Shown in pieces: positions 1 to 64,000 of a stretch of 64,000 nucleotides of DNA (positions within the stretch are counted from its first letter, which is position 1; every line of letters starts with the position of its first letter). Source of the DNA: Diphasiastrum complanatum. Its lineage: Eukaryota > Streptophyta > Lycopodiopsida > Lycopodiales > Lycopodiaceae. Both the position numbers and the translations under genes were made by a program. The stretch lies in contig CM055092.1 of assembly GCA_029204225.1 (NCBI GenBank), positions 68,600,821 through 68,664,820 of the forward strand, read 5' to 3'. The notes beneath the pieces are model-generated. The model was given only the letters and a program-made list of their open reading frames with translations. It was not told the origin of the DNA and made no database searches.

Positions 1-1862
1 CTTATGCATGTAGGTGGGCGCACTACTACTAGATTAGGATCTGTTTTACTACTTAGAAATTCACCTTGGGTCTTTACCCAATATAGGTAGTAATTTTAGC
101 AGTTAGCTTTTGTTCTTTTGCTATTAGCTTGATTTTAGCTTTTCACATAGAAAGTGTATATGTAGGCTGGCACCCCACCACAAGATCATTCCAGTGTGTT
201 AGAGCTTTGCTCAATTCTTCTATAATCTGATTTCTCTTTAATCTCTATGCTTGATTTATGTGAGTGCTAGTAAATTTTGACATGCATGTCCATTATAGAG
301 AAGTTCCAATTCTTCAACATATATTCCATGTAGTTGGAAAGGTCAAAACTGGAAAATTTGATCTAACAAGGTTCCTAAAAACAAAGAGAATGTCCCATAA
401 TAGCAAAATCCAAACCTCTGAGACTTTTTTGATAAAGAACACTAGGAAATTACCGTGCAATGACCTAGCTACCAAGTCCCACGCCTATAACTCTTTCAAT
501 AAGTAGTAACAAGAGCTTTACGTAAAGAACTATGCACCTACTCATTATCAATGTACAACAACAAAGGTATGGGAAACTTGAGAAACTACATGGAAACACC
601 AACATCCAAAATATGCAACTTTCTTCCTATTCTCCCAACCGCACCTTTTCGGCCGACTTTGTATGTGCCCGGCGATGTGAAATGGTACTTCGGAGGAACT
701 GCATAAACAAATAATCAAATAATGCCTAGAAGTTTTATTACATACGTGTTTCATCCCTTAATTAGAATGATTTTTAAAGCAATAACCTAGTTATACACAA
801 GCAACTTCAAATTTTGAGAATATTGCACTGATGTAGACACAACCATCTAAACAAGTAGCAAGTGAGACAGGTGATCATCCTGATTGAAAGTGGAAATATT
901 CAAAGAAGGGGCGGTACACTTATAAACTTCATAACAAACTATTGATTCATTAGCAATACTGCTCCTTGTAGAATATAGATTCATGGTGCATGTAGTGACA
1001 ACTTTAAGAATAAGACTAAGATGTCAATAAAACAATCAAAATTAAACTGAGTATTCAAATTGCAAATATAAGGAAAAAGACATCTCAAGCTGTATAAGTT
1101 AGTCAGCTCATAGCCTAAACGTCATGTTCTTGGATTTTCCTGATATATAACCCAAGACATGGATCTTTTAACTTTCTTGGTGTCATAATAAGTGTGTGGT
1201 ATATTTGTTGTATGTGGATTGCACAAATACTAGCTATTCATTGGTACCAAATAAATTTGTTCTAGCAGGGGTTACGAGCTCATGTTATGTACTTTCATGC
1301 ATGATAACATTCAGTGAAGATGTCTTGTGATCTACTGCTTGCAATAATTTCATAAACGAACTCATTAAAAATGTGATTTGCTATCATTGTGGAAACACAA
1401 GCCAATATGAGAGAATACTATCCAAGGAGGATGAAGTCTCCACGAGGGACCTTGTGAAGGCAAATGTGGTGGAATCGATTGAAGACAAGAAAGCGATAGT
1501 TGCCATTATGGTTCTAACAAAATAGATGAATGAAGGCAAGATGAAGTAACACATCCATGAGGAATCTCTAGAGATGTTGGAAGCAAGTGAAAAGGGGTGC
1601 AAAAAGGTCAAGATAGGGATGCTTGTGGAAGGTCCTCACAATAACACACAACTAAATGTTGGCATTTAGATTCAACTTCAATGTCTCACATGACAAATGA
1701 TAAGTGCATATTTATTGTTTCTGACCACTAGGAGTTGATGTGTATGTGACAGTTGAAAACAATGTCGTCATCAAAAGTATGGGAATTGGGACTACATATT
1801 TCAACTCATTAGGGAGAAGAAAAGGGATAATATGATAGAACTCAGTACTATTTAACATGGTA
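1..1862. other. No recognisable gene
   Basis: AT-rich sequence with only short frames on both strands. A plus-strand stretch at about 1,390-1,670 reads as lysine- and glutamate-rich protein broken by stops; it could be decayed coding sequence but matches no family I recognise. No LTR, terminal repeat or RNA gene was seen. Confidence 0.5.
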
Positions 1863-1914
1863 CATGGCAAAGTGTGAGGCTAAATTCTTATTGAGGCCAA
1901 TGTTGTCATTTGGA

Positions 1915-2200
1915 GGCCTCTTCCTTAGTTTAAGAGAGTTGGGTCCTTTTTATTATTTCTCTACAACTTGCAATAACATTGGACATAGTAGGCGCTGCAA
2001 GTTTCTACATGGGGGCCGGGGCTCACTGGTTCTACGAGTTTCTACATGGGACCTTAGCCCTTCCCTCTTCAGTATCCTTGATATCACTTCAGTTTCATAT
2101 GACAATTTTCTCCAGTTGCTTGACCTTTCAATTCCAAGTTGTAGTGTGGCTTTCCAAGGTGGTACCTCTATGTTATTGCATGAGAACCAAAAACTTGAAG
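1915..2200 (+). repeat. LTR-like repeat, left copy (split by the hAT element)
   Basis: This stretch resembles 10,430-10,690: both carry the order ACAACTTG, CTACGAG, ACATGG, CTTCAGTATCCTT, CACTTCA and GCTTTCCA with similar spacing. The right copy follows directly on the end of a copia RNase H region, so the pair is best explained as the decayed 5' and 3' LTRs of the copia element at 7.2-10.4 kb. The left copy would continue after the hAT insertion at about 6,930. Boundaries are blurred by divergence and no clean TG/CA ends were found. A pair of dispersed repeats is the alternative. Confidence 0.4.
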
Positions 2201-2208
2201 GTACTAAC
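2201..2208. repeat. Target-site duplication of hAT, left
   Basis: GTACTAAC, identical to 6,922-6,929. The match extends one base further left (G at 2,200 and 6,921), so the element edge could shift by one base. Confidence 0.85.
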
Positions 2209-2946
2209 CTCAGCTGCAACGGATCGCGATCCGGAAGGAGCGCGTTCCGGATCGCGCGTTCCGGGACAGAAAACGCTGTCCCAAAACGCGAAAAAATTTT
2301 GAAATTTTTTTATGTGGGCTGCGAGCAGGCAGTTTGCATTTTCAGAGTTGGAGAGCAAGAGAGAGCAAGGATGAGGAGGTAATCGTGGATTGTGGGCAGC
2401 GTGGGGCATCGATCTGTGCGTGATCAGGACAGTGGAAGCGACGAGGTGGCGGCGTTCGTCTCCAAAACGATTTTAGGTAAGTTTTGACTTCAAACCTTGG
2501 TAGCTCAAACAATGAGCTATAGGCAACGTAATGAACTGGTTTGGTTTCAAATCATCTGTATTGAACCCCACAAAGATGCTCATGCTGTTAGTTTTTCCCA
2601 TTTTTGCTTGTATCAAAAGATATGAATCTCATGCCCCTTTTCCATGTGTTTTTGACTCCTTTTGCAAAGTAGCTTATAATCATCTGATTGAGGTGCAATT
2701 TTAGGCCAAACTGTGTTTCGTCATGCCCTCAAACATGCCTGTGTTGTTAGTTTTGGTTTTTATCGCTTCTAGAGAATATTTTCGGTTTTGGGCCCAAACC
2801 ACATGCATTTTAGGGTTTAGGGTTGAATGCAAAAAATCCGATTGTTGTTGCTACCAACAGAATACTCACATGTGATTGTTTGCTTCCTCTTTTGCAGGTC
2901 TGATACATTAGCTGAGTCACACGATCTGATACATTGACAGATTCAC

Positions 2947-5900
2947 ATGATGCCGGTCCTTGGTAGAGGCATTTGGTCAGAGGTAGAGTTGACAGAGGGG
3001 GATGTGGCTACGGACCACGGATCTGGTGCCCGCAGATGGAGATGCCTGCATTGTGGCGGCATCTTTACTGGTTCTCTTACCGGGGTTAGGGCCCATTTGC
3101 TACGACTCACCAGGCCAGATGGGCGGGGGATGGGCATATCCACTTGCCCTCGCATATCAGATGCAGAGGTGGAGAGATTGATGGACACATACGGGCGTGA
3201 CAGTGCATCTCTTGAGCCTTTGAGACCATCTCACAGTGTTGTTCGTGGGTCAGTGGCAGGAGCAGGGACTAGAGCAGGTTCGGGACATGGTAGAGGTGCA
3301 CGGTCCAGAGCAGATGCAGAGGCAGGGCCTAGTCACATGGGGGGAGATATTCCCAGAGCATCCAACACACATGCAAAGGCAGGGCCTAGTCACGTGGGGG
3401 GGGGATGTTCGTAGAGCATCCAGCACACATGCACCCTCTCGTCCAGTTGTTCCTTCAGCCGCAGGTCCATCTCGTCCAGCGTCGTCATCAGCTGCTGACG
3501 CACCATTTACAGAGTCAGATCATGCCACAGAGGGCCACAGCGATGCAGCAGGCGATGCTCCACAATCAGACACACCTTCAGCATGCCCATCTATTGTTTC
3601 TGGTGGGCGTTCTAGACCATGAGAGTCCTCTATGCAGCAGAGAGCGGTTAGGGCTAGGCAGCAGACATTGGACCGAGGTGCATGGCAAAGACATCATCAT
3701 GCCCTATGTACCCGACGGATTGGCCAGCTGTTCTATGAGTGTGGCATTCCTTTTGCTATTGCAGACACTTGGATCTTTAAAGACACTTGCCTTCAGATAG
3801 CATCAGCTGATTCGTCATGGAGGCCTTCGAGGAGAGAGGCATTGCGCACGACAATGCTACGACAGGAGGAGGAGACCATCACACGGGAGCTGAGCTCCAT
3901 TCGCACAGCGTGGCAGACGTAAGAATTTTTTGCTACTCTTTACCACTTCATTTGTTTCAATCTAGAAATTACCACAGTGTTTGCAAGTGCACATGTCTAA
4001 GAAATGTTGTATTTTTGCAACTATGGATGCTCGATATTGAGCGATGGATGGACTGACACTCGTCGGCGATCTGTCGTCAATATCCTAGCGTCTTGCCGAA
4101 TTGGCACAGTCTTCCTACGAGGCGTGGATGCTACTCGAGCTGGTGGAGCCATCACGGCCGAGTTCATCTATGAGGCAGTGATCTCTGTAGTGCAGGAGAT
4201 TGGGGCAGAGCATGTGGTTCAAGTCGTTACAGACAACGGCTCGAACTGCAGATCGATGGGAGAGATGGTGATGAGGGAGCACCTGAGTATTGTGTGGACC
4301 CCGTGCGCTGCACATTGCATCGACCTTCTCATTCAGGACATGGTTGCACTTCCATGGATTCGTGAGGTACAATTTTTGTCACTTTGTAAAGCATTTTGCA
4401 CCTGTCAATTATTCCAGGCCCCTAACCTCTTTTAGCTTCTAACAATTTTTTGTTTAATGTTTGTCTTGCAGCTCACCTCCCAAGCCATGCGCATAGTGAA
4501 GTTCGTCACCAGAAAGAGGCGCGTGCTGGCATTGTTCCGTACATTCTCTCGGCTTGACCTGAAGAAGCCAGCACCGACTCGCTTTGCCTTCTTTTTCCTG
4601 GTTCTCGAGCGATTGTGCGTCTTGCGAGATCATTTGCGGAGGATGGTATCCAGTGAGGCATTTGATGAGTTCAGGAACTGCACGACAGAGGCAGTGTTCT
4701 TCCAGGCCATAGTCTTGCAGAGGACTTTTGGACACGTGCAAGTGAGATTGTAGAGGTTCTTCGACCTGTCTTCTATGTGTTGCGCCTAGTAGACCGAGAG
4801 GGGTGCACTCTCGGTCTCATATACGAGTTCATGGACCGCATCGGCGAGGCGCTTCACAGATGTGGTTTGGAGGAGGATAGGTACGTCTCCTATCACTTTC
4901 TTATTTCACTTTCACTCTGCTCGTGTTTTCGAAGATGCCTAACCATTTGCAATGTCACCTGCGCAGGAAGGACGAGCTCCTCACACGTTGGGAGGCGAGG
5001 TGGGACTACTTCCACAGACCCATCCACGCAGTGGCCCACATACTACACCCATTGTGGCGCTCTACCAGACGTCCTGGCGACACGGAGCTCCACCGAGGAT
5101 GGGTGGAGTACACCGAGCGTGTATGGCCCGGCGCAGGTATTGTAAATATTCTAGCTAGTGTAGTTGTTTGTATTAGCATATGCTTTGGTTTGTGTCCTGA
5201 CACGTGTTCTATTTCCTTTGCCAACAGGCTCGACTCTAGGGAACATAGAGCGAGACATGATCAAGTTCGAGCGGGGCTTGTATCCTTTTGATCGAGAGCA
5301 GTGTAAGCTCAGAGAGGACCAGTTGGCGCCTGTCACATGGTGGAGCTTTCATGGCCGCAGTACGCCTGACCTTCAGCGACTGGCAAAGAGGATTCTTTCA
5401 CAAGACTGTTTGGCTTCCGCCTGTGAGCGGAACTGGAGTGTATGGGCCAGCCATCACACGAAGGAGAGAAATAGACTCTCCATTGAGCAGTGCAGGCGGT
5501 TGGTGTTTGTGAACACCAACGGACGCATGTTGAGACACACACGCATGCAGGGTGACCGCTTGATCGAGGTGAGTTAGTGACTTTACTAGTATTGCTTGAT
5601 GTACTTGCGTTTCAAATGAATTTATTGAAAAATGCATAGGTTTGCTAACCATGCCCGTTTGTTTTTGTAGGTGAACCCTGACTCCTGCAAGGTACATACG
5701 ACAGCTGCTGATCCTTGGGTGCCACCTACGGAGGAGGAGGTCGAGGATGATATCTACCAGGAGCTACATAGGCAGGCAGCACGGTCAACGCCACAGGAGA
5801 GCAGCTCGACGTCAGGAGATGGGAGAGGATGGAGATGATGAGATTTGGGGGCATGCAGAGGGATTTGGGCATGGGTACGAGGAGGAGTGGATGGATGAGG

Positions 5901-6379
5901 GTGATACAGAGGCAGAGGATGAGGGTGAGCATGAGGGGGGGGGGGGGGAGACAAGCAGCACTTATTCGTAGACCCCGATGCCGAGACACAGAAGGAGCCA
6001 GCCGTTCTTGCACCTAGACGTTCCGGGGGGGGGGTGTCTGGGGGCCTTGTTTGTAGAGAGGACTGGAGTTTCACAAACAGTTGAGGGCCAGGTCGGCTCT
6101 GAGTTTATAGGGCCTTCCCAAAGTACGAGATCACAGTTGAGAGGGCGACCTGGAGGGAGTAGTAGAGGAGGAGCAGTTGGAGCCAGCCAGGAAGGGGCAG
6201 GAGGGAGAGAGAGAGGGAGAGGGAGAGGTAGGGGACAGGGAAGACGCAGAGGCGGACGCAGAGGCAGAGGCAGAGGCTTACCACGACACATGATACCCTC
6301 AGCGTCATCTACAGATTCCTTGTTTGGCAATTCCACGGACACTGATGACTTAGACTTTGAGTTAGAGGACGATTGTTAG
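2947..6379 (+). pseudogene. hAT transposase, spliced, disrupted
   Basis: Cut-and-paste transposase in several exons. The first exon (ATG at 2,947) encodes a BED-type zinc finger with CLHCGGIF followed by a histidine (about 3,030-3,100). At about 3,710-3,920 and 4,020-4,370 lies DUF659 with SDGWTD and a VVTDNGSNC motif, then PCAAHCIDLL. Core segments continue at 4,470-4,740, 4,755-4,880 and 4,965-5,140. The C-terminal dimerisation domain is at 5,226-5,570 (WWSFHG, LAKRILSQ, CERNWSVW, HTKERNRL). The tail (5,671-6,379) has an acidic stretch, an Arg-Gly-rich stretch and an acidic end. It is broken by a frameshift in the G-run near 3,396-3,404 and a stop at about 3,620; further shifts fall in the tail near G-runs at 5,935 and 6,026. 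The acceptor before 4,020 reads GCAA rather than GCAG, which may also be a lesion. Confidence 0.85.
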
Positions 6380-6579
6380 TTGTTAGTGTTATGAGACATT
6401 ATTTATCAGACGTCACTCTATTTTTTTTTGGCCTTGAGCCCGACATTATATATTTTCATGTTTTTACATTGTGCACTATCGGTTTGTATTTCGATACAAA
6501 TCATGTTTCGATATGATTTTTTTCCAGCATGGTCCATTTCAGTAGTTCGGTATGGTTTTTTTCCAGCATGGTCTACTTC

Positions 6580-6582
<3 letters not shown>

Positions 6583-6656
<74 letters not shown>
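6583..6656. repeat. (GA)n microsatellite
   Basis: About 37 uninterrupted GA units inside the hAT element, downstream of the transposase. Frames read through it are Arg-Glu repeats and not genes. Confidence 0.98.
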
Positions 6657-6658
<2 letters not shown>

Positions 6659-6921
6659 CAATATGTTTCCAAATTGCTATGCACATGATTTCATTTCACA
6701 CAATAGTGGTAACTATAGAAAATGATATGATAGTGAAAAATAAACGGACGACACTGGTCCTGAAATTGATGGCAAACTTGATAAATGAACTGCCCTTGAA
6801 AAAACATTCCATTTGATACCCATATTGGTATTAAAAATAAATAAATTTAAAAAAAAAAATGTTCCGGAAAACCCTAATGGGAATTTCCGGAACGCGTTTC
6901 GGAACGCGTCCTGCAACCTTG

Positions 6922-6929
6922 GTACTAAC
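6922..6929. repeat. Target-site duplication of hAT, right
   Basis: GTACTAAC directly after the right terminal repeat; partner of 2,201-2,208. Confidence 0.85.
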
Positions 6930-7189
6930 TAGCAAGTTTGGAAGTTCAAAATGCGAAACATTTTGGAATTGGCTGAAGTTTGGCATATTTGTCATACGAG
7001 ATGAACATAAACCCGTGATTCCGCAACGCAGACAACCATCCCCTGATTCCATTTTGTATTCTAGAAAATGAAAATGCTTTATGCAGAATCAATAGTAGAC
7101 AGATTGATTTCACACATCAATGGAGCCAACAATCCAAAAGAGGCTTAAACCATTTTGAAAGTCCAATTCATAAGCCTCCTCTGATTCTC

Positions 7190-10100
7190 TTATTGAACCA
7201 TCGTCTATTGAACTGCAAAATGTTAGGAGAAGAAAGTGTTATGTCTTATCTTACCAAGATCAAAAAATTGTGGGACCAGCTCGAGATCTTGGGAAGGACA
7301 CGCAGCAAGAGGATGTCGTGAGCCTAATACTCAACATGCTCCCAAATCTTTCCATTTCGTTGTAACCTCCCTCATGACAAGTGCTACCATGCCTACTTAT
7401 GAGGAGTTAGCTGAGATCTTACTTCAAGAGGAACCTTTGAAGGAGACCTGCAATTCAGGGAGGGGTAACATGGCAAGTGAAGAGGCACTAGTGGTTTCTT
7501 CTTCTTCTTCTTCTCAATTTAATTGGAAAGGCAAATCACAACAAGCTCAGCCAAAGGGAACAGCGAAGGCAAAGATCTCTTATACCTTTTGCAGAAAAGA
7601 CAACCACACTTTACAAAGAAGAAAATTGTTGGACAAGCAACTAATCTTCTTCTATAACTTGCTTGTATTGTGCCAAAAAAGGTCGTGTTGAGGTTAAGGT
7701 AGAATCAAGCAAGGATCAATTGCATTGAGAGCTAAAGAGAAGATTCAACCTTCCGATGAGGCTGCCCAATCTTCATCATACAATAATTGTAGTGATGATG
7801 AGCAAGGTTACCAGCCAATTCTCGGACCGATTCGACCAGTTCAAGCCAAATCCCAAAAAAAAAAAATTCACCTTTTTTTTGGTTTCTTGGGGTGGTTTTT
7901 TTATTGCGGTTCAAACCGGATTTCGGTTCGAACCGGCTCCAAATTGTTCAAACGATTCAAACCGCGGTTCATGCAGTGGTTTTCCAACCTTAAGAAGCAT
8001 GAAGGCAAAGGCAAAGTGTGCTAGGTGATGATAATACTCATGAGGCTAGTGACAAAGGTGACACTCCCATCCATTTCATTTTACCGGGACAATGCTTTAT
8101 AAAAAAAAGCTTTTTACATTCCAAACTTAGCTAAGAATTTGTTCAGTATTGGATGAATGACCGATGATGAAAACTTGGCTGAGTTTTATTATGATAAATT
8201 CCTTGTGAAGTCGCTTTTGGATGGCAAGGTAAAAAACATAAGGAACAAGGGACAAGGACAGATTGTATACGTTGGAGTTCATGAAAAAGGAAGGGGACAA
8301 CCAAAGCACACTTTGGCACCATTGTTATAGCCACCTTAGTCACCATTGTGGGAAGTGCATGTGTTATACCAAAGGAAAAATCTTTGCCTCAACATTTTTG
8401 GGCCGATGCTACCCACACAGCTGTCTGCTTGCAAAATAGAGCCCCTCATAAGGCTTTGAATGATAAAACTCCTAAAGAAGTGTTTTATAGAAACAAACCT
8501 TGTGTTTAGCATTTTAGGATTTTTGGATCTCTTGCTCAGGCTCATGTTCCTCTTGAAAATAGGTAAAACCTTGTGATAAATCCATAGAATCCTTGTTTCT
8601 TGGCTATGTTGATAAAGAGAAACAATATCAACTTTATAACCTTGAAATAAGGTGGTCTTTTTCAGCCAAGATGTCACTTTTTAGGAAGATGACAATGCTG
8701 GTTTTCTGCAACAAATAGGTGACAACATGCTTCTTCTTGGTAATCTTGATGATTACTCTTTAGAAAAGGGTTCGGAACTTCTCCCCTTATCTCCAGATCT
8801 TCCTATTGATCAACCAACCTTCTACTTTGTCTTCACCTCCTAAAGCAACTAAGACTATTGAAGAATGGTGCTATTCTTGATGAAGGAGAATCTAGTTCAA
8901 TGAATGAACCTAGATTGTTGAGAAAGAGATATACCACTCAACCTAAGCTGCATTTTGCTTCAATGGCTAAAGTATTAACTGAAGATGAACCCGACATACA
9001 TAAAAAGAAGGTTCTCTGAAGCAAGTTTGTCTTGATGCTATGCATGAGAAGCTTTCCTCTATAATCACCCCAATTACTAATAAACCCATTGTTACGGAAT
9101 GGGGTTTATAGAGATCAAGTGTCATTCCAATGGTCAATTTGACAAGTACAAGGCAAGTCTATGTACAAAGAGAAGGAATAGATCATGAAGAAACTTTTGC
9201 TCTATAAAGTGATGCTTTACAAGAGGAAGTCTATGTTTCTCAATTTGCAGTTTTCATGTCAAAGGGAAAGAGGATCATGTTCAAATTCTTAAAAAGGCAT
9301 TCGCATGCTGAAGCAAGCCCCCAAGGGCTTGGTACTCACACATCGATGAGTATTTTACCCAAAGAAATGTCAATTGATGTGGAATCAAACTCTTCTTTTT
9401 GCATTCTTCGAGAAGATCATGAGATTCTAATTATTGTTTTGTATGTGGATGATATAATTTTGACAAGAAGTTGTGATGCTCTTTTAGAAGAAAATAAAGA
9501 GTAAATTGTCCTTGGAATTCAAAATGAAGAATCTAGGAAAATTACATTATTTCTTAGGCATTGGGGTTTGGACGCAAGTTGCAACCTCACATTACTTTTC
9601 TTTCAAAAAGCAAGTATATTTACAAGCTCTCAAAAAAGTACATTATGTTGGATTGTAAAGTTGTTGATACTTGTGTTGAAGCAATAATCTAGTAGAATAA
9701 CATTATTGCTTAGGCATTGAGATTTGGAGACAACCTCACATTACTTTTCTTTCACAAAGCAAGTACATTAACAAGCTTTTATAACAGTACATGTTGGATT
9801 GCAAGCTTGTTGATACTCTTGTTGAAGCTAACATTAAGCTTTCATGTTCCTTGGATCAAGGCATTGTAGATGCTACTCTATTTTGTACGTAAGTCTAATC
9901 TATGCCACCCTCACTAGGCCTAACATTCATACATTGTGCGTATGGTGAGCTAATTCATGCAAGATCCAAGGGAATCGCGTTATAAGGCCACCAAATAATT
10001 CTACAAGGATTTCGTAACGTTATTTGATTAACCTCATTAATTTTGGAGGATAGGAGGTCCATTTCGGGCAACATATTCACACTGGGTTTAGGTGTTGTTT

Positions 10101-10400
10101 CCTAGAGCATGAAGAAGTAATCTACAATTACTAGCTATTTGGCTCATGAGCTTTTGGAGAAATGTGAGAAAAAACTAGATTCTACAACTACTTTACTTTG
10201 TGATAATCAAAGTTGCATAAAAATTGCTAAGAATCCTATTTTCCATGCTAAAATTAAACGCATTGAAGTTCATTATCATTTTGTACATCAAAAAGTCCTA
10301 ACAAGATTGTTTTACTGATGATCAAGTAGCTAGCATCTTCACCAAGAATCTTTCAAAAGATAAGTTTTGGACGTTCAAACATCTAATGGAAATAAGAGAG
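7190..10400 (+). pseudogene. Ty1/copia gag-pol remnant
   Basis: Decayed copia polyprotein in many frames. Gag: SYLTKIKKLWDQLEILG at about 7,240, the PTYEELAEILLQEE segment at 7,390, and a remnant zinc knuckle near 7,590. A pre-integrase segment (NLFSIG, then HCYSHL-like) lies at 8,130-8,340. The integrase core end reads WADATHTAVCLQNRAPHKAL at about 8,400, then FRIFGS and FLGYVDKE. Reverse transcriptase is at 9,250-9,560 with a PRAWYS-type segment, the catalytic LYVDDIIL at about 9,440 and FLGIGVW. RNase H ends at 10,130-10,390 (LCDNQSCIKIAKNP, then IFTKNLSKD). The protease site and much of the RT were not found. A duplicated RT segment (9,540-9,650 and 9,690-9,800, both reading toward a SKYINKL-like end) adds to the decay. 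Not functional. Confidence 0.85.
9540..9830 (+). repeat. Duplicated segment inside copia RT
   Basis: The stretch running CATTATTTCTTAGGCATTG through CACATTACTTTTCTTTCA and AAGCAAGTA occurs twice, about 155 bp apart (from about 9,543 and 9,699). It is a small tandem duplication within the dead reverse transcriptase. Confidence 0.7.
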
Positions 10401-10429
10401 AACAAATCTATCATTAATGAGGGTGATAG

Positions 10430-10690
10430 AAAATTCTTCCTTATTTTATAGGAATTGAATCATTTTTATTCTCTTTACAACTTGGATTGACATTAGGCCT
10501 AGAAGGTGTTATGAGTTGCTGCAGAAAGCTCCGTTGGTCCTACGAGATCGTACATGGGGCCCTCGTGCTTCACTCTTCAGTATCCTTCATAGCACTTCAA
10601 TTTTGTATGACACTTGAGTTTCTCTGAGTGTTTGGCTCCAAGTTTTTGTTTAGCTTTCCAGGTTCTCATGACTCTTAGTTATCCATGAAC
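10430..10690 (+). repeat. LTR-like repeat, right copy
   Basis: Follows the RNase H end directly and matches 1,915-2,200 in order and spacing of shared words. Probably the 3' LTR of the copia remnant. The outer end is not defined. Confidence 0.45.
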
Positions 10691-10699
10691 TGAAGAGTC

Positions 10700-11365
10700 A
10701 TTATGTAGCTATATATCATGGTCATTCCCCATCGGGAATTAATTCACTGTACCAACAATTACTGTTTATTGATTCATTCAATTATTGCAATCTTCTACTC
10801 TATTGAATTTTTTCCCTTTGCCTTATGCTTGGATGCTATTAGTCTAAGTCTAGATTATAGCTTTCTAATCAACCTTGCCTTATGCTTGTCTATTACCCCA
10901 TCTACCTGGAACTTGATCCTATAGCTTTCTAACCAAACTTGATCCTATCCTATCCTTCCATCCTATAGTTCCCATGTGTCATTCTTCATGATGGAGTCGT
11001 ACGATGGAGTTTACAATGCAAAATAGTAGTCATAAGGGCAAAGTGTGTCTCATCTCTCTTGCTCCTTGGTCATTGCACTCACCCTCATCAAGGATTTGCC
11101 CCTCCTTGATTGTTTGCCAATACCACCTTGGTAACTTCTTAGTTGGTGATGTAGGTGATGTCCCTGTGTCCCATGGTGTTGGCATAATTTTATGCTTCCT
11201 TGAGTCTTCAAATACTTGTGACTAGTGAAATTCTTGGCTAACTGCTTCATCTCTAAGATCTATGAGGGAATGAACTCACCCGTTCCCTGCTCTTTAACCT
11301 GAGGTCAATGATCATCACAGATTGTCGTTTGAACGATCTTGAGTTGCCTCAAAAAGTAACATACC
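10700..11365. other. No recognisable gene
   Basis: AT-rich sequence. A tandem-like recurrence of words such as GCCTTATGCTTG and CTTTCTAA(C/T)CAA(C/A)CTTG occurs at 10,815-10,950. The minus strand at 11,040-11,300 may continue the integrase of the adjacent copia fragment, but no diagnostic motif could be read. Confidence 0.4.
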
Positions 11366-11367
11366 TT

Positions 11368-12025
11368 TCATGTAAAGTCATCACAAAGGTCATATAGTAT
11401 TATGCCCCCTCTATAATCTGGTGTGGGCGGGACCACACAAATATGAAAGTACAATCTCAAGTACCTCCTCGGCCCTAGTAGCACTTCAGGATGGGAATCT
11501 TTGCCTCTATTCTTTCCCATAGTGCAAGCTTCACATGCATCTAAGCTTAGCTTAACATTAACAAGACCAACTGCCATATTGTGCTAATAAGCACTTGTAA
11601 GCTTTGATAGTTAAAGTGGCCATAGCTTTCATGCCACATTTTGGTATTGGCCTGAATTCTTGGCTCATAAAGCTTGTCCACTAGGAATGGCCGTATATAA
11701 CCTGTAGAGATCATCCTCCTACAATCCTTTGGCTACAAACTTGTGATTGTGTTATTTGTCCTTCAGCAGTGGAATGGCTGTATATAACCTCTAGAGACCA
11801 TCCTCCTACAATCATTTGGCTACAAACTTGTGATTGTGTTATTTGTCCTTCACCAGTGGAATGGCTGTATAGAACCTGTAGAGACCATCCTCTTTACAAT
11901 CCTTTGGCTACAAACTTGTGATTGCGTTATTTGTCCTTCACCAAACACGTCGTCTCATCAAAGTCAACCATCATGGCATCTTCGCTAATGGCTCCAACTA
12001 ATAGTAAGTTCTTGGCTAACCTAGA
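11368..12025 (-). pseudogene. Ty1/copia pre-integrase fragment
   Basis: On the minus strand, reading from 12,025 down, the fragment shows an LL-VGAISEDAMMVDFD-like segment, an LYRLYTAIPL segment that is repeated, a KMWHESYGHFNYQSL stretch (the histidine-rich pre-integrase motif) and DACEACTMGKNRG (the CxxC-GK motif that opens copia integrase). Several stops and frameshifts interrupt it. It may belong to the same minus-strand copia as the gag at 19.5-19.9 kb, with the Helitron inserted between them; that link is inference. Confidence 0.75.
11686..11946. repeat. 87-bp tandem repeat, three copies
   Basis: Copies start at 11,686, 11,773 and 11,860 (each AATGGC[C/T]GTAT...), an exact 87-bp period with a few substitutions and one single-base insertion near 11,893. 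The period is 29 codons, so the triplication keeps the reading frame of the copia pre-integrase domain in which it lies. Confidence 0.92.
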
Positions 12026-12029
12026 GGAA

Positions 12030-12850
12030 TTTTACAGCAATCATCCAAAGTAAAATTCAAATTCAAATTTCACATCAGCATCAGAATTTTAGATTTTTCC
12101 TTTTAAAATACAACTACATTATGTTTAGAAACACTTAAATCTTCTTACATTTTTGGTTTGGAAGGTAAATATGTAAGTACAAAGTCTTCAAAGTTATAAA
12201 ATAAAATAAGCCCTTCAAGATGAAAACAGGGTCTGCCCTTCAAATTCCAACCCTGATTCACATATACAATGAGCAGCACCTAAAAATCAAAATAGGCAAG
12301 CAAATTTTAGCAAATTATTACAAGCTTTATAGCCAGCCAAACGCTTTCTCGTTTCAAAATACAACCAAAAAATGAGAGTCCTCCATCCAACAAATGTAGT
12401 CAACTACAGCTACAGCTTTTAGAAACTGCATACAGATAATGTGTGTTGTTCGAAGTATATGTTTCAGCTAAAGCAAATGAACCACCGAAGAATCTATCTC
12501 AAAATTCTAGCTCACACAATCCAAGAGCCGAAATTGCAAAAGGAGGCAACCAGACCCACCTAGAGGCGCACTGTTATTCTCAGCCGAAAGCGACCACACC
12601 ATCGTCACTGCCTCTTGCTGCCGCTTTATCCACAACAATCACCCCACGCCCAAATGCTTCTGAAGGACGTTGTGAGTTGTGTCCACCAAAATAAACAAGG
12701 TGATCCGATGCGATTACGAAAGGCCCTTGCATATTGTTATGATTTTGTAATACACTGCATAAATGTTAGGGTTGGGGAGTAATAAAAAGTTAACTAATAT
12801 AGAGGCTTAAGAGTATAATAGATAGACAGAGTGGGAAATAGAAATGAACA
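12030..12850. other. No recognisable gene
   Basis: AT-rich up to 12,440, then a more balanced stretch (12,443-12,694) with a short plus-strand open frame rich in Ser, Thr, Pro and Ala that matches nothing known to me. This interval contains the left boundary of the Helitron-derived block. Confidence 0.4.
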
Positions 12851-12853
12851 TAT

Positions 12854-14960
12854 TTAAAGGGAACATATATGATTGTAATATCTTGCACAAGTTACATGAT
12901 CATGTCGAATAAGGTTTTGTATATTGTTTTCTTCTAAATGCAAGTGTGTATCTGAGTTATGAATATTTGCTAAGCTATGCAAACATGTTACAATTTTTGG
13001 CCAATGTGACTTAGCACTTGTGAACGTTACAAATAACGTTGCTGATCCTAGTTGTCTGATCATCGCAAAGTCCTTTTTTGTTTTGTCAAGATAATCGGGT
13101 GATGTGCGTAGCATTCCTAGATCTCTATATCCAATATCAGATTTCATTATTGTGGCAATTTTCGAAGTGTCAAGCATGTCTTTCACTTTAAGAGTACGTC
13201 CATAAGTTTTTTCTTTTCGTATATGAAACTGTGCAGTTGATAAATGAACTTAATTTGACATTTAATAGTTTTGTAAAATAGATTTGGAATGTGAGTTGCG
13301 AAACGCCTATCATGGTGCATGATTTTCCATTGTGCAATTTGTTGATATGTATTGTTTTCGAAAAGCATTTTCTGTTGTCGACATCCATAAAGTTGGGAAA
13401 TTCAATTCTTCACTATCTTTGTCTTGAAATAATCCCAATGGTTGATAACCTTCGGCTGGTGCTATTGAAATGATTTTGTCTTCAAATCTTGTATTTGTTG
13501 TGATGTTAAAAAATTATATATAAGGGTATTTGAAAACGTCTCATCTGCAATTTCAACAAAGTCCGTGGTTTCTTTATCAGAAAAGATAACGGTTGTAGGA
13601 CTACTTGGTGATATAATATTGCTATTAGTATTCTGTAATCGATATGCAAATTCATTGGCTTGTAATTTTACTTTTCAATTAGGAAGAATTTGTATGCCCA
13701 ATTCAGCATACAAATTTGTTTTGCAAAGGTCTTGAAATGTTGTCATTACGATATCATGTTTAATTAAGCCTGAAGCAAAAACTTATTTATATTCAAGCTT
13801 TCGCTCTATTTGTATAGCTATAGTGGAATTCTCATCAGGGAATCGAGGCAGTGTAGTTTGAATCTTATCCAAGTTAACAACGCTTCCATGCAAACTAAAT
13901 TGACCAAAAATTGGGTGCATTTGCCGAATTTGTGCAAATGCAAGTCTAGGTGATACTAAGCGTTCTTTCAATTGGTTCAGTTTTTCAACGGTTGGTATTT
14001 TTTTGTTCATTGATACATTTATTGGAAATAGAAATGGCGGCATTCTTTTAGCCTTCAAATATTTATAACAATTTCTGCAAGTTCACATTGTATGTTCATT
14101 TGCATAATCGAAATTGTTTGTTTTAATTGTTTTAAATATAGGCTCATTTCTACTGGTAATTGCTTTGTTTGATGCTTGAAATTGAGTTTTCCACAACTAC
14201 GACATACATGTATAGGTGTGTCTTTTATTTGTCGAAGGTACCTTTGTTGTTCCTTATTTTGAGCAACATTATGATTTGTATCTTGAGAAATATGGTAATG
14301 TGTAAATTGATTATTTGGGAGTTCATGATTTTGTCTTTTTAAGTATCGTATATATCGGGCAATTGCAGTTATTTGAATATGTGCATGTAAATCAATAATT
14401 GAGCAAAATTGTTTTGCAATTTCAATACTAGAAAGATATTTGTTATCATGAATTAGTTGTAAAATTCGTTCACGGTATGAAGTTGCCCATTCAAAACAAG
14501 TTCTATTTTCAACATGTTGTTGAATATATGTTCTTGGCATTATGCCATGACAATGTGCTGTGTTTTGTTTTTTCAAGTATTTGATGTGTCTTGTGACTTG
14601 TTTTGTAGTCAAACATTCGCTTAAGATTTTCATAGTTTCTAAAAAAGAATTCGCAATTTGCTCAATTTTCAAAGTTTTGTCAGCCATTATTTTGAGTAAT
14701 TCACGATTCATATGAGCATGCCAATAGAACTTTGTATGTCGTTTTCTTTTCCGATTTATTGTTTTAGTAATTGGCATGATTTCCGTATTGTATTCAAAAG
14801 TTACCTTTTCAATAGCAACATTGACACTTGCTTGTTGAGTATTTGCATCATACAATAATGTTACTGTTTCTGAAATACTAACAGGACATGTTTTTATACT
14901 ATGCCATATTTCTTCGAAATTGGTTGACAAAACAATGATCAGATTGATGTTTAAATCCAA
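12854..14960 (-). pseudogene. Helitron Rep protein, N-terminal part, no helicase
   Basis: Reads from 14,960 down. The first 300 codons (14,055-14,960) are open, Lys/His-rich, and end in a CRSCGKLNF zinc-binding motif. The next frame (13,783-14,058) carries ERLVSPRLAFAQIRQMHP and VVNLDKIQTTLPRFPDE, the conserved region just upstream of the Helitron replication domain. The block at 12,854-13,186 reads KKDFAMIRQLGSATLFVTF then TSAKSHWP, the start of the Helitron_like_N domain, and ends with HDHVTCARYY. Frameshifts at about 14,057 and 13,780 plus stops in 13,190-13,780 break the gene. The HUH catalytic site and the Pif1-like helicase expected next would lie below 12,850 but are not there, so the gene is 3'-truncated. 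In Helitrons Rep nicks and rolls out the element DNA. Confidence 0.8.
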
Positions 14961-15164
14961 ACAAGTCCAAGTGAGCAGAAATTCGTCGAGATATACAACA
15001 GTATTGTACTTTATTTGTGTTTGATCTTTGATAAGATATTATGTCATAGACAATGATATTTTGTGCATATTTCGATCTGTATCAAAATATTTTTGTTGCC
15101 AATGAATCGCAATTGGATCTCTTTTATCTATACATGTTTCAAAATATTGTATAATTGCTTGGAA

Positions 15165-16310
15165 GATTTTTTGGCTTTTCAAAAAGAGGTCTTAAATATT
15201 CAATTGTTGAAAAACATATACATTGGGAATTCAATTGTTGAAAAACATATACATTGGGAAAAAAAAAAACTAACGCAGATATCGTACAAGCTGATTTTAT
15301 AGAGCGCAGTAGTATTTTGAATAGAAGATAACTACTTTGTACGCACTATGATAGAATCAAAGATATGATACAGGATTAGGACGAACCTGCATTTGGGGGT
15401 TTTAATGTACTACAAATTTACACTTTATATAGTTGAAGAGATTTGCTTTAAATTTAGATTTTCAAACCATGTAAGCCAAATTGTCAAAACATAGATCATA
15501 TACCGACACATTGGAAATTGCCAAAGATGCAATTTACTTGAAAAATTTGCATTCCCAAAGCAATAATATAGCCACGAACCAACTATGCAAAATTTGAAAC
15601 GACTTTCTAACGTAATTGTTGAAAGATGGACAAGAATCTGCCAAATCAAGATCTGTAAGGAAAGTAGTTGTCATAATTGGTAAGAATTTTATCGGAAGAA
15701 TTTGGAACTTTTCATGCAATCAAATTTTGTCACTCGATAAGTTAAGGATATCAAATGAAGAAGCTATTAGGGTAAACCAAAGTTTCCAAAAACTTTGCAT
15801 TTACTATATCTTTGTAACAAACCTGTATTCTAAAACAAAAATTTTCGGGTTTTCAAATAGAAGCTTTAAATATTCAATTGTAATAGAATATATACATTGG
15901 AAAAAAAAGTAATACAGATTATGTAGAAATTGATTTCACAAAAACAAATATTATTGTCAAGCGAAGATAATTACTTTGAACATACTATAGTAAAATCAAA
16001 GATATGATACAAGATTAGATTCGACTTACGTTTGTAATTTGTAAACTACAAATTTAGACTTACATAGTTTAAGAGATTTGCTTTAAACGTACATTTTCAA
16101 AGCATATAAGGTGAATTGTCGAAATATATAACATATACACACACATTCGCACAAATTGAAGCAGTTTTGAAGAAATTTTTTGAAAGATGAACAATATAAT
16201 AAATCAAGATCTATAAGCAAATCAGTTGACGTAGTTGGCTGTCAGTGTAAACAAAAGTTTCAAAAAATCGTGCGTTTATTATAATAGTTTAACAAAGTCA
16301 AACACGACCA
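15165..16310. repeat. Tandem duplication of about 640 bp between Rep and RPA
   Basis: The block from about 15,165 to 15,830 recurs at about 15,845-16,310. Shared words in order: TAAATATTCAATTG, ATACATTGG, TCAAAGATATGATACA, AGAGATTTGCTTTAAA, TTGAAAGATG and AAATCAAGATCT. The offset is about 640-675 bp. In the left copy a 38-bp piece ending ATACATTGGG is itself doubled (15,195-15,262). No coding sequence was seen. Confidence 0.8.
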
Positions 16311-16380
16311 AAACTAAATGCGTTTGTCAGTTATTAAACATATATAGATACAGAACTATACCTACAATGTCATGTTCATG

Positions 16381-18512
16381 TTAAAAGTTGGTTTCTTCAT
16401 TTAGTATTGCAACGACATTATCAACAGAGGTAGAACGTTCCACCATTGGCAAGTCAGCTTGTTGAAAGGGTTTCATACAAAGTTGTGAGGTACTTACATC
16501 AGTTCTAGCGATCTGAATAAAAATAGGCGTGCGAGCAGGTATAGAACTGCAACATACAATTTGGACAAAGGATTTAGAAAACCATATACGGAAAAAAGCG
16601 AAATAATTGAAGTGAATAAGAAATTGCATTCTATCAAAAATACATATATGTACATTGTGCAAGGCATCTCCACTCCAATAAGATTGTTTTGACCATCAAG
16701 TTGGTATTTTGCTTTTGTTCAATAGCCACCATTTTTGCACGAATGGAGATTGGGTCTTTTTCATATGTTGTTGGCAATGATTCAGTTAGCTCCAATATTG
16801 TTTGGACCCATTCATCATAAATACTCACCCCCACAATTTTACCATTGTCATCTTCAATTCATGTCGTAAGCACATCCACCTTTTTCAACAATGTGGTATT
16901 ATCACATGTACGGCAAAAACATGTCGCCAATGATTTTCTAGTGATCTTCTTGGATTGGCAAATCGAACATACAAAGTCGATCGGTGGAGCATTTAAATTT
17001 GTAATTTTCAATGTTCCAAATACCTACATGCATACATTTTTCAGCATTTATTTCAAGTTTATATATTCAAAGCATGTAACATAAACCAATAACACATGCA
17101 ACGAAACACATAAAACATAAATTTAAAATTGTAACACATGAAGGTTTTTCAAGTACACCTCCATTCCAACAGTTGTAGCTTGAGTGACATGGAATTCTTG
17201 GACATCCAACAAAAGCTTTTGAAATGTCAAATCATGGATTGCCACAAAAATTGTATAAGGTTGTACAGTAAGTCGAATCAATCCATTCCCGAGTGTGCCT
17301 TGAACATTTTTTAGCATTGTAAATGGACGACCTTGTCAAAAAACTTTTTCTAGTTCAAAATATTGAGCACGAGTCACTTTCCAAAATGAAACCTACCAAA
17401 TCCATGTATATGTTTTAAAAAGAGCAAATCCGAACAACAAAATGTCTGGGAAATACAAAAACCTGTTATAGCAACTTGAATGAGATTAACAACTAACCGT
17501 TTGAATATCACTTGTCGTTTTGCCATCTGCAACTTGTATATCGTACTGTTCCATTTGGAAGCCTTTCACTTGGCCAAGTATACCTATAAAAGCAACTGTT
17601 ATTGTAAATGTGTAGTAATTTGTTTTTTCTCATTTTTCAGTACTTTTTTCCACATTCGAAGGCTTCAGTAGGCATGAAATTCGCAATGACATCAAATGGT
17701 TTGATTTGTGTCACAACAGAATTGTGTTCCATACGCAATATGTATTTGGCATCGCCATAATCGTAGTCAATTTTCAGAACAATGGCAAAGTTTCAAATCG
17801 TAAATACAATCCAATTTGAACTTTAGCTGCATGTTTATCTACAGTAGAACCGGGCATCATAGCTATCACTGTCGACATGCCAACTCGATCAATCATGTCA
17901 CACCTAAGGTATGTCCATGCTTGTCCTGGTTTTTTGTTCCCACGATCGAAGCTGCCATACCTAGACAGAATAATCCCTTCAAAGGTGCAGTTTGTCCAAA
18001 TTGGGCAAACATCATTTACAGCTAAAATGTCGGTTTGAGGCCTTTTTGACATTTTGTAATTCTGTTATGGAAGGAAACGTTATGATCTAAGCAATAAATA
18101 GTAGAAGCAATAGAACAGTATTACAAAATCCATCATGCAACTTACTTTAAGTCAAAATATGGACCTGATTTTATTAGTAATAGCAAAAAGTGATCCCAAT
18201 AGGTAATTGCAAATTGAAATATCGAAATAACAGAAAGTGATCCCAATACGTGATTGGAAATTGAAATTGTCAAGTATCAATTGGCAAATGATGAATCCCT
18301 CAAGGAAAGTATTGAATAGATGTGCCATTGCACATGTTTGTATAATTGAATACTGATTGCAATGAATAATTGGAAGATGGAATATTGAAATTGTCACGTA
18401 TCGATCAGTAGATCATGAATCCCTCAAGGAAAGTATTGAATAGATGCGCGATTGCGCATGTAAAATACCTGCATCTGTCAATGTCATGTGCTCATCACTT
18501 TGATATTCCATT
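16381..18512 (-). pseudogene. Helitron-associated RPA70-like protein gene
   Basis: Single-strand DNA-binding protein of the replication protein A large-subunit type, as carried by many plant Helitrons. Reading from 18,512 down: a short exon (MEYQSDEHMTLTDA) with a GT donor near 18,468; an OB-fold exon (18,052-17,690) with PGQAWTYLRCDMIDRVG; pieces at about 17,570-17,500 and 17,395-17,125 (LTVQPYTIFVAIHDLTF); then 17,025-16,650 with CSICQSKK and CFCRTC, the four-cysteine zinc finger of the C-terminal OB domain, followed by a segment to 16,634. A C-terminal piece ends at 16,381. Several frame changes coincide with plausible introns; others look like lesions, for example near 17,340 and 16,860. 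It lies about 1.4 kb upstream of Rep on the same strand. Confidence 0.72.
18180..18460. repeat. Short direct repeats
   Basis: GAATCCCTCAAGGAAAGTAT recurs at 18,292 and 18,417, each followed by TGAATAGATG(T/C)GC and CATTGCACATG- or GATTGCGCATG-type hairpin-like words. GTGATCCCAATA(G/C)GT also occurs twice (18,190 and 18,238). This lies in the intron or leader of the RPA-like gene. Confidence 0.75.
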
Positions 18513-18514
18513 TC

Positions 18515-19550
18515 TTCTTTGACTGTTGTGATAATGAAACTGAAAACTGTAATGATCAACCCAAAATACAAATATGGAACAAGCAAAAGTTACAAACTTT
18601 CATGACAAATTGCCTAATACATTGAATATGAACGATACATGAAATCATAGGCAAACACTAAAACAGTCTCAAAACTCAGCCAATCCTCTATGAACAAGTA
18701 CCAACCCATGTTAGCGACATAGTTCAGTAACACACACGTGGAACTTTATCGAACCATAATTTTTGTACAACATGAAATAAACACAATGGTTGTTTTAACA
18801 AACACGCATATGATGTGCTGTAATTTAGAACATCAAAATCTAGAACTGGAGCAGGGCAAGAAACAAGGATGCTCAAATAACCCAAAATCCATGTACTTGT
18901 GAATGAGCAGGTCTGAGATGATAACCCAGTCTACATCTCAGAGGCTACTTCTATGACACTGTAAGACCTCAATTGATCACTACATAAACCATTCTCACAT
19001 TCAAACAAAATAAATGCATAACGTCATGTCCATGACATATATGTAGAATCATAGATAGTGTCTATTTCATGAGCATATATATGAAAATCACCCCTAAAAT
19101 GAGTACAGAGATGCCTCCCCTCGCTCATTCACAAGAAAAGCATTCACATGGCTGCCTAGAATTTTGGAAAAAATGTGGTGCATTGCATGAGCAATACATT
19201 CCTGGATCGGTATTTATGTTGGCGTCCAAAACGTATGAATATGGTTGAGAGTGGAGAATAGAAATGGCTAACCTTAGACAGTACCTTAGAATGTCAGCCC
19301 ATAGACAATTTCAATCAGCATGTGACTGCATCCAACTGAATATTGCGGCCTTTGATTTGGTCTGCCCATTCACGTTCAAAGTTCGATAGGTGCTGAGATC
19401 ACTAAAATGGAATTTGAAATCATTACTGCTCTCCATTCGAAATTGTTGTTAATAATAATGTACGTACTCACACTAGCAGACATAGTAGATGATATAACTA
19501 GTTATTATAAGGAGTTGTCGGGCCTGAAGCGACATGACTTTATGATGTCC
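18515..19550. other. No recognisable gene
   Basis: AT-rich sequence between the RPA-like gene and the copia gag. The right end of the Helitron should lie here (5' end, TC on the minus strand), but the sequence alone does not define it. Confidence 0.4.
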
Positions 19551-19551
19551 G

Positions 19552-19884
19552 TCACTCTCTCATATTGCTTGTATTAACATCTTGAGACTCAAAGGTCTCG
19601 ACCAAGATGTCCCAAGCCTCTTTAGAGGTTTTAGCATGGCTTACATGGATAATTACATTATCCCGTAAATTCAGAATAATGGAGGCTAATGCCCGCCCAT
19701 CACGCATCTCCCACTTGCTAAGTGTCTCTTCACTTCCCGTGTTAGGTTTTAGTTCAGTCCCTTCCACTATTTTGTAGTAAATCTTTCTCTAACAATAGCA
19801 TTCGCATTTTTAGCTTCCATAAATGGAAACCTGAACCATTGAACCTTTCGATGAGGCGATGGGTTTCAGTCAAGGATGTCGCCA
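19552..19884 (-). pseudogene. Ty1/copia gag N-terminal fragment
   Basis: ATG at 19,884 opens MATSLTETHRLIERFNGSG then FHLWKLKMRMLL, the F-G-W-K pattern that begins copia Gag. After a frameshift at about 19,765 the frame continues with ALASIILNLRDNV and KTSKEAWDILVETFES, the central Gag helix motif. The fragment stops at 19,552, where the sequence becomes unrelated. A PBS-like site lies upstream at 20,806-20,818 on the same strand. Confidence 0.8.
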
Positions 19885-20395
19885 TCACTCGGTGTGGCTT
19901 ATGATCCTTACCAAACTTTAAGAGGTGCTAATGTTTTGGAAGGTGTATTCTCAAGCTAAAGGCAACTAGCAAGTGAGCTTGAAATACAATGCATTTTGCA
20001 TTGCTTCTGAAAAAAAAATTGTTTCGTTTCAGTTTGAAGTTCATAAATTCCAATTCACAACTTCACAAAATTTTAGTGTTAAACAGAATCTTTTAAAGGC
20101 TTTTTAAGATAGCCTCACAAAACTTTCAATTTCAAATTTATGTTCCTGTAAAATGAAGAGTTCATTAAATTTTACAGGTTCTTTTGTTTTTCAAAACGTC
20201 AAAGCGAATCACAATTGAAAGTCACATTAAACAGATGTCTTAAACTTGAATGCCAAATCTTTTTCTATCTATATGCTTTTCAATTGTTCATTAGAAGACT
20301 TCAAAATAAGGACAGTATTTAACGTTCCTTTCAACTCAAAAATCAAAATTCAGACATAGATAGAAAAACTACCCTGTGCAAAGGCATATGTGATG

Positions 20396-20590
20396 AGGCC
20401 CAATGAAAGTCTATGCCACTGCGGTGGACAACAAGGCCAAAGGCACGGTGGGAGACATAGCACCCATTGCCTTAGGCTTCATAGTGCTAGCCAACATCTT
20501 GGCTACTGCACCCTTCAGTGGGGCTTCCATGATCATTCAGCCCAGCCCTTGCAACATGGAACTTGGGACTTTGTTTCTGGATGACAGCGG
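20396..20590 (+). pseudogene. Aquaporin (MIP family, TIP-like) fragment
   Basis: About 60 codons of a water or solute channel. The frame reads [32 protein letters not shown] and PFSGASM, the end of the fifth membrane helix and the loop leading to the second NPA box of plant tonoplast-intrinsic proteins. Exactly at the NPA box the frame breaks: bases are lost and the C-terminal side ([10 protein letters not shown], resembling the WDF stretch before helix 6) continues in the next frame. No flanking exons are present. It lies antisense between the PBS-like site and the gag of the minus-strand copia. It is a dead gene fragment, and subfamily assignment is tentative. Confidence 0.72.
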
Positions 20591-20669
20591 AAAGTTCAAG
20601 AGGAGATTGACTCTACGTTAGGCAAGGGAGTGCTAATGACAGCAGTCGCTCAGTTCAAGAAGTGCTCGT

Positions 20670-20785
20670 TTCATGAGAGGCGCAACAGTTCAGCGCATCA
20701 TGCAGCGGCCTTCAGAACAGCGCATCACCAGACCAGCGCAACATGCAGTGGCCTTCAGAACAGTGCTTCACCAGCGCACCTCTCT
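20670..20785. repeat. Two-copy repeat of about 48 bp
   Basis: CAGCGCA(T/A)CATGCAG(C/T)GGCCTTCAGAACAG occurs at about 20,692 and 20,735, each copy followed by a TCACCAG word. It is a local tandem duplication of unknown role. Confidence 0.7.
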
Positions 20786-20805
20786 GAACACATCAGATCT
20801 TGGAA

Positions 20806-20818
20806 GGCTCTCATACCA
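20806..20818 (-). promoter_or_regulatory. Copia-type primer-binding site (initiator tRNA-Met)
   Basis: The minus strand reads TGGTATGAGAGCC, one mismatch from the TGGTATCAGAGCC site of the plus-strand copia at 56,928. The position fits the minus-strand gag at 19,884. The gap of 900 bp between PBS and gag is far longer than normal and contains the aquaporin fragment. Confidence 0.5.
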
Positions 20819-20819
20819 T

Positions 20820-21025
20820 ATTGCGGAACGAGAGAGAGAGTGACAAGAGAATATATTGACCGTCATGAATGAAAGCAATAGCTCTTACATGTAGAGTAGC
20901 GTGCAAGAGTGAAAGAGAGGTGTCTCTTTGTGTATGTCGCAGACGTGCAACGGTTGGGGACCCCAAGTGGTCCATGTGGCATATAACAGTCCTTTAGACA
21001 TTTGGACTATACATTATATTTAACA
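20820..21025 (-). repeat. Putative copia LTR
   Basis: The interval directly upstream (in minus-strand sense) of the PBS-like site, ending at TAACA (minus-strand TGTTA) at 21,021-21,025. It has a GAGAGAGAG run near its inner end. No second copy was found in the window, so LTR status rests on the PBS and the end motif only. Confidence 0.3.
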
Positions 21026-21182
21026 TACACTTCATGGAGGGACCAAGTATAGGCCAACAGGGAGAGGATTTGTTGTCCGGCATGAAAAGTTTGCTGAGAA
21101 TTGCGGTTGGTACTCTAGGAGTCACTTTACTAAAGGATTTGAAATTCCAATCCTACTCATTGTGTATAATACTTACTTTTTA
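21024..21182 (+). pseudogene. Callose synthase (GSL) fragment
   Basis: About 52 codons of a 1,3-beta-glucan synthase. The frame reads LHGGTK, YRPTGRGFVVRHEKFAEN, YSRSHFTKGFE and ILLIVYNTY. This corresponds to the conserved cytoplasmic segment and the start of a membrane helix in the C-terminal half of plant callose synthases, where Y-R-x-T-G-R-G-F-V-V and Y-S-R-S-H-F are nearly invariant. No stop occurs inside, but no upstream or downstream exon of this very large protein (about 1,900 residues) is visible nearby. It starts exactly where the putative LTR ends. It is an isolated fragment, not a gene. Confidence 0.8.
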
Positions 21183-21189
21183 TGTCTTC

Positions 21190-22600
21190 TTGAGTCTGTA
21201 GCAGATAGGAAACAATGCTCAGGTGTTGTTGGTATTGTCACCTTTGTTTGTTTTTTCTCGATCAAGCATCATAGGTGACTTGTATTTTGTGCTGGATCAA
21301 AGCGCCTAAGCGCCCTCGTCCCTGGAGCCAGGTAGCTTCAAACAAAGTCATCCCATGTCAAAGACTAAATCAGTTTTGAGTTTGTGTTATTGCCATGCAT
21401 TATTCTTAACGAACACCTGATTCCTTTCAGTTTTCCACACTCCGGTTCCGTTCACATTGGCTGGTCAATCATTATAGCATTTTTCAGCCTCTGATAACAC
21501 AGGGCTTGATAACTGTTATAAATATAGCAGACACACAAAAGTTTTGAACGTTCTATAACAACCAACATCTAGCCATAAACGATTGTCTTCAACGTGCTAG
21601 ATTTGTTACAAAGTAGGCATTCTTTTGGGATTTGGATGCGTATCTGCAGATTCAACCGCCAGCGAACATTTGTAGTATACTTGCAGAAAACGAGGACGTT
21701 GTTTGAATTTCCTTTGGCCACTTAGTGTGGAGCAAGATCTATTGTACGCAAGAAGAGAGGCCTGACGAATAGGCTATAGAGAGGATGGCGTTTCATCTGA
21801 AGTATACCACATGCAGTGAAAAGGGGAGATCTTCAACTTGTCATGGATCAGAGGGCCTGAGGAAGTGGGCAGCAAATCCACGAGCAGTGTCTGTGGGAAC
21901 AGTTTATAGAACTTTGCAACCTGAATGGAATGGCATTGTTTTCAATGCTTCTATCCCTACAGTGATCTTGTTGTCTGCAATGACGAATCAAACTGTGTGC
22001 TTACAAAAGAACTGAATGAAGTTGATGAGTCATTGGCTTTGGACGGATGGTGGTGGAAGGATATAAGCATGGCCAAAAACAGCAAGAAAGCTCGTATTTC
22101 TTTCCAATCCTTGAATATCTTCAATTGAAGTTTGTGATCGGAATCTCTTAGTATCTAAAAAAAGTGGCCAGATCTTAGCAACACCTACTTATTGAGAAGA
22201 TAAGTCATCAACTCATGAAAGTGACTTATGATGATCAAGTATTATTTCAATTTCTGACGATTGTATTACGCTTTACAGATCTTTAGCTTACATTCTGAGT
22301 GATACATTATATCCGAGAACAAGGTGGCTGCAAATTGATGAACATGAACATAATCCAAGGGCCTTGCAAATCAAACAGTGAAAGATGAGTGATCTTCTTC
22401 ATCAGAAATTTCAGATTTTGTGGCTTCAAAGGCAAGAAAATATTTATTATAGAACTTTTGGAGGGTAAAGCCAACTCCTGGGAAAACTACCACCCACAGG
22501 CTTTCCACATTAGAGGGCATACTAGCCGACTGACAGGGCTTTGTGAAGGAAAAATTTCACATAGTCATGGATATGGTACATATTGTAGCAAATAGGAAAG
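21190..22600. other. Unassigned stretch between gene fragments
   Basis: Short plus-strand open frames at 21,785-22,128 and 22,389-22,595, about 65-75 codons each, with base composition closer to coding than the surrounding AT-rich DNA. None could be assigned to a family. Given fragments of known genes on both sides, these may be further captured exons or introns. Confidence 0.35.
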
Positions 22601-22617
22601 AAAAGAGACAGGAGGCC

Positions 22618-22764
22618 ATGGCTTCTTCAAGCGGATGGGTTGTTGTAGAAATTGATGAAGACTTGCACAGTTGTCAGTTGGCAGTCTATGGCAGAGAGGC
22701 AATGCGCCAGTTGTTTGGATCCAATGTGCTGATTTCTGGTTTGCAAGCACTTGGAGTTGAAAAT
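22618..22764 (+). pseudogene. Ubiquitin-activating enzyme E1 (UBA1) fragment
   Basis: From ATG 22,618 the frame reads [10 protein letters not shown] then [37 protein letters not shown]. This is the N-terminal start of the first adenylation half of E1, whose plant consensus is [18 protein letters not shown]. Here the invariant Arg of HSRQL is Cys and the Gly before LG is Ala. Homology stops after GVE at 22,761, near a GGTATG that could have been a splice donor. The next conserved segment (I-A-K-N-L) is not found downstream. E1 activates ubiquitin with ATP, but this piece lacks the whole catalytic remainder. Confidence 0.78.
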
Positions 22765-22779
22765 GGTATGTTGCAGTAA

Positions 22780-24395
22780 CTTCCCAATTAGTTGAAAGCC
22801 TGCACTTCAGACGCTATGTAAACTACATGGAATTTTTGTCATAGATCTTGGAAATTTCCAGAATTAAAAGGTAAGAATGAACTTGGCGAACTCATATGGT
22901 TTCAAATGAATCTGATTGAGCATTTCAGTTTGTCTATTATCATCTGAATCTAGATGTTTGCAAGGATGACGGTTGTGCTAGCAAGTTCAAGCAGATAAAA
23001 ATGGCCTAGGACATTCGTCGCATCTTATCATCTTCCTCTTTGATAAGATAGCATAGTAGAGAGAAAGAGCAACACGTTAAGTACATTCTTTATTGACTGA
23101 TTATAGAAAGAAGGGCGAATTGCCCATTACATAGTGCGTGATAGAGTGGATCTATCGCTCAAGGAGATCTATCGCTGGAGGTAGGCTAAAACAACTGCAA
23201 CAGACATCCATCCCTGCCCTGGAGCAAGACAAAGATGAGAACTCAAGACTTCAAACTCTGAGCAAAAGACGCGAGCCTCCTCTGTGTTTGATGATACCTG
23301 CAATATCCATGTCTCTTCCTATGGATGAGTACAACACTACCCAACAGAAACACATCGTTGTAACAACCATGTTCTTGAACAATCTATTGTACCAATGATC
23401 TGTCTCCTGCTACGGCTCAGCAGCTGGGAACATGGTACATAATTCACAATATACTCTGATGCAGATGCAAGTGTCCGCAAGCGTCTACCTCAGCAGGAAG
23501 AAACAAATTGTGCTCTTATCCCTATCACCTTATCACCTGTATCATGATCACGACATACTGATTCATGTGGCCTTCACGTGCACGTCCAATATGATTGATA
23601 AAAAATGTTTTGCCAAACTGGGAAATGGCTTTTGTCCCGAGATGAACGTGATGCGAACACGTCATCAGGTGGTGGAACTGTCACAGTATCCCTGCCCAAC
23701 AAGGGCAGGGCCAATAAAAGAAAGGGGTATGACTTATAAGTTGATGTTTGAAGCCCCTGGCTTCAGCCGGGCCCAATAAACTTTCGCCATGTGGCAAGCA
23801 TAACAATTGAGAATCAATATCTTAACCACAATCTTACCCCAAGAAGCAATGTGCTCTCAACATGGTGCATACATTCTCAAATTGAGTATGTACTTGAAGT
23901 CTCTTACTTGCTTGTGTCTTCTTCTTTTTTTTGGGGGGAAGGGGTCCCCCACGGGTATTGCCCCTTACAAGAGGATTCCAGCAAATTTTTTTGACAAAAT
24001 ACACTTGTTTTTTTAGGATTCATAGCTTTACTTGAGTACTTAGTCCAAATCTTTTGCCACTTGCAACATTTGAAATTCACATGGTATTTATGATTGGGCT
24101 CTGGGGCAAAACTTTTCTTGCATGTGATGTGTTTCCCAAGATATGAGGGGCTAAAAGTTTATAACAAGATAGAATTCGAATGTTGAAAATGGTTTTCAAG
24201 TTATTTTTGTGGGGAATTATTGCCCTCACTGAGTTCGATGACAAACAAGACAAAACTTGAAAATATCCAACTAAATATTGAAAGTTTTATGATTTTAGGA
24301 GGAAATAACTTTGTGGTTGGTATAACACAAAAGCCTTGCCATAATTGTAGTATATTGAGACATTGTAAAATGTTTGCAATGAAAAATATCATTGT
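22780..24395. other. No recognisable gene
   Basis: Two plus-strand open frames (23,138-23,398 and 23,432-23,779; 86 and 115 codons) have no recognisable motifs. At 23,040-23,130 a GAGAGAAAGAGC run followed by TTTATTGA resembles LTR ends in the region but has no partner copy. A G-run/C-run (23,930-23,950) follows. Confidence 0.35.
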
Positions 24396-24399
24396 ATCA

Positions 24400-25030
24400 C
24401 TTCAAGGTTTGAATATTTGTTATTTTACAATTCAAAGTTACAATCTCGTTATTCAATATTCATGACAATTTCATAGTTTTGATTATGGCAATCATGATAT
24501 GAGGATCATATTCACAATTTTTAAAATTGAATATTCACAATTTCACAAATGTAGTCATGATATTCATGGTTTCATATATTTTGAAGCAAACATAATCTTA
24601 CTATACTTGTTACTTCTTTAGAGTTAAGCAATCTTAATCTTACAATCAATATTCACAAGGTTATGCTAAATTTTCACTATAGTGAATTCACAATGTTGCA
24701 ATGAGCTTCAATATTAACAATTTCAAAATAAATGTTCAAGAAAGTAGACATGAATCTCATAATGTAGTATTCATAGTTTCAATATCAACATTTACAATTA
24801 CAAAGTAATCATGAATTTCTCAATTCACTATTCACAATTTCATGTAGGTGATATGAATTTTAGTCACTATTTCACAATTATTATTCATATATTTGGTCAA
24901 GATTTGCAAAATTGAGTACTCATTATTTCACAAATGGTACTCACAAATTTCACAATCAGTATTTTTTAGAGTAGTCACAAATGCTACAATTCAATACTCA
25001 CTTGGAACATTATTCAATAGTGATGAAATT
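24400..25030. repeat. AT-rich degenerate repeat (TTCACAATTT family)
   Basis: Variants of ATATTCACAATTTCACAA recur more than fifteen times at irregular 20-45-bp spacing, mixed with AT(C/T)CATGA words. It looks like a decayed short-period tandem array. Adjacent 25,070-25,350 carries a TATATAAAGG box and a transcript-leader-like sequence but no open frame. Confidence 0.7.
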
Positions 25031-26514
25031 CATGTGAAATATGTTAAAACCTAGCATCTAGAATATTTCCATGTGGCATCCTAATGGATAGCCAAGTGTC
25101 ATTCACACGTGTATATAATTAGGATGAGATTATGATAAATCATTTCACTGTTTATTGCCAAAGTTTATGCTTATATAAAGGCCAAAAGTCATGGTCATAT
25201 ATTGTAAGGATTCTTCAAGTAGGTCGACCACCTCCTAGATGAGCCACCTTGACTCGAGGCACATCGATCCTTTATTGTTTGATCTAAGGCATTGAATGCT
25301 AGAATTAGGGTCTACCCCTAGCACATCTAGACCTAACCTCATATCCGAGCTCATCACATATGGACTTGAAGCTCATTTGTACATACATTTTTGAGAGATC
25401 TAAGATTGATGGTGATTTTGACACTTTGCTCTTGTAAGTATTTTTGGGCATGAGAACCTATCAAATGGGGGTATGAACCTGTTGGTTCTCATTACAACCC
25501 TAAATATATGATATATTGCCTCTAATTTGAGCGATCGTGTATCCAATTTGGATAGGTGAGCATTAGACACCATCATGTTGAAGTTTTGCTTGTTGAAGGA
25601 GGCCAAAAATGCATTTTTTGCATGATCTATGCTTATGATTGCTTGCTGGACCTGTTAGAAGCTTTTATGCCTCTCTAATGAACCTTAGTAGAGTGCTTGT
25701 AACCTTTGATTGGATGCTTATTGGGGCTGGAGTTGAAGTTTTGATGATAACACCTTCCAAAAGTACGCCCTACTACCTGAATTTTGGCCATTAACTGCTC
25801 ACACGTGTGAAGCCTAGGTGGTAGGGTGATGTGGCATGTCCTTGTAGACCCACTCTCCCTCCGTAATGTGCTTTACAATGACCAATTTGGTGTCCTATAG
25901 AGAAAGTTATGGTCGTCTGAAGTTTGGCAATTTTTGAACTAGAATTTGCAAAATTCTGGAAATGTTTTGATGCATGCATGCTTGTAATTCAGTATAGTGC
26001 TTGTCTATGGATGGAAATGTATGGATAGACATGTATGCATGCTTGGATGCATGTTGCATGCGTAATCAGTAGATTGATCAGTAAATTTCTTGCATGAAGC
26101 TATTTTTGAAAATTCTAGATCAAAAAGTAGATTTCTTAATAACTACGCTATTTACAAAAGAAAAATTGTTTTTTCAAAAAAGTTAGTGCATGTCAAGTTA
26201 GATGCATGCAGGTCAAAATGATTTTGATTTGTGACAATGCTTGTGAATCTAATAAATCGATCTTCTTAATCAATTTTCACAGTTCGTCCATTTCAAACAG
26301 ATTTTGAAAATCTTAGTTTTTTGTAAATTTTTTAGTTTTGGTCCTAAAAGTTGTTGTTGTTCTATCAGTCTGATATTGATTCAGCAAAATTTGCTTAAAT
26401 GAGTGAAAGACCTTGTTGAGTAATATCAGTCAGTCATGAAGGTTTTGAACTTTTCACTTATTAGTTGATGATTGAATCTTGACTAATTAAGCTAATTTTG
26501 TGTGTCAGGAAAAA
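25031..26514. other. No recognisable gene; possible gypsy leader
   Basis: AT-rich, with a TATATAAAGG box at about 25,172. No frame above 70 codons and no match to the gypsy 3' LTR at 28,571, so this is not an obvious 5' LTR. Clusters of GCATG and ATGCATGC words occur at 25,970-26,060. Confidence 0.4.
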
Positions 26515-28556
26515 AATATGACAGATGATAAAGCAAATGCAACTCTTGATGGTCAGGTGCCAATGCCTACCTATCTACAAATTTTTCAGTCGTTAAGCCA
26601 AGTGCTTAATGAAATAAACAACAAGAAAACTTTAAGAGATCAACAAATGGAAGTACTGTTGAATTAAGTGAAAACTTTATCCAGTCCAATTTTGGGCTTT
26701 CAGCCTAAACATTTTTCGGGGGAGAAGGAAGAGAAAAAACATAAGTTTTAGATGACTGGTTAACCAAGTGGACCGGTTATTTTAATCTACACAAAATTCC
26801 TCAAGAAAAAAAGACTAAGAGTGTTATTTATTCTTTTGTGGGAAAGCTTCGTCATGGTGACGTGATCTGCAACCAGATCCTACAACATGGGATGAGTTTA
26901 TGGAAGTGTTCAGAAAGTCAATTGTGATTGTAGATGACTTAGATTTCTACCAAAGATTTGCTAACTGCAAAATGGGTACTCGGAGTTTGGACTCGTACCT
27001 ACAAGATTTTATGGATTTATGGAATAAAGTTCTCTCATTCGATGCAAAACTAGCACTTGGCAGTTTATTCTAGGTGATTATCAGAATGAGTGCAAGCGTA
27101 ATGTGCTTCAAACTTTCGATGATGTCGTACGAGTTACGAAAGCGTATGATTCCACAGTGGTGGCATCTAAAAAACAATTACATGCTAATCCTTCAGCACC
27201 CAACCAGAAGAAAGAAAAGAAAAGAGTTCATGGGAATAAAAATTGAAGGATTTTGATGAACTGGATCAAGCTACATATGAGTTTAGACAAAAGAAACATA
27301 TGTCGCGGAAAAAGACTAGAAGGACCAATGTGTGTTTCCATTGTAGTAAGCTTGGACATATTATGAAATTCTACCCAGAACGAAAGAAAGGCGCAGTTCA
27401 AATGATTGAGATGCCAGATAAAGACAATCTTAAGTTGGAAATTAATAACGTTCATTGTGAGTGTGATTGTTCTTTAAGTACTACTTCATTCTTGCCAAAT
27501 GAATTATTTCATTTGAAAGGCACTATTAATGGACATGAAGTTAGTATTTTAGTGGACAGTGGATCTACTCATAATCTCATTAACTCTGGTCTTGTGCAGA
27601 AACTTAAATGTAGACCTTGTCAGTTAGCCAAAGCTGAACGCTTGAAGACTAGAGGGTTCTTACATCCCCTAAATATTCCTCAGAAACGATGGGAAAGTAT
27701 ATCTATCAATTTTGCGGTTAGACTTTCAAAGACCCAATGTCAAAATGATTCTATTTGGGTTGTGGTGGATAGGTTGACAAAGTTAGCTACTTTTATACCA
27801 GTCAAGTCAACTGCTAAGACTTCGGATTTAGCCCAGATTCCTGTACAAGCAATCTCAGTGGGAAGATTACATTCTTTTGATTGAGTTTGCTCATAGTAGT
27901 AGGAAACACATGGCTACTGGTTATAGTTTGTTTATTCTGATGTACGTTTTTCAACCTAGATCTCCAGTAAATGTGGAGACAAAATCTGTTAAGATCCAGA
28001 AAGTTGCGAATTTCTTGCATGATATGCATGAAATGCCACAAGTGGCCCGTGATTGTATCCAGAGTGCTTACGATAGAGCTAAGCACTATGCCGATCTTAA
28101 GAGGTCTCCCAGAGATTTTAAAGTTGATGACTGGGTATATCTTAGAATACCTAAGGATTTTAAGACTATGTGTATGGGGAAGCATTATAAATTGTCTACC
28201 AGATATTGTGGATCATTTTGGATTAAATAAAATTGGTTCTTTAGCTTACGAACTAGATCTTCAAAAAACGTCTACAACTCACTCTGTGTTTCATGTGAGC
28301 CATTTAAAATTAAATTTACATGAAGGTGATGTAGTTGGTTCAGAAGAAGATCTTACCCATTTGGAGGATTATCGCTTACTGTTCCTTTGGAACCTAAAAA
28401 GGTACTAAGAACTAGAGATAAACAATTGAGAAATCATTCTATCTTTGAGTGCCTGATTAGGTGGAAGAGACAGATTGAGGATGATGATTGATGGGAGCGG
28501 GTCAAAAGCATAAAGAAGAACTTCCCTGGTTTTCACTTCTAGAGATAGAAGTGATT
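26515..28556 (+). pseudogene. Ty3/gypsy gag-pol remnant with RT deleted
   Basis: Starts with MTDDKANATLDG at 26,518. Decayed Gag continues to 27,240. The long open frame 27,243-27,884 carries a zinc knuckle CFHCSKLGHIMKFY (last Cys replaced by Tyr), the aspartic protease active site ILVDSGSTHNLIN at about 27,550, and then, within 20 codons, integrase sequence: CRPCQLAKAE, PLNIPQKRWES and IWVVVDRLTKLA. Reverse transcriptase and RNase H are missing between them. A second deletion or shift joins to the integrase end (EFAHSSRKHMATGYS, AYDRAKHYADLKR, VDDWVYLRI; 27,880-28,190), followed by a chromodomain-like tail (VFHVSHLKL at 28,290; IRWKRQIEDDDW at 28,455). The polypurine tract AAGGGGGGAAG (28,558-28,568) follows. 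Confidence 0.85.
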
Positions 28557-28557
28557 C

Positions 28558-28568
28558 AAGGGGGGAAG
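28558..28568 (+). promoter_or_regulatory. Polypurine tract of the gypsy element
   Basis: AAGGGGGGAAG two bases before TGTTATGTCC, where the 3' LTR begins. It primes plus-strand DNA synthesis in this family. Confidence 0.75.
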
Positions 28569-28570
28569 AA

Positions 28571-29100
28571 TGTTATGTCCATGTCCTGCATAAAGGAATC
28601 AGAATAATTCCTGATGTGGATAGCCGGTCACTCCAGTTGTATGTGGTTATTAGTTATGCTACATCATTCCGGACGTGACCGTATCAAGTAATTAATAATC
28701 ATATGAGGGCCCAGACCTATAATTGGACATAGGAGCACTTGCATGGTGAATGACTGCTTTAATGCAAGAATAGGAGGTCAATAGCTTAATATAGGTTGCA
28801 TGGGGATCCTAAGGAAAAAAATTTCTCCTCTTGCAGAGAATACATATCATAAAAACTCGCCCATCTCCATATTGGAATTTCAGTTTCTTGAGCCAGGTTT
28901 CCTCTCCTCTCTTGAATTCATTCATTGTGGCTTGGGAGTGAAGGGTTAGGGTATTGACTAGCCTCTTCAGGTTGGTTGGGTGGTTTATGCTCCACAACTG
29001 TCCTTTTGGTTTGCATTGTCGGAGAATATGTTATAGCGAGCCCTTAGATTCTCTTGGTGCATGCACTACTGGTGACTTAGTAGGCGAACACAAGAATATG
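28571..29100 (+). repeat. 3' LTR of the Ty3/gypsy remnant
   Basis: Starts TGTTATGTCC right after the polypurine tract. The outer end is estimated near CGAACA at 29,085-29,090, since no 5' partner is present for comparison. No gene. Confidence 0.55.
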
Positions 29101-29144
29101 ATAATTTTAAGCCTTTAATGCGCGGTGGTGGCAGAAGTGAAGAG

Positions 29145-29600
29145 CAGATAGCCAGACAAAGCAATTAGATAGCCGGACAGAAGGTAGAAAAGCATTGCAG
29201 TATTGACACAAATCTGAACGTAGAACCAAACAGGGCTATAATCAAATTAAGTATAACGAAATATACAAGTCAATAATGCAGGTGAACACAAGACAGTAGT
29301 GGACGTAACCATGTGCTTCACAAGCTAATCACAATCTATAAAGGTTATGAACCTATTACTGAAAATCTATCTGAAAGAAAGAATCAATGCACGAAGGCAT
29401 CTACAATGTCTGTCTATGAATTACCAATCATGCTTCGTTCTATCTTCTGTTGTATGAATACTGAGATAGTATTCACTATATACATAATTTTTACAGGTGT
29501 GCAGAGATGAAGAGGCACAAAAGTGGTTGTGCTGTCTGTAGGAGATTGTGGGCGGCTGCTGTTGTTGTCAAATCTGATTGCATAGTGCATAGAACGAGTG
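29145..29600 (+). repeat. Direct repeat, left copy
   Basis: Matches 30,560-30,965 over most of its length, e.g. ACACA(A/G)ATCTGAA, TTAATAATGC-like, TATACATAAT(T/A)TTACAGGTGTGCA and TGTAGGAGAT(T/C)GTGGG. With about 0.95 kb between the copies it could be the LTR pair of a small non-autonomous retroelement (TRIM-like). No coding sequence. Confidence 0.65.
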
Positions 29601-30560
29601 TGAGAAGGCCGCGACTCGGGCTTCGCTAAAATTGACACTAACAAAAATGCAAAAATTGCGACACTTCGTCCAATGCCTTAGAAAATGATTCGCAAGGCAC
29701 CTTTGTCTTTCTATATTGACACCTTTGGCATTTGTAGGACACCTTCGGCATTTGTAGGGCAGTGTTGCATATTTTGCCTGCAAAAAATTACGTGTAAAAA
29801 TGTAGTGCCGCATTTTTTGCTTGTTCAAATTTACTTGTATTTATGCAGACTACGCAACTGTTTCTTTTCTAGAAGTGTCACAAAGCACTTGGTTGCTCAG
29901 GATGGCCCGAAGGTGAAAAGATGACAGTGTCGGGTTTTCAGTGACAGTGTTGGATTCTTTGCCTGAGGAAATTCTCGAGTAAAAATACAGACTATAGCGA
30001 CAAACAGTTCAAATATGCAGACTGTGCAACAACACGAGTAAAAATGCAGTAGCATGAATGGAGGCAGATTAACATAGGATTTAGGAGAGTAGAGGAGATA
30101 TATCCAATACTACCTCTTAATCTAGATCCGTGAATGCCTTGGTTTTCAGACTAAGCAATGCACAAAACTTGTTGTGTGCATTAACACTTAACTGTTGGAG
30201 AGAGAGAGGGGGGGAATAAATGACGAACACGAACGAGAAACGAACTCGAACAAGAAACGAACGAGAAACGAACTCGAACAGAAAATGTTCGTGCGCAGCG
30301 GAATGAATTATTTGACTCTCTCCGTAAGCATGACTACGCCTATCAGAATGAACAAAACTTTAGTGATAGGAAACACAGTCATTTTAGATTACGCAGCCAA
30401 ACATTTAATGGATGAAGCGCTAGATGAATAATTTGTCGCAAATTGCAAGACAAATTATATGTCGCGAATGATTCGCGAATAGCTAGATTGTGCTCAACTG
30501 AGAATTAGTCGCGAATGATTCGCGAAAGACAAGACTAAAAGTTGATCGTCTATTACTAGA
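29600..30560. other. Spacer between direct repeats
   Basis: Non-coding. Contains AACGAGAAACGAACTCGAAC repeats (30,220-30,285) and two TCGCGAATGATTCGCGAA palindromes (about 30,463 and 30,510). CATTTGTAGG is doubled at 29,730-29,760. Confidence 0.5.
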
Positions 30561-30965
30561 AAGAGCAACTAGAAAGATCAGACAAAATGAAGAACAAGCA
30601 TAGCAATATTAACACAGATCTGAATGCGAAACAAAGAGCTGTATCAGATTAAGTATATCATGTATACATGTTAATAATGCGGCAGAGCACAATACAATAG
30701 CGGACGAAACCGCGTGCCTTACGAAGCTTATTTTGTCTCTAATGAGGAATGAAACCTCTTCACTTAGTCTCTTCTTATCTGACTTGATCATCTGATCATC
30801 ATCATCACTTGAATGGTGTCCAGAATATGTATATATACATAATATTACAGGTGTGCAAATGTGAAAGTACAGAGTGGATGTGCTATTTGTAGGAGATCGT
30901 GGGTGGCTGCAATCGTTGTCCAATCTGTTAGCCACGCACATATGCAAAAGATCTTCAATTATGCT
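30560..30965 (+). repeat. Direct repeat, right copy
   Basis: Diverged second copy of 29,145-29,600, same orientation. See the left copy for the shared words. Confidence 0.65.
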
Positions 30966-30994
30966 ATTGGTAGCCTCCATCTAACTAGATATGC

Positions 30995-30997
<3 letters not shown>

Positions 30998-31050
<53 letters not shown>
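30998..31050. repeat. (GA)n microsatellite
   Basis: About 26 uninterrupted GA units downstream of the peroxidase gene. Confidence 0.98.
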
Positions 31051-31052
<2 letters not shown>

Positions 31053-31404
31053 ATTACAGCACTTATATAAACTATAAAATGTGAAATTTTTTATAGCTAG
31101 AGAGCTCTAAAACCCGTGAGGGCTGATCTTGATTCTTGGTCTTAGTAGTTGCAATGAAATGTGTTAAAAGTAGTAGAATATCTAGTTCTCCTCGGAATAT
31201 TTAAGATCAATAAAGGTATAATATAGTTCTTTTTGCTAATGATTTATGCAATGAAACATGGTTTGGAGTAAAGCTTTTGAGCAATTTTTCAACAGCTTAT
31301 TACTAGTAAGGGGGCAGGCTTCAATATCAGAACTGCCAGTTTTTATGCAATAGGAAAACAATCACTGGCTGTAATATTGATATTATAGAAAGTGACCATC
31401 TCCA

Positions 31405-31410
31405 TTTATT
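31405..31410 (-). terminator. Poly(A) signal of the peroxidase gene
   Basis: AATAAA on the minus strand, about 125 bases after the stop codon, a normal position for a plant 3' UTR. Confidence 0.6.
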
Positions 31411-31533
31411 TATGGATTTATCTTCCGGCTCATGTTGAGGACCCAGAACAGCAAATCTGCTTACTGTGGATCAGGCTGACGAAAACAATCTCTGACTCAC
31501 TGCTGCATGCAATCTAGACTGGGAACAAGTGTC

Positions 31534-32962
<1,429 letters not shown>

Positions 32963-33149
32963 TAGAATCAAATCTGTGGAAACTCTAAGGTGAAAGTTAT
33001 GTCAGCTTTCTCGCTATCTGTACACTCCAGCTGCAGTGTTTCAACTGTGTTTGATACTAAGATTCTAGATCGTGTGAAGTACACGCAGACTACACAGCAA
33101 CGAGTGTCATAACGATACCGGTGTGACGGTGCTCTGATCACACACACGT

Positions 33150-33199
33150 TGTGTGTCTCTCTCTCACTCTCTCTCTCTCTCACACACACACACACAATG

Positions 33200-33230
<31 letters not shown>

Positions 33231-33322
33231 CTCTCTCTCTCTCCCACTTCCTCTCCTACTCTCCACTCTCTCTCTCTCTCGTTCTCTCTCTCTCACTCAC
33301 ACACACACACACACACACTTCC
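33150..33322. repeat. (CT)n/(CA)n compound microsatellite
   Basis: Alternating CT and CA runs about 190-360 bp upstream of the peroxidase ATG, so within its likely promoter or 5' UTR. On the coding strand these are GA and TG runs. Confidence 0.95.
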
Positions 33323-33359
33323 TCTCCACACAATGCCGCAGCCGATCCAATTGACTAGT

Positions 33360-34530
33360 TGGACAATACCACTGACGCTGGCTGTGCATTAATTTAAAGA
33401 ACTGTTCATTGACCATTTTCTATAACCGTCCAACTACAAGCACGATGAAGAGAATTGACATCTCAACTCCGAACAGTCCGAACTCCGAACTGGTCCAGCC
33501 ACCGCGGTGCTCATGATAGGTATTAGGGTCCCTAGTTCACTAGAACACATCCTGATCGTCGAGTAGGTACTTTCAAAATTCACCCATCCGAGAGCCACAT
33601 GAGCCCACAAAGAAAAAAAAGATAGTATTGAAAATGCATTTTAGGTTGTGCAGCATTGCAGAGACGAAACTTGCATGATTAAGTCCTAAGTAATAATTTC
33701 TTGCAGACACGTAAAACTGTACAATATTCTTGCTTTAACAACAGTAGTGCAGAATCACTCTGTAATGCTAAAGAGACTTTTAATGTCCAAAAATTGACAT
33801 CTTGAAGGTTTGGAAGAACTCTTGATGTGCCGCAATGATATTCCTCTTTCTCTCTTTTAAATTTACAACGAACATTGGTAACACCATCAAATCAAAGCTA
33901 TGGGTCTTCTTCAGACAGATTAGCAACCACAATTTATAGCACCCATCGCTCTCACCAAGCAACTACTCTCTGCGGAGCTGTTGCGAGCTGTTCAGTCGAG
34001 AAAGTATGCCAGAACTAAAAAGTAAGTCAACAGCGTCCTACGTTCCGGCCGGCACATCCCGAAGGATCTACAGTACAAAGTACAAACCACCACACCAACA
34101 CCAACACCAACACATAACATAATATCTACAAGGGTATACATGTTCTAAGGCAGTTGTGATCGATCGATTCGCACGACGCAGGCACAGACCCGGCAGCGGC
34201 CATATTCAAACCACATAGATGATACACAGTTACGTAGACACAGACCCGGGATCAGCCATGTTCCAAATTCCAATCACATAGACACTTTCCACAACGACTC
34301 CTCTCCTCTCCTCTCGTCTCCTCCGGAGCTTGCATCGATCGTAGAAGCTACTATTCTTTTTGAGCAAAAGTAGTTTCGAACTTTCGAAGGAACTACAGTA
34401 GATCTACAGTAGAAGGCATAACAGCTCGAAACTGCTTGTACAATGATTCTGTCAGATCGTCTAATGGTACTGACTCAAATTAATCAGCAGCATTAAATCA
34501 ACTTTTTCTTTTCTCATGTACTACTAATTA
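33360..34530. other. Non-coding upstream region
   Basis: No gene seen. A 50-60-bp direct repeat (ACAGACCCGG...CCAT(A/G)TTC followed by AATCACATAGA-like) occurs at about 34,185 and 34,240. A dense set of CTACAGTA and TTCGAA words lies at 34,370-34,430. Could include promoter sequence of the peroxidase or the end of an unseen gene. Confidence 0.4.
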
Positions 34531-36995
34531 TTTCCAGGAGTACTTTTAATTGTAAGCTTTATTTACACTCAAGTTCCCAACAGCAAGTGTTGGGAAACCT
34601 CCTTGAGGTTCCCTCCAATTTCCTGCATTTTGTTGAAGTTATCCGTTTTTAAATTTTTTTGCCTTCCGGATCTAGCATCTCAGATTTTGTGCAGGCAAAA
34701 CATTAAATATTTACATTAAAACTTTATTTTATTGACTCAATAAACCTATGTAACCTAGCTTTTATAAGATTTTCCTCCATGTGAAAACGACAAACCTAAA
34801 ATTTCCTGCATTTAAAAAAATTTGTTAGTTTTTTGAAAGTAAACTTCCTATGAATTTTTTAAGAAATCGATTTTCGACAAAAGATGCAGGTTCCTTTCTC
34901 AAGAGATGTCGGCTTTCTCGAAAACTCTCTAAAGAGCTTTGAAGCTTTGCTAGAAGATGATTCTCTTACAAGTGTGCTAGAAGATGATTCTCTTACAAGT
35001 GTGCTGCCTCATTCAAGGTTAGTAGTTTCTCTTATAAAAATGAGCTTTGTTTAGTATTACAAAAAAAAAAAAAAGTCCATGCCAAAGCCACTCCTAATCT
35101 TTTGGATGATTTCGTTCTTTCATGCAACCAATAACTTTAATTATATTATATTCACAAAATCAACAATGACAAATAGTGGTGGAATTTACACTAAAGCATG
35201 ACAACTCTCTTGAGGAAAATTCCAATGAAGGCTTTGCAAATTAAAACAAGCTCTAGTGCAATAAACAATAGGACAAAATGATAAAGCTTTTGAAGATTTT
35301 GAAAGGGAACAATAGGATATCTCCGTAGTTGTAACTTGTGGGATAAACAAAAAAAAATCTAGCGTTCACAAAATTATTAAGTAATATAGATAGCATTATT
35401 GTATAGCTAGATATGACACATCAAGACAATGTTGGTAACATGCCAATTTAGTAAATGAGAATGAGACACCTTAGTTTTACCCATTGACCCATCCCAAAGC
35501 AATCATCAATATAAAGGCTCATATTTTTTCCCTCATGAACTACTTATTTCCAAGAGTACTTTCAAGAGTCAGCTTTATTTACAATCAAGTTTCCCAACTC
35601 ATAAAATATCCCTAATATAGAAAACATATTTTCCACTGTACAATTATTATGTTACTTTTTTATAGTACAATAGTATCTCATAGACTCTAGAAAGCTTTTA
35701 ATCTTTGCTAGGAGATAATTATCTTAAATGTGGCCTCTCTCTTTCAAGGTGAGTAGTTTTGGTTAAAAAATGAGCTTTGTGTTAGTTGTACAATGTGCTT
35801 GCCCAAGCTAATCCAAATCTTTTGCATGGATTTTGTTCTTTTATGCAACCAACAATTCTAATTATATTAGATTCACAAAATATACAATTAAAAAAAGTTT
35901 TAAGGAATTGTTTTTGAAGCATGATAACCTTCACAAGATAAACTCCAATGAAGGCCTTGCAATTTAAAACAAACTCTAGTAACAATAGGAAAAACTAACA
36001 AAGGTTTAAAATAAGGACATTAAGAAAGCGGTAAATCGAAAACAATCTAGTGACCAAAAAAATGTTGAGTAATGTAGATAACATATTTAGATAGAAATGC
36101 ATAAGACAAAGGTGACAACGTGTCTTAGAAGACCGTTTAATTATTGAATAGCTAGATGTGCCACATCAAGATAATATGGAACCATGCCAGTATATCATAC
36201 ATGTTAGTTGCATCTGTGGACCCATCCCAAAGCAATCATTATTATAAAGGCTCATTTCCTCTTGTCATGTACTACTTATTTCCAAAGGTACTTTCAAGAG
36301 TAAACTTTATCTATACTCAAGGGAAACTTATAACCCATTCCTATGATAGGAAATATTTTTTGAGTGTATGCTCATTGTAATTGTACTTTTTATAGTACGA
36401 TAGTGTTTCATAGACTCTAGAGAGATGGAAGCTTTGCTAGAAGATGACTATCTTGAAGGTGGCCTCTCTCTTTCAGGGTTAATAATTTTGGTTAGAAAAT
36501 GAGCTTTCTTATGGTAGCACAATGTGCATGCCAAAGCTGTTCCCAATATTTTGGATGATTTTGTTCTTTTATGAAACCAAAATTTTTATAATATTCTATT
36601 CACAAATATACACTAAACAGACTTTTTTACTAATTTAAACAAAATCATGATGACACTTGTGAGGTAAACTCTAGTGAAGGCCTTGTAAATTAAAACAAGC
36701 TCTATTGCAATAAATACTATGGAAAACTAACAAAGCTTTTAAAGAAGGGCAACATCGAGAAAGTCCAATAGTTGTGGGATAAACAAAAATAATCTAGTGA
36801 CCAAAAAACCATCGAGTAATATAGATATGATATCTATACAAAATTGCATAACATAAGGTAGAGGTGTTGTTGTGCCTTGGAAGACCATTCATTGATTATT
36901 GTACAACTAGATATGCCACATCAAAATAACTTTGGAAACATGCCAAAGCTAAAGAGCATTAGAACTGTTAGTTATACCCATCGACCCATCCCATC
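34530..36995. repeat. Tandem array, ~730-bp unit, three copies
   Basis: Landmarks recur three times: TACTT(T/C)..GAGT.A(G/A)CTTTAT at 34,540, 35,560 and 36,290; GAAGCTTTGCTAGAAGATGA-type words at about 34,940, 35,700 and 36,428; GCCAAAGC...TTTTGGATGATTT at 35,072, 35,800 and 36,528; ACCCATCCCA at 35,490, 36,220 and 36,980. Spacing is about 727-760 bp apart from a longer first unit (a 21-bp local duplication at 34,965-35,000 and extra sequence). Copies are diverged by substitutions and small indels. No frames are shared, so not coding. Satellite-like or serial duplication. Confidence 0.85.
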
Positions 36996-37255
36996 ATCAA
37001 AGACAACTGGCTGAAGCTCACTATGAGGAAGATTTGGACAAAAAGAGAAATGACCACAATTGGAGCCCAAGGTTAGAATTATCACCAAAGAAAAGATCAA
37101 TAAACATGTCGTCAATAGATTGACAAAGAGGACACATGGTTTTTGAAAGATAAGAACATCAAGAGGCCAATGTTGTGGCTCTTTGCATGTGTTCATGTGT
37201 GGGTTGTTCTTTGTTGTAAGCTTTTGTAATCACTCTACTTATACCCACACAGGTT

Positions 37256-38110
37256 ATGGGCACATGCCACATAAAAGGAGTTTACACCAATTATACTCAT
37301 ATACTAATTAAGCAAAGAAGCACATCAACATGGAGAGAAGAAAACTTTAGAAGGGTTCCCAAATTATCATTAGAATCTAGAGTATTACTCTCACATAAAC
37401 TCAACTTAAGTTTACTCACACGAAACACGAGATGTATCCTAATTCCTTCAAGGACTTCCGCCTAATAAGCTAAAGATCTGACTTTCTTCACTATCTTGTA
37501 AGGTCCAAAGTATCTTGTAGATAGAACCTTATAATGCTTCTTGGTATACTTTAATTTAAAGTTGTCAAATATCCTTAGATACACCCGATCACCAACTTAA
37601 AACTCAATGTTTAGACATTTTTCCAAATTCATGTAATTTCTCATCCAATCTTAAGCACTTTGGACATTCTCACATGCCAACTACAACATTTCATGCTTGT
37701 CATACAAGAAATTAGCCACCCCCTAGAGTTTAATACCCTTAGTCTCACTGCATATTGATGAATTAGGCTAAAACTCATACACAAGTATAAACCAATTGAA
37801 AGGGCCGAACGCTTATTACTATTGTAAATAGTAGCTCAACAAGGGGGACATAACTTTTTCATTGACCCTATTTATTAGAAACATATGCACAAAGCATATC
37901 TTTTGTAGTCTAAGTAGTTCTTTTCGTCTAATTTTTAAGAACCAAAAATGACCAAGGAACTTTAGATCACAATCAATTACTATGTCTCTAGGTAGTCCGT
38001 AGAGTCTAAAAAGATTCTTTACAAATATTTGAACCAAGTAAGATGCCTTCATAGTACTCTCTAAATGAACAAATGTAGCTGATTGTCGAGAAAATCAAAT
38101 TTTAATCAAC
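37256..38110 (-). pseudogene. Ty3/gypsy integrase C-terminal fragment
   Basis: From 38,055 down: ASYLVQIFVKNLFRLYGLPR then DIVIDCDLKFLGHFW, the catalytic core around the second Asp (D-x-D, here DCD with Arg lost). After stops and shifts: NRVNEKV, ANFLYDKHEML, VGDRVYLRI at about 37,590, KKHYKVLSTRYFGPYKIVKK at about 37,510, and a VFRVSKLKLSL segment near 37,410. This order is the gypsy integrase core, GPY/F module and tail. Multiple frameshifts; dead. It lies opposite in strand to the gypsy at 26.5 kb. Confidence 0.82.
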
Positions 38111-38114
38111 CAAG

Positions 38115-38555
38115 CAACATTCGACCTTTCTAAGTTTTGAAAAAATATCTTACCACAAGCATCATTCACACTTCAAGACATACGATTCCACAAAAGGTTT
38201 TATTGTTGCACACCATGTGGCATAAAAAAGGTAGACATCATGTGCTATCTTTTTCTTGAATCATGGCAAGCAAGAAAAGGCCCTACATCCAAGAATTGAC
38301 AATGTTTGAGATCGAAAATAGATTTGGGAACTGGTGGTTATAATTGAACACAATAAACACACACGCAGACGGTAGTCTAGATTCACATGTACGATGTGAG
38401 AGAAAAAAACATCGAGTGCATTAATATAGAGAAACAAATGCTCTTTATAACATTTTATTATTGAAGATGGTCTAAAGTTAACAATGAATGGAAAGCATTA
38501 AATCAAGATTTACATTGAATCATCAAGATCAAAAAAAAATCTAGGTGAAGTTGAG
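38115..38555. other. No recognisable gene
   Basis: AT-rich spacer between the gypsy integrase fragment and the first LTR of the concatemer. The minus strand at 38,120-38,330 may be further decayed integrase, but no motif could be fixed. Confidence 0.4.
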
Positions 38556-38919
38556 GAAAACACCTTAGCCTATGGACAGTCTCTTGAAACTTAAGTAAGA
38601 GTAAAAAGACTGAGGTAATTTTCATTGCTCATCTCTGTTTTGACTCATGTCTTAATTCACTTCATAATACATATAGAAGATGAGTAAATGTTATTCAGTG
38701 TATTATTTCAATGGTTATGAATGGAGTCTGATTAGTCTATTTATACTAAATGAGTAATGCAGTAAAAGATGACTAATGGATTTACCTTCTGCAGTTAGAA
38801 ATATAGTTTTATAGTCAGTAATAATTCACTGAGTTACTGTCTGAGGTAAAAAAAAACAGTCAACATAAAATAGATTTCAGTTTTTGTTTTGGTTTACCGA
38901 ATATGCTCTATGCTTAACA
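38556..38919 (+). repeat. LTR-1, 5'-truncated
   Basis: Only the last 364 bp of an LTR, matching 51,742-52,117 closely (both start ACCTTAGCCTATGGACAGTC and end TGCTTAACA). It is joined at its left to unrelated sequence. It belongs to the same subfamily as LTR-4, while LTR-2 and LTR-3 carry a different 3' half. Confidence 0.85.
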
Positions 38920-39207
38920 AACATAATGGCAAACTACAAGCATAATAAATCCCATATTGCTAATCCATTAAAAAACATGGAAAAGCTACTGCTCAAAGTG
39001 GTTGAAAAACACCATTAGAGCTATATATATATTATATATTTCCAAAACCACATACATTATCAAGATGAAACCATTGAAAAAGATGGTCAAGCTTTTGTAG
39101 ATAAATCATGGCAATTGCATCAAAGATTGAATAAAATTAAGTTTGCTTGATTGGAAACAATACAAGAATAAGTAAATGAAAAACATTTATATCTTTGAAA
39201 AGAATAT

Positions 39208-39495
39208 TTGAGATGGATTACTTATGAGGTGAATGGGTTCAAACTTAAGTTACCTTCTAGTATAATCTATGGCAATATCCGAACTAGAAACCCAATGACT
39301 GGCTTCATAATCATACCAAAACCCCGCTATAGTGTTATGAGCGCTATTAACCAACACACAAAACATACCACACGTTTTATGGCGACCACAATGGGATTTA
39401 GATCCATGAAAGCCAGATACTCTAGTGGTATCCTAGTTCATACTGCCATAGAGGATTTAGAAGGTTTAGAAGTGATATCAATGCTCCTAATGTGA
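39208..39495 (+). CDS. Unnamed ORF upstream of gag, repeated in the concatemer
   Basis: A 95-codon open stretch with WITYEVNGFKLKLPSS, YGNIRTRNPMTGFIIIPKPR and YSSGILVHTAIEDLEGLEV. The same frame recurs at 45,307-45,585 (one-base deletion near 45,380), inverted at 46,382-46,191, and partly at 52,321-52,440. Upstream, an in-frame decayed extension reads DGQAFVDKSWQLHQRLNKIK and is seen best in the inverted copy (46,427-46,630). It therefore looks like the remains of a longer protein of the retrotransposon. I do not recognise the family. The start codon is not fixed. Confidence 0.45.
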   Translation: MRWITYEVNGFKLKLPSSIIYGNIRTRNPMTGFIIIPKPRYSVMSAINQHTKHTTRFMATTMGFRSMKARYSSGILVHTAIEDLEGLEVISMLLM

Positions 39496-40196
39496 AAGAA
39501 ATTGGACAAATATGAAAGGGAAACATACATCTTGATGAAAAAGAAGAAAAAAAAAAAATTGAATATTCCACATGGAATTGACCTCGTGAAATCCTTTATA
39601 TGTGTTTTGATTTTGAATGGACAATCATTATTTAATGATTGTATAGATGAAAAATGAATGATTGTAACTTTTGATCATGATGGTATTGTGTGATAAAAAT
39701 TGTTGTTTGGACTTGGTGATATTTGTGAGATGTGTGAGCAAGATTGAATGTTTTCATGATTGAGTAGTACAACAGTTTCAAGATTTGTAGAAGAAGGTAT
39801 AGTGTTGGACAGAGAGGTGTAGGTGTGAATCCTAGCCCCACCATCCTAGCCTAGTGGGTGCCATCTTGAAGTAGACAAGGAAAGTCACTCAAGAGGACCG
39901 TATCAAAATTGCATGTCTTGAATGAGTGTTATTCATACTTGATAAAGAAAAAGAAGAAAAAAAAAAATTTGTGAAAAAGAAGAAGAAGAAAACACATAGA
40001 AATGAAAGATGAAGAGAACTAGCTAAAGAAGCTATAAGCATTACAAACTAAGTAAGTCCAATTCAAAATTGAAATCAATCATTATCACCAAATCTATAAT
40101 TAAAAAAAAAAATCATTTATACGATCATTCACAACAATCCAATGGAACATATAGAAAATAAATAAATAAATAAAGCCAAAAAAAGAAAAAAAAACA

Positions 40197-40710
40197 ATGT
40201 CAATGGATGAAGAAAGTGCCAATCTACCCAGTTTCAATGGAAATGAAGATGAAGATGCAGACCTACATATTCAAAGATTCATGAATGTGTGTAGGCAAAA
40301 TTATGAAGAAGAAGATGATGCTATGTTTAGATTATTTCCAGTAACATTGGATAATCTTGCTCTTGAATGGTATTCTGTATTGAATCAAAAGAAAATTTGC
40401 AATTGGACAAAACTTAATACAAGCTTCTTGGATAGGTTTAGAAAATGGAATTACTATTCTGATGTCATCAAATTACTAGCTGAAATTAAATTGAAATAGA
40501 ATGAACCTATCAAAAGCTTTGTTGATAGAATCAATTGTTTGGCTAAAAGATTGAGTGAGAAACCAGGAGAAGAGTTTTTCTTATCTTGGTTTATATCAGG
40601 TTTGCATGATGACATGGCATATAGTATTCTCTCAAAAGTTCCTAAGACTTTTGAGGAAGCTATCTCTAAGGCAGTTGCTATAGAACATGCTGATAAGATG
40701 ATGACATAAA
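40197..40710 (+). pseudogene. Retrotransposon Gag
   Basis: From ATG 40,197: LPSFNGNEDEDADLHIQRF, FPVTLDNLALEWYSVL and WTKLNTSFLDRF, the retrotrans_gag pattern of Ty3/gypsy-type elements. A TAG at 40,497 (likely from CAG) ends the first frame after 100 codons. The same frame then continues with NEPIKSFVDRINCLAKRL, FLSWFISGLHDDMAYSILSK and EEAISKAVAIEHADKMM before a TAA at 40,707. No zinc knuckle follows. Present only in this unit of the concatemer; the other units have lost it. Confidence 0.85.
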
Positions 40711-42253
40711 TAGAAGAACTTGATAAGAAGAGTTGGATAGATAGATCCTTGGATGAATTTGATGTAGGAATCTCTTCCTACTATGCTAGAGTATCATCTA
40801 TTTCTAAATTTTTTTTACAAAAAATGAATCTTGTTATTCTGATGATCCTATTCAAACAAATGGAGGATTAAGAAATTTACGTATCAATGTGAACTTCATG
40901 TTTTAAATATATATGAGCAACCTATGAAGATATTGTTTTATTAGAATATACAATATGCAATGACAGTTTGAATGTAGGATCCAATACAAATTCAAATATA
41001 GTGTGTGTTTATGGACGAGATGCACAGATTTCAATGATTATATGTTTACAAACTCGATTTGCCATATCTATGAAATGCTTTTATTTTTTAAGCTTAAAGT
41101 AAGGAGAAACTAGTGGTTCGACTACCAATTGAACAACTAATTTTATTTTTATGACACAAATGTGTGAAAGGCTATCTTGAGAAAAATATTTCATCTTATT
41201 TGAGAAGGATATAATATACATCTTGGAAGGTGATACACTCTATATGAAGATTGGAGGTAAAATATCCACACACATTACACTTGCATCAATTAGACACAGT
41301 GGTGTATGCATCCATCTGATGAAGAATCTGAGACCTTGCATTTCATGTCTACTTGCATTATGCATTGATTTGAAGATGGGATGCAATGTTCTAATGCCTT
41401 GGATGGGCATTTTTGTTGAATAGTGTCATGAGGGTGGTATTGAGAGGAAATATGAATATTTGGAATGGATAAAACATCACCAGTGGGGAGGTGAGTGAAG
41501 AAAAAAAAAAAAAACACGTGATGAGTGAAAAAATGAGTGGAGAGAATATGATGAGTGTTTTCTATTTTGTTGTTCATAAGGTCTTGAGAATTATAATTGG
41601 ATCATAGATTTTCTTTGGTAAGAATAGAAAATATTATATCTCATTCAAAATCTATCTGTGAGAGTAGAAATGTGAGGTATAGCATGAATATTTGCTTGAA
41701 AAAAAAAAAATCTACCTATTATTTAAGGGAGTGAATAGGTTTTTATGAGAATGAGATGTATTCACAATGTGAATGACGAAGATCCAACTTTTAGAATAGG
41801 TTGCATTGCACGCACTACATTATATGAAGACCTAGACATGAAGTTGAGAAACTGCATTCATATCTTGTTACAACAATAAAAATTGCATCAACATTTCCCA
41901 ACAATCCATGGTTTTGATGATGGGCACTACATTATGATTTGATGGGAGTGGGAGCATATTTTCTTTAGACATGGGCTGGATGTAATGCAAGATTTTCATT
42001 TTGGATAAAGACAATGTTGATGAAAGATCTAAAGGCGGAATCAATGGTCTTTGGATTCATGCTGCTGAATAATAATGGTTAGCATCACACTATATTGTGT
42101 GTTGAGCCCATTAATTGACGAAGAAAACCTTGAAATGCTGAAAAGATGAAAAGATCGTAAGGCTAAATCAATGGCTTTATGATACAAAATCAAATGTCAA
42201 AGACTATTCCCTCTGTTCGCAGGGACACTTCACATTTAAGTGGGGGGGAAACA

Positions 42254-44293
42254 TGTAGTGCATTTTTCTAGTCAAAATTTCAAAATTTCAGCAACTACAA
42301 TCATTGATGCTGATTTTCTAGAAGAAAATGTGTTGTATCTCATATGCTCAAAATCTACTATTATGCCACTTTCTACTGATGTACGAATGTAGCTATGTTA
42401 AAGAGTAGCTATAAATTCTATGGCAGGTTCAAATGTATCAAGTCATCAAATGACAGTTATATCAGCAGAATTAGAGCTATTTTTAAGACTTTACTATGTT
42501 TAGTAAGTTTGTTAGATAACAATACTTATAAGTGACTCTGATGGACAAAAATATCTATAGTTGTTAATGGTCGTTGTTTGCCATGTTGTAATTGATCAAT
42601 GTACTTGTTAAACTATGATTAATAAAAGATGCCCAGCAGGTACCTTTAAGGCACTGACTTAAGTTTCAAGGGAAGGTCCAAAGGCTAAGGGTCCTGCAAA
42701 CAACGACAACCAAAGTTCAGTTCAAGACGAAAACAACAAACCAGTGAAAATACGACAATTAAATCAACGATCATGACAAATAATACCCTTTTGAAGATTA
42801 AGGATGTCCTTGAAGAATTAGGACCACAACCTTATCATAAAGGTCCAAAAAGATTTGGCAAGTTCAAAATCATTCAAACAGTAACTAACCATGATCCATC
42901 AAAGATTATCAAAGAAAATTTAGAGTTCAAGCTCAAATCAAGGATTTAGTAACATTGCTTCACAATTGAAGGGGTTCTGGCTAAAAATTGATGAATCCTT
43001 ATCGATTGAGGACACTGCAAAATATACCAGTCAAAATAAAATTTTGCAGGTGAAAATGCTTATAAGACATTCAGGTGTCTTGGAAGAAAAGAATTGATGA
43101 GGTCAAAACAATGGGAATGACCGAAATATACTAGAATGATCAATTTCAAAATTATGTTGAGAGGCCAGACCCATATTCATGTGATGATTTTCAAAATGAA
43201 ACAAAGAAATGATGTGAAAGGTGCTATAAGCTTATTGAAGGGCAGTTTTGAAGAAAATACACTTCTAAAAGTCGTTGGAAGAGGTCCTACCATGGACTCT
43301 TCGATAATTCAGAGCCCACAGATCCTTAATCGACACTTGTCAAATGGACCTGAAACTTTTTATCAGAATGAGTAAAGTCGAATTCCATGAAATGGATTCA
43401 AGGGAAAGCCAAAAATGGATAGTGTTTGAAAGTGAGAGGTTGGTAACTGCCTCGTTCTCATCTCTCACGAGGATTGGAAAAGGGAAGCATTCATGAATGC
43501 ATTGGTTAGAGGGTAGAAGAGAGGAGTTTATTGTTTTCTTGGTTAAGAGCAGAGATTTTTTTGAGTGTTCTGGTGATGAAGAGAGGCATGGAGTCTTCTG
43601 ATGCATTCTGTCTCTCATTTGTGATGAATAGTACAACGATTCTGGAAGAACATTGTGGATGATTCCATGTTCTCCAAAGACTGGTGTTAAATACTGGTGC
43701 TATCTGCAGATTTATTGATTGATCTTGGGTTATGATCATATGAAGAAGACATTTCATGCAGAACTGCCCGCATTATACTCATAGCTTTTTGGCTTTCTGA
43801 CTGCGTTGGACAGCCTATCATTCGTCTATCTGAATGCAATGGACAGACTATCTCAAATATTGTTGCTCTAACTGCAATAGACATCAATACTACTGATCTG
43901 ATGGACAAAGGTGTATGTTGCTTGCTCGCTGCCCATCTCTCACATATACAAACAACCAGCCTTCACTGTTGATGCTATCTACCTCCCACAGCGCTTCACT
44001 ATCCCTCTGAGGCCAGTCCTTCCTCTCCGTCTCTCCTTATTCCCACCCCTTCTCCATCGTTGAGTTGCTTTCTCCCTTCCTCCAACGATACCTCTCCTAT
44101 CTTCCGCTCACCTGCTCTCTAGCTATCTGCACTACCCATCTGCACTCTCCATCTGCGGTTCTGTCCATCAACTCCTCTTCAAAATCTGTCTCTCCCTGCC
44201 TGCGCTCTCCATCCGTCGTTGACTCAGCGCTCCAGCTCCCACTTCCTCGCAGTCAGCCGCTCCCTATCACTCCCTTTTCGATCTCTGTCAAGA

Positions 44294-44336
<43 letters not shown>

Positions 44337-45024
44337 CTTGATCTCTCTCTCTCGCTCTGTCTGTATCTTTCTTTCCTTCAGCGATCCCCCCCCCTCCCCC
44401 CTTTTTCTTCTTGCTTCAAAACTTTTTGGTGAAAGAGACGACCCGGTAAAGATAAAGATGGACTACTGAAGAAAAATACAGAGTGACTCAAATGTGGACG
44501 ACATGACTTTATCTGAAGGACTCTCCTTGAAATTTAAGTCAGAGCATAAGGATCTGAGGTGAAATCATTTACCTTTTTACTGTATTTTTTGGATTAATCA
44601 TTTGGTTAAGCATGTAGACTGGTTTTTTTCGGTTATTATGAATATCAAGTATATGTTTTTATGAATCCAAAAAAAAAATGGATTCATGTGCTTATATTGA
44701 ATCTATAACCCATAGTATACAATAAATGGTATGTCTTTACAGTCTAATGAATTACAGATTTACCTTCTACTGTAAAAACTCCAGAAAATAAAGAACAATT
44801 AGATTCTGTTTTTTATAATGGAATATTATATATGCTTTTCAAGAGTTAAACTTATTAAGGATTTTCAAATGGCTATAACTTCTAATCCGTAACTCGGATC
44901 CAAATGATTCAAAAAGGTAAATCGATTCTTAAAACTTATAGAATTCACTAAAATTGAAAAAAAATGACTTTTAAAATAATTTTGTCATAAATTTCTCAGT
45001 TTGAGTGATGTGTAATGCTTAACA
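42254..45024 (+). repeat. LTR-2, full length
   Basis: Begins TGTAGTGCATTTTTC after a polypurine tract and ends TGCTTAACA, 2,771 bp, a very long LTR. It includes the AATAAAAGATGCC stretch, a CT-rich 700-bp part with a (CT)n run at 44,298-44,333, and an AT-rich 3' part of the second subfamily. Small frames such as 43,136-43,375 recur in LTR-4 but lack any known motif and are probably chance. Confidence 0.88.
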
Positions 45025-46183
45025 AATATACTTAGCATGATAAATCCCATATTGCTAATCCATTGGAAACATGGAAAAGCTACCACTCAAAGTGGTTGAA
45101 AAACACCATTAGGGCTATATATATATATATTTCCAAAACCACATACATTATCATGATAAAACCATTGAAAAAGATGGTCAAGCTTTCGTAGATAAATCAT
45201 GGCAATTGCATCAAAGATTGAATAAAATTAAGTTTGCTTGATTGGAGAGAATACAAGAATTAGTAAATGAAAAACATTTATATCATTGAAAAGAATATTT
45301 GAGATGGATTACTTATGAGGTGAATGGGTTCAAACTTATGTTACCTTCGAGTATAATCTATGGCAATATCCGAACTAGAACCCAATGATTGGCTTCATAA
45401 TCATACCAAAACCCCGCTATAGTGTTATGAACACTATTAAGCAACACACCAAACGTACCACATGTTTTATGGCGACCACAATGAGATTTAGATCCATGAA
45501 AGCCAGATACTCTAGTGGTATCCTAGTTCATACTGCCATAGAGGATTTAGAAGGTTTAGAAGTGATATCAATGCTCCTAATGTGAAAGAAATTGGACAAA
45601 TACGAAAGGGAAACATACATCTTGATGAAAAAGAAGAAGAAAAAAAAATTGAATATTCCACATGGAATTGACCTCGTGAAATCCTTATATATGTGTTTTG
45701 ATTTTGAATGGACAATCATTATTTAATGATTGTATAGATGAAAAATGAATGATTGTAACTTTTGATCATGATGGTATTGTGTGATAAAAATTGTTGTTTG
45801 GACTTGGTGATATTTGTGATGTGAGCAAGATTAAATGTCTTCATGATTGAGTAGTACAACAGTTTCAAGATTTGTAGAAGAAGTACTGTATAGTGTTGGA
45901 AAGAGAGGTGTAGGTGTGAAGCCTAGCCCCACCATCCTAGCCTAGTGGGTGCCATCTTGAAGTAGACAAGGAAAGTCACTCAAGAGGACCGTATCAAAAT
46001 TGCATGTCTTGAATGAGTGTTATTCATACTTGATTAACAAAAAGAAGAAAAAAAAAATTGTGAAAAAGAAGAAGAAGAAAACACATAGAAATGAAAGATG
46101 AAGAGAACTAGCTAAAGAAGCTATAAGCATTACAATCTAAGTAAGTCCAATTCAAAATTGAAATCAATCATTATCACCAAAGC
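45025..46183 (+). mobile_element. Internal region, deletion derivative
   Basis: Copy of 38,920-40,100 (unnamed ORF plus leader), with few changes. It ends at AATCATTATCACCAAAGC, just before where Gag would start. Beyond this point the sequence turns into an inverted segment. Confidence 0.85.
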
Positions 46184-49100
46184 CATAATTTTATCCCATT
46201 GTGGTCGCCATAAAACATGTGGTACGTTTGGTGTGTTGCTTAATAGTGTTCATAACACTATAGCGGGGCTTTGGTATGATTATGAAGCCAGTCATTGGGT
46301 TTCTAGTTCGGATATTGCCATAGATTATATTCGAAGGTAACATAAGTTTGAACTCATTCACCTCATAAGTAATCGATCTCAAATATTCTTTTCAATGATA
46401 TAAATGAAAAACTGTATTCTCTCCAATCAAGCAAACTTAATTTTATTCAATCTTTGATGCAATTGCCATGATTTATCTACGAAAGCTTGACCATCTTTTT
46501 CAATGGTTTTATCATGATAATGTATGTGGTTTAAGAAATATATATATATAGCTCTAATGGTGTTTTTCAACCACTTTGAGCGGTAGCTTTTCCATGTTTT
46601 CCAATGGATTAGCAATATGGGATTTATCAAGTATATTTGTTAAGCATTACACATCACTCAAACTAAGAAATTTATGATAAAATTCATTTAAAAGTCGTTT
46701 TTCTCAATTTTAGTGAATTCTATGAGTTTTAAGGATCAATTTACCTTTTTGGATCATTCGGATCCGATTACGGATTAGAAGCTATAGCCATTTGAAAATC
46801 CTTAATAAGTTTAACTCTTGAAAAGCATATATAATATTCCATTATAAAAACCGAATCTAATTGTTCTTTATTTTCTGGAGTTTTTACAGCATAAGGTAAA
46901 TCTGTAATTCATTAGACTGTAAAAACATACCATTTACTGTATACTATGGGTGATTCAATATGAGCACATAAATCCATTTTTTTTTCAGATTCATAAAAAC
47001 ATATACTTAGTATTCATAATAACCGAAAAACCCGGTCTACATGCTTAACCAAATGATAAAACCAAAAAAATACAGTTAAAAGGTAAATGATTTCACTTCA
47101 GATCCTTATGCTATGACTTAAATTTCAAGGACGGTACGTTAGATAAAGTCATGTCTTCCACAGTTGGAGTCACTCTGCATCTTTTTTCAGTAGCCCACAT
47201 AATTGGTTGCCAGATTGCGGGTTTTCATTGTATCTTTGATGGTCGTCTCTTTCATTTTACCAATAAGTTTTGAAGCAAGAAGAAAAAGAGGGGGGGGGGG
47301 GGGTGAATATCTGAAGGAAGGAAGGATACAGACAGAGCGGCAGAGAGAGATCGGATGAGAGAGAGAGCTGGAACGTTGAGGAATGAAAAGCACAGGCAAT
47401 GAGAGAGAGATCCGCGGTTGTAGGGAGAGAGACATAAATCGAACAGAGAGGGAGAGAGATATGGAGAGTTGACTGCGCTGAGAGAGGGAAGGTATAGCGA
47501 GTGAGAGAGAGTGGGGAGGGTAGCGATTGAGAGAGGGTGATTAGATAAGGAGAGATTGGGAGCACTGTGAGGGAGAGAGATGGAGGGCAGCGATTCTGAG
47601 GGAGAGAGATAGAGCAGTTTGGAGAGAGAGAGAGTGTGGATCAATGTTGCTAATGTGCGCTTTGCTGCTCCAATCAATGTTTTATCATTCACAAAAGAAA
47701 TCTAGCATCTCTTTGAAGAATACCATTGATTTGCTCTGCTCATTGCATCTGCTCATTGAATGCAAGAATGTCAAGGAACGAATCTCTGCTCACAAAGTGA
47801 ACGCATTCCTTGCTCATAGAATGTAGGAATGAAAAAAAATCAGAGATTGAATGAATCCTTCTTTTCTACACTGTAACGAATGAATTGCTTCCTCCCGGAT
47901 CCTTCCTTCTTCTTCTCCTCGTTGAGATAAAACGGTTCATTTCCATTCCACTTGAAAACACCAACATCTTTCATTCTACATTGAATCCATTTCATGGAAT
48001 TTGACTTTACTCATTATGATAAAAAGTTTCAGGTCCATTTGACAAGTGTTGATTAAGGATATGTGGGCTCTGAATTATCAAAGAGTCCATGGTAGGACCT
48101 CTTCCAACGACTTTTAGAAGTGTATTTTCTTCAAAACTGAACTTCATTGAAGGGAAAAATGCCTTCAATAAAGTTCCCTAATTTTCATATTGATATAAAG
48201 GCCATTCTATACCATTTTGGCCTTCCTAGGACAATTTCTTCAAAATTATTAATCATTGGTATTTGGACCAATTCACCCAATTATGATTGCAACATTTGTG
48301 ATGTGTTAGTCCTTCATTTTCCGTAGAGACACACACTTCATTGACTTACGAGTCCAACTGCCATTTTGGAAGCATAGCTTTAACTCTATCAATAGTTGAT
48401 CGATCCGGATTCTTCGATTTTTCCCCAAGAACTTATTAAACTGTAAAGTAATGTTACTTCATTACTTGGCTGCAGCTTGAAGTTTCCAATTGTCTTCGAT
48501 AATCTTTTTAGAAATTGTTGTTAGCTACTAGTCAAACGATACCAAACTTAGTCACTGTATTTTACTTTGCGGTATTCTTCTGGACCTTTATAATAAGGTA
48601 ATGGTCCCAATTCATAAAGGACATTCTTAACCTTAAAAAGGGTATTACTTGTCACAACCATTGATTTAATTGTCGTATTTTCTCTGGTTTGTTGTTTTCG
48701 TCTTGAACTGAACTTTGATTGTCGTTGTTTGCAGGACCCTTAGCCTTTGGACCTTTCCTTGAGACTTAAGTCAGTGCCTTAAAGGTACCTGGGCATCTTT
48801 TATTAATCATGATATAAAGTACATTTCATCATTACAATATGGCCAAAAATTGCCATTTAATAAAACCACTTAGCAACTGTCGATATTATCATCCATCAAA
48901 GTCACTTATGAGTGTTGCTAAAAATAGCTTATTGCTATTTAACAAACTTACTAAAAATAGTAACATAGTAAAAATAGCTCTAATTTGTCTGATATAACTG
49001 TCATTTGAAAATTGATTATAACATTTGAACATGCCATAGAATTTCATAGCTACTCTTTAACATAGCCACATTCGTATATCAGTAAAAAGTGGCATAATAG

Positions 49101-49285
49101 CAGATTTTGCACATATGAGATACATCTAGCACATTTTTCTTCTAGAAAATCAGCATCAATGATTGTAGTTGCTGAAATTTTAAAATTTTGACCCAAAAAA
49201 TGCACTACATGTTTTCCTCCCACTTGAATGTGAAGCGTCCCCGCGAACAGAGGGAATAGTCTTTGACATTTGATTTTGTATCATA
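46184..49285 (-). mobile_element. Inverted unit of the concatemer
   Basis: About 3.1 kb in reverse orientation, containing (minus sense) a polypurine tract near 49,210-49,225, LTR-3, and the first 450 bp of an internal region. It is bordered by a perfect 18-bp inverted repeat AATCATTATCACCAAAGC (46,166-46,183, and its complement at 49,286-49,303). Turning the segment round would give LTR-2, deleted internal, LTR-3, deleted internal, LTR-4 all in one direction. Confidence 0.8.
46638..49209 (-). repeat. LTR-3, full length, inverted
   Basis: Minus strand begins TGTAGTGCA at 49,209 and ends GCTTAACA at 46,638, 2,572 bp. The 3' half is of the LTR-2 subfamily. The GA-rich part (47,280-47,640) is the complement of the CT-rich part of the others; the 47,640-47,990 section matches LTR-4 (50,835-51,180) better than LTR-2. 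Confidence 0.88.
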
Positions 49286-49695
49286 GCTTTGGTGATAATG
49301 ATTAATAATGATTGATAATGAAAATTGCATCAACATTTTCCAACAATGCATGGTTTTGATGATGGGCATTACATTATGATTTGATGGGAGTGGGAGCATA
49401 TTTTCTTTAGACATGGGCTGGATGTAATGCAAGATTTTTATTTTGGATAAAGACAATGTTGCTGAAAGATCTAAAGGCTGAATCAATGGTCTTTGGATTC
49501 ATGCTGCTGAATAATAATGATTAGCATCACACTATATTGTGTGCTGAGCCCATTAATTGACGAAGAAAACCTTGAAATGCTGAAAAAATGAAAAGATCGT
49601 AAGGCCAAATCAATGGCTTTATGATACAAAATCAAATGTCAAAGACTATTCCCTCTGTTCATGGGGACGCTTCACATTTAAGTGGGGGGGCAACA
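49286..49695 (+). mobile_element. 3' end of internal region before LTR-4
   Basis: After the 18-bp inverted repeat and an ATTGATAATG word, the sequence matches 41,877-42,253 and ends in the polypurine tract AGTGGGGGGGCAACA. Most of the internal region, including Gag, is missing. Confidence 0.85.
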
Positions 49696-52117
49696 TGTAG
49701 TGCATTTTTCTGGTCAAAATTTCAGAATTTTAGCAACTACAATTATTGATGCTGATTTTCTAGAAGAAAATGTGCTAGATGTATCTCATATGCGCAAAAT
49801 CTGCTATTATGCCACTTTTTACTGATGTACGAATGTAGCTATGTTAAAGAGTAGCTATAAAATTCTATGGCAGGTTCAAATGTATCAAGTCATCAAATGA
49901 CAGTTATATCAGAAAAATTAGAGCTATTTTTAAGACTTTACTATTTTTAGTTAGTTTGTTAAATAACAATAATTATAAGTGACTCTGATGGACAAAAATA
50001 TCTACAGTTGTTAATGGCCGTTGTTTGCCATGTTGTAATTGATCAATGTACTTGTTAAACTATGATTAATAAAAGATGCCCAGCAGGTACCTTTAAGGCA
50101 CTGACTTAAGTTTCAAGGAAAGGTCCAAAGGCTAAGGGTCCTACAAACAACGACAAGCAAAGTTCAGTTCAAGACAAAGACAACAAACCAACGAAAATAC
50201 CCTTTTGAAGATTAAGGATGTCCTTGAATAATTAGGACCATGACCTTATTATAAAAGTCCAAAAAGATTTCACAAAATAAAATACATTGGCAAGTTCAAA
50301 ATTGTTCAAACAGTAATTAACCATGATCCATCAAAGATTATCGAAGAAAATTTGGAGTTCTAACTCAAATCAAGGATTTAGTAACATTGCTTCACAATTG
50401 AAGGGGCTCTGGATAAAATTCGATGAATCCTTATTGATTGAGGACACTGCAAAATATATCAGTCAAAATAAAATTTTGCAGGTGAAAAAGCTTATAAGAC
50501 ATTCAGGTGTCTTGGAAGAAAAGAATTGACGAGGTCAAAACAATGGGAATGACCGAAATATACTAGGATGGTCAATTTCAAAATTATGTTGAGAGGCCAA
50601 ACGCATATTCATGTGATGGTTTTCAAAATGAAACAAAGAAATGACGTGAAAGGTGCTATAAGCTTATTGAAGGTCAGTTTTGAAGAAAATACACTTCTAA
50701 AAGTCGTTGGAAGAGGTCCTACCATGGACTCTTTGATAATTCAGAGCCCACATATCCTTAATCGACACTTGTCAAATGGACCTGAAACTTTTTATCATAA
50801 TGAGTAAAGTCGAATTCCATGAAATGGATTCAATGGAGAATGAAAGATGTTGGTGTTTTCAAGTGGAAATGAACGGTTTTCTCTCAACGAGGAGAAGAAG
50901 AAAGAAGGATCCGGGAGGAAGCAATTCATTCGTTACAGTGTAGAAAAGAAGCATTCATTCAATCTCTGATTATTTTTGTTATTCCTACATTCCGTGAGCA
51001 AGGAATGCGTTCACTTTGTGAGCAGAGATTCGTTCCTTGACATTCTTGCATTCAATGAGCAGATGCAATGAGCAGAGCAGATCAATGGTATTCTTCAAAG
51101 AGATGCTGGATTTCTTTTGTGAATGATAAAACATTGATTGGAGCAGCAAAGCGCACATTAGCAACATTGATCCACACTCTCTCTCTCCAAACTGCTCTAT
51201 CTCTCTCCCTCAGAATCGCTGCCCTCCATCTCTCTCCCTCACAACGCTCCCAATCTCTCCTTATCTAATCACTCTCTCTCAATCGCTACCCTCCCCACTC
51301 TCTCTTAGTCGCTTCCCTCTCTCAGCACAGTCAGCTCTCCATATCTCTCTCCCTCTCTGTTCGCTTTATGTCTCTCTCCCTACAGCCGCAGATCTCTCTC
51401 TCACTGCCTGCGCTCTTCATCCCTCTGCGCCCTACTCCCATTTTACATCCTTGCACATCTTCTTCCCTCTCTACCTCATGGCCAGCACTACCATCACTCC
51501 CTCACCCGAACTCTCTCCCTGCTTGCGATCTCTACTCCAACTATCCCTCTGCTACGATCATCTCTCCTTCTCCATGTGACCCCTCTTCCTTTCATTTTCA
51601 ACTCATTGGTAAAATGAAGAACATGACCTGGCAAAGTAAAAGATTGGAACCGGCAGTGTGAAAGGAATTTGGTGCATTTACAGAAAATATTCAAAGTGAC
51701 TTTGAAACAATGAATTACCTATTGGACCGGACCTATTGAGGAAAAGACCTTAGCCTATGGACAGTCTCTTGAAACTTAAGTCAGAGTAAAAAGACTGAGG
51801 TAATTTTCATTGCTCATCTCTGTTTTGACTCATGTCTTAATTCACTTCATAATACATATAGAAGATGAGTAGATGTTATTCAGTGTATTATTTCAATGGT
51901 TAGAAATGGAATTAAAGAATGGAATCTGATTAGTCTATTTATACTAAATGTGTAATGTAGTAAAAGATGACTAATGGATTTACCTTCTGCAGTAAGAAAT
52001 ATAGTTTTACAGTCAGTAATTATTCACTGAGTTACTGTCTGAGGTAAAAAAAAATAGTCAACATAAAATAGATTTCAGTTTTTGTTTTGGTTTACTGAAT
52101 ATGCTCTATGCTTAACA
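49696..52117 (+). repeat. LTR-4, full length
   Basis: Begins TGTAGTGCATTTTTC and ends TGCTTAACA, 2,422 bp. Its first half matches LTR-2 and its last 380 bp match LTR-1, so it mixes segments in a way that suggests recombination between subfamilies. Confidence 0.88.
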
Positions 52118-52475
52118 AACATAATGGCAATTTACAAGCATAATAAATCCCATATTGCTAATCCATTGAAGAACATGGAAAAGCTACCGCTCAAAGTGGT
52201 TGAAACGTAGATAAATCATGGCAATTGCATCAAAGATTGAATAAAATTAAGTTTGCTTGATTGGAGACAATACAAGAATTAGTAAATGAAAAACATTTAT
52301 ATCTTTGAAAAGAATATTTGAGATGGATTACTTGTGAGGTGGGTTCAAACTTAAGTTACCCTCTAGTATACTCTATGGCAATATCCAAACTAGAAACCCA
52401 ATGACTGGCTTCATAATCATACCAAAACCCCGCTATAGTGTTATGAACACTATTAAACAACACACAAACATACCA
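52118..52475 (+). mobile_element. Internal region after LTR-4, truncated by copia A
   Basis: Matches 38,920-39,372 with a deletion after GTGGTTGAAA (52,205) and breaks at ACATACCACAATG, where copia integrase begins. Confidence 0.8.
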
Positions 52476-55056
52476 CAATGATTATAGTTAATTCGCCAGA
52501 GTGTATTTTATTTGGAATAAATCTGAAGCACTTGATAAATTTGCAGAATATGTGAATTGGGTCAAGAGATGTACATGCAGCAAAGTGAAGCAGATCAGAA
52601 TAGATCGAGGTGGTGAATATATCTCGAATCGCTTCAATGACTTTTGCAATAATCGTGGCATCATTCACAAAAGGACTACAGCCTACACGCCGTAGCACAA
52701 TGGTGTTGCAGAAAGAAAGAACAGGACCCTGATGGAAGCAGCTAGACGCATGATGGCCTACTTGAAGGCTCCAAGGGTTTTGTGGGTTGAAGCAGTAGCT
52801 ACAGCCACATACATCCTAAACAGGACAGGCAAGTCTGGTGTCCCTCACACGACACCACACGAGCTATGGTGAGGTAGAAAGCCCAACCTGTCTCACGTCA
52901 AAATCTTTGGCTGTGCAGCTTATGCACATATTCCTGATAAGCTTTGAAAGAAGCTTGATAAGAAAGCCGAGCAGGGATTTCTAGTAGGTTATGACAACAA
53001 TTCGTCATACTACAGAGTCTACATGCCAGACATGAACACTGTGAAAACAGTGAGAGATGTCATATTTGATGAGAGCAGGACAATGGCCAATGACGATCAT
53101 ATTAACTATGAAGTTCTGGAGAGACAGTACTATGACCTGCCGCTAGTGACAGAGGTAGGAGAGGTCGAACACGAAAACGAAGATTTTTGAGTCGTTTCTC
53201 ATTCGAGTGACGAATCTGAAAAAGAAAGATTCGAGAGGCAGCCTACTGCTACAGTACAAGGGCAAAGGCATTGTGTCCAAGGAGGATCTCCTAGAAGGTC
53301 GACAAGACCATGAAGAGTACCAGCAAGATATGTGTCAGGCAGCTCAGCTTCCACATCAGAAGAGTTCTGCGGATTCTATGGCGAACCACAGACTTTCGAG
53401 GAAGCAATTGAAAGTCCAGAAAAGGACAGATGGATCCAAGCCATGAACGAAGAGATGGAGTCCATGAGGAAGAACTAGGTATGGACGTTGCAGCCATTAC
53501 CACATAAGCGCAAGATTGTCAAATGCAAATGGGTTTTCAAGCTCAAATACAGATTAGATGAAAATGTGACAAAATACAAGGCAAGACTGATCGCGAAGGG
53601 ATTTTCTCAGAGAGATGGTATTGACTACTCTGAAACCTTCTCTCCTGTTGTCAAACATTTGTCCCTACATCTGTTATTTGCATATGCAGCAGCCTATGAC
53701 CTCAGGATCCACATTGTGGACGAGAAGACAGCCTTGTTGCATGGCGAGATAGACGAAGAGGTCTATATGGATCAACCCCCAGGATATGTCTCAAATTCAC
53801 TTCCTGACTATGCATGCAGAATGCATAGAAGTATCTATGGTCTGAAACAGTCAGTCCGACAATGGTACAAGAAGAAAGATCCAGCCCTGAAATCATTAGG
53901 ATTCAATCCTCTATTAGCTGATTCTAATGTGTATGTGAGAGTTACAGATGGGCAGATCATCAATGTGACTGTGTACGTGGACGACACTATGATACTTTGT
54001 AGGAGTGAACAGCTGATTGGTAAAGTGATGACAAACATCTCAAAACATTTCGAGATCGTGGATCTAGGAGAAGCCAAGTGTTACCTAGGCTTGCAAATTG
54101 AAAGGGACTGTGAGGGAGGTAAGCTATACCTTCACCAGTCCAGATACACGAAGAAGATGGTAGAGGATTTTGGGATGCTGAACTACAAAGGGGCGAATAC
54201 TCCAACGCTCACAGGGACGGTGTTGACAAGTGATGACTGTACGAAGACTAAGGAAGAGAGAGAACAGATGAAACTCACACCTTACAAGAATCTGATAGGA
54301 TCATTGATGTACCTTGCTGACAACACACGTCCTGATATTGCTTATGCAGTATTCAAGATGAGCCAATTATGCACAAATCCAAACTCGACACATTGGAAGA
54401 TTGCAAAATGCATTTTGCAATATCTTCGATTAATGAGAGATTATGAGTTGTGTTGTTGTCATGATGCAGGTTTCAGGATGCTTTCCTACAGCGATGCTAG
54501 CTGGGCAACTCTCAAGGATAATTGTAAAAGCGTCTCAGGAGGATGCACCATTGCATCAGGAGAAGTAGTTCTCTAGGTCAGCAAGAAACAGACCATTGTA
54601 GCCCAGTCATCCTGCAAAGCAGAGTACGTTGCAGCAGCAAAAATGGCCAACGAAATAATCTGGCTAAGGCAGTTCCTCGACGAATTGGGTGAAACAGGGA
54701 ATGAGCCTCTAGTCTTGCAGATGGACAACACCTCTGCAATACACCTAACAAAAGATCTCGTGTTCCATTCTAGAACAAAGCACATTGTGATGAAGTATCA
54801 CTTGATCAGGGATCTGATTGAAAAGATGATGCTGCAGACCGCCCTCATCGGAACGAAAGATATGGTTGCTAACATCTTCACCAAAGTCCTAGACAAAGGA
54901 CTTTTTGAGAGACAAAGGAGCAGTCTCGAGATCGTAAAGCTATCATGCTTTGAGAGGGAGCTGAAAAAACAAAGCGTTTCTATTTACAAAGCTTTGCTAG
55001 CTTTCAGCCCTCTGCCTGACAAAGATGTTTGCGAACACGAAAGTCAAGAGACCTGA
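52476..55056 (+). pseudogene. Ty1/copia element A: integrase, RT, RNase H
   Basis: 5'-truncated polyprotein. Integrase (52,490-53,190): FAEYVNWVKRC, IRIDRGGEYISNRF, GIIHKRTTAYTP, HNGVAERKNRTLMEAARRMM, LNRTGKSGVPHTTPHELW. A shifted frame then leads into RT, open 53,488-54,576 (362 codons): KCKWVFKLKY, ARLIAKGFSQRDGIDYSETF, VYMDQPPGYVS, YGLKQSVRQWYKK, catalytic VTVYVDDTMILC, CYLGLQIERD, GSLMYLADNTRPDIAYAVFK. RNase H: YSDASWATLKDNCKSVSGG, then after a TAG QTIVAQSSCKAEYVAAAKM, LVLQMDNTSAIHLTKD and ANIFTKVLDKGLFERQR. Stops against element B are all C-to-T type (Q-to-TAG at 52,693 and 53,476, W-to-TGA at 52,869, R-to-TGA at 52,946). Confidence 0.93.
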
Positions 55057-55269
55057 AAGTTTTGTGAACACCTGATGCGAAGACACAAACACAAAAGATT
55101 CATGAACGAGAATCTTTTGTGGTCCAACACCAGAAAGTCAGATGACGGAAACGAAACCAACGACGCGACAAGAAAAACATCGCAAAACTTTTTTCTGCCC
55201 TTACGCTCCAAAGAGTACCAGCAAAGATCATACAAGTACTTAGAGGTACAGATGTCTGATCTGATGGCA
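55057..55269 (+). other. Copia A 3' untranslated stretch
   Basis: Between the RNase H end and the 3' LTR. A short open frame (55,075-55,272) is basic and not conserved. Confidence 0.5.
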
Positions 55270-55917
55270 TGACGTCAGCAGATACACTCTAGGTCATGGC
55301 TAATCTGCCACTCTTATAATTTCTTGATTAGTTGTAGATGCTTGATCACTCTAATGTTAAAACTTACAAAGAGCAACTATATACTTACTGGATGATACTT
55401 GACACATATATGAATATACAAAAAATAGTCTGATGCTAGTAAGCAATCAAGACGAAATACAGACAACAAGTCTGCCTGCGAGCGAGACGAGATCTATGAT
55501 CAGGATCCATAGAGATCCACAGGTCCGCTAGTGCTAGTAAGCGGGACATCCACTCGTGAGAGAACTATATTTCTCTCATGCCAATGCGCTACGTAAATCT
55601 GCATGCAGTGCTTGAAGAATCAAGAGGAAATCAATCAATGATCTTGTAGCCATTGTGCACATGTCAATTTATGATGTATGATTTTGAATGCAAATGTGTT
55701 CGCTGTTATTCGTATGTCTGATTCTCTCATTTCAATTCCGCACTGGTTGAATTTGTTGAATGCTACATTAATTTATAAACGTAGATCAACAGTGCCTGAC
55801 TACATTTTGGAGGACTATAGGAGTGATTCAGCTGGCAGTGTTCAGCGACCACATCTGAACTCCATCGGAATCACGTTGAATCGCGGTTGCTTCGCTTTCG
55901 CGACTGTTTCGCGACCA
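55270..55917 (+). repeat. 3' LTR of copia A, truncated
   Basis: Starts TGACGTCAGC, parallel to B's LTR start TGACATCAGC at 60,028. Shares GGCTAATCTGCCACTCTTAT, GCTAGTAAGCGGGACAT and TAGATCAACAGTGCCTGACTA with the B LTRs but is clearly more diverged from them. Cut off at 55,917 by B's 5' LTR. Confidence 0.8.
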
Positions 55918-56926
55918 TGACATTTCTTCATCAGTGGCTAATCTGTCACTCTTATGATTCATGATTAGTTGTAGATGTTTAATCTCTCTAATCTAGAAGT
56001 TACACGATGCGACACAAAAAAGGTCGTGAACTATATACTTTCTGTTTTGATTCATAATACAGTAAGACAGAGATGAAAATACAAAATACAAGTCTGCCTG
56101 TGAGCGAGACAATTTTGTAGAGGATCTGTAGATCCAGAAGTCTGCTAGTAAGCGAGACATTATTTATGAGAGAACTATATTTTTCTCACGTCAATGCACT
56201 GCGTGGATCTATCATGCAGTGCTAGAAATCGAGAAAATCAATAGATAATATTGTGGTTGTAATGCGCATATTATTTTGTATGATTGTATGATCTTGAATA
56301 TTTGTTGCTACAATTTGTGTATTTGACTCACTTGTTTATTCAATTATGCATATTGGTTTGATTTTGTTGAATGCTATATTAATCTGTTAATGTAGATCAG
56401 CAGTGTCTGTCTACACTCTGAAGGATTGTAGGAATGATATAGCCGGCAGTGACCAACAATCATATCTGAATTCTTGACGAACTGATTTTTCTTCACGGAT
56501 GCTTTCGCTTCGTGTTTCACATTGCTTCGCTTCGCGATTACTTGGCTATAAGTGTAAATCAATTTCAGAGCCCACTTAAGTTTCGTTTCGCTTCGTTTCG
56601 TTTCGTTTTGTCTTGTCTCGTTATAGAGCCTGATTGATCTTTTCGCAAATTCTTCTTTTTCGTCTAGTTTCACTTTGTTTCATTTCGTTTCGCGATCTCT
56701 ATGCTTCTAGCATGAATCAATGTCTGAGCTCATTTATATTTTGCTTCACTTCGTTTCATTTCATTTCATTGTGTTACAGAGCCTGATTGATCCAACACAA
56801 ATTATTCTCAAACAAAAATAATTCGAGTTTCGCAAAATTGTTCGTGAATCGTTCGAGATTTTTTATCAGTTTGTCACCAGAGTTCTAACTAGAATTTTCA
56901 TTTTATGAGTGCAATTTTTTGCATCA
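55918..56926 (+). repeat. 5' LTR of copia B
   Basis: TGACATTTC...GCATCA, about 1,009 bp, ending two bases before the primer-binding site. It has runs of TTTCG pentamers at 56,580-56,620 and 56,680-56,700 and repeated GCTTCG words. The four bases before it (ACCA) equal the four after the 3' LTR at 62,425. Confidence 0.88.
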
Positions 56927-56927
56927 G

Positions 56928-56940
56928 TGGTATCAGAGCC
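56928..56940 (+). promoter_or_regulatory. Primer-binding site of copia B
   Basis: TGGTATCAGAGCC, complementary to the 3' end of initiator tRNA-Met and standard for Ty1/copia elements. Confidence 0.93.
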
Positions 56941-57040
56941 ACCTTGTCAAAGTCTGACATAGCCGAAAAGCTATCAGATCCAGGAGGCTAAACATTCAAA
57001 CAAACAACCATTAACAAGTGAAAACACAAATTCAAGAGCA

Positions 57041-59908
57041 ATGGCTTCAATCAACAACATACAATCCAAGATCTGTACAGTTCTGGATTCATCAGGATCT
57101 AACTTCCTAGCATGGAAGGTTAAGACCTCGCTGATACTAAAGGGTGAAGGATTATTCCCCTAGGTAGATGGCATTGAGGAGATGCCTACAACAACAGGCA
57201 AGAAGCTATGTGAATGGAAGGAGAAGAATGACAAGGCAGTAGCCTTGTTATTATCATCCATCGAGGATAGCCTCACACTTGACCTGGCTACACTCTCTAA
57301 AGCAAAAGAGATGTGGGATACACTACTCATGAGATTTTAGATGAAATCACGCAGTCAGATAATGATGCTTGAGAATCAGTTGACAAACTTGTAGTGGGAT
57401 GGCAAAGACCTCAATTCCTTTGTTAGGAAGATGAAGTATCTATTCCTTTCACTACACAATTCTAGAGCAAAAAATACAGTGTCAACAGAGAAGCAGCTCA
57501 CTTATTTGTTGAGAGCCTTACCAAGATCCTTCCAGATAACCAGAACTCTGCTAGCAAAGGATCCTACAACGACACTTGAAAAGGCAATTGTCGAGATTCA
57601 AGAGGAAGCTGAGGCTCGAGAGCATCTTGATCACAAGGATGCTTCTGACCAAGCTCTTTACAACAACAAGGAGAAGGCCAAAAAAAATTCAAGCCTAAGA
57701 GGGAGTCAGATCAAAAGCGGGATCATGATCAGCAAGCATAAGGGTCCAGCAAAGGCAAATGGAAGAGCAAAGGAAGGTTGAAATATCAAAGTGGAGACAA
57801 GAAGACCTGCGTGAGATGCAAACACAAAGGGCATACAGTTGATTTGTGTTGGCTCTTGAGTGTATCCACTGCCACAAGAAAGGTCATGCAGCCATGGACT
57901 GCCACCTGAACCCAAGAAACAAATCAGCACAAAGCAGACATGAGAACAATAATAGTTCTTCCTATGTCGAGGAGCCAGAGAGCTCAAAAATGGGTGAAGA
58001 AAGATCGAATCATGGTAATTCAACTGCCTACATCTGTGCAGACATGTGTGCAATGTCAACACCCGACACACAGGAGGTAATCCTAGACTCAGGAGCTAGC
58101 TCACACTTCGTAACATCAAGACGAATCATGTCTGATTCTCGAAGTGTAGATCCATCAAGATTCATTGTTCTTGGAGATGGATCCGAATATCAAATGAATG
58201 GTATTGGATCACTATGGCTCAACACGAATGGCAGAGACAAACAACTCGAAGATGTTCTATTCATGCCTACACTACAGCAGGACTTGCTATTTGTGGCAAG
58301 AATAGCTGATGCAGAGATGCGTGTGATGTTCTCAGACAAAGCATGCAACGTTGTTGATGCAAGTACCAGTACCCTAATCACCCAAGGTAGAAGAAAAGGC
58401 AATATGTATCACTTGAAGGTACGCCTGCCTACAGATCAAGTGCATCAGACTCATGATGATTCACCAGACACTCTATGGCAAAGGAGACTATGCCATATGA
58501 ATTCAATTGCACTATACCAAGCAAGCCATCATGGAGCAATCACAGGGGTGAGCATCTCGAATGCGAACAGTTTGACGACCTGTGATGCATGCCTGAAGGG
58601 TAAGATGTCATGCACTCCATCTATCAAGGACTCCTACAAAACGACTAAGATTCTGGAGTTAGTGCATTCTGACATCTGTGGAACTTTTAATGTGATTTCA
58701 GTAGGAGGCTCGAAATAATACATGACCTTCATTGATGATTACAGTAAATTTGCCAGTGTATTTTATTCACAATAAATCAGAAGCATTTGACAAATTCACA
58801 GAGTACGTGAATTGGACAGAGAGATGCATTGGTAACAAAGTGAAGCAGATCAGAACAGATCAGGGTGGAAAATACATCTCAAATCGCTTCGCTGACTTTT
58901 GCAATGATCGTGGTATCATTCATAGAAGGACTGTATCTTGCACACCGCAGCACAACGGTGTTGCAAAAAGAAAGAATAGGATTCTGATGGAAGCTGCAAG
59001 ATGCATGATGGCCTACTCAAAAGCTCCAAGAGTATTGTGGGCTGAAGCAGTAGCTACAGCTGCATACATTCAGAATAGGATAGGAAAGTTTGGTGTTCCT
59101 CACACGACACCACACAAATTATGGTGGGGTAGAAAACCCAATCTGACTCACATCAGAATCTTTGGCTATGCAGCTTATGCACATATTCCTGATAAGCTTC
59201 GAAAGAAGCTTGATGAGAAAGCTGAACAGGAATATCTTGTAGGATATAACAATAATTCGTCATATTACAGAGTCTACATGCCAGAGACAAACACTGTGAA
59301 GACAGTCAAAGATGACAAGTTTGATGAGAATAGAACGATGGCCAACGATGATCCTGTTAGCTATGAAGTTCTTGAAAGACAGTACTATGATCTGCCAATT
59401 GTGATAGAGAGAGCAGAGGACGAACATGAAGACAAAGATTTTTGAGTCGCTTTGCATTCAGGTGACGAATCAGAAGACGAAAGATTCGAGAGGCAGCCTT
59501 CTGCTACAGTACCTGTAAACCGAGATGGTTCCGGACCTAGCAAAGCAGACAAAGTCAAAGGCATTGCAGTTCCAGGAGGATCTCCTAGAAGGTCGACAAG
59601 ACAACGAAAAGCGCCAGCAAGATATGTGCCAGGCAGTTTTGCTTTTACATCAGAAGAGTTTTGTGGATTCAGTGACGAACCACATACATTCGAGGAGGCA
59701 ATTGAATGTCCAGAGAAGGACAAATGGATCCAAGCCATGAATGAGGAGATGGAATCCATGAGGAAGAACCAGGTATGGACGTTGCAGCCATTACCAGATA
59801 AACGAAAGGCTGTAAAATGCAAATGGGTATACAAGCTAAAGTATGGACCAAATGGAGATGTCTCAAAGTATAAGGCAAGACTTGTAGCAAAGGAATTTTT
59901 TCAATCCT
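57041..59908 (+). pseudogene. Ty1/copia element B: gag, protease, integrase, partial RT
   Basis: ATG 57,041 (MASINNIQSKICTVLDSSGS, FLAWKVKTSLILKG). Gag has three in-frame TAG codons (57,163, 57,340, 57,391). Two zinc knuckles follow in different frames: CVRCKHKGHTVDLC at 57,809 and CIHCHKKGHAAMDC at 57,858. Protease: VILDSGASSHFVTS at about 58,080. Pre-integrase and integrase zinc region: LWQRRLCHMNS, TCDACLKGK, VHSDICGTF. A TAA at 58,716 and a frameshift near 58,745 precede the integrase core and C-terminal part (58,760-59,440; IRTDQGGKYISNRF, HNGVAKRKNRILMEAA). After a TGA, the next frame reads RRSTRQRKAPARYVPGSFAF and the start of RT, then KARLVAKEFFQS and stop. The rest of RT and all RNase H are deleted. 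Close relative of element A. Confidence 0.93.
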
Positions 59909-60027
59909 GAACTTTTGACAAAAGACGACATGACACGACACGACGCAACATGAAATCAGTCATGCTCCTCAACTGACCAAGAAGATCAACCAAGTAGCAT
60001 GGGGTACAAATATTTGATTAGATATCA
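59909..60027 (+). other. Junction of truncated RT to 3' LTR
   Basis: Contains a GACACGACACGACGCAAC stretch and no recognisable coding. No clean polypurine tract before the LTR start. Confidence 0.5.
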
Positions 60028-61014
60028 TGACATCAGCAAAAGTACTATAGATTGTGGCGAATCTACCACTCTTGTAATTCGTGATTAGTTGTAGATGTTT
60101 AATCTTTCTAATCTGGAAGTTACACGACGCGACACAAAAAAGGTCACGAACTATATACTTTCTGTTTTGATGCATATTACAGTAAGACAGATACGAAAAT
60201 ACAGAATACAAGTCTGCCCGTGAGTGAGAAAATTTTGTAGAGAATCTGTAGATCTAGAAGTCTGCTAGTAAGCGAGACATTATTCGTGAGATAATTGTAT
60301 TTTTCTCATGTCAATGCACTACGTGGATCTGTTGCAGTGCTAGAAATCAACAAAATCAATAGATAATAACGGTCGTTGTAATGCGCATATTAATATTGTA
60401 TGATTGTATGATCTTGAATGAATATTTATCTGTTACAATTCGTGTATCTGACTCACTTATTTATTCAATTTTGCACATTGGTTTGATTTTGTTGAATGTT
60501 ATATTAATCTGTTAATGTAGATCAACAATGTCTGTCTACACTCTGAAGGATTGTAGGAATGATATAGCCGATAGTGACCAACAATCATATCTGAATTCCT
60601 TACGAACTGATTTATGTTCGCGAATGCTTTCGCTTCATTTTTGGCTTTGCTTCGCTTCGCAATCACTTGGCTATAAGCGTAAATCAATTTCAAAGCTCAC
60701 GTAAGTTTCGTTTCATTTCGCTTCTCTTCGTCTTACTTTGTTTCGTCTCGTCTCGTCTCATTATAGAGCCTGATTGATCTTTTCGTGAATTCTTCTTTTT
60801 TGTCTAGTTTCATTTTGTTTCGTTTCATTTTGCGATCTCTATGCTTCTAGCATGAATCAACGTCAGAGCTCGTTTAAGTTTCGCTTCGCTTTGTTTCGTT
60901 TTTGTCTAGATTTTGTCTCGTTTCGTTTTGTTGTGTTACAGAGCCTGATTGATCCAACACGAATTATTCTTGAACAGAAATAATTCGAGTTTCGTGAAAT
61001 TGTTCGCGAATCAT
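60028..61014 (+). repeat. 3' LTR of copia B, left part
   Basis: Starts TGACATCAGC and runs parallel to 55,918-56,850. It is interrupted after GTTCGCGAATCAT by an unrelated LTR and resumes at 62,350. TTTCG-type pentamer runs at 60,700-60,760 and 60,885-60,935. Confidence 0.88.
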
Positions 61015-61771
61015 TGTTGGAGGGTTGCGGATCCCAAGGCAACCCTAACCCTAGTTACTAAGTGAGAGGGATTTGGCACCCTGCGTGTGTAAGTCCAACC
61101 CAATGATCACATATTTATTTGATTGATTAGTTAAAAGTTAATAAAGGACTTTAGGCCTTTTTGTGGGACTTTTAATGTTGGAGGGCCTAAATGTCAAGTT
61201 AGTGAATAAAGTTGGGTTTCCCTCCAATTTTGATGTTTCCCACACTTTTTTAAATTTGAATAAAAAGAGAGGCAAGACTGGACCAATAGGATTCAGAGGC
61301 CAGGATCCTCCTCTCTACTATAAAAAAGGACCAATTCGAGTTGCTCCTCATGTTCATTTCCTCATTTCAATAAAGCAGATTGGTTCTCTTTAGAAATGGA
61401 TTGATGAATGTCCTTGATCTTCCTGTCTTTTCCTCCATGTCTCATGCTTCCTTTATATTTGTTAATTGTCGGATTTGATCATTATTGGGATTGCTATTTA
61501 TTATGCTTTTTGTGAGAGAGAAAAGGAGAGAGAGAAGAGTAAGTTTCTATCATTGTTGTAGATTTAGGTTAATGGAAGTAGGGTTAAAGGATGTAGTGTT
61601 AATGCTTAGTGTTAATGGATGTTAGTGTTAGATCCTCCATTCATGTTGAAATCTGAACTATACTATCGCTCTCATGGGAACGAACCTCTGCGTGACAACT
61701 AACTTTGTCTCTTTGATGCTAGATTGACTAGATCTTGGATTTAGGTTAGGCAAGGAAAGAAACCCACTACA
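61015..61771 (+). repeat. Tat/Athila-like LTR
   Basis: TGTTGGAGGG...CACTACA, 757 bp, with a TATAAAAAAGG box at about 61,319 and AATAAAGCAG at 61,369. A GTTAATG-rich segment lies at 61,570-61,630. No coding sequence; the 76-codon frame across 61,163-61,393 overlaps the promoter and is unlikely to be real. Confidence 0.72.
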
Positions 61772-61775
61772 ATTT

Positions 61776-61793
61776 TGGCACCGTTGCCGGGGA
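61776..61793 (+). promoter_or_regulatory. Primer-binding site, Tat/Athila type
   Basis: TGGCACCGTTGCCGGGGA a few bases after the LTR end. TTGGCGCCGTTGCCGGGGA-like sites at this position are a hallmark of plant Tat/Athila-lineage elements. Confidence 0.8.
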
Positions 61794-62349
61794 GCTATGC
61801 CAATTTTTCAGTTTGTAGCATGTTTGGTTGATGGTTAGCTTGCATTAGGCATCTTGTCGTGGCATGAATAGTGTTAGATTTGCATTTTAGGGTTAGTTTG
61901 CGATTGATTTTCCTTGATTTGAGTGCATTTGCTTGTTTAAAGTCTAATCTGATTATCAAACAGGGAAAGCTATTCAGATCACCAATCTTAAGATCCATTT
62001 GGATCTGAGATATCAGAGAAAATAACAAAAATCAGTCAAATCTGCCAGATTTGGTCAAAAAGAGGCAAAAAGTGTCATCAGAGCTCAGAACTTTTTACCC
62101 TCTTTCAGGAAACCTTCACCGAGTTGCAAACACCTTCGGTTTTGTTTACAAAACCTTTAGTTTGAAGGGCGAAGATTAATTCCCAGCAGATTTCTAGAAA
62201 CATCAAAAAAATTGTCAAAAAACACTCAAAATTATCAAAACCCTAAAAAATACAAAAAAAGAACCTTTTTCCGATTTATCGTGCTAAGATGTGATTCAGA
62301 TCTATCTACTACCATGTCGGCGAAGAATAATACCAAAAAAAAAAAAGGG

Positions 62350-62424
62350 TTCAGAGATTTTTTATTAGTTTATCACCAGAGTTCTAGCTAGAATTTGCAT
62401 TTTCAGAGTGTATTTTTCGCATCA
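62350..62424 (+). repeat. 3' LTR of copia B, right part
   Basis: TTCAGAGATTTTTTATTAG...CGCATCA matches the last 75-80 bp of B's 5' LTR (56,851-56,926) and ends with the same CATCA. It is followed by ACCA, the same four bases that precede the 5' LTR. Confidence 0.88.
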
Positions 62425-63812
62425 ACCACACCATCTTCAATGTATTTTTCTCTATTTGTTTTGCCAAAATACAATTGGCCCTCCAAGAGTTTTTTGCATG
62501 CCTTCATACAAATTGGGTCAGGCAAGTACCGCAGCAATCTGAAAAATCTTACAGTGAGTGGAAAGGTCTTTTGACGTAGTGGTGCAAACACTGGCTCATC
62601 ATATGGAAGAGATCCAGCCACATAACGCTTCATAATTTCCAAGTAGTTATTAAACGAGTCATCCAAACGCATCAAGATAATGGTATACTCCTCAAAGGTT
62701 TGATACAAAGTCTTCAAGGGCAACCTTCCCTTCAATGTGCAAACGAGTTGACTGTCGAGAATGCTTGACAATCCTTGATAAAATTGGGCCATTCTTTTGT
62801 TCGTCTCTTGATCCAGCTTCACTCCTTTGATGTATCGAGGCCTGTCCAACAAGATCCAGAGCTCTCGTGCATGCTCCATTATTTTAGCCAAGTTGCTCCT
62901 TTTATGTTTGCTCTCAGGTTCATAATTCAACCTATTGGACTCCAATATGTAGCGGGGCATCCTTTTATATATACAAATATACACATGCACATATGCAAAT
63001 AGCCTATCGTATAATTGGCTATGAAGATTACCGGTTCTAACTGCGGTCAACACTATTTCATTACAGGCACAGCAAAAATGCTGACCATCAATAGGTTCAA
63101 AAGTACAATGAGATAAGAACCTATTTTTGCATAGCCCATTCAATATGGAACCTTCATTAGTGTTCGTCTCTTTTGGATACAACTCTAAATACAATTGCGA
63201 TGCTTCCACCATATCCACACATTTGAATTCACGGTACATCTTTAAAAATTTCTCTGGATTGTTGAACAAAACCTCAGGTTCATCTCCACTCTTGAAAGAA
63301 ATCGGCCGCACTATGACATTGATGGAAGTAGGTGCAGGCCCATTTGTCGTGCAAACTGATTGATACAACTGCTTAGCAAAAGAAAAATCAAGGGCACATT
63401 GGTTCGTAAAAAGTGAGGCTCGACAAATATTCTTTGACTCAATTCGATACATATGCTTGTCCCAAATGTAACCAACATCATCAGAGGAATATGCATCGAG
63501 ATTGACATCTATTTTCTCCTCAAACTCACCCAATGCATCATCATTATCGGAGGATGATACAATGTCATAGAGACCTCCAGATATTGTTCCAGTCAGATCA
63601 ACCCTTGGCTCTAGTGGACGTTTTCCAATCTGTCCAACCGACCTAGATGTCCTTCGACCAACAGGAATTTCGTCTTCTGGGTGGCATCGTTTCGATGTAA
63701 CTTTTCGTCGCGCTTGTTTTTTGCCTCCAGATAGAGTTGGAGCTAAGGATGGTGCCGGTTCTGTCTCAGAGAATAATACCACTTTTGTTCCTCTCAGCTC
63801 GCTGACTAGTCA
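62403..63812 (-). CDS. Long open frame of unknown family, 3' end cut by LTR
   Basis: An uninterrupted minus-strand frame of about 465 codons. Its last six codons (DAKNTL, then stop) lie inside the copia B LTR, so the true C-terminus is lost. The frame opens after a TGA at 63,810-63,812 but has no ATG for over 100 codons; the first codon sometimes taken as start, at 63,782, is GTG. It is therefore probably an internal or last exon whose upstream exon lies beyond a CTAG or CAG acceptor near 63,800. N-terminal part basic (KKQARRKVTSKR), then acidic (SSSDNDDALGEFEEK). Later: YIWDKHMYRI, NGLCKNRFLSHC, HFCCACNEIV, YICIYKRMPRYIL, ELWILLDRPRYIKGV, MKRYVAGSLPYDEP and FFRLLRYLPDPICMKACKKL. Mixed helical; no signal peptide or membrane segment. 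I do not recognise the family. Confidence 0.6.
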
Positions 63813-64000
63813 AATTCTATTCTAGCTAGTCTATGGTTTAGAAGTATTAATACCTATAGAATTTATAATCCCAATTATTCTACAATTAGCTGTGGAACAT
63901 ATAAAATCTAACAAAGTTATATGATATAAGATTCTTGTCAATATGAGCAATGTTAGCTAAGAAGAATAGGATGAAAGCTTGGCATGATCATAATTTACAC
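63813..64000. other. AT-rich window edge
   Basis: No open frame. It could be an intron upstream of the unknown minus-strand exon. Confidence 0.4.

Follow-up and report, generated by a model that had tools for sequence, protein, structure and literature searches.

The way in which Helitrons acquire host genes is still debated, and support for repair-type copying in their gene capture is indirect. Experimental support has been obtained for read-through by Helitrons beyond their 3′ end (excerpt of PMC4778049). Among the maize gene-capturing Helitrons, ZmhelA1 carries eight predicted gene fragments (excerpt of PMC3288121). A further group, Helitron2, includes Helitron-1_CRe, Helitron-5_SMo and other elements, and the automatic Helitron finders of the time of that description used Helitron1 ends only (excerpt of PMC3627910). 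The 64,000-nucleotide stretch analysed here (the window) very probably contains a decayed, non-autonomous Helitron2-like rolling-circle transposon with a mosaic of host gene fragments, which were probably added stepwise, most likely by repair-type copying, and specify no intact chimeric protein. The features of this locus are presented in Table 1.

Table 1. Features of the Helitron2-like element and of the sequences nested in it (window coordinates; the L numbers listed here denote parent-like loci in the same genome)
Feature	Position	Strand	Details
Whole putative Helitron2-like element	12694..23718	-	about 11.0 kb; 5′ end is the high coordinate, 3′ end is 12694
3′ terminus	12694..12730	-	..AGGGCCTTTCGTAATCGCATC.GATCACCTTGTT; 3′ inverted repeat 28 nt from end
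Rep-like Helitron N-terminal domain, fragment	12857..13249	-	PF14214, E 6.3e-6, 26.9 bits (below curated cut-off of 28.9)
DUF6570 domain, decayed frame	13786..14082	-	PF20209, E 3.7e-5, 24.6 bits (cut-off 24.3)
Copia gag frames	19552-19927	-	PF14223, E 3.2e-12
5′ part of nested Copia LTR retrotransposon	19571..21025	-	LTR ~20822-21025; leader with TIP
TIP aquaporin fragment	20409..20569	+	antisense in Copia leader; parent-like gene L039
Copia primer-binding-like site	about 20807-20818	-	match with 1 mismatch
Callose synthase (CalS) fragment	21026..21170	+	145 bp, internal to one larger exon; adjoins Copia LTR; L045 at 95.2%
J-domain (DnaJ) gene 5′ region, first piece	21171..21429	+	L057 486-761 at 77.4%
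GT92 glycosyltransferase fragment	21476..22544	+	3′ coding part and 3′ flank, 5 stops; parent-like L013 at 87.5%
Ubiquitin E1 fragment	22538..22904	+	exon to 22765, GT donor 22766-22767, then intron DNA; parent-like L037
J-domain (DnaJ) gene, second piece	22895..23037	+	far side of E1/GT92 block; L057 1309-1444 at 83.9%
5′ terminus	23690..23718	-	T-GGCCCTGCCC-TTGTT-GGGCAGGG; 5′ asymmetric terminal inverted repeat forming a hairpin; T-rich flank adjoins

An earlier note on this DNA had described fragments of aquaporin, CalS and E1 genes in one orientation. These pieces are real and all lie on the plus strand: (i) window 20397-20621 matches the Pfam family MIP (E 1.6e-6) and, among solved structures, the TIP2-1 chain 5i32 (E 9.3e-9), (ii) 21024-21278 matches Glucan_synthase PF02364 (E 1e-9) and (iii) 22534-22779 matches E1 chains in PDB (14 sequences, best E 2.7e-7). 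The CalS piece gave no PDB match at E 0.1, and the sole Pfam row for the E1 piece was an unrelated family (E 0.15). Their size, given as 50-60 codons, is about 40-60 codons, and of the proposed extent (20396-22764) the right border needs correction, since the E1 piece continues past 22764 into intron DNA. A tblastn search of the window with Arabidopsis proteins produced a single significant stretch for each of the three genes and no further exons, in agreement with the note. Parent genes in the same genome (1.745 Gb) had been proposed as a check, and parent-like genes for TIP, CalS and E1 were indeed found elsewhere, their frames being longer than those of the fragments or their exons more numerous. 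They share 88.1-95.2% DNA identity with the window (TIP, 91.1% over 20409-20532; CalS, 95.2% over 21026-21170; E1, 91.9% over 22538-22772 and 88.1% over 22772-22904), and at E 1e-5 the parent-like loci had no match beyond 20409-23037. Two open frames had been suspected to be additional captured pieces. The frame at 21785-22128 is one, derived from GT92; that at 22389-22595 is instead DNA downstream of the GT92 stop, followed by E1 from 22538 on. Searches of the unassigned frames in PDB gave a best E of only 0.25.

The fragments are placed not beside a Helitron, as had been thought, but inside an element of about 11.0 kb. Its high-coordinate end is common to L036 and to 10 of the 20 fetched loci (the 10 holding that part, with 7 distinct flanks among them). 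The low-coordinate end is common to 13 sequences including the window, with 8 distinct flanks; 9 of these 13 were chosen for reaching that end. When 12660-13260 was used as a query, 11 of the 42 matches (window self-match excluded) started at 12687-12694 and 27 at 12869-12873; the latter represent a subfamily in which the helicase may be preserved.

Both ends resemble those of Helitron2, and their features agree with the ones given in the excerpts of PMC3627910 and PMC5148889. An asymmetric terminal inverted repeat within 0-2 bp of the 5′ end, with a hairpin, is a Helitron2 feature and is present here (predicted fold -18.5 kcal/mol); we infer that the element starts at the T of this terminus. 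The sequence TGGCCCTG occurs at the 5′ end in 12 of 12 rows, and the 8-bp stem is perfect in seven (the window, L010, L016, L017, L018, L022 and L028), with mismatches in the others. The 3′ inverted repeat, which is the complement of the 5′ repeat, lies 28 nt from the 3′ end, within the range of about 20-30 bp given for Helitron2. The complementarity extends over 8 bp in 3 of the 13 rows, 6 bp in 7 (including the window) and 4 bp in 3, compared with 8-15 bp in Helitron2, and the hairpin downstream of this repeat is weak (-3.6 kcal/mol, one sequence folded). Helitron2 elements are found between TTTT and T or C. The 5′ flank of our element is TTTTTGGCCC in 9 of 12 rows, four of which have one common flank, and T-rich without an uninterrupted T-run in the remaining three (the window, L014 and L026); the first base past the 3′ end is T in six of the eight distinct flanks and A in two. 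In L027 the 3′-end motif is in the opposite orientation to the remainder of the copy. The canonical Helitron1 ends (5′-TC, 3′-CTRR) do not occur at these borders, which read TGGCCCTG.. and ..CACCTTGTT. A scan for a Helitron1 3′ end (hairpin and CTRR) gave 5 matches versus 1.9 expected, none of them in 18-31 kb, and was dropped once the real ends appeared; a TCTMTACTA scan gave one match per strand, approximately the chance level by estimate.

The Rep-like match falls below the Pfam cut-off and no helicase was found among the frames searched in the window copy, so the classification relies chiefly on the ends. The distance from the Rep-like fragment to the 3′ end is only about 160 bp, too short for a helicase. 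For an RPA-like gene guessed by eye at 16.6-18.06 kb, a subset of the frames was searched in Pfam and PDB without yielding support.

The proposal of capture by a Helitron is supported for CalS and E1, which lie in the Helitron-type element, but not for TIP. The TIP piece came with a Copia retrotransposon, which also occurs without the Helitron and is recognized here by a Copia-type gag, an LTR edge and a primer-binding site. The Copia unit is shared with L020, L021 and L040, stopping at the LTR edge (21023-21026), while L024 holds 20494-21025; in all four loci this edge adjoins unrelated sequence (L020 and L024 have a common flank). No second LTR is present in L020 or L021 as fetched, so no complete Copia element was seen. 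An extension of the CalS match upstream was rejected as homology, as it is a chance read-through of the LTR edge. Six loci (L014, L016, L022, L025, L026 and L027) lack 19129-20814, retaining 19039/19128 and the sequence from 20815/20830 on. Reading them as solo LTRs was abandoned, since the junction in L014, L022, L025 and L027 falls within the primer-binding site, by a few bases. A single same-strand cluster of gene fragments may thus have two different carriers, and the arrival of TIP by a different element is what an ordinary graveyard, i.e. unrelated pseudogene fragments joined by separate insertions without any capture, would predict. For the other pieces this explanation, which we regard as extremely unlikely, is contradicted: CalS, DnaJ, GT92 and E1 recur jointly, in the same order, in several copies with common ends.

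The pieces do not form a cassette of exons, as the earlier note had put it; they are stretches of genomic DNA including intron, upstream or downstream sequence. The parent-like GT92 gene has a 639-aa frame (PF01697, E 3.3e-12), and the window copy lacks the GT92 5′ part and, upstream of it, a further piece of E1 (about 910 bp), both of which are present in other copies. The J-domain matches of L057 and L058 (PF00226, E 3e-5 and 8.1e-6) are under the curated cut-off, and since L057 is a distant relative (about 71-85% identity across pieces), the DnaJ pieces may stem from a different gene. A candidate splice acceptor before the E1 match was discarded, as the parent-like gene matches on further upstream. 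Since intron DNA is included, the E1 piece was copied from DNA and not from mRNA. Derivation of the fragments from mRNA as retrocopies has a minimal probability: it is contradicted by the intron and upstream DNA of E1, the DnaJ piece starts upstream of the likely start codon, and there is no poly-A tract at the GT92 end. The TIP and CalS pieces, which would accord with retrocopies, lie within single exons and are uninformative.

The block, for which a search for other copies had been proposed, is multicopy and was found at 41 places including the window (40 of 173 candidates were scored, plus the window). The upstream E1 piece is joined to GT92 in 9 of the 20 fetched loci, among which L017, L018, L027 and L028 have one common flank and may not be independent. 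The ancestral order, CalS-DnaJ[E1[GT92]E1]DnaJ on one strand, is complete at the C5 locus (L009 and L036). The series there runs CalS, DnaJ 486-971, E1 1038-1362, GT92 3590-5088, E1 1431-1975, DnaJ 1309-1444 and the element 5′ end, and is broken only by a gap of ~6.2 kb at E1 1464-1471, inside which there are Copia-like pol frames. At the insertion points E1 lacks 68 bp and DnaJ about 340 bp. The E1-to-DnaJ joint is also visible in the window. Of the five junctions, one has no microhomology, one contains ~10 unassigned bases, two have ~2 bp and one has GCTTT; the ~2-bp microhomology at the two junctions is at the chance level.

This layout suggests that the fragments were acquired one by one, later pieces within earlier ones. 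The most likely route would be the repair of breaks or stalled replication, in which an ectopic template is copied and the joints form with little or no homology. The mosaic would then have been spread by rolling-circle transposition, single copies subsequently shedding parts by deletion; different copies carry different deletions. More tentatively, and with slightly less than even confidence, we propose that this Helitron2-like family, whose host may be a plant other than the well-studied flowering plants, collects host genes through successive rounds of repair-type copying within the element rather than via 3′ read-through. Earlier captures would serve as landing sites for the next ones, and the resulting Russian-doll series (DnaJ first, E1 second, GT92 last) would preserve an order of events that can be read and dated.

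The same layout is, however, expected if the mosaic was at first a chimeric host locus of rearranged genes or pseudogenes, captured whole by one element, e.g. by read-through. All pieces have the same orientation and no element sequence separates one from the next, and read-through of flanking DNA by a bat Helitron is backed experimentally (excerpt of PMC4778049). Moreover, 2 of the 20 loci (L015 and L023) contain the GT92-E1 piece without any other element part of at least 80 bp within 10 kb. Beside this piece at the L015 place (L034), the one examined at finer resolution, there is nevertheless a 54-bp match to 23361-23414 of the element 5′ region, which suggests that this place is a deletion derivative of the element. 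The captured DNA also lies near the 5′ end, whereas DNA taken up by read-through is appended at the 3′ end. We therefore consider capture of a ready-made locus rather unlikely and favour stepwise acquisition.

As judged from its reading frames, the window copy is unlikely to encode a chimeric protein, because the GT92 piece contains 5 stops and 15 indel columns and the TIP piece has an 11-nt deletion, located at the second NPA motif, which shifts the frame. The ratios of amino-acid-changing to silent differences from the parents in the window (GT92 0.55, E1 0.53, TIP 0.16) mix the history of parent and copy and constitute no test of selection. The retained GT donor behind the E1 exon would fit a transcribed, possibly selected chimeric gene, as would the absence of internal stops in 10 of the 11 element-type matches (window counted) in which at least 59 of the 60 CalS query residues are covered. 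With a CalS piece this short and copies this young, the scarcity of stops says little. Given the lesions in GT92 and TIP, the different deletions among copies and the antisense orientation of the fragments relative to the Rep-like gene, such a gene is very improbable.

The locus is an example of host genes being captured by an element whose ends are Helitron2-like, and its nesting hints at the way in which such elements gather genes. Read-through and repair models give different, checkable predictions here, because the nesting orders the events, the same genome contains the parent-like genes and the many copies allow a comparison of the joints. As in the Helitron2 group (excerpt of PMC3627910), a hairpin-forming inverted repeat lies 1 bp from the 5′ end and a copy of it 28 nt from the 3′ end, and the 5′ flank is T-rich; in contrast to that group, our element has a large mosaic of host fragments and no helicase was found, while the 3′ repeat of its family is mostly shorter than 8 bp and the 3′ hairpin is weak. 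It shares with the maize Helitrons (excerpt of PMC3288121) the presence of several host fragments per element and, probably, their stepwise acquisition, but the 3′ end described there is of the CTAG type, whereas our element has Helitron2-like ends and contains fragments nested within other fragments. A rolling-circle element also mobilises host gene fragments in the case of Helraiser/Helibat (excerpt of PMC4778049), where the supported route is read-through beyond the 3′ end, in contrast to the nested captures near the 5′ end described here. Finally, the TIP piece, which travels in a Copia element, resembles the host sequences captured by LTR retrotransposons (excerpt of PMC13317346), from which it differs in being short, antisense and located in the leader before gag.

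Pfam and PDB comparisons bore out the earlier note's aquaporin, callose synthase (CalS) and ubiquitin-activating E1 fragments at the positions it had named. The aquaporin piece is of the TIP type (MIP, E 1.6e-6; PDB 5i32, E 9.3e-9), the CalS piece matches PF02364 (E 1e-9), and the E1 piece matched 14 PDB sequences (best E 2.7e-7). A tblastn search with Arabidopsis proteins as queries revealed one significant stretch per gene in the 64-kb window, which therefore contains no intact local TIP, CalS or E1 gene. Parent-like genes, whose presence elsewhere in the genome the note had proposed to check, were found on contigs C9 (TIP), C12 (CalS) and C210 (E1). The features of the window are listed in the table.

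Features of the window, in order of position
Feature	Position	Strand	Match or observation
Copia pol remnant, adjoining element 3′ end	11371-12040	-	PF13976 gag_pre-integrase, E 0.0026, below cut-off; remainder by eye
Tandem repeat within pol remnant	11684-11943		87-bp unit, three copies
Helitron2-like element	~12694-23718	-	5′ end at high coordinate
Frames 5′ of Rep-like gene	16637-18064	-	
Two ~84 bp repeats, within element	18255-18461		87% identity; also in several copies
Copia gag remnant	19552-19927		PF14223, E 3.2e-12
TIP fragment	20409-20569	+	C9 gene
Copia LTR	~20822-21025	-	
CalS fragment	21026-21170	+	145 bp, interior of a larger exon; 95.2% (2 kb of C12 gene viewed)
DnaJ fragment	21171-21429	+	77.4%
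GT92 fragment	21476-22544	+	87.5%
E1 fragment	22538-22904	+	91.9% to 22772, 88.1% beyond
E1 GT donor	22766-22767	+	retained
DnaJ fragment	22895-23037	+	83.9%
Class III peroxidase-like gene pieces	31537-32640	-	open frames, by eye
Dense direct and inverted repeats	38551-52477		~78-97% identity (window self-comparison)
Open frame	62406-63809	-	468 codons

Two further genes contributed to the mosaic. The glycosyltransferase-92 (GT92) fragment matches a C3 gene with a 639-aa open frame (Glyco_transf_92, E 3.3e-12), which accounts for the unassigned frame at 21785-22128 as a further captured piece; the frame at 22389-22595, suspected of being another, consists of DNA 3′ of the GT92 stop followed by E1 from 22538. 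Both J-domain (DnaJ) fragments match a gene cluster on C16, where PF00226 was detected with E 3e-5 (locus L057; 8.1e-6 in L058, a relative on C2), both values being below the curated cut-off. In the E1 parent-like gene, GT follows the exon and the coding sequence picks up behind an AG with the expected codon; the next exons are present on C210, and the window lacks ~180 bp of the intron. An mRNA route for E1 is excluded, because intron DNA was copied.

The block, for which the earlier note had suggested seeking further copies, is multicopy: a search of the 1.745-Gb plant assembly (5176 contigs) with 20396-22764, in which 40 of 173 candidates were scored, matched at least 41 places, counting the window itself. 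Twenty loci of 10 kb each were compared with window positions 9-30 kb. Two of these loci (L012 and L013) represent copies of the GT92 parent-like gene; in L020, L021 and L024 the Copia part alone is present, and in L015 and L023 a GT92-E1 piece alone.

The high end of the element is held by 10 of the 20 loci, all of which stop near 23718, after CCCTGCCCAACAAGGGCAGGGCC and an A-run with some variation; they have seven flanks, one common to L017, L018, L027 and L028. The same end was found in L036. At the low end, 13 sequences including the window (nine chosen because the genome search had shown them reaching it) finish in CACCTTGTT in element orientation, followed by eight distinct flanks. These common ends before differing flanks define the extent of the element. 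Five copies (L010, L051, L053, L054 and L055) have the same 3′ flank, which points to segmental duplication or to redundancy among contigs, not to independent insertions. The low-end motif at L027:1745-1845 runs opposite to the remainder of the copy; the locus may be rearranged, or the motif may come from another copy. The query 12660-13260 gave at least 42 matches (40 of 236 candidates scored); among those listed, 11 besides the window start at 12687-12694, one starts at 12837, two are short, and 27 of the 42 start at 12869-12873, forming a second subfamily. This subfamily differs in its 3′ part and possibly retains the helicase.

On its minus strand the window encodes a DUF6570 domain and a Rep-like Helitron N-terminal domain (PF14214, E 6.3e-6, slightly below the curated cut-off). 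No helicase was found among ten frames searched in the window, and only ~160 bp separate the Rep-like frame from the 3′ end; this copy is therefore taken as non-autonomous. The frames 5′ of the Rep-like gene resembled, by eye, the RPA-type single-strand-binding protein that some plant Helitrons encode, a candidate that Pfam and PDB searches of some of these frames did not support; plant Helitron RPAs are reported in PMC4683698 from monocots and dicots only.

The Copia LTR, adjoined by a primer-binding-like site with one mismatch, sits between TIP and CalS. L020 and L021 (10 kb each) and L040 (3 kb viewed) carry the same LTR-leader-gag unit, which in all three stops at the LTR edge with unrelated sequence beyond; no Helitron parts were found in the 10 kb of L020 or L021 compared with window positions 9-30 kb. 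L020 retains a 263-aa gag frame, and L024 has only the LTR end, with a flank common to L020. Since the leader contains the TIP piece in L020 and L040 (protein match) and L021 (DNA match), this piece is part of the Copia element and not of the Helitron mosaic. The single captured-fragment cassette proposed earlier thus holds for CalS and E1, which lie in a Helitron-type element, and fails as to one carrier. The CalS match starts exactly at the LTR edge: either Copia resided in a copy of callose synthase and the two were acquired as a unit, or it inserted into the CalS piece already carried by the Helitron, with later loss of the far side.

The DnaJ, E1 and GT92 fragments are nested. An upstream E1 piece (1038-1362; such numbers are positions in the respective parent-like locus) is joined to GT92 from 3590 onward in 9 of the 20 loci, preceded in all nine by DnaJ 486 to 966-976. 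The full order is present on C5, where L009 contains, consecutively, CalS, DnaJ 486-971, E1 1038-1362, GT92 3590-5088 and E1 1431-1471, and L036, ~6.2 kb beyond on the same contig and strand, E1 1464-1975, DnaJ 1309-1444 and the element 5′ end. The gap inside this E1 piece holds Copia-like pol frames recognized by eye (L009:6487-10000) and is thus likely a later Copia insertion; E1 1464-1471, found on both sides, would fit such an insertion with a short target duplication. Where GT92 sits, E1 has lost 68 bp, and ~340 bp of DnaJ have given way to the E1/GT92 block. The window also has the order GT92-E1-DnaJ and lacks ~910 bp at 21475/21476; in seven of the 20 loci (L014, L016, L017, L018, L022, L026 and L028) 22211/22213 is joined to 22917 instead. 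The junctions show no microhomology (CalS-DnaJ), ~10 unassigned bases (DnaJ-E1), TT (E1-GT92), GCTTT (GT92-E1) and approximately AT, of uncertain placement (E1-DnaJ). As two-base overlaps are within chance, the case for microhomology depends on one joint.

Compared with its parent-like gene, the window GT92 piece has five stops, 15 indel columns and 55 substitutions; G>A and C>T changes account for 26 of these substitutions. The TIP piece is frame-shifted, with a 1-nt insertion and an 11-nt gap at the second NPA motif, and the Rep-like gene lies on the strand opposite to the fragments. For these reasons a chimeric protein is unlikely. CalS has no stop in 10 of 11 element-type matches including the window (at least 59 of 60 query residues covered), but it is a short piece in young copies.

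Measured as mean K2P, the copies differ from the parent-like genes by 0.063 for CalS (10 copies), 0.088 for upstream E1 (9) and 0.080 for the E1 exon (5), and from one another by 0.046, 0.061 and 0.075, respectively, which suggests that capture preceded their spread by only a short time. For GT92, K2P is 0.066-0.076 for the six element copies; the GT92 averages were set aside, since the parent-like gene and a paralogue of it went into them. Copying of ectopic templates during break repair would produce nested placement with loss of part of the earlier fragment.

No report of such a nested layout in a Helitron2 element was found in the titles and abstract openings of the papers listed in searches of the non-subscription literature on Helitron capture. 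The element lacks the TC and CTRR ends of canonical Helitrons, and its ends are similar to those of Helitron2 as described in PMC3627910 and PMC5148889. A hairpin-forming repeat lies 1 bp from the 5′ terminus, its stem being perfect in 7 of 12 rows. The complement of this repeat, 28 nt from the 3′ terminus, measures 8 bp in three of 13 rows, 6 bp in seven and 4 bp in three. The T-run at the 5′ flank is uninterrupted in 9 of 12 rows, four of these nine having one flank. Maize Helitrons are described as acquiring their gene fragments step by step (PMC3288121). The 3′ read-through supported for a bat Helitron (PMC4778049) would place DNA at the opposite end of the element from the mosaic found here.
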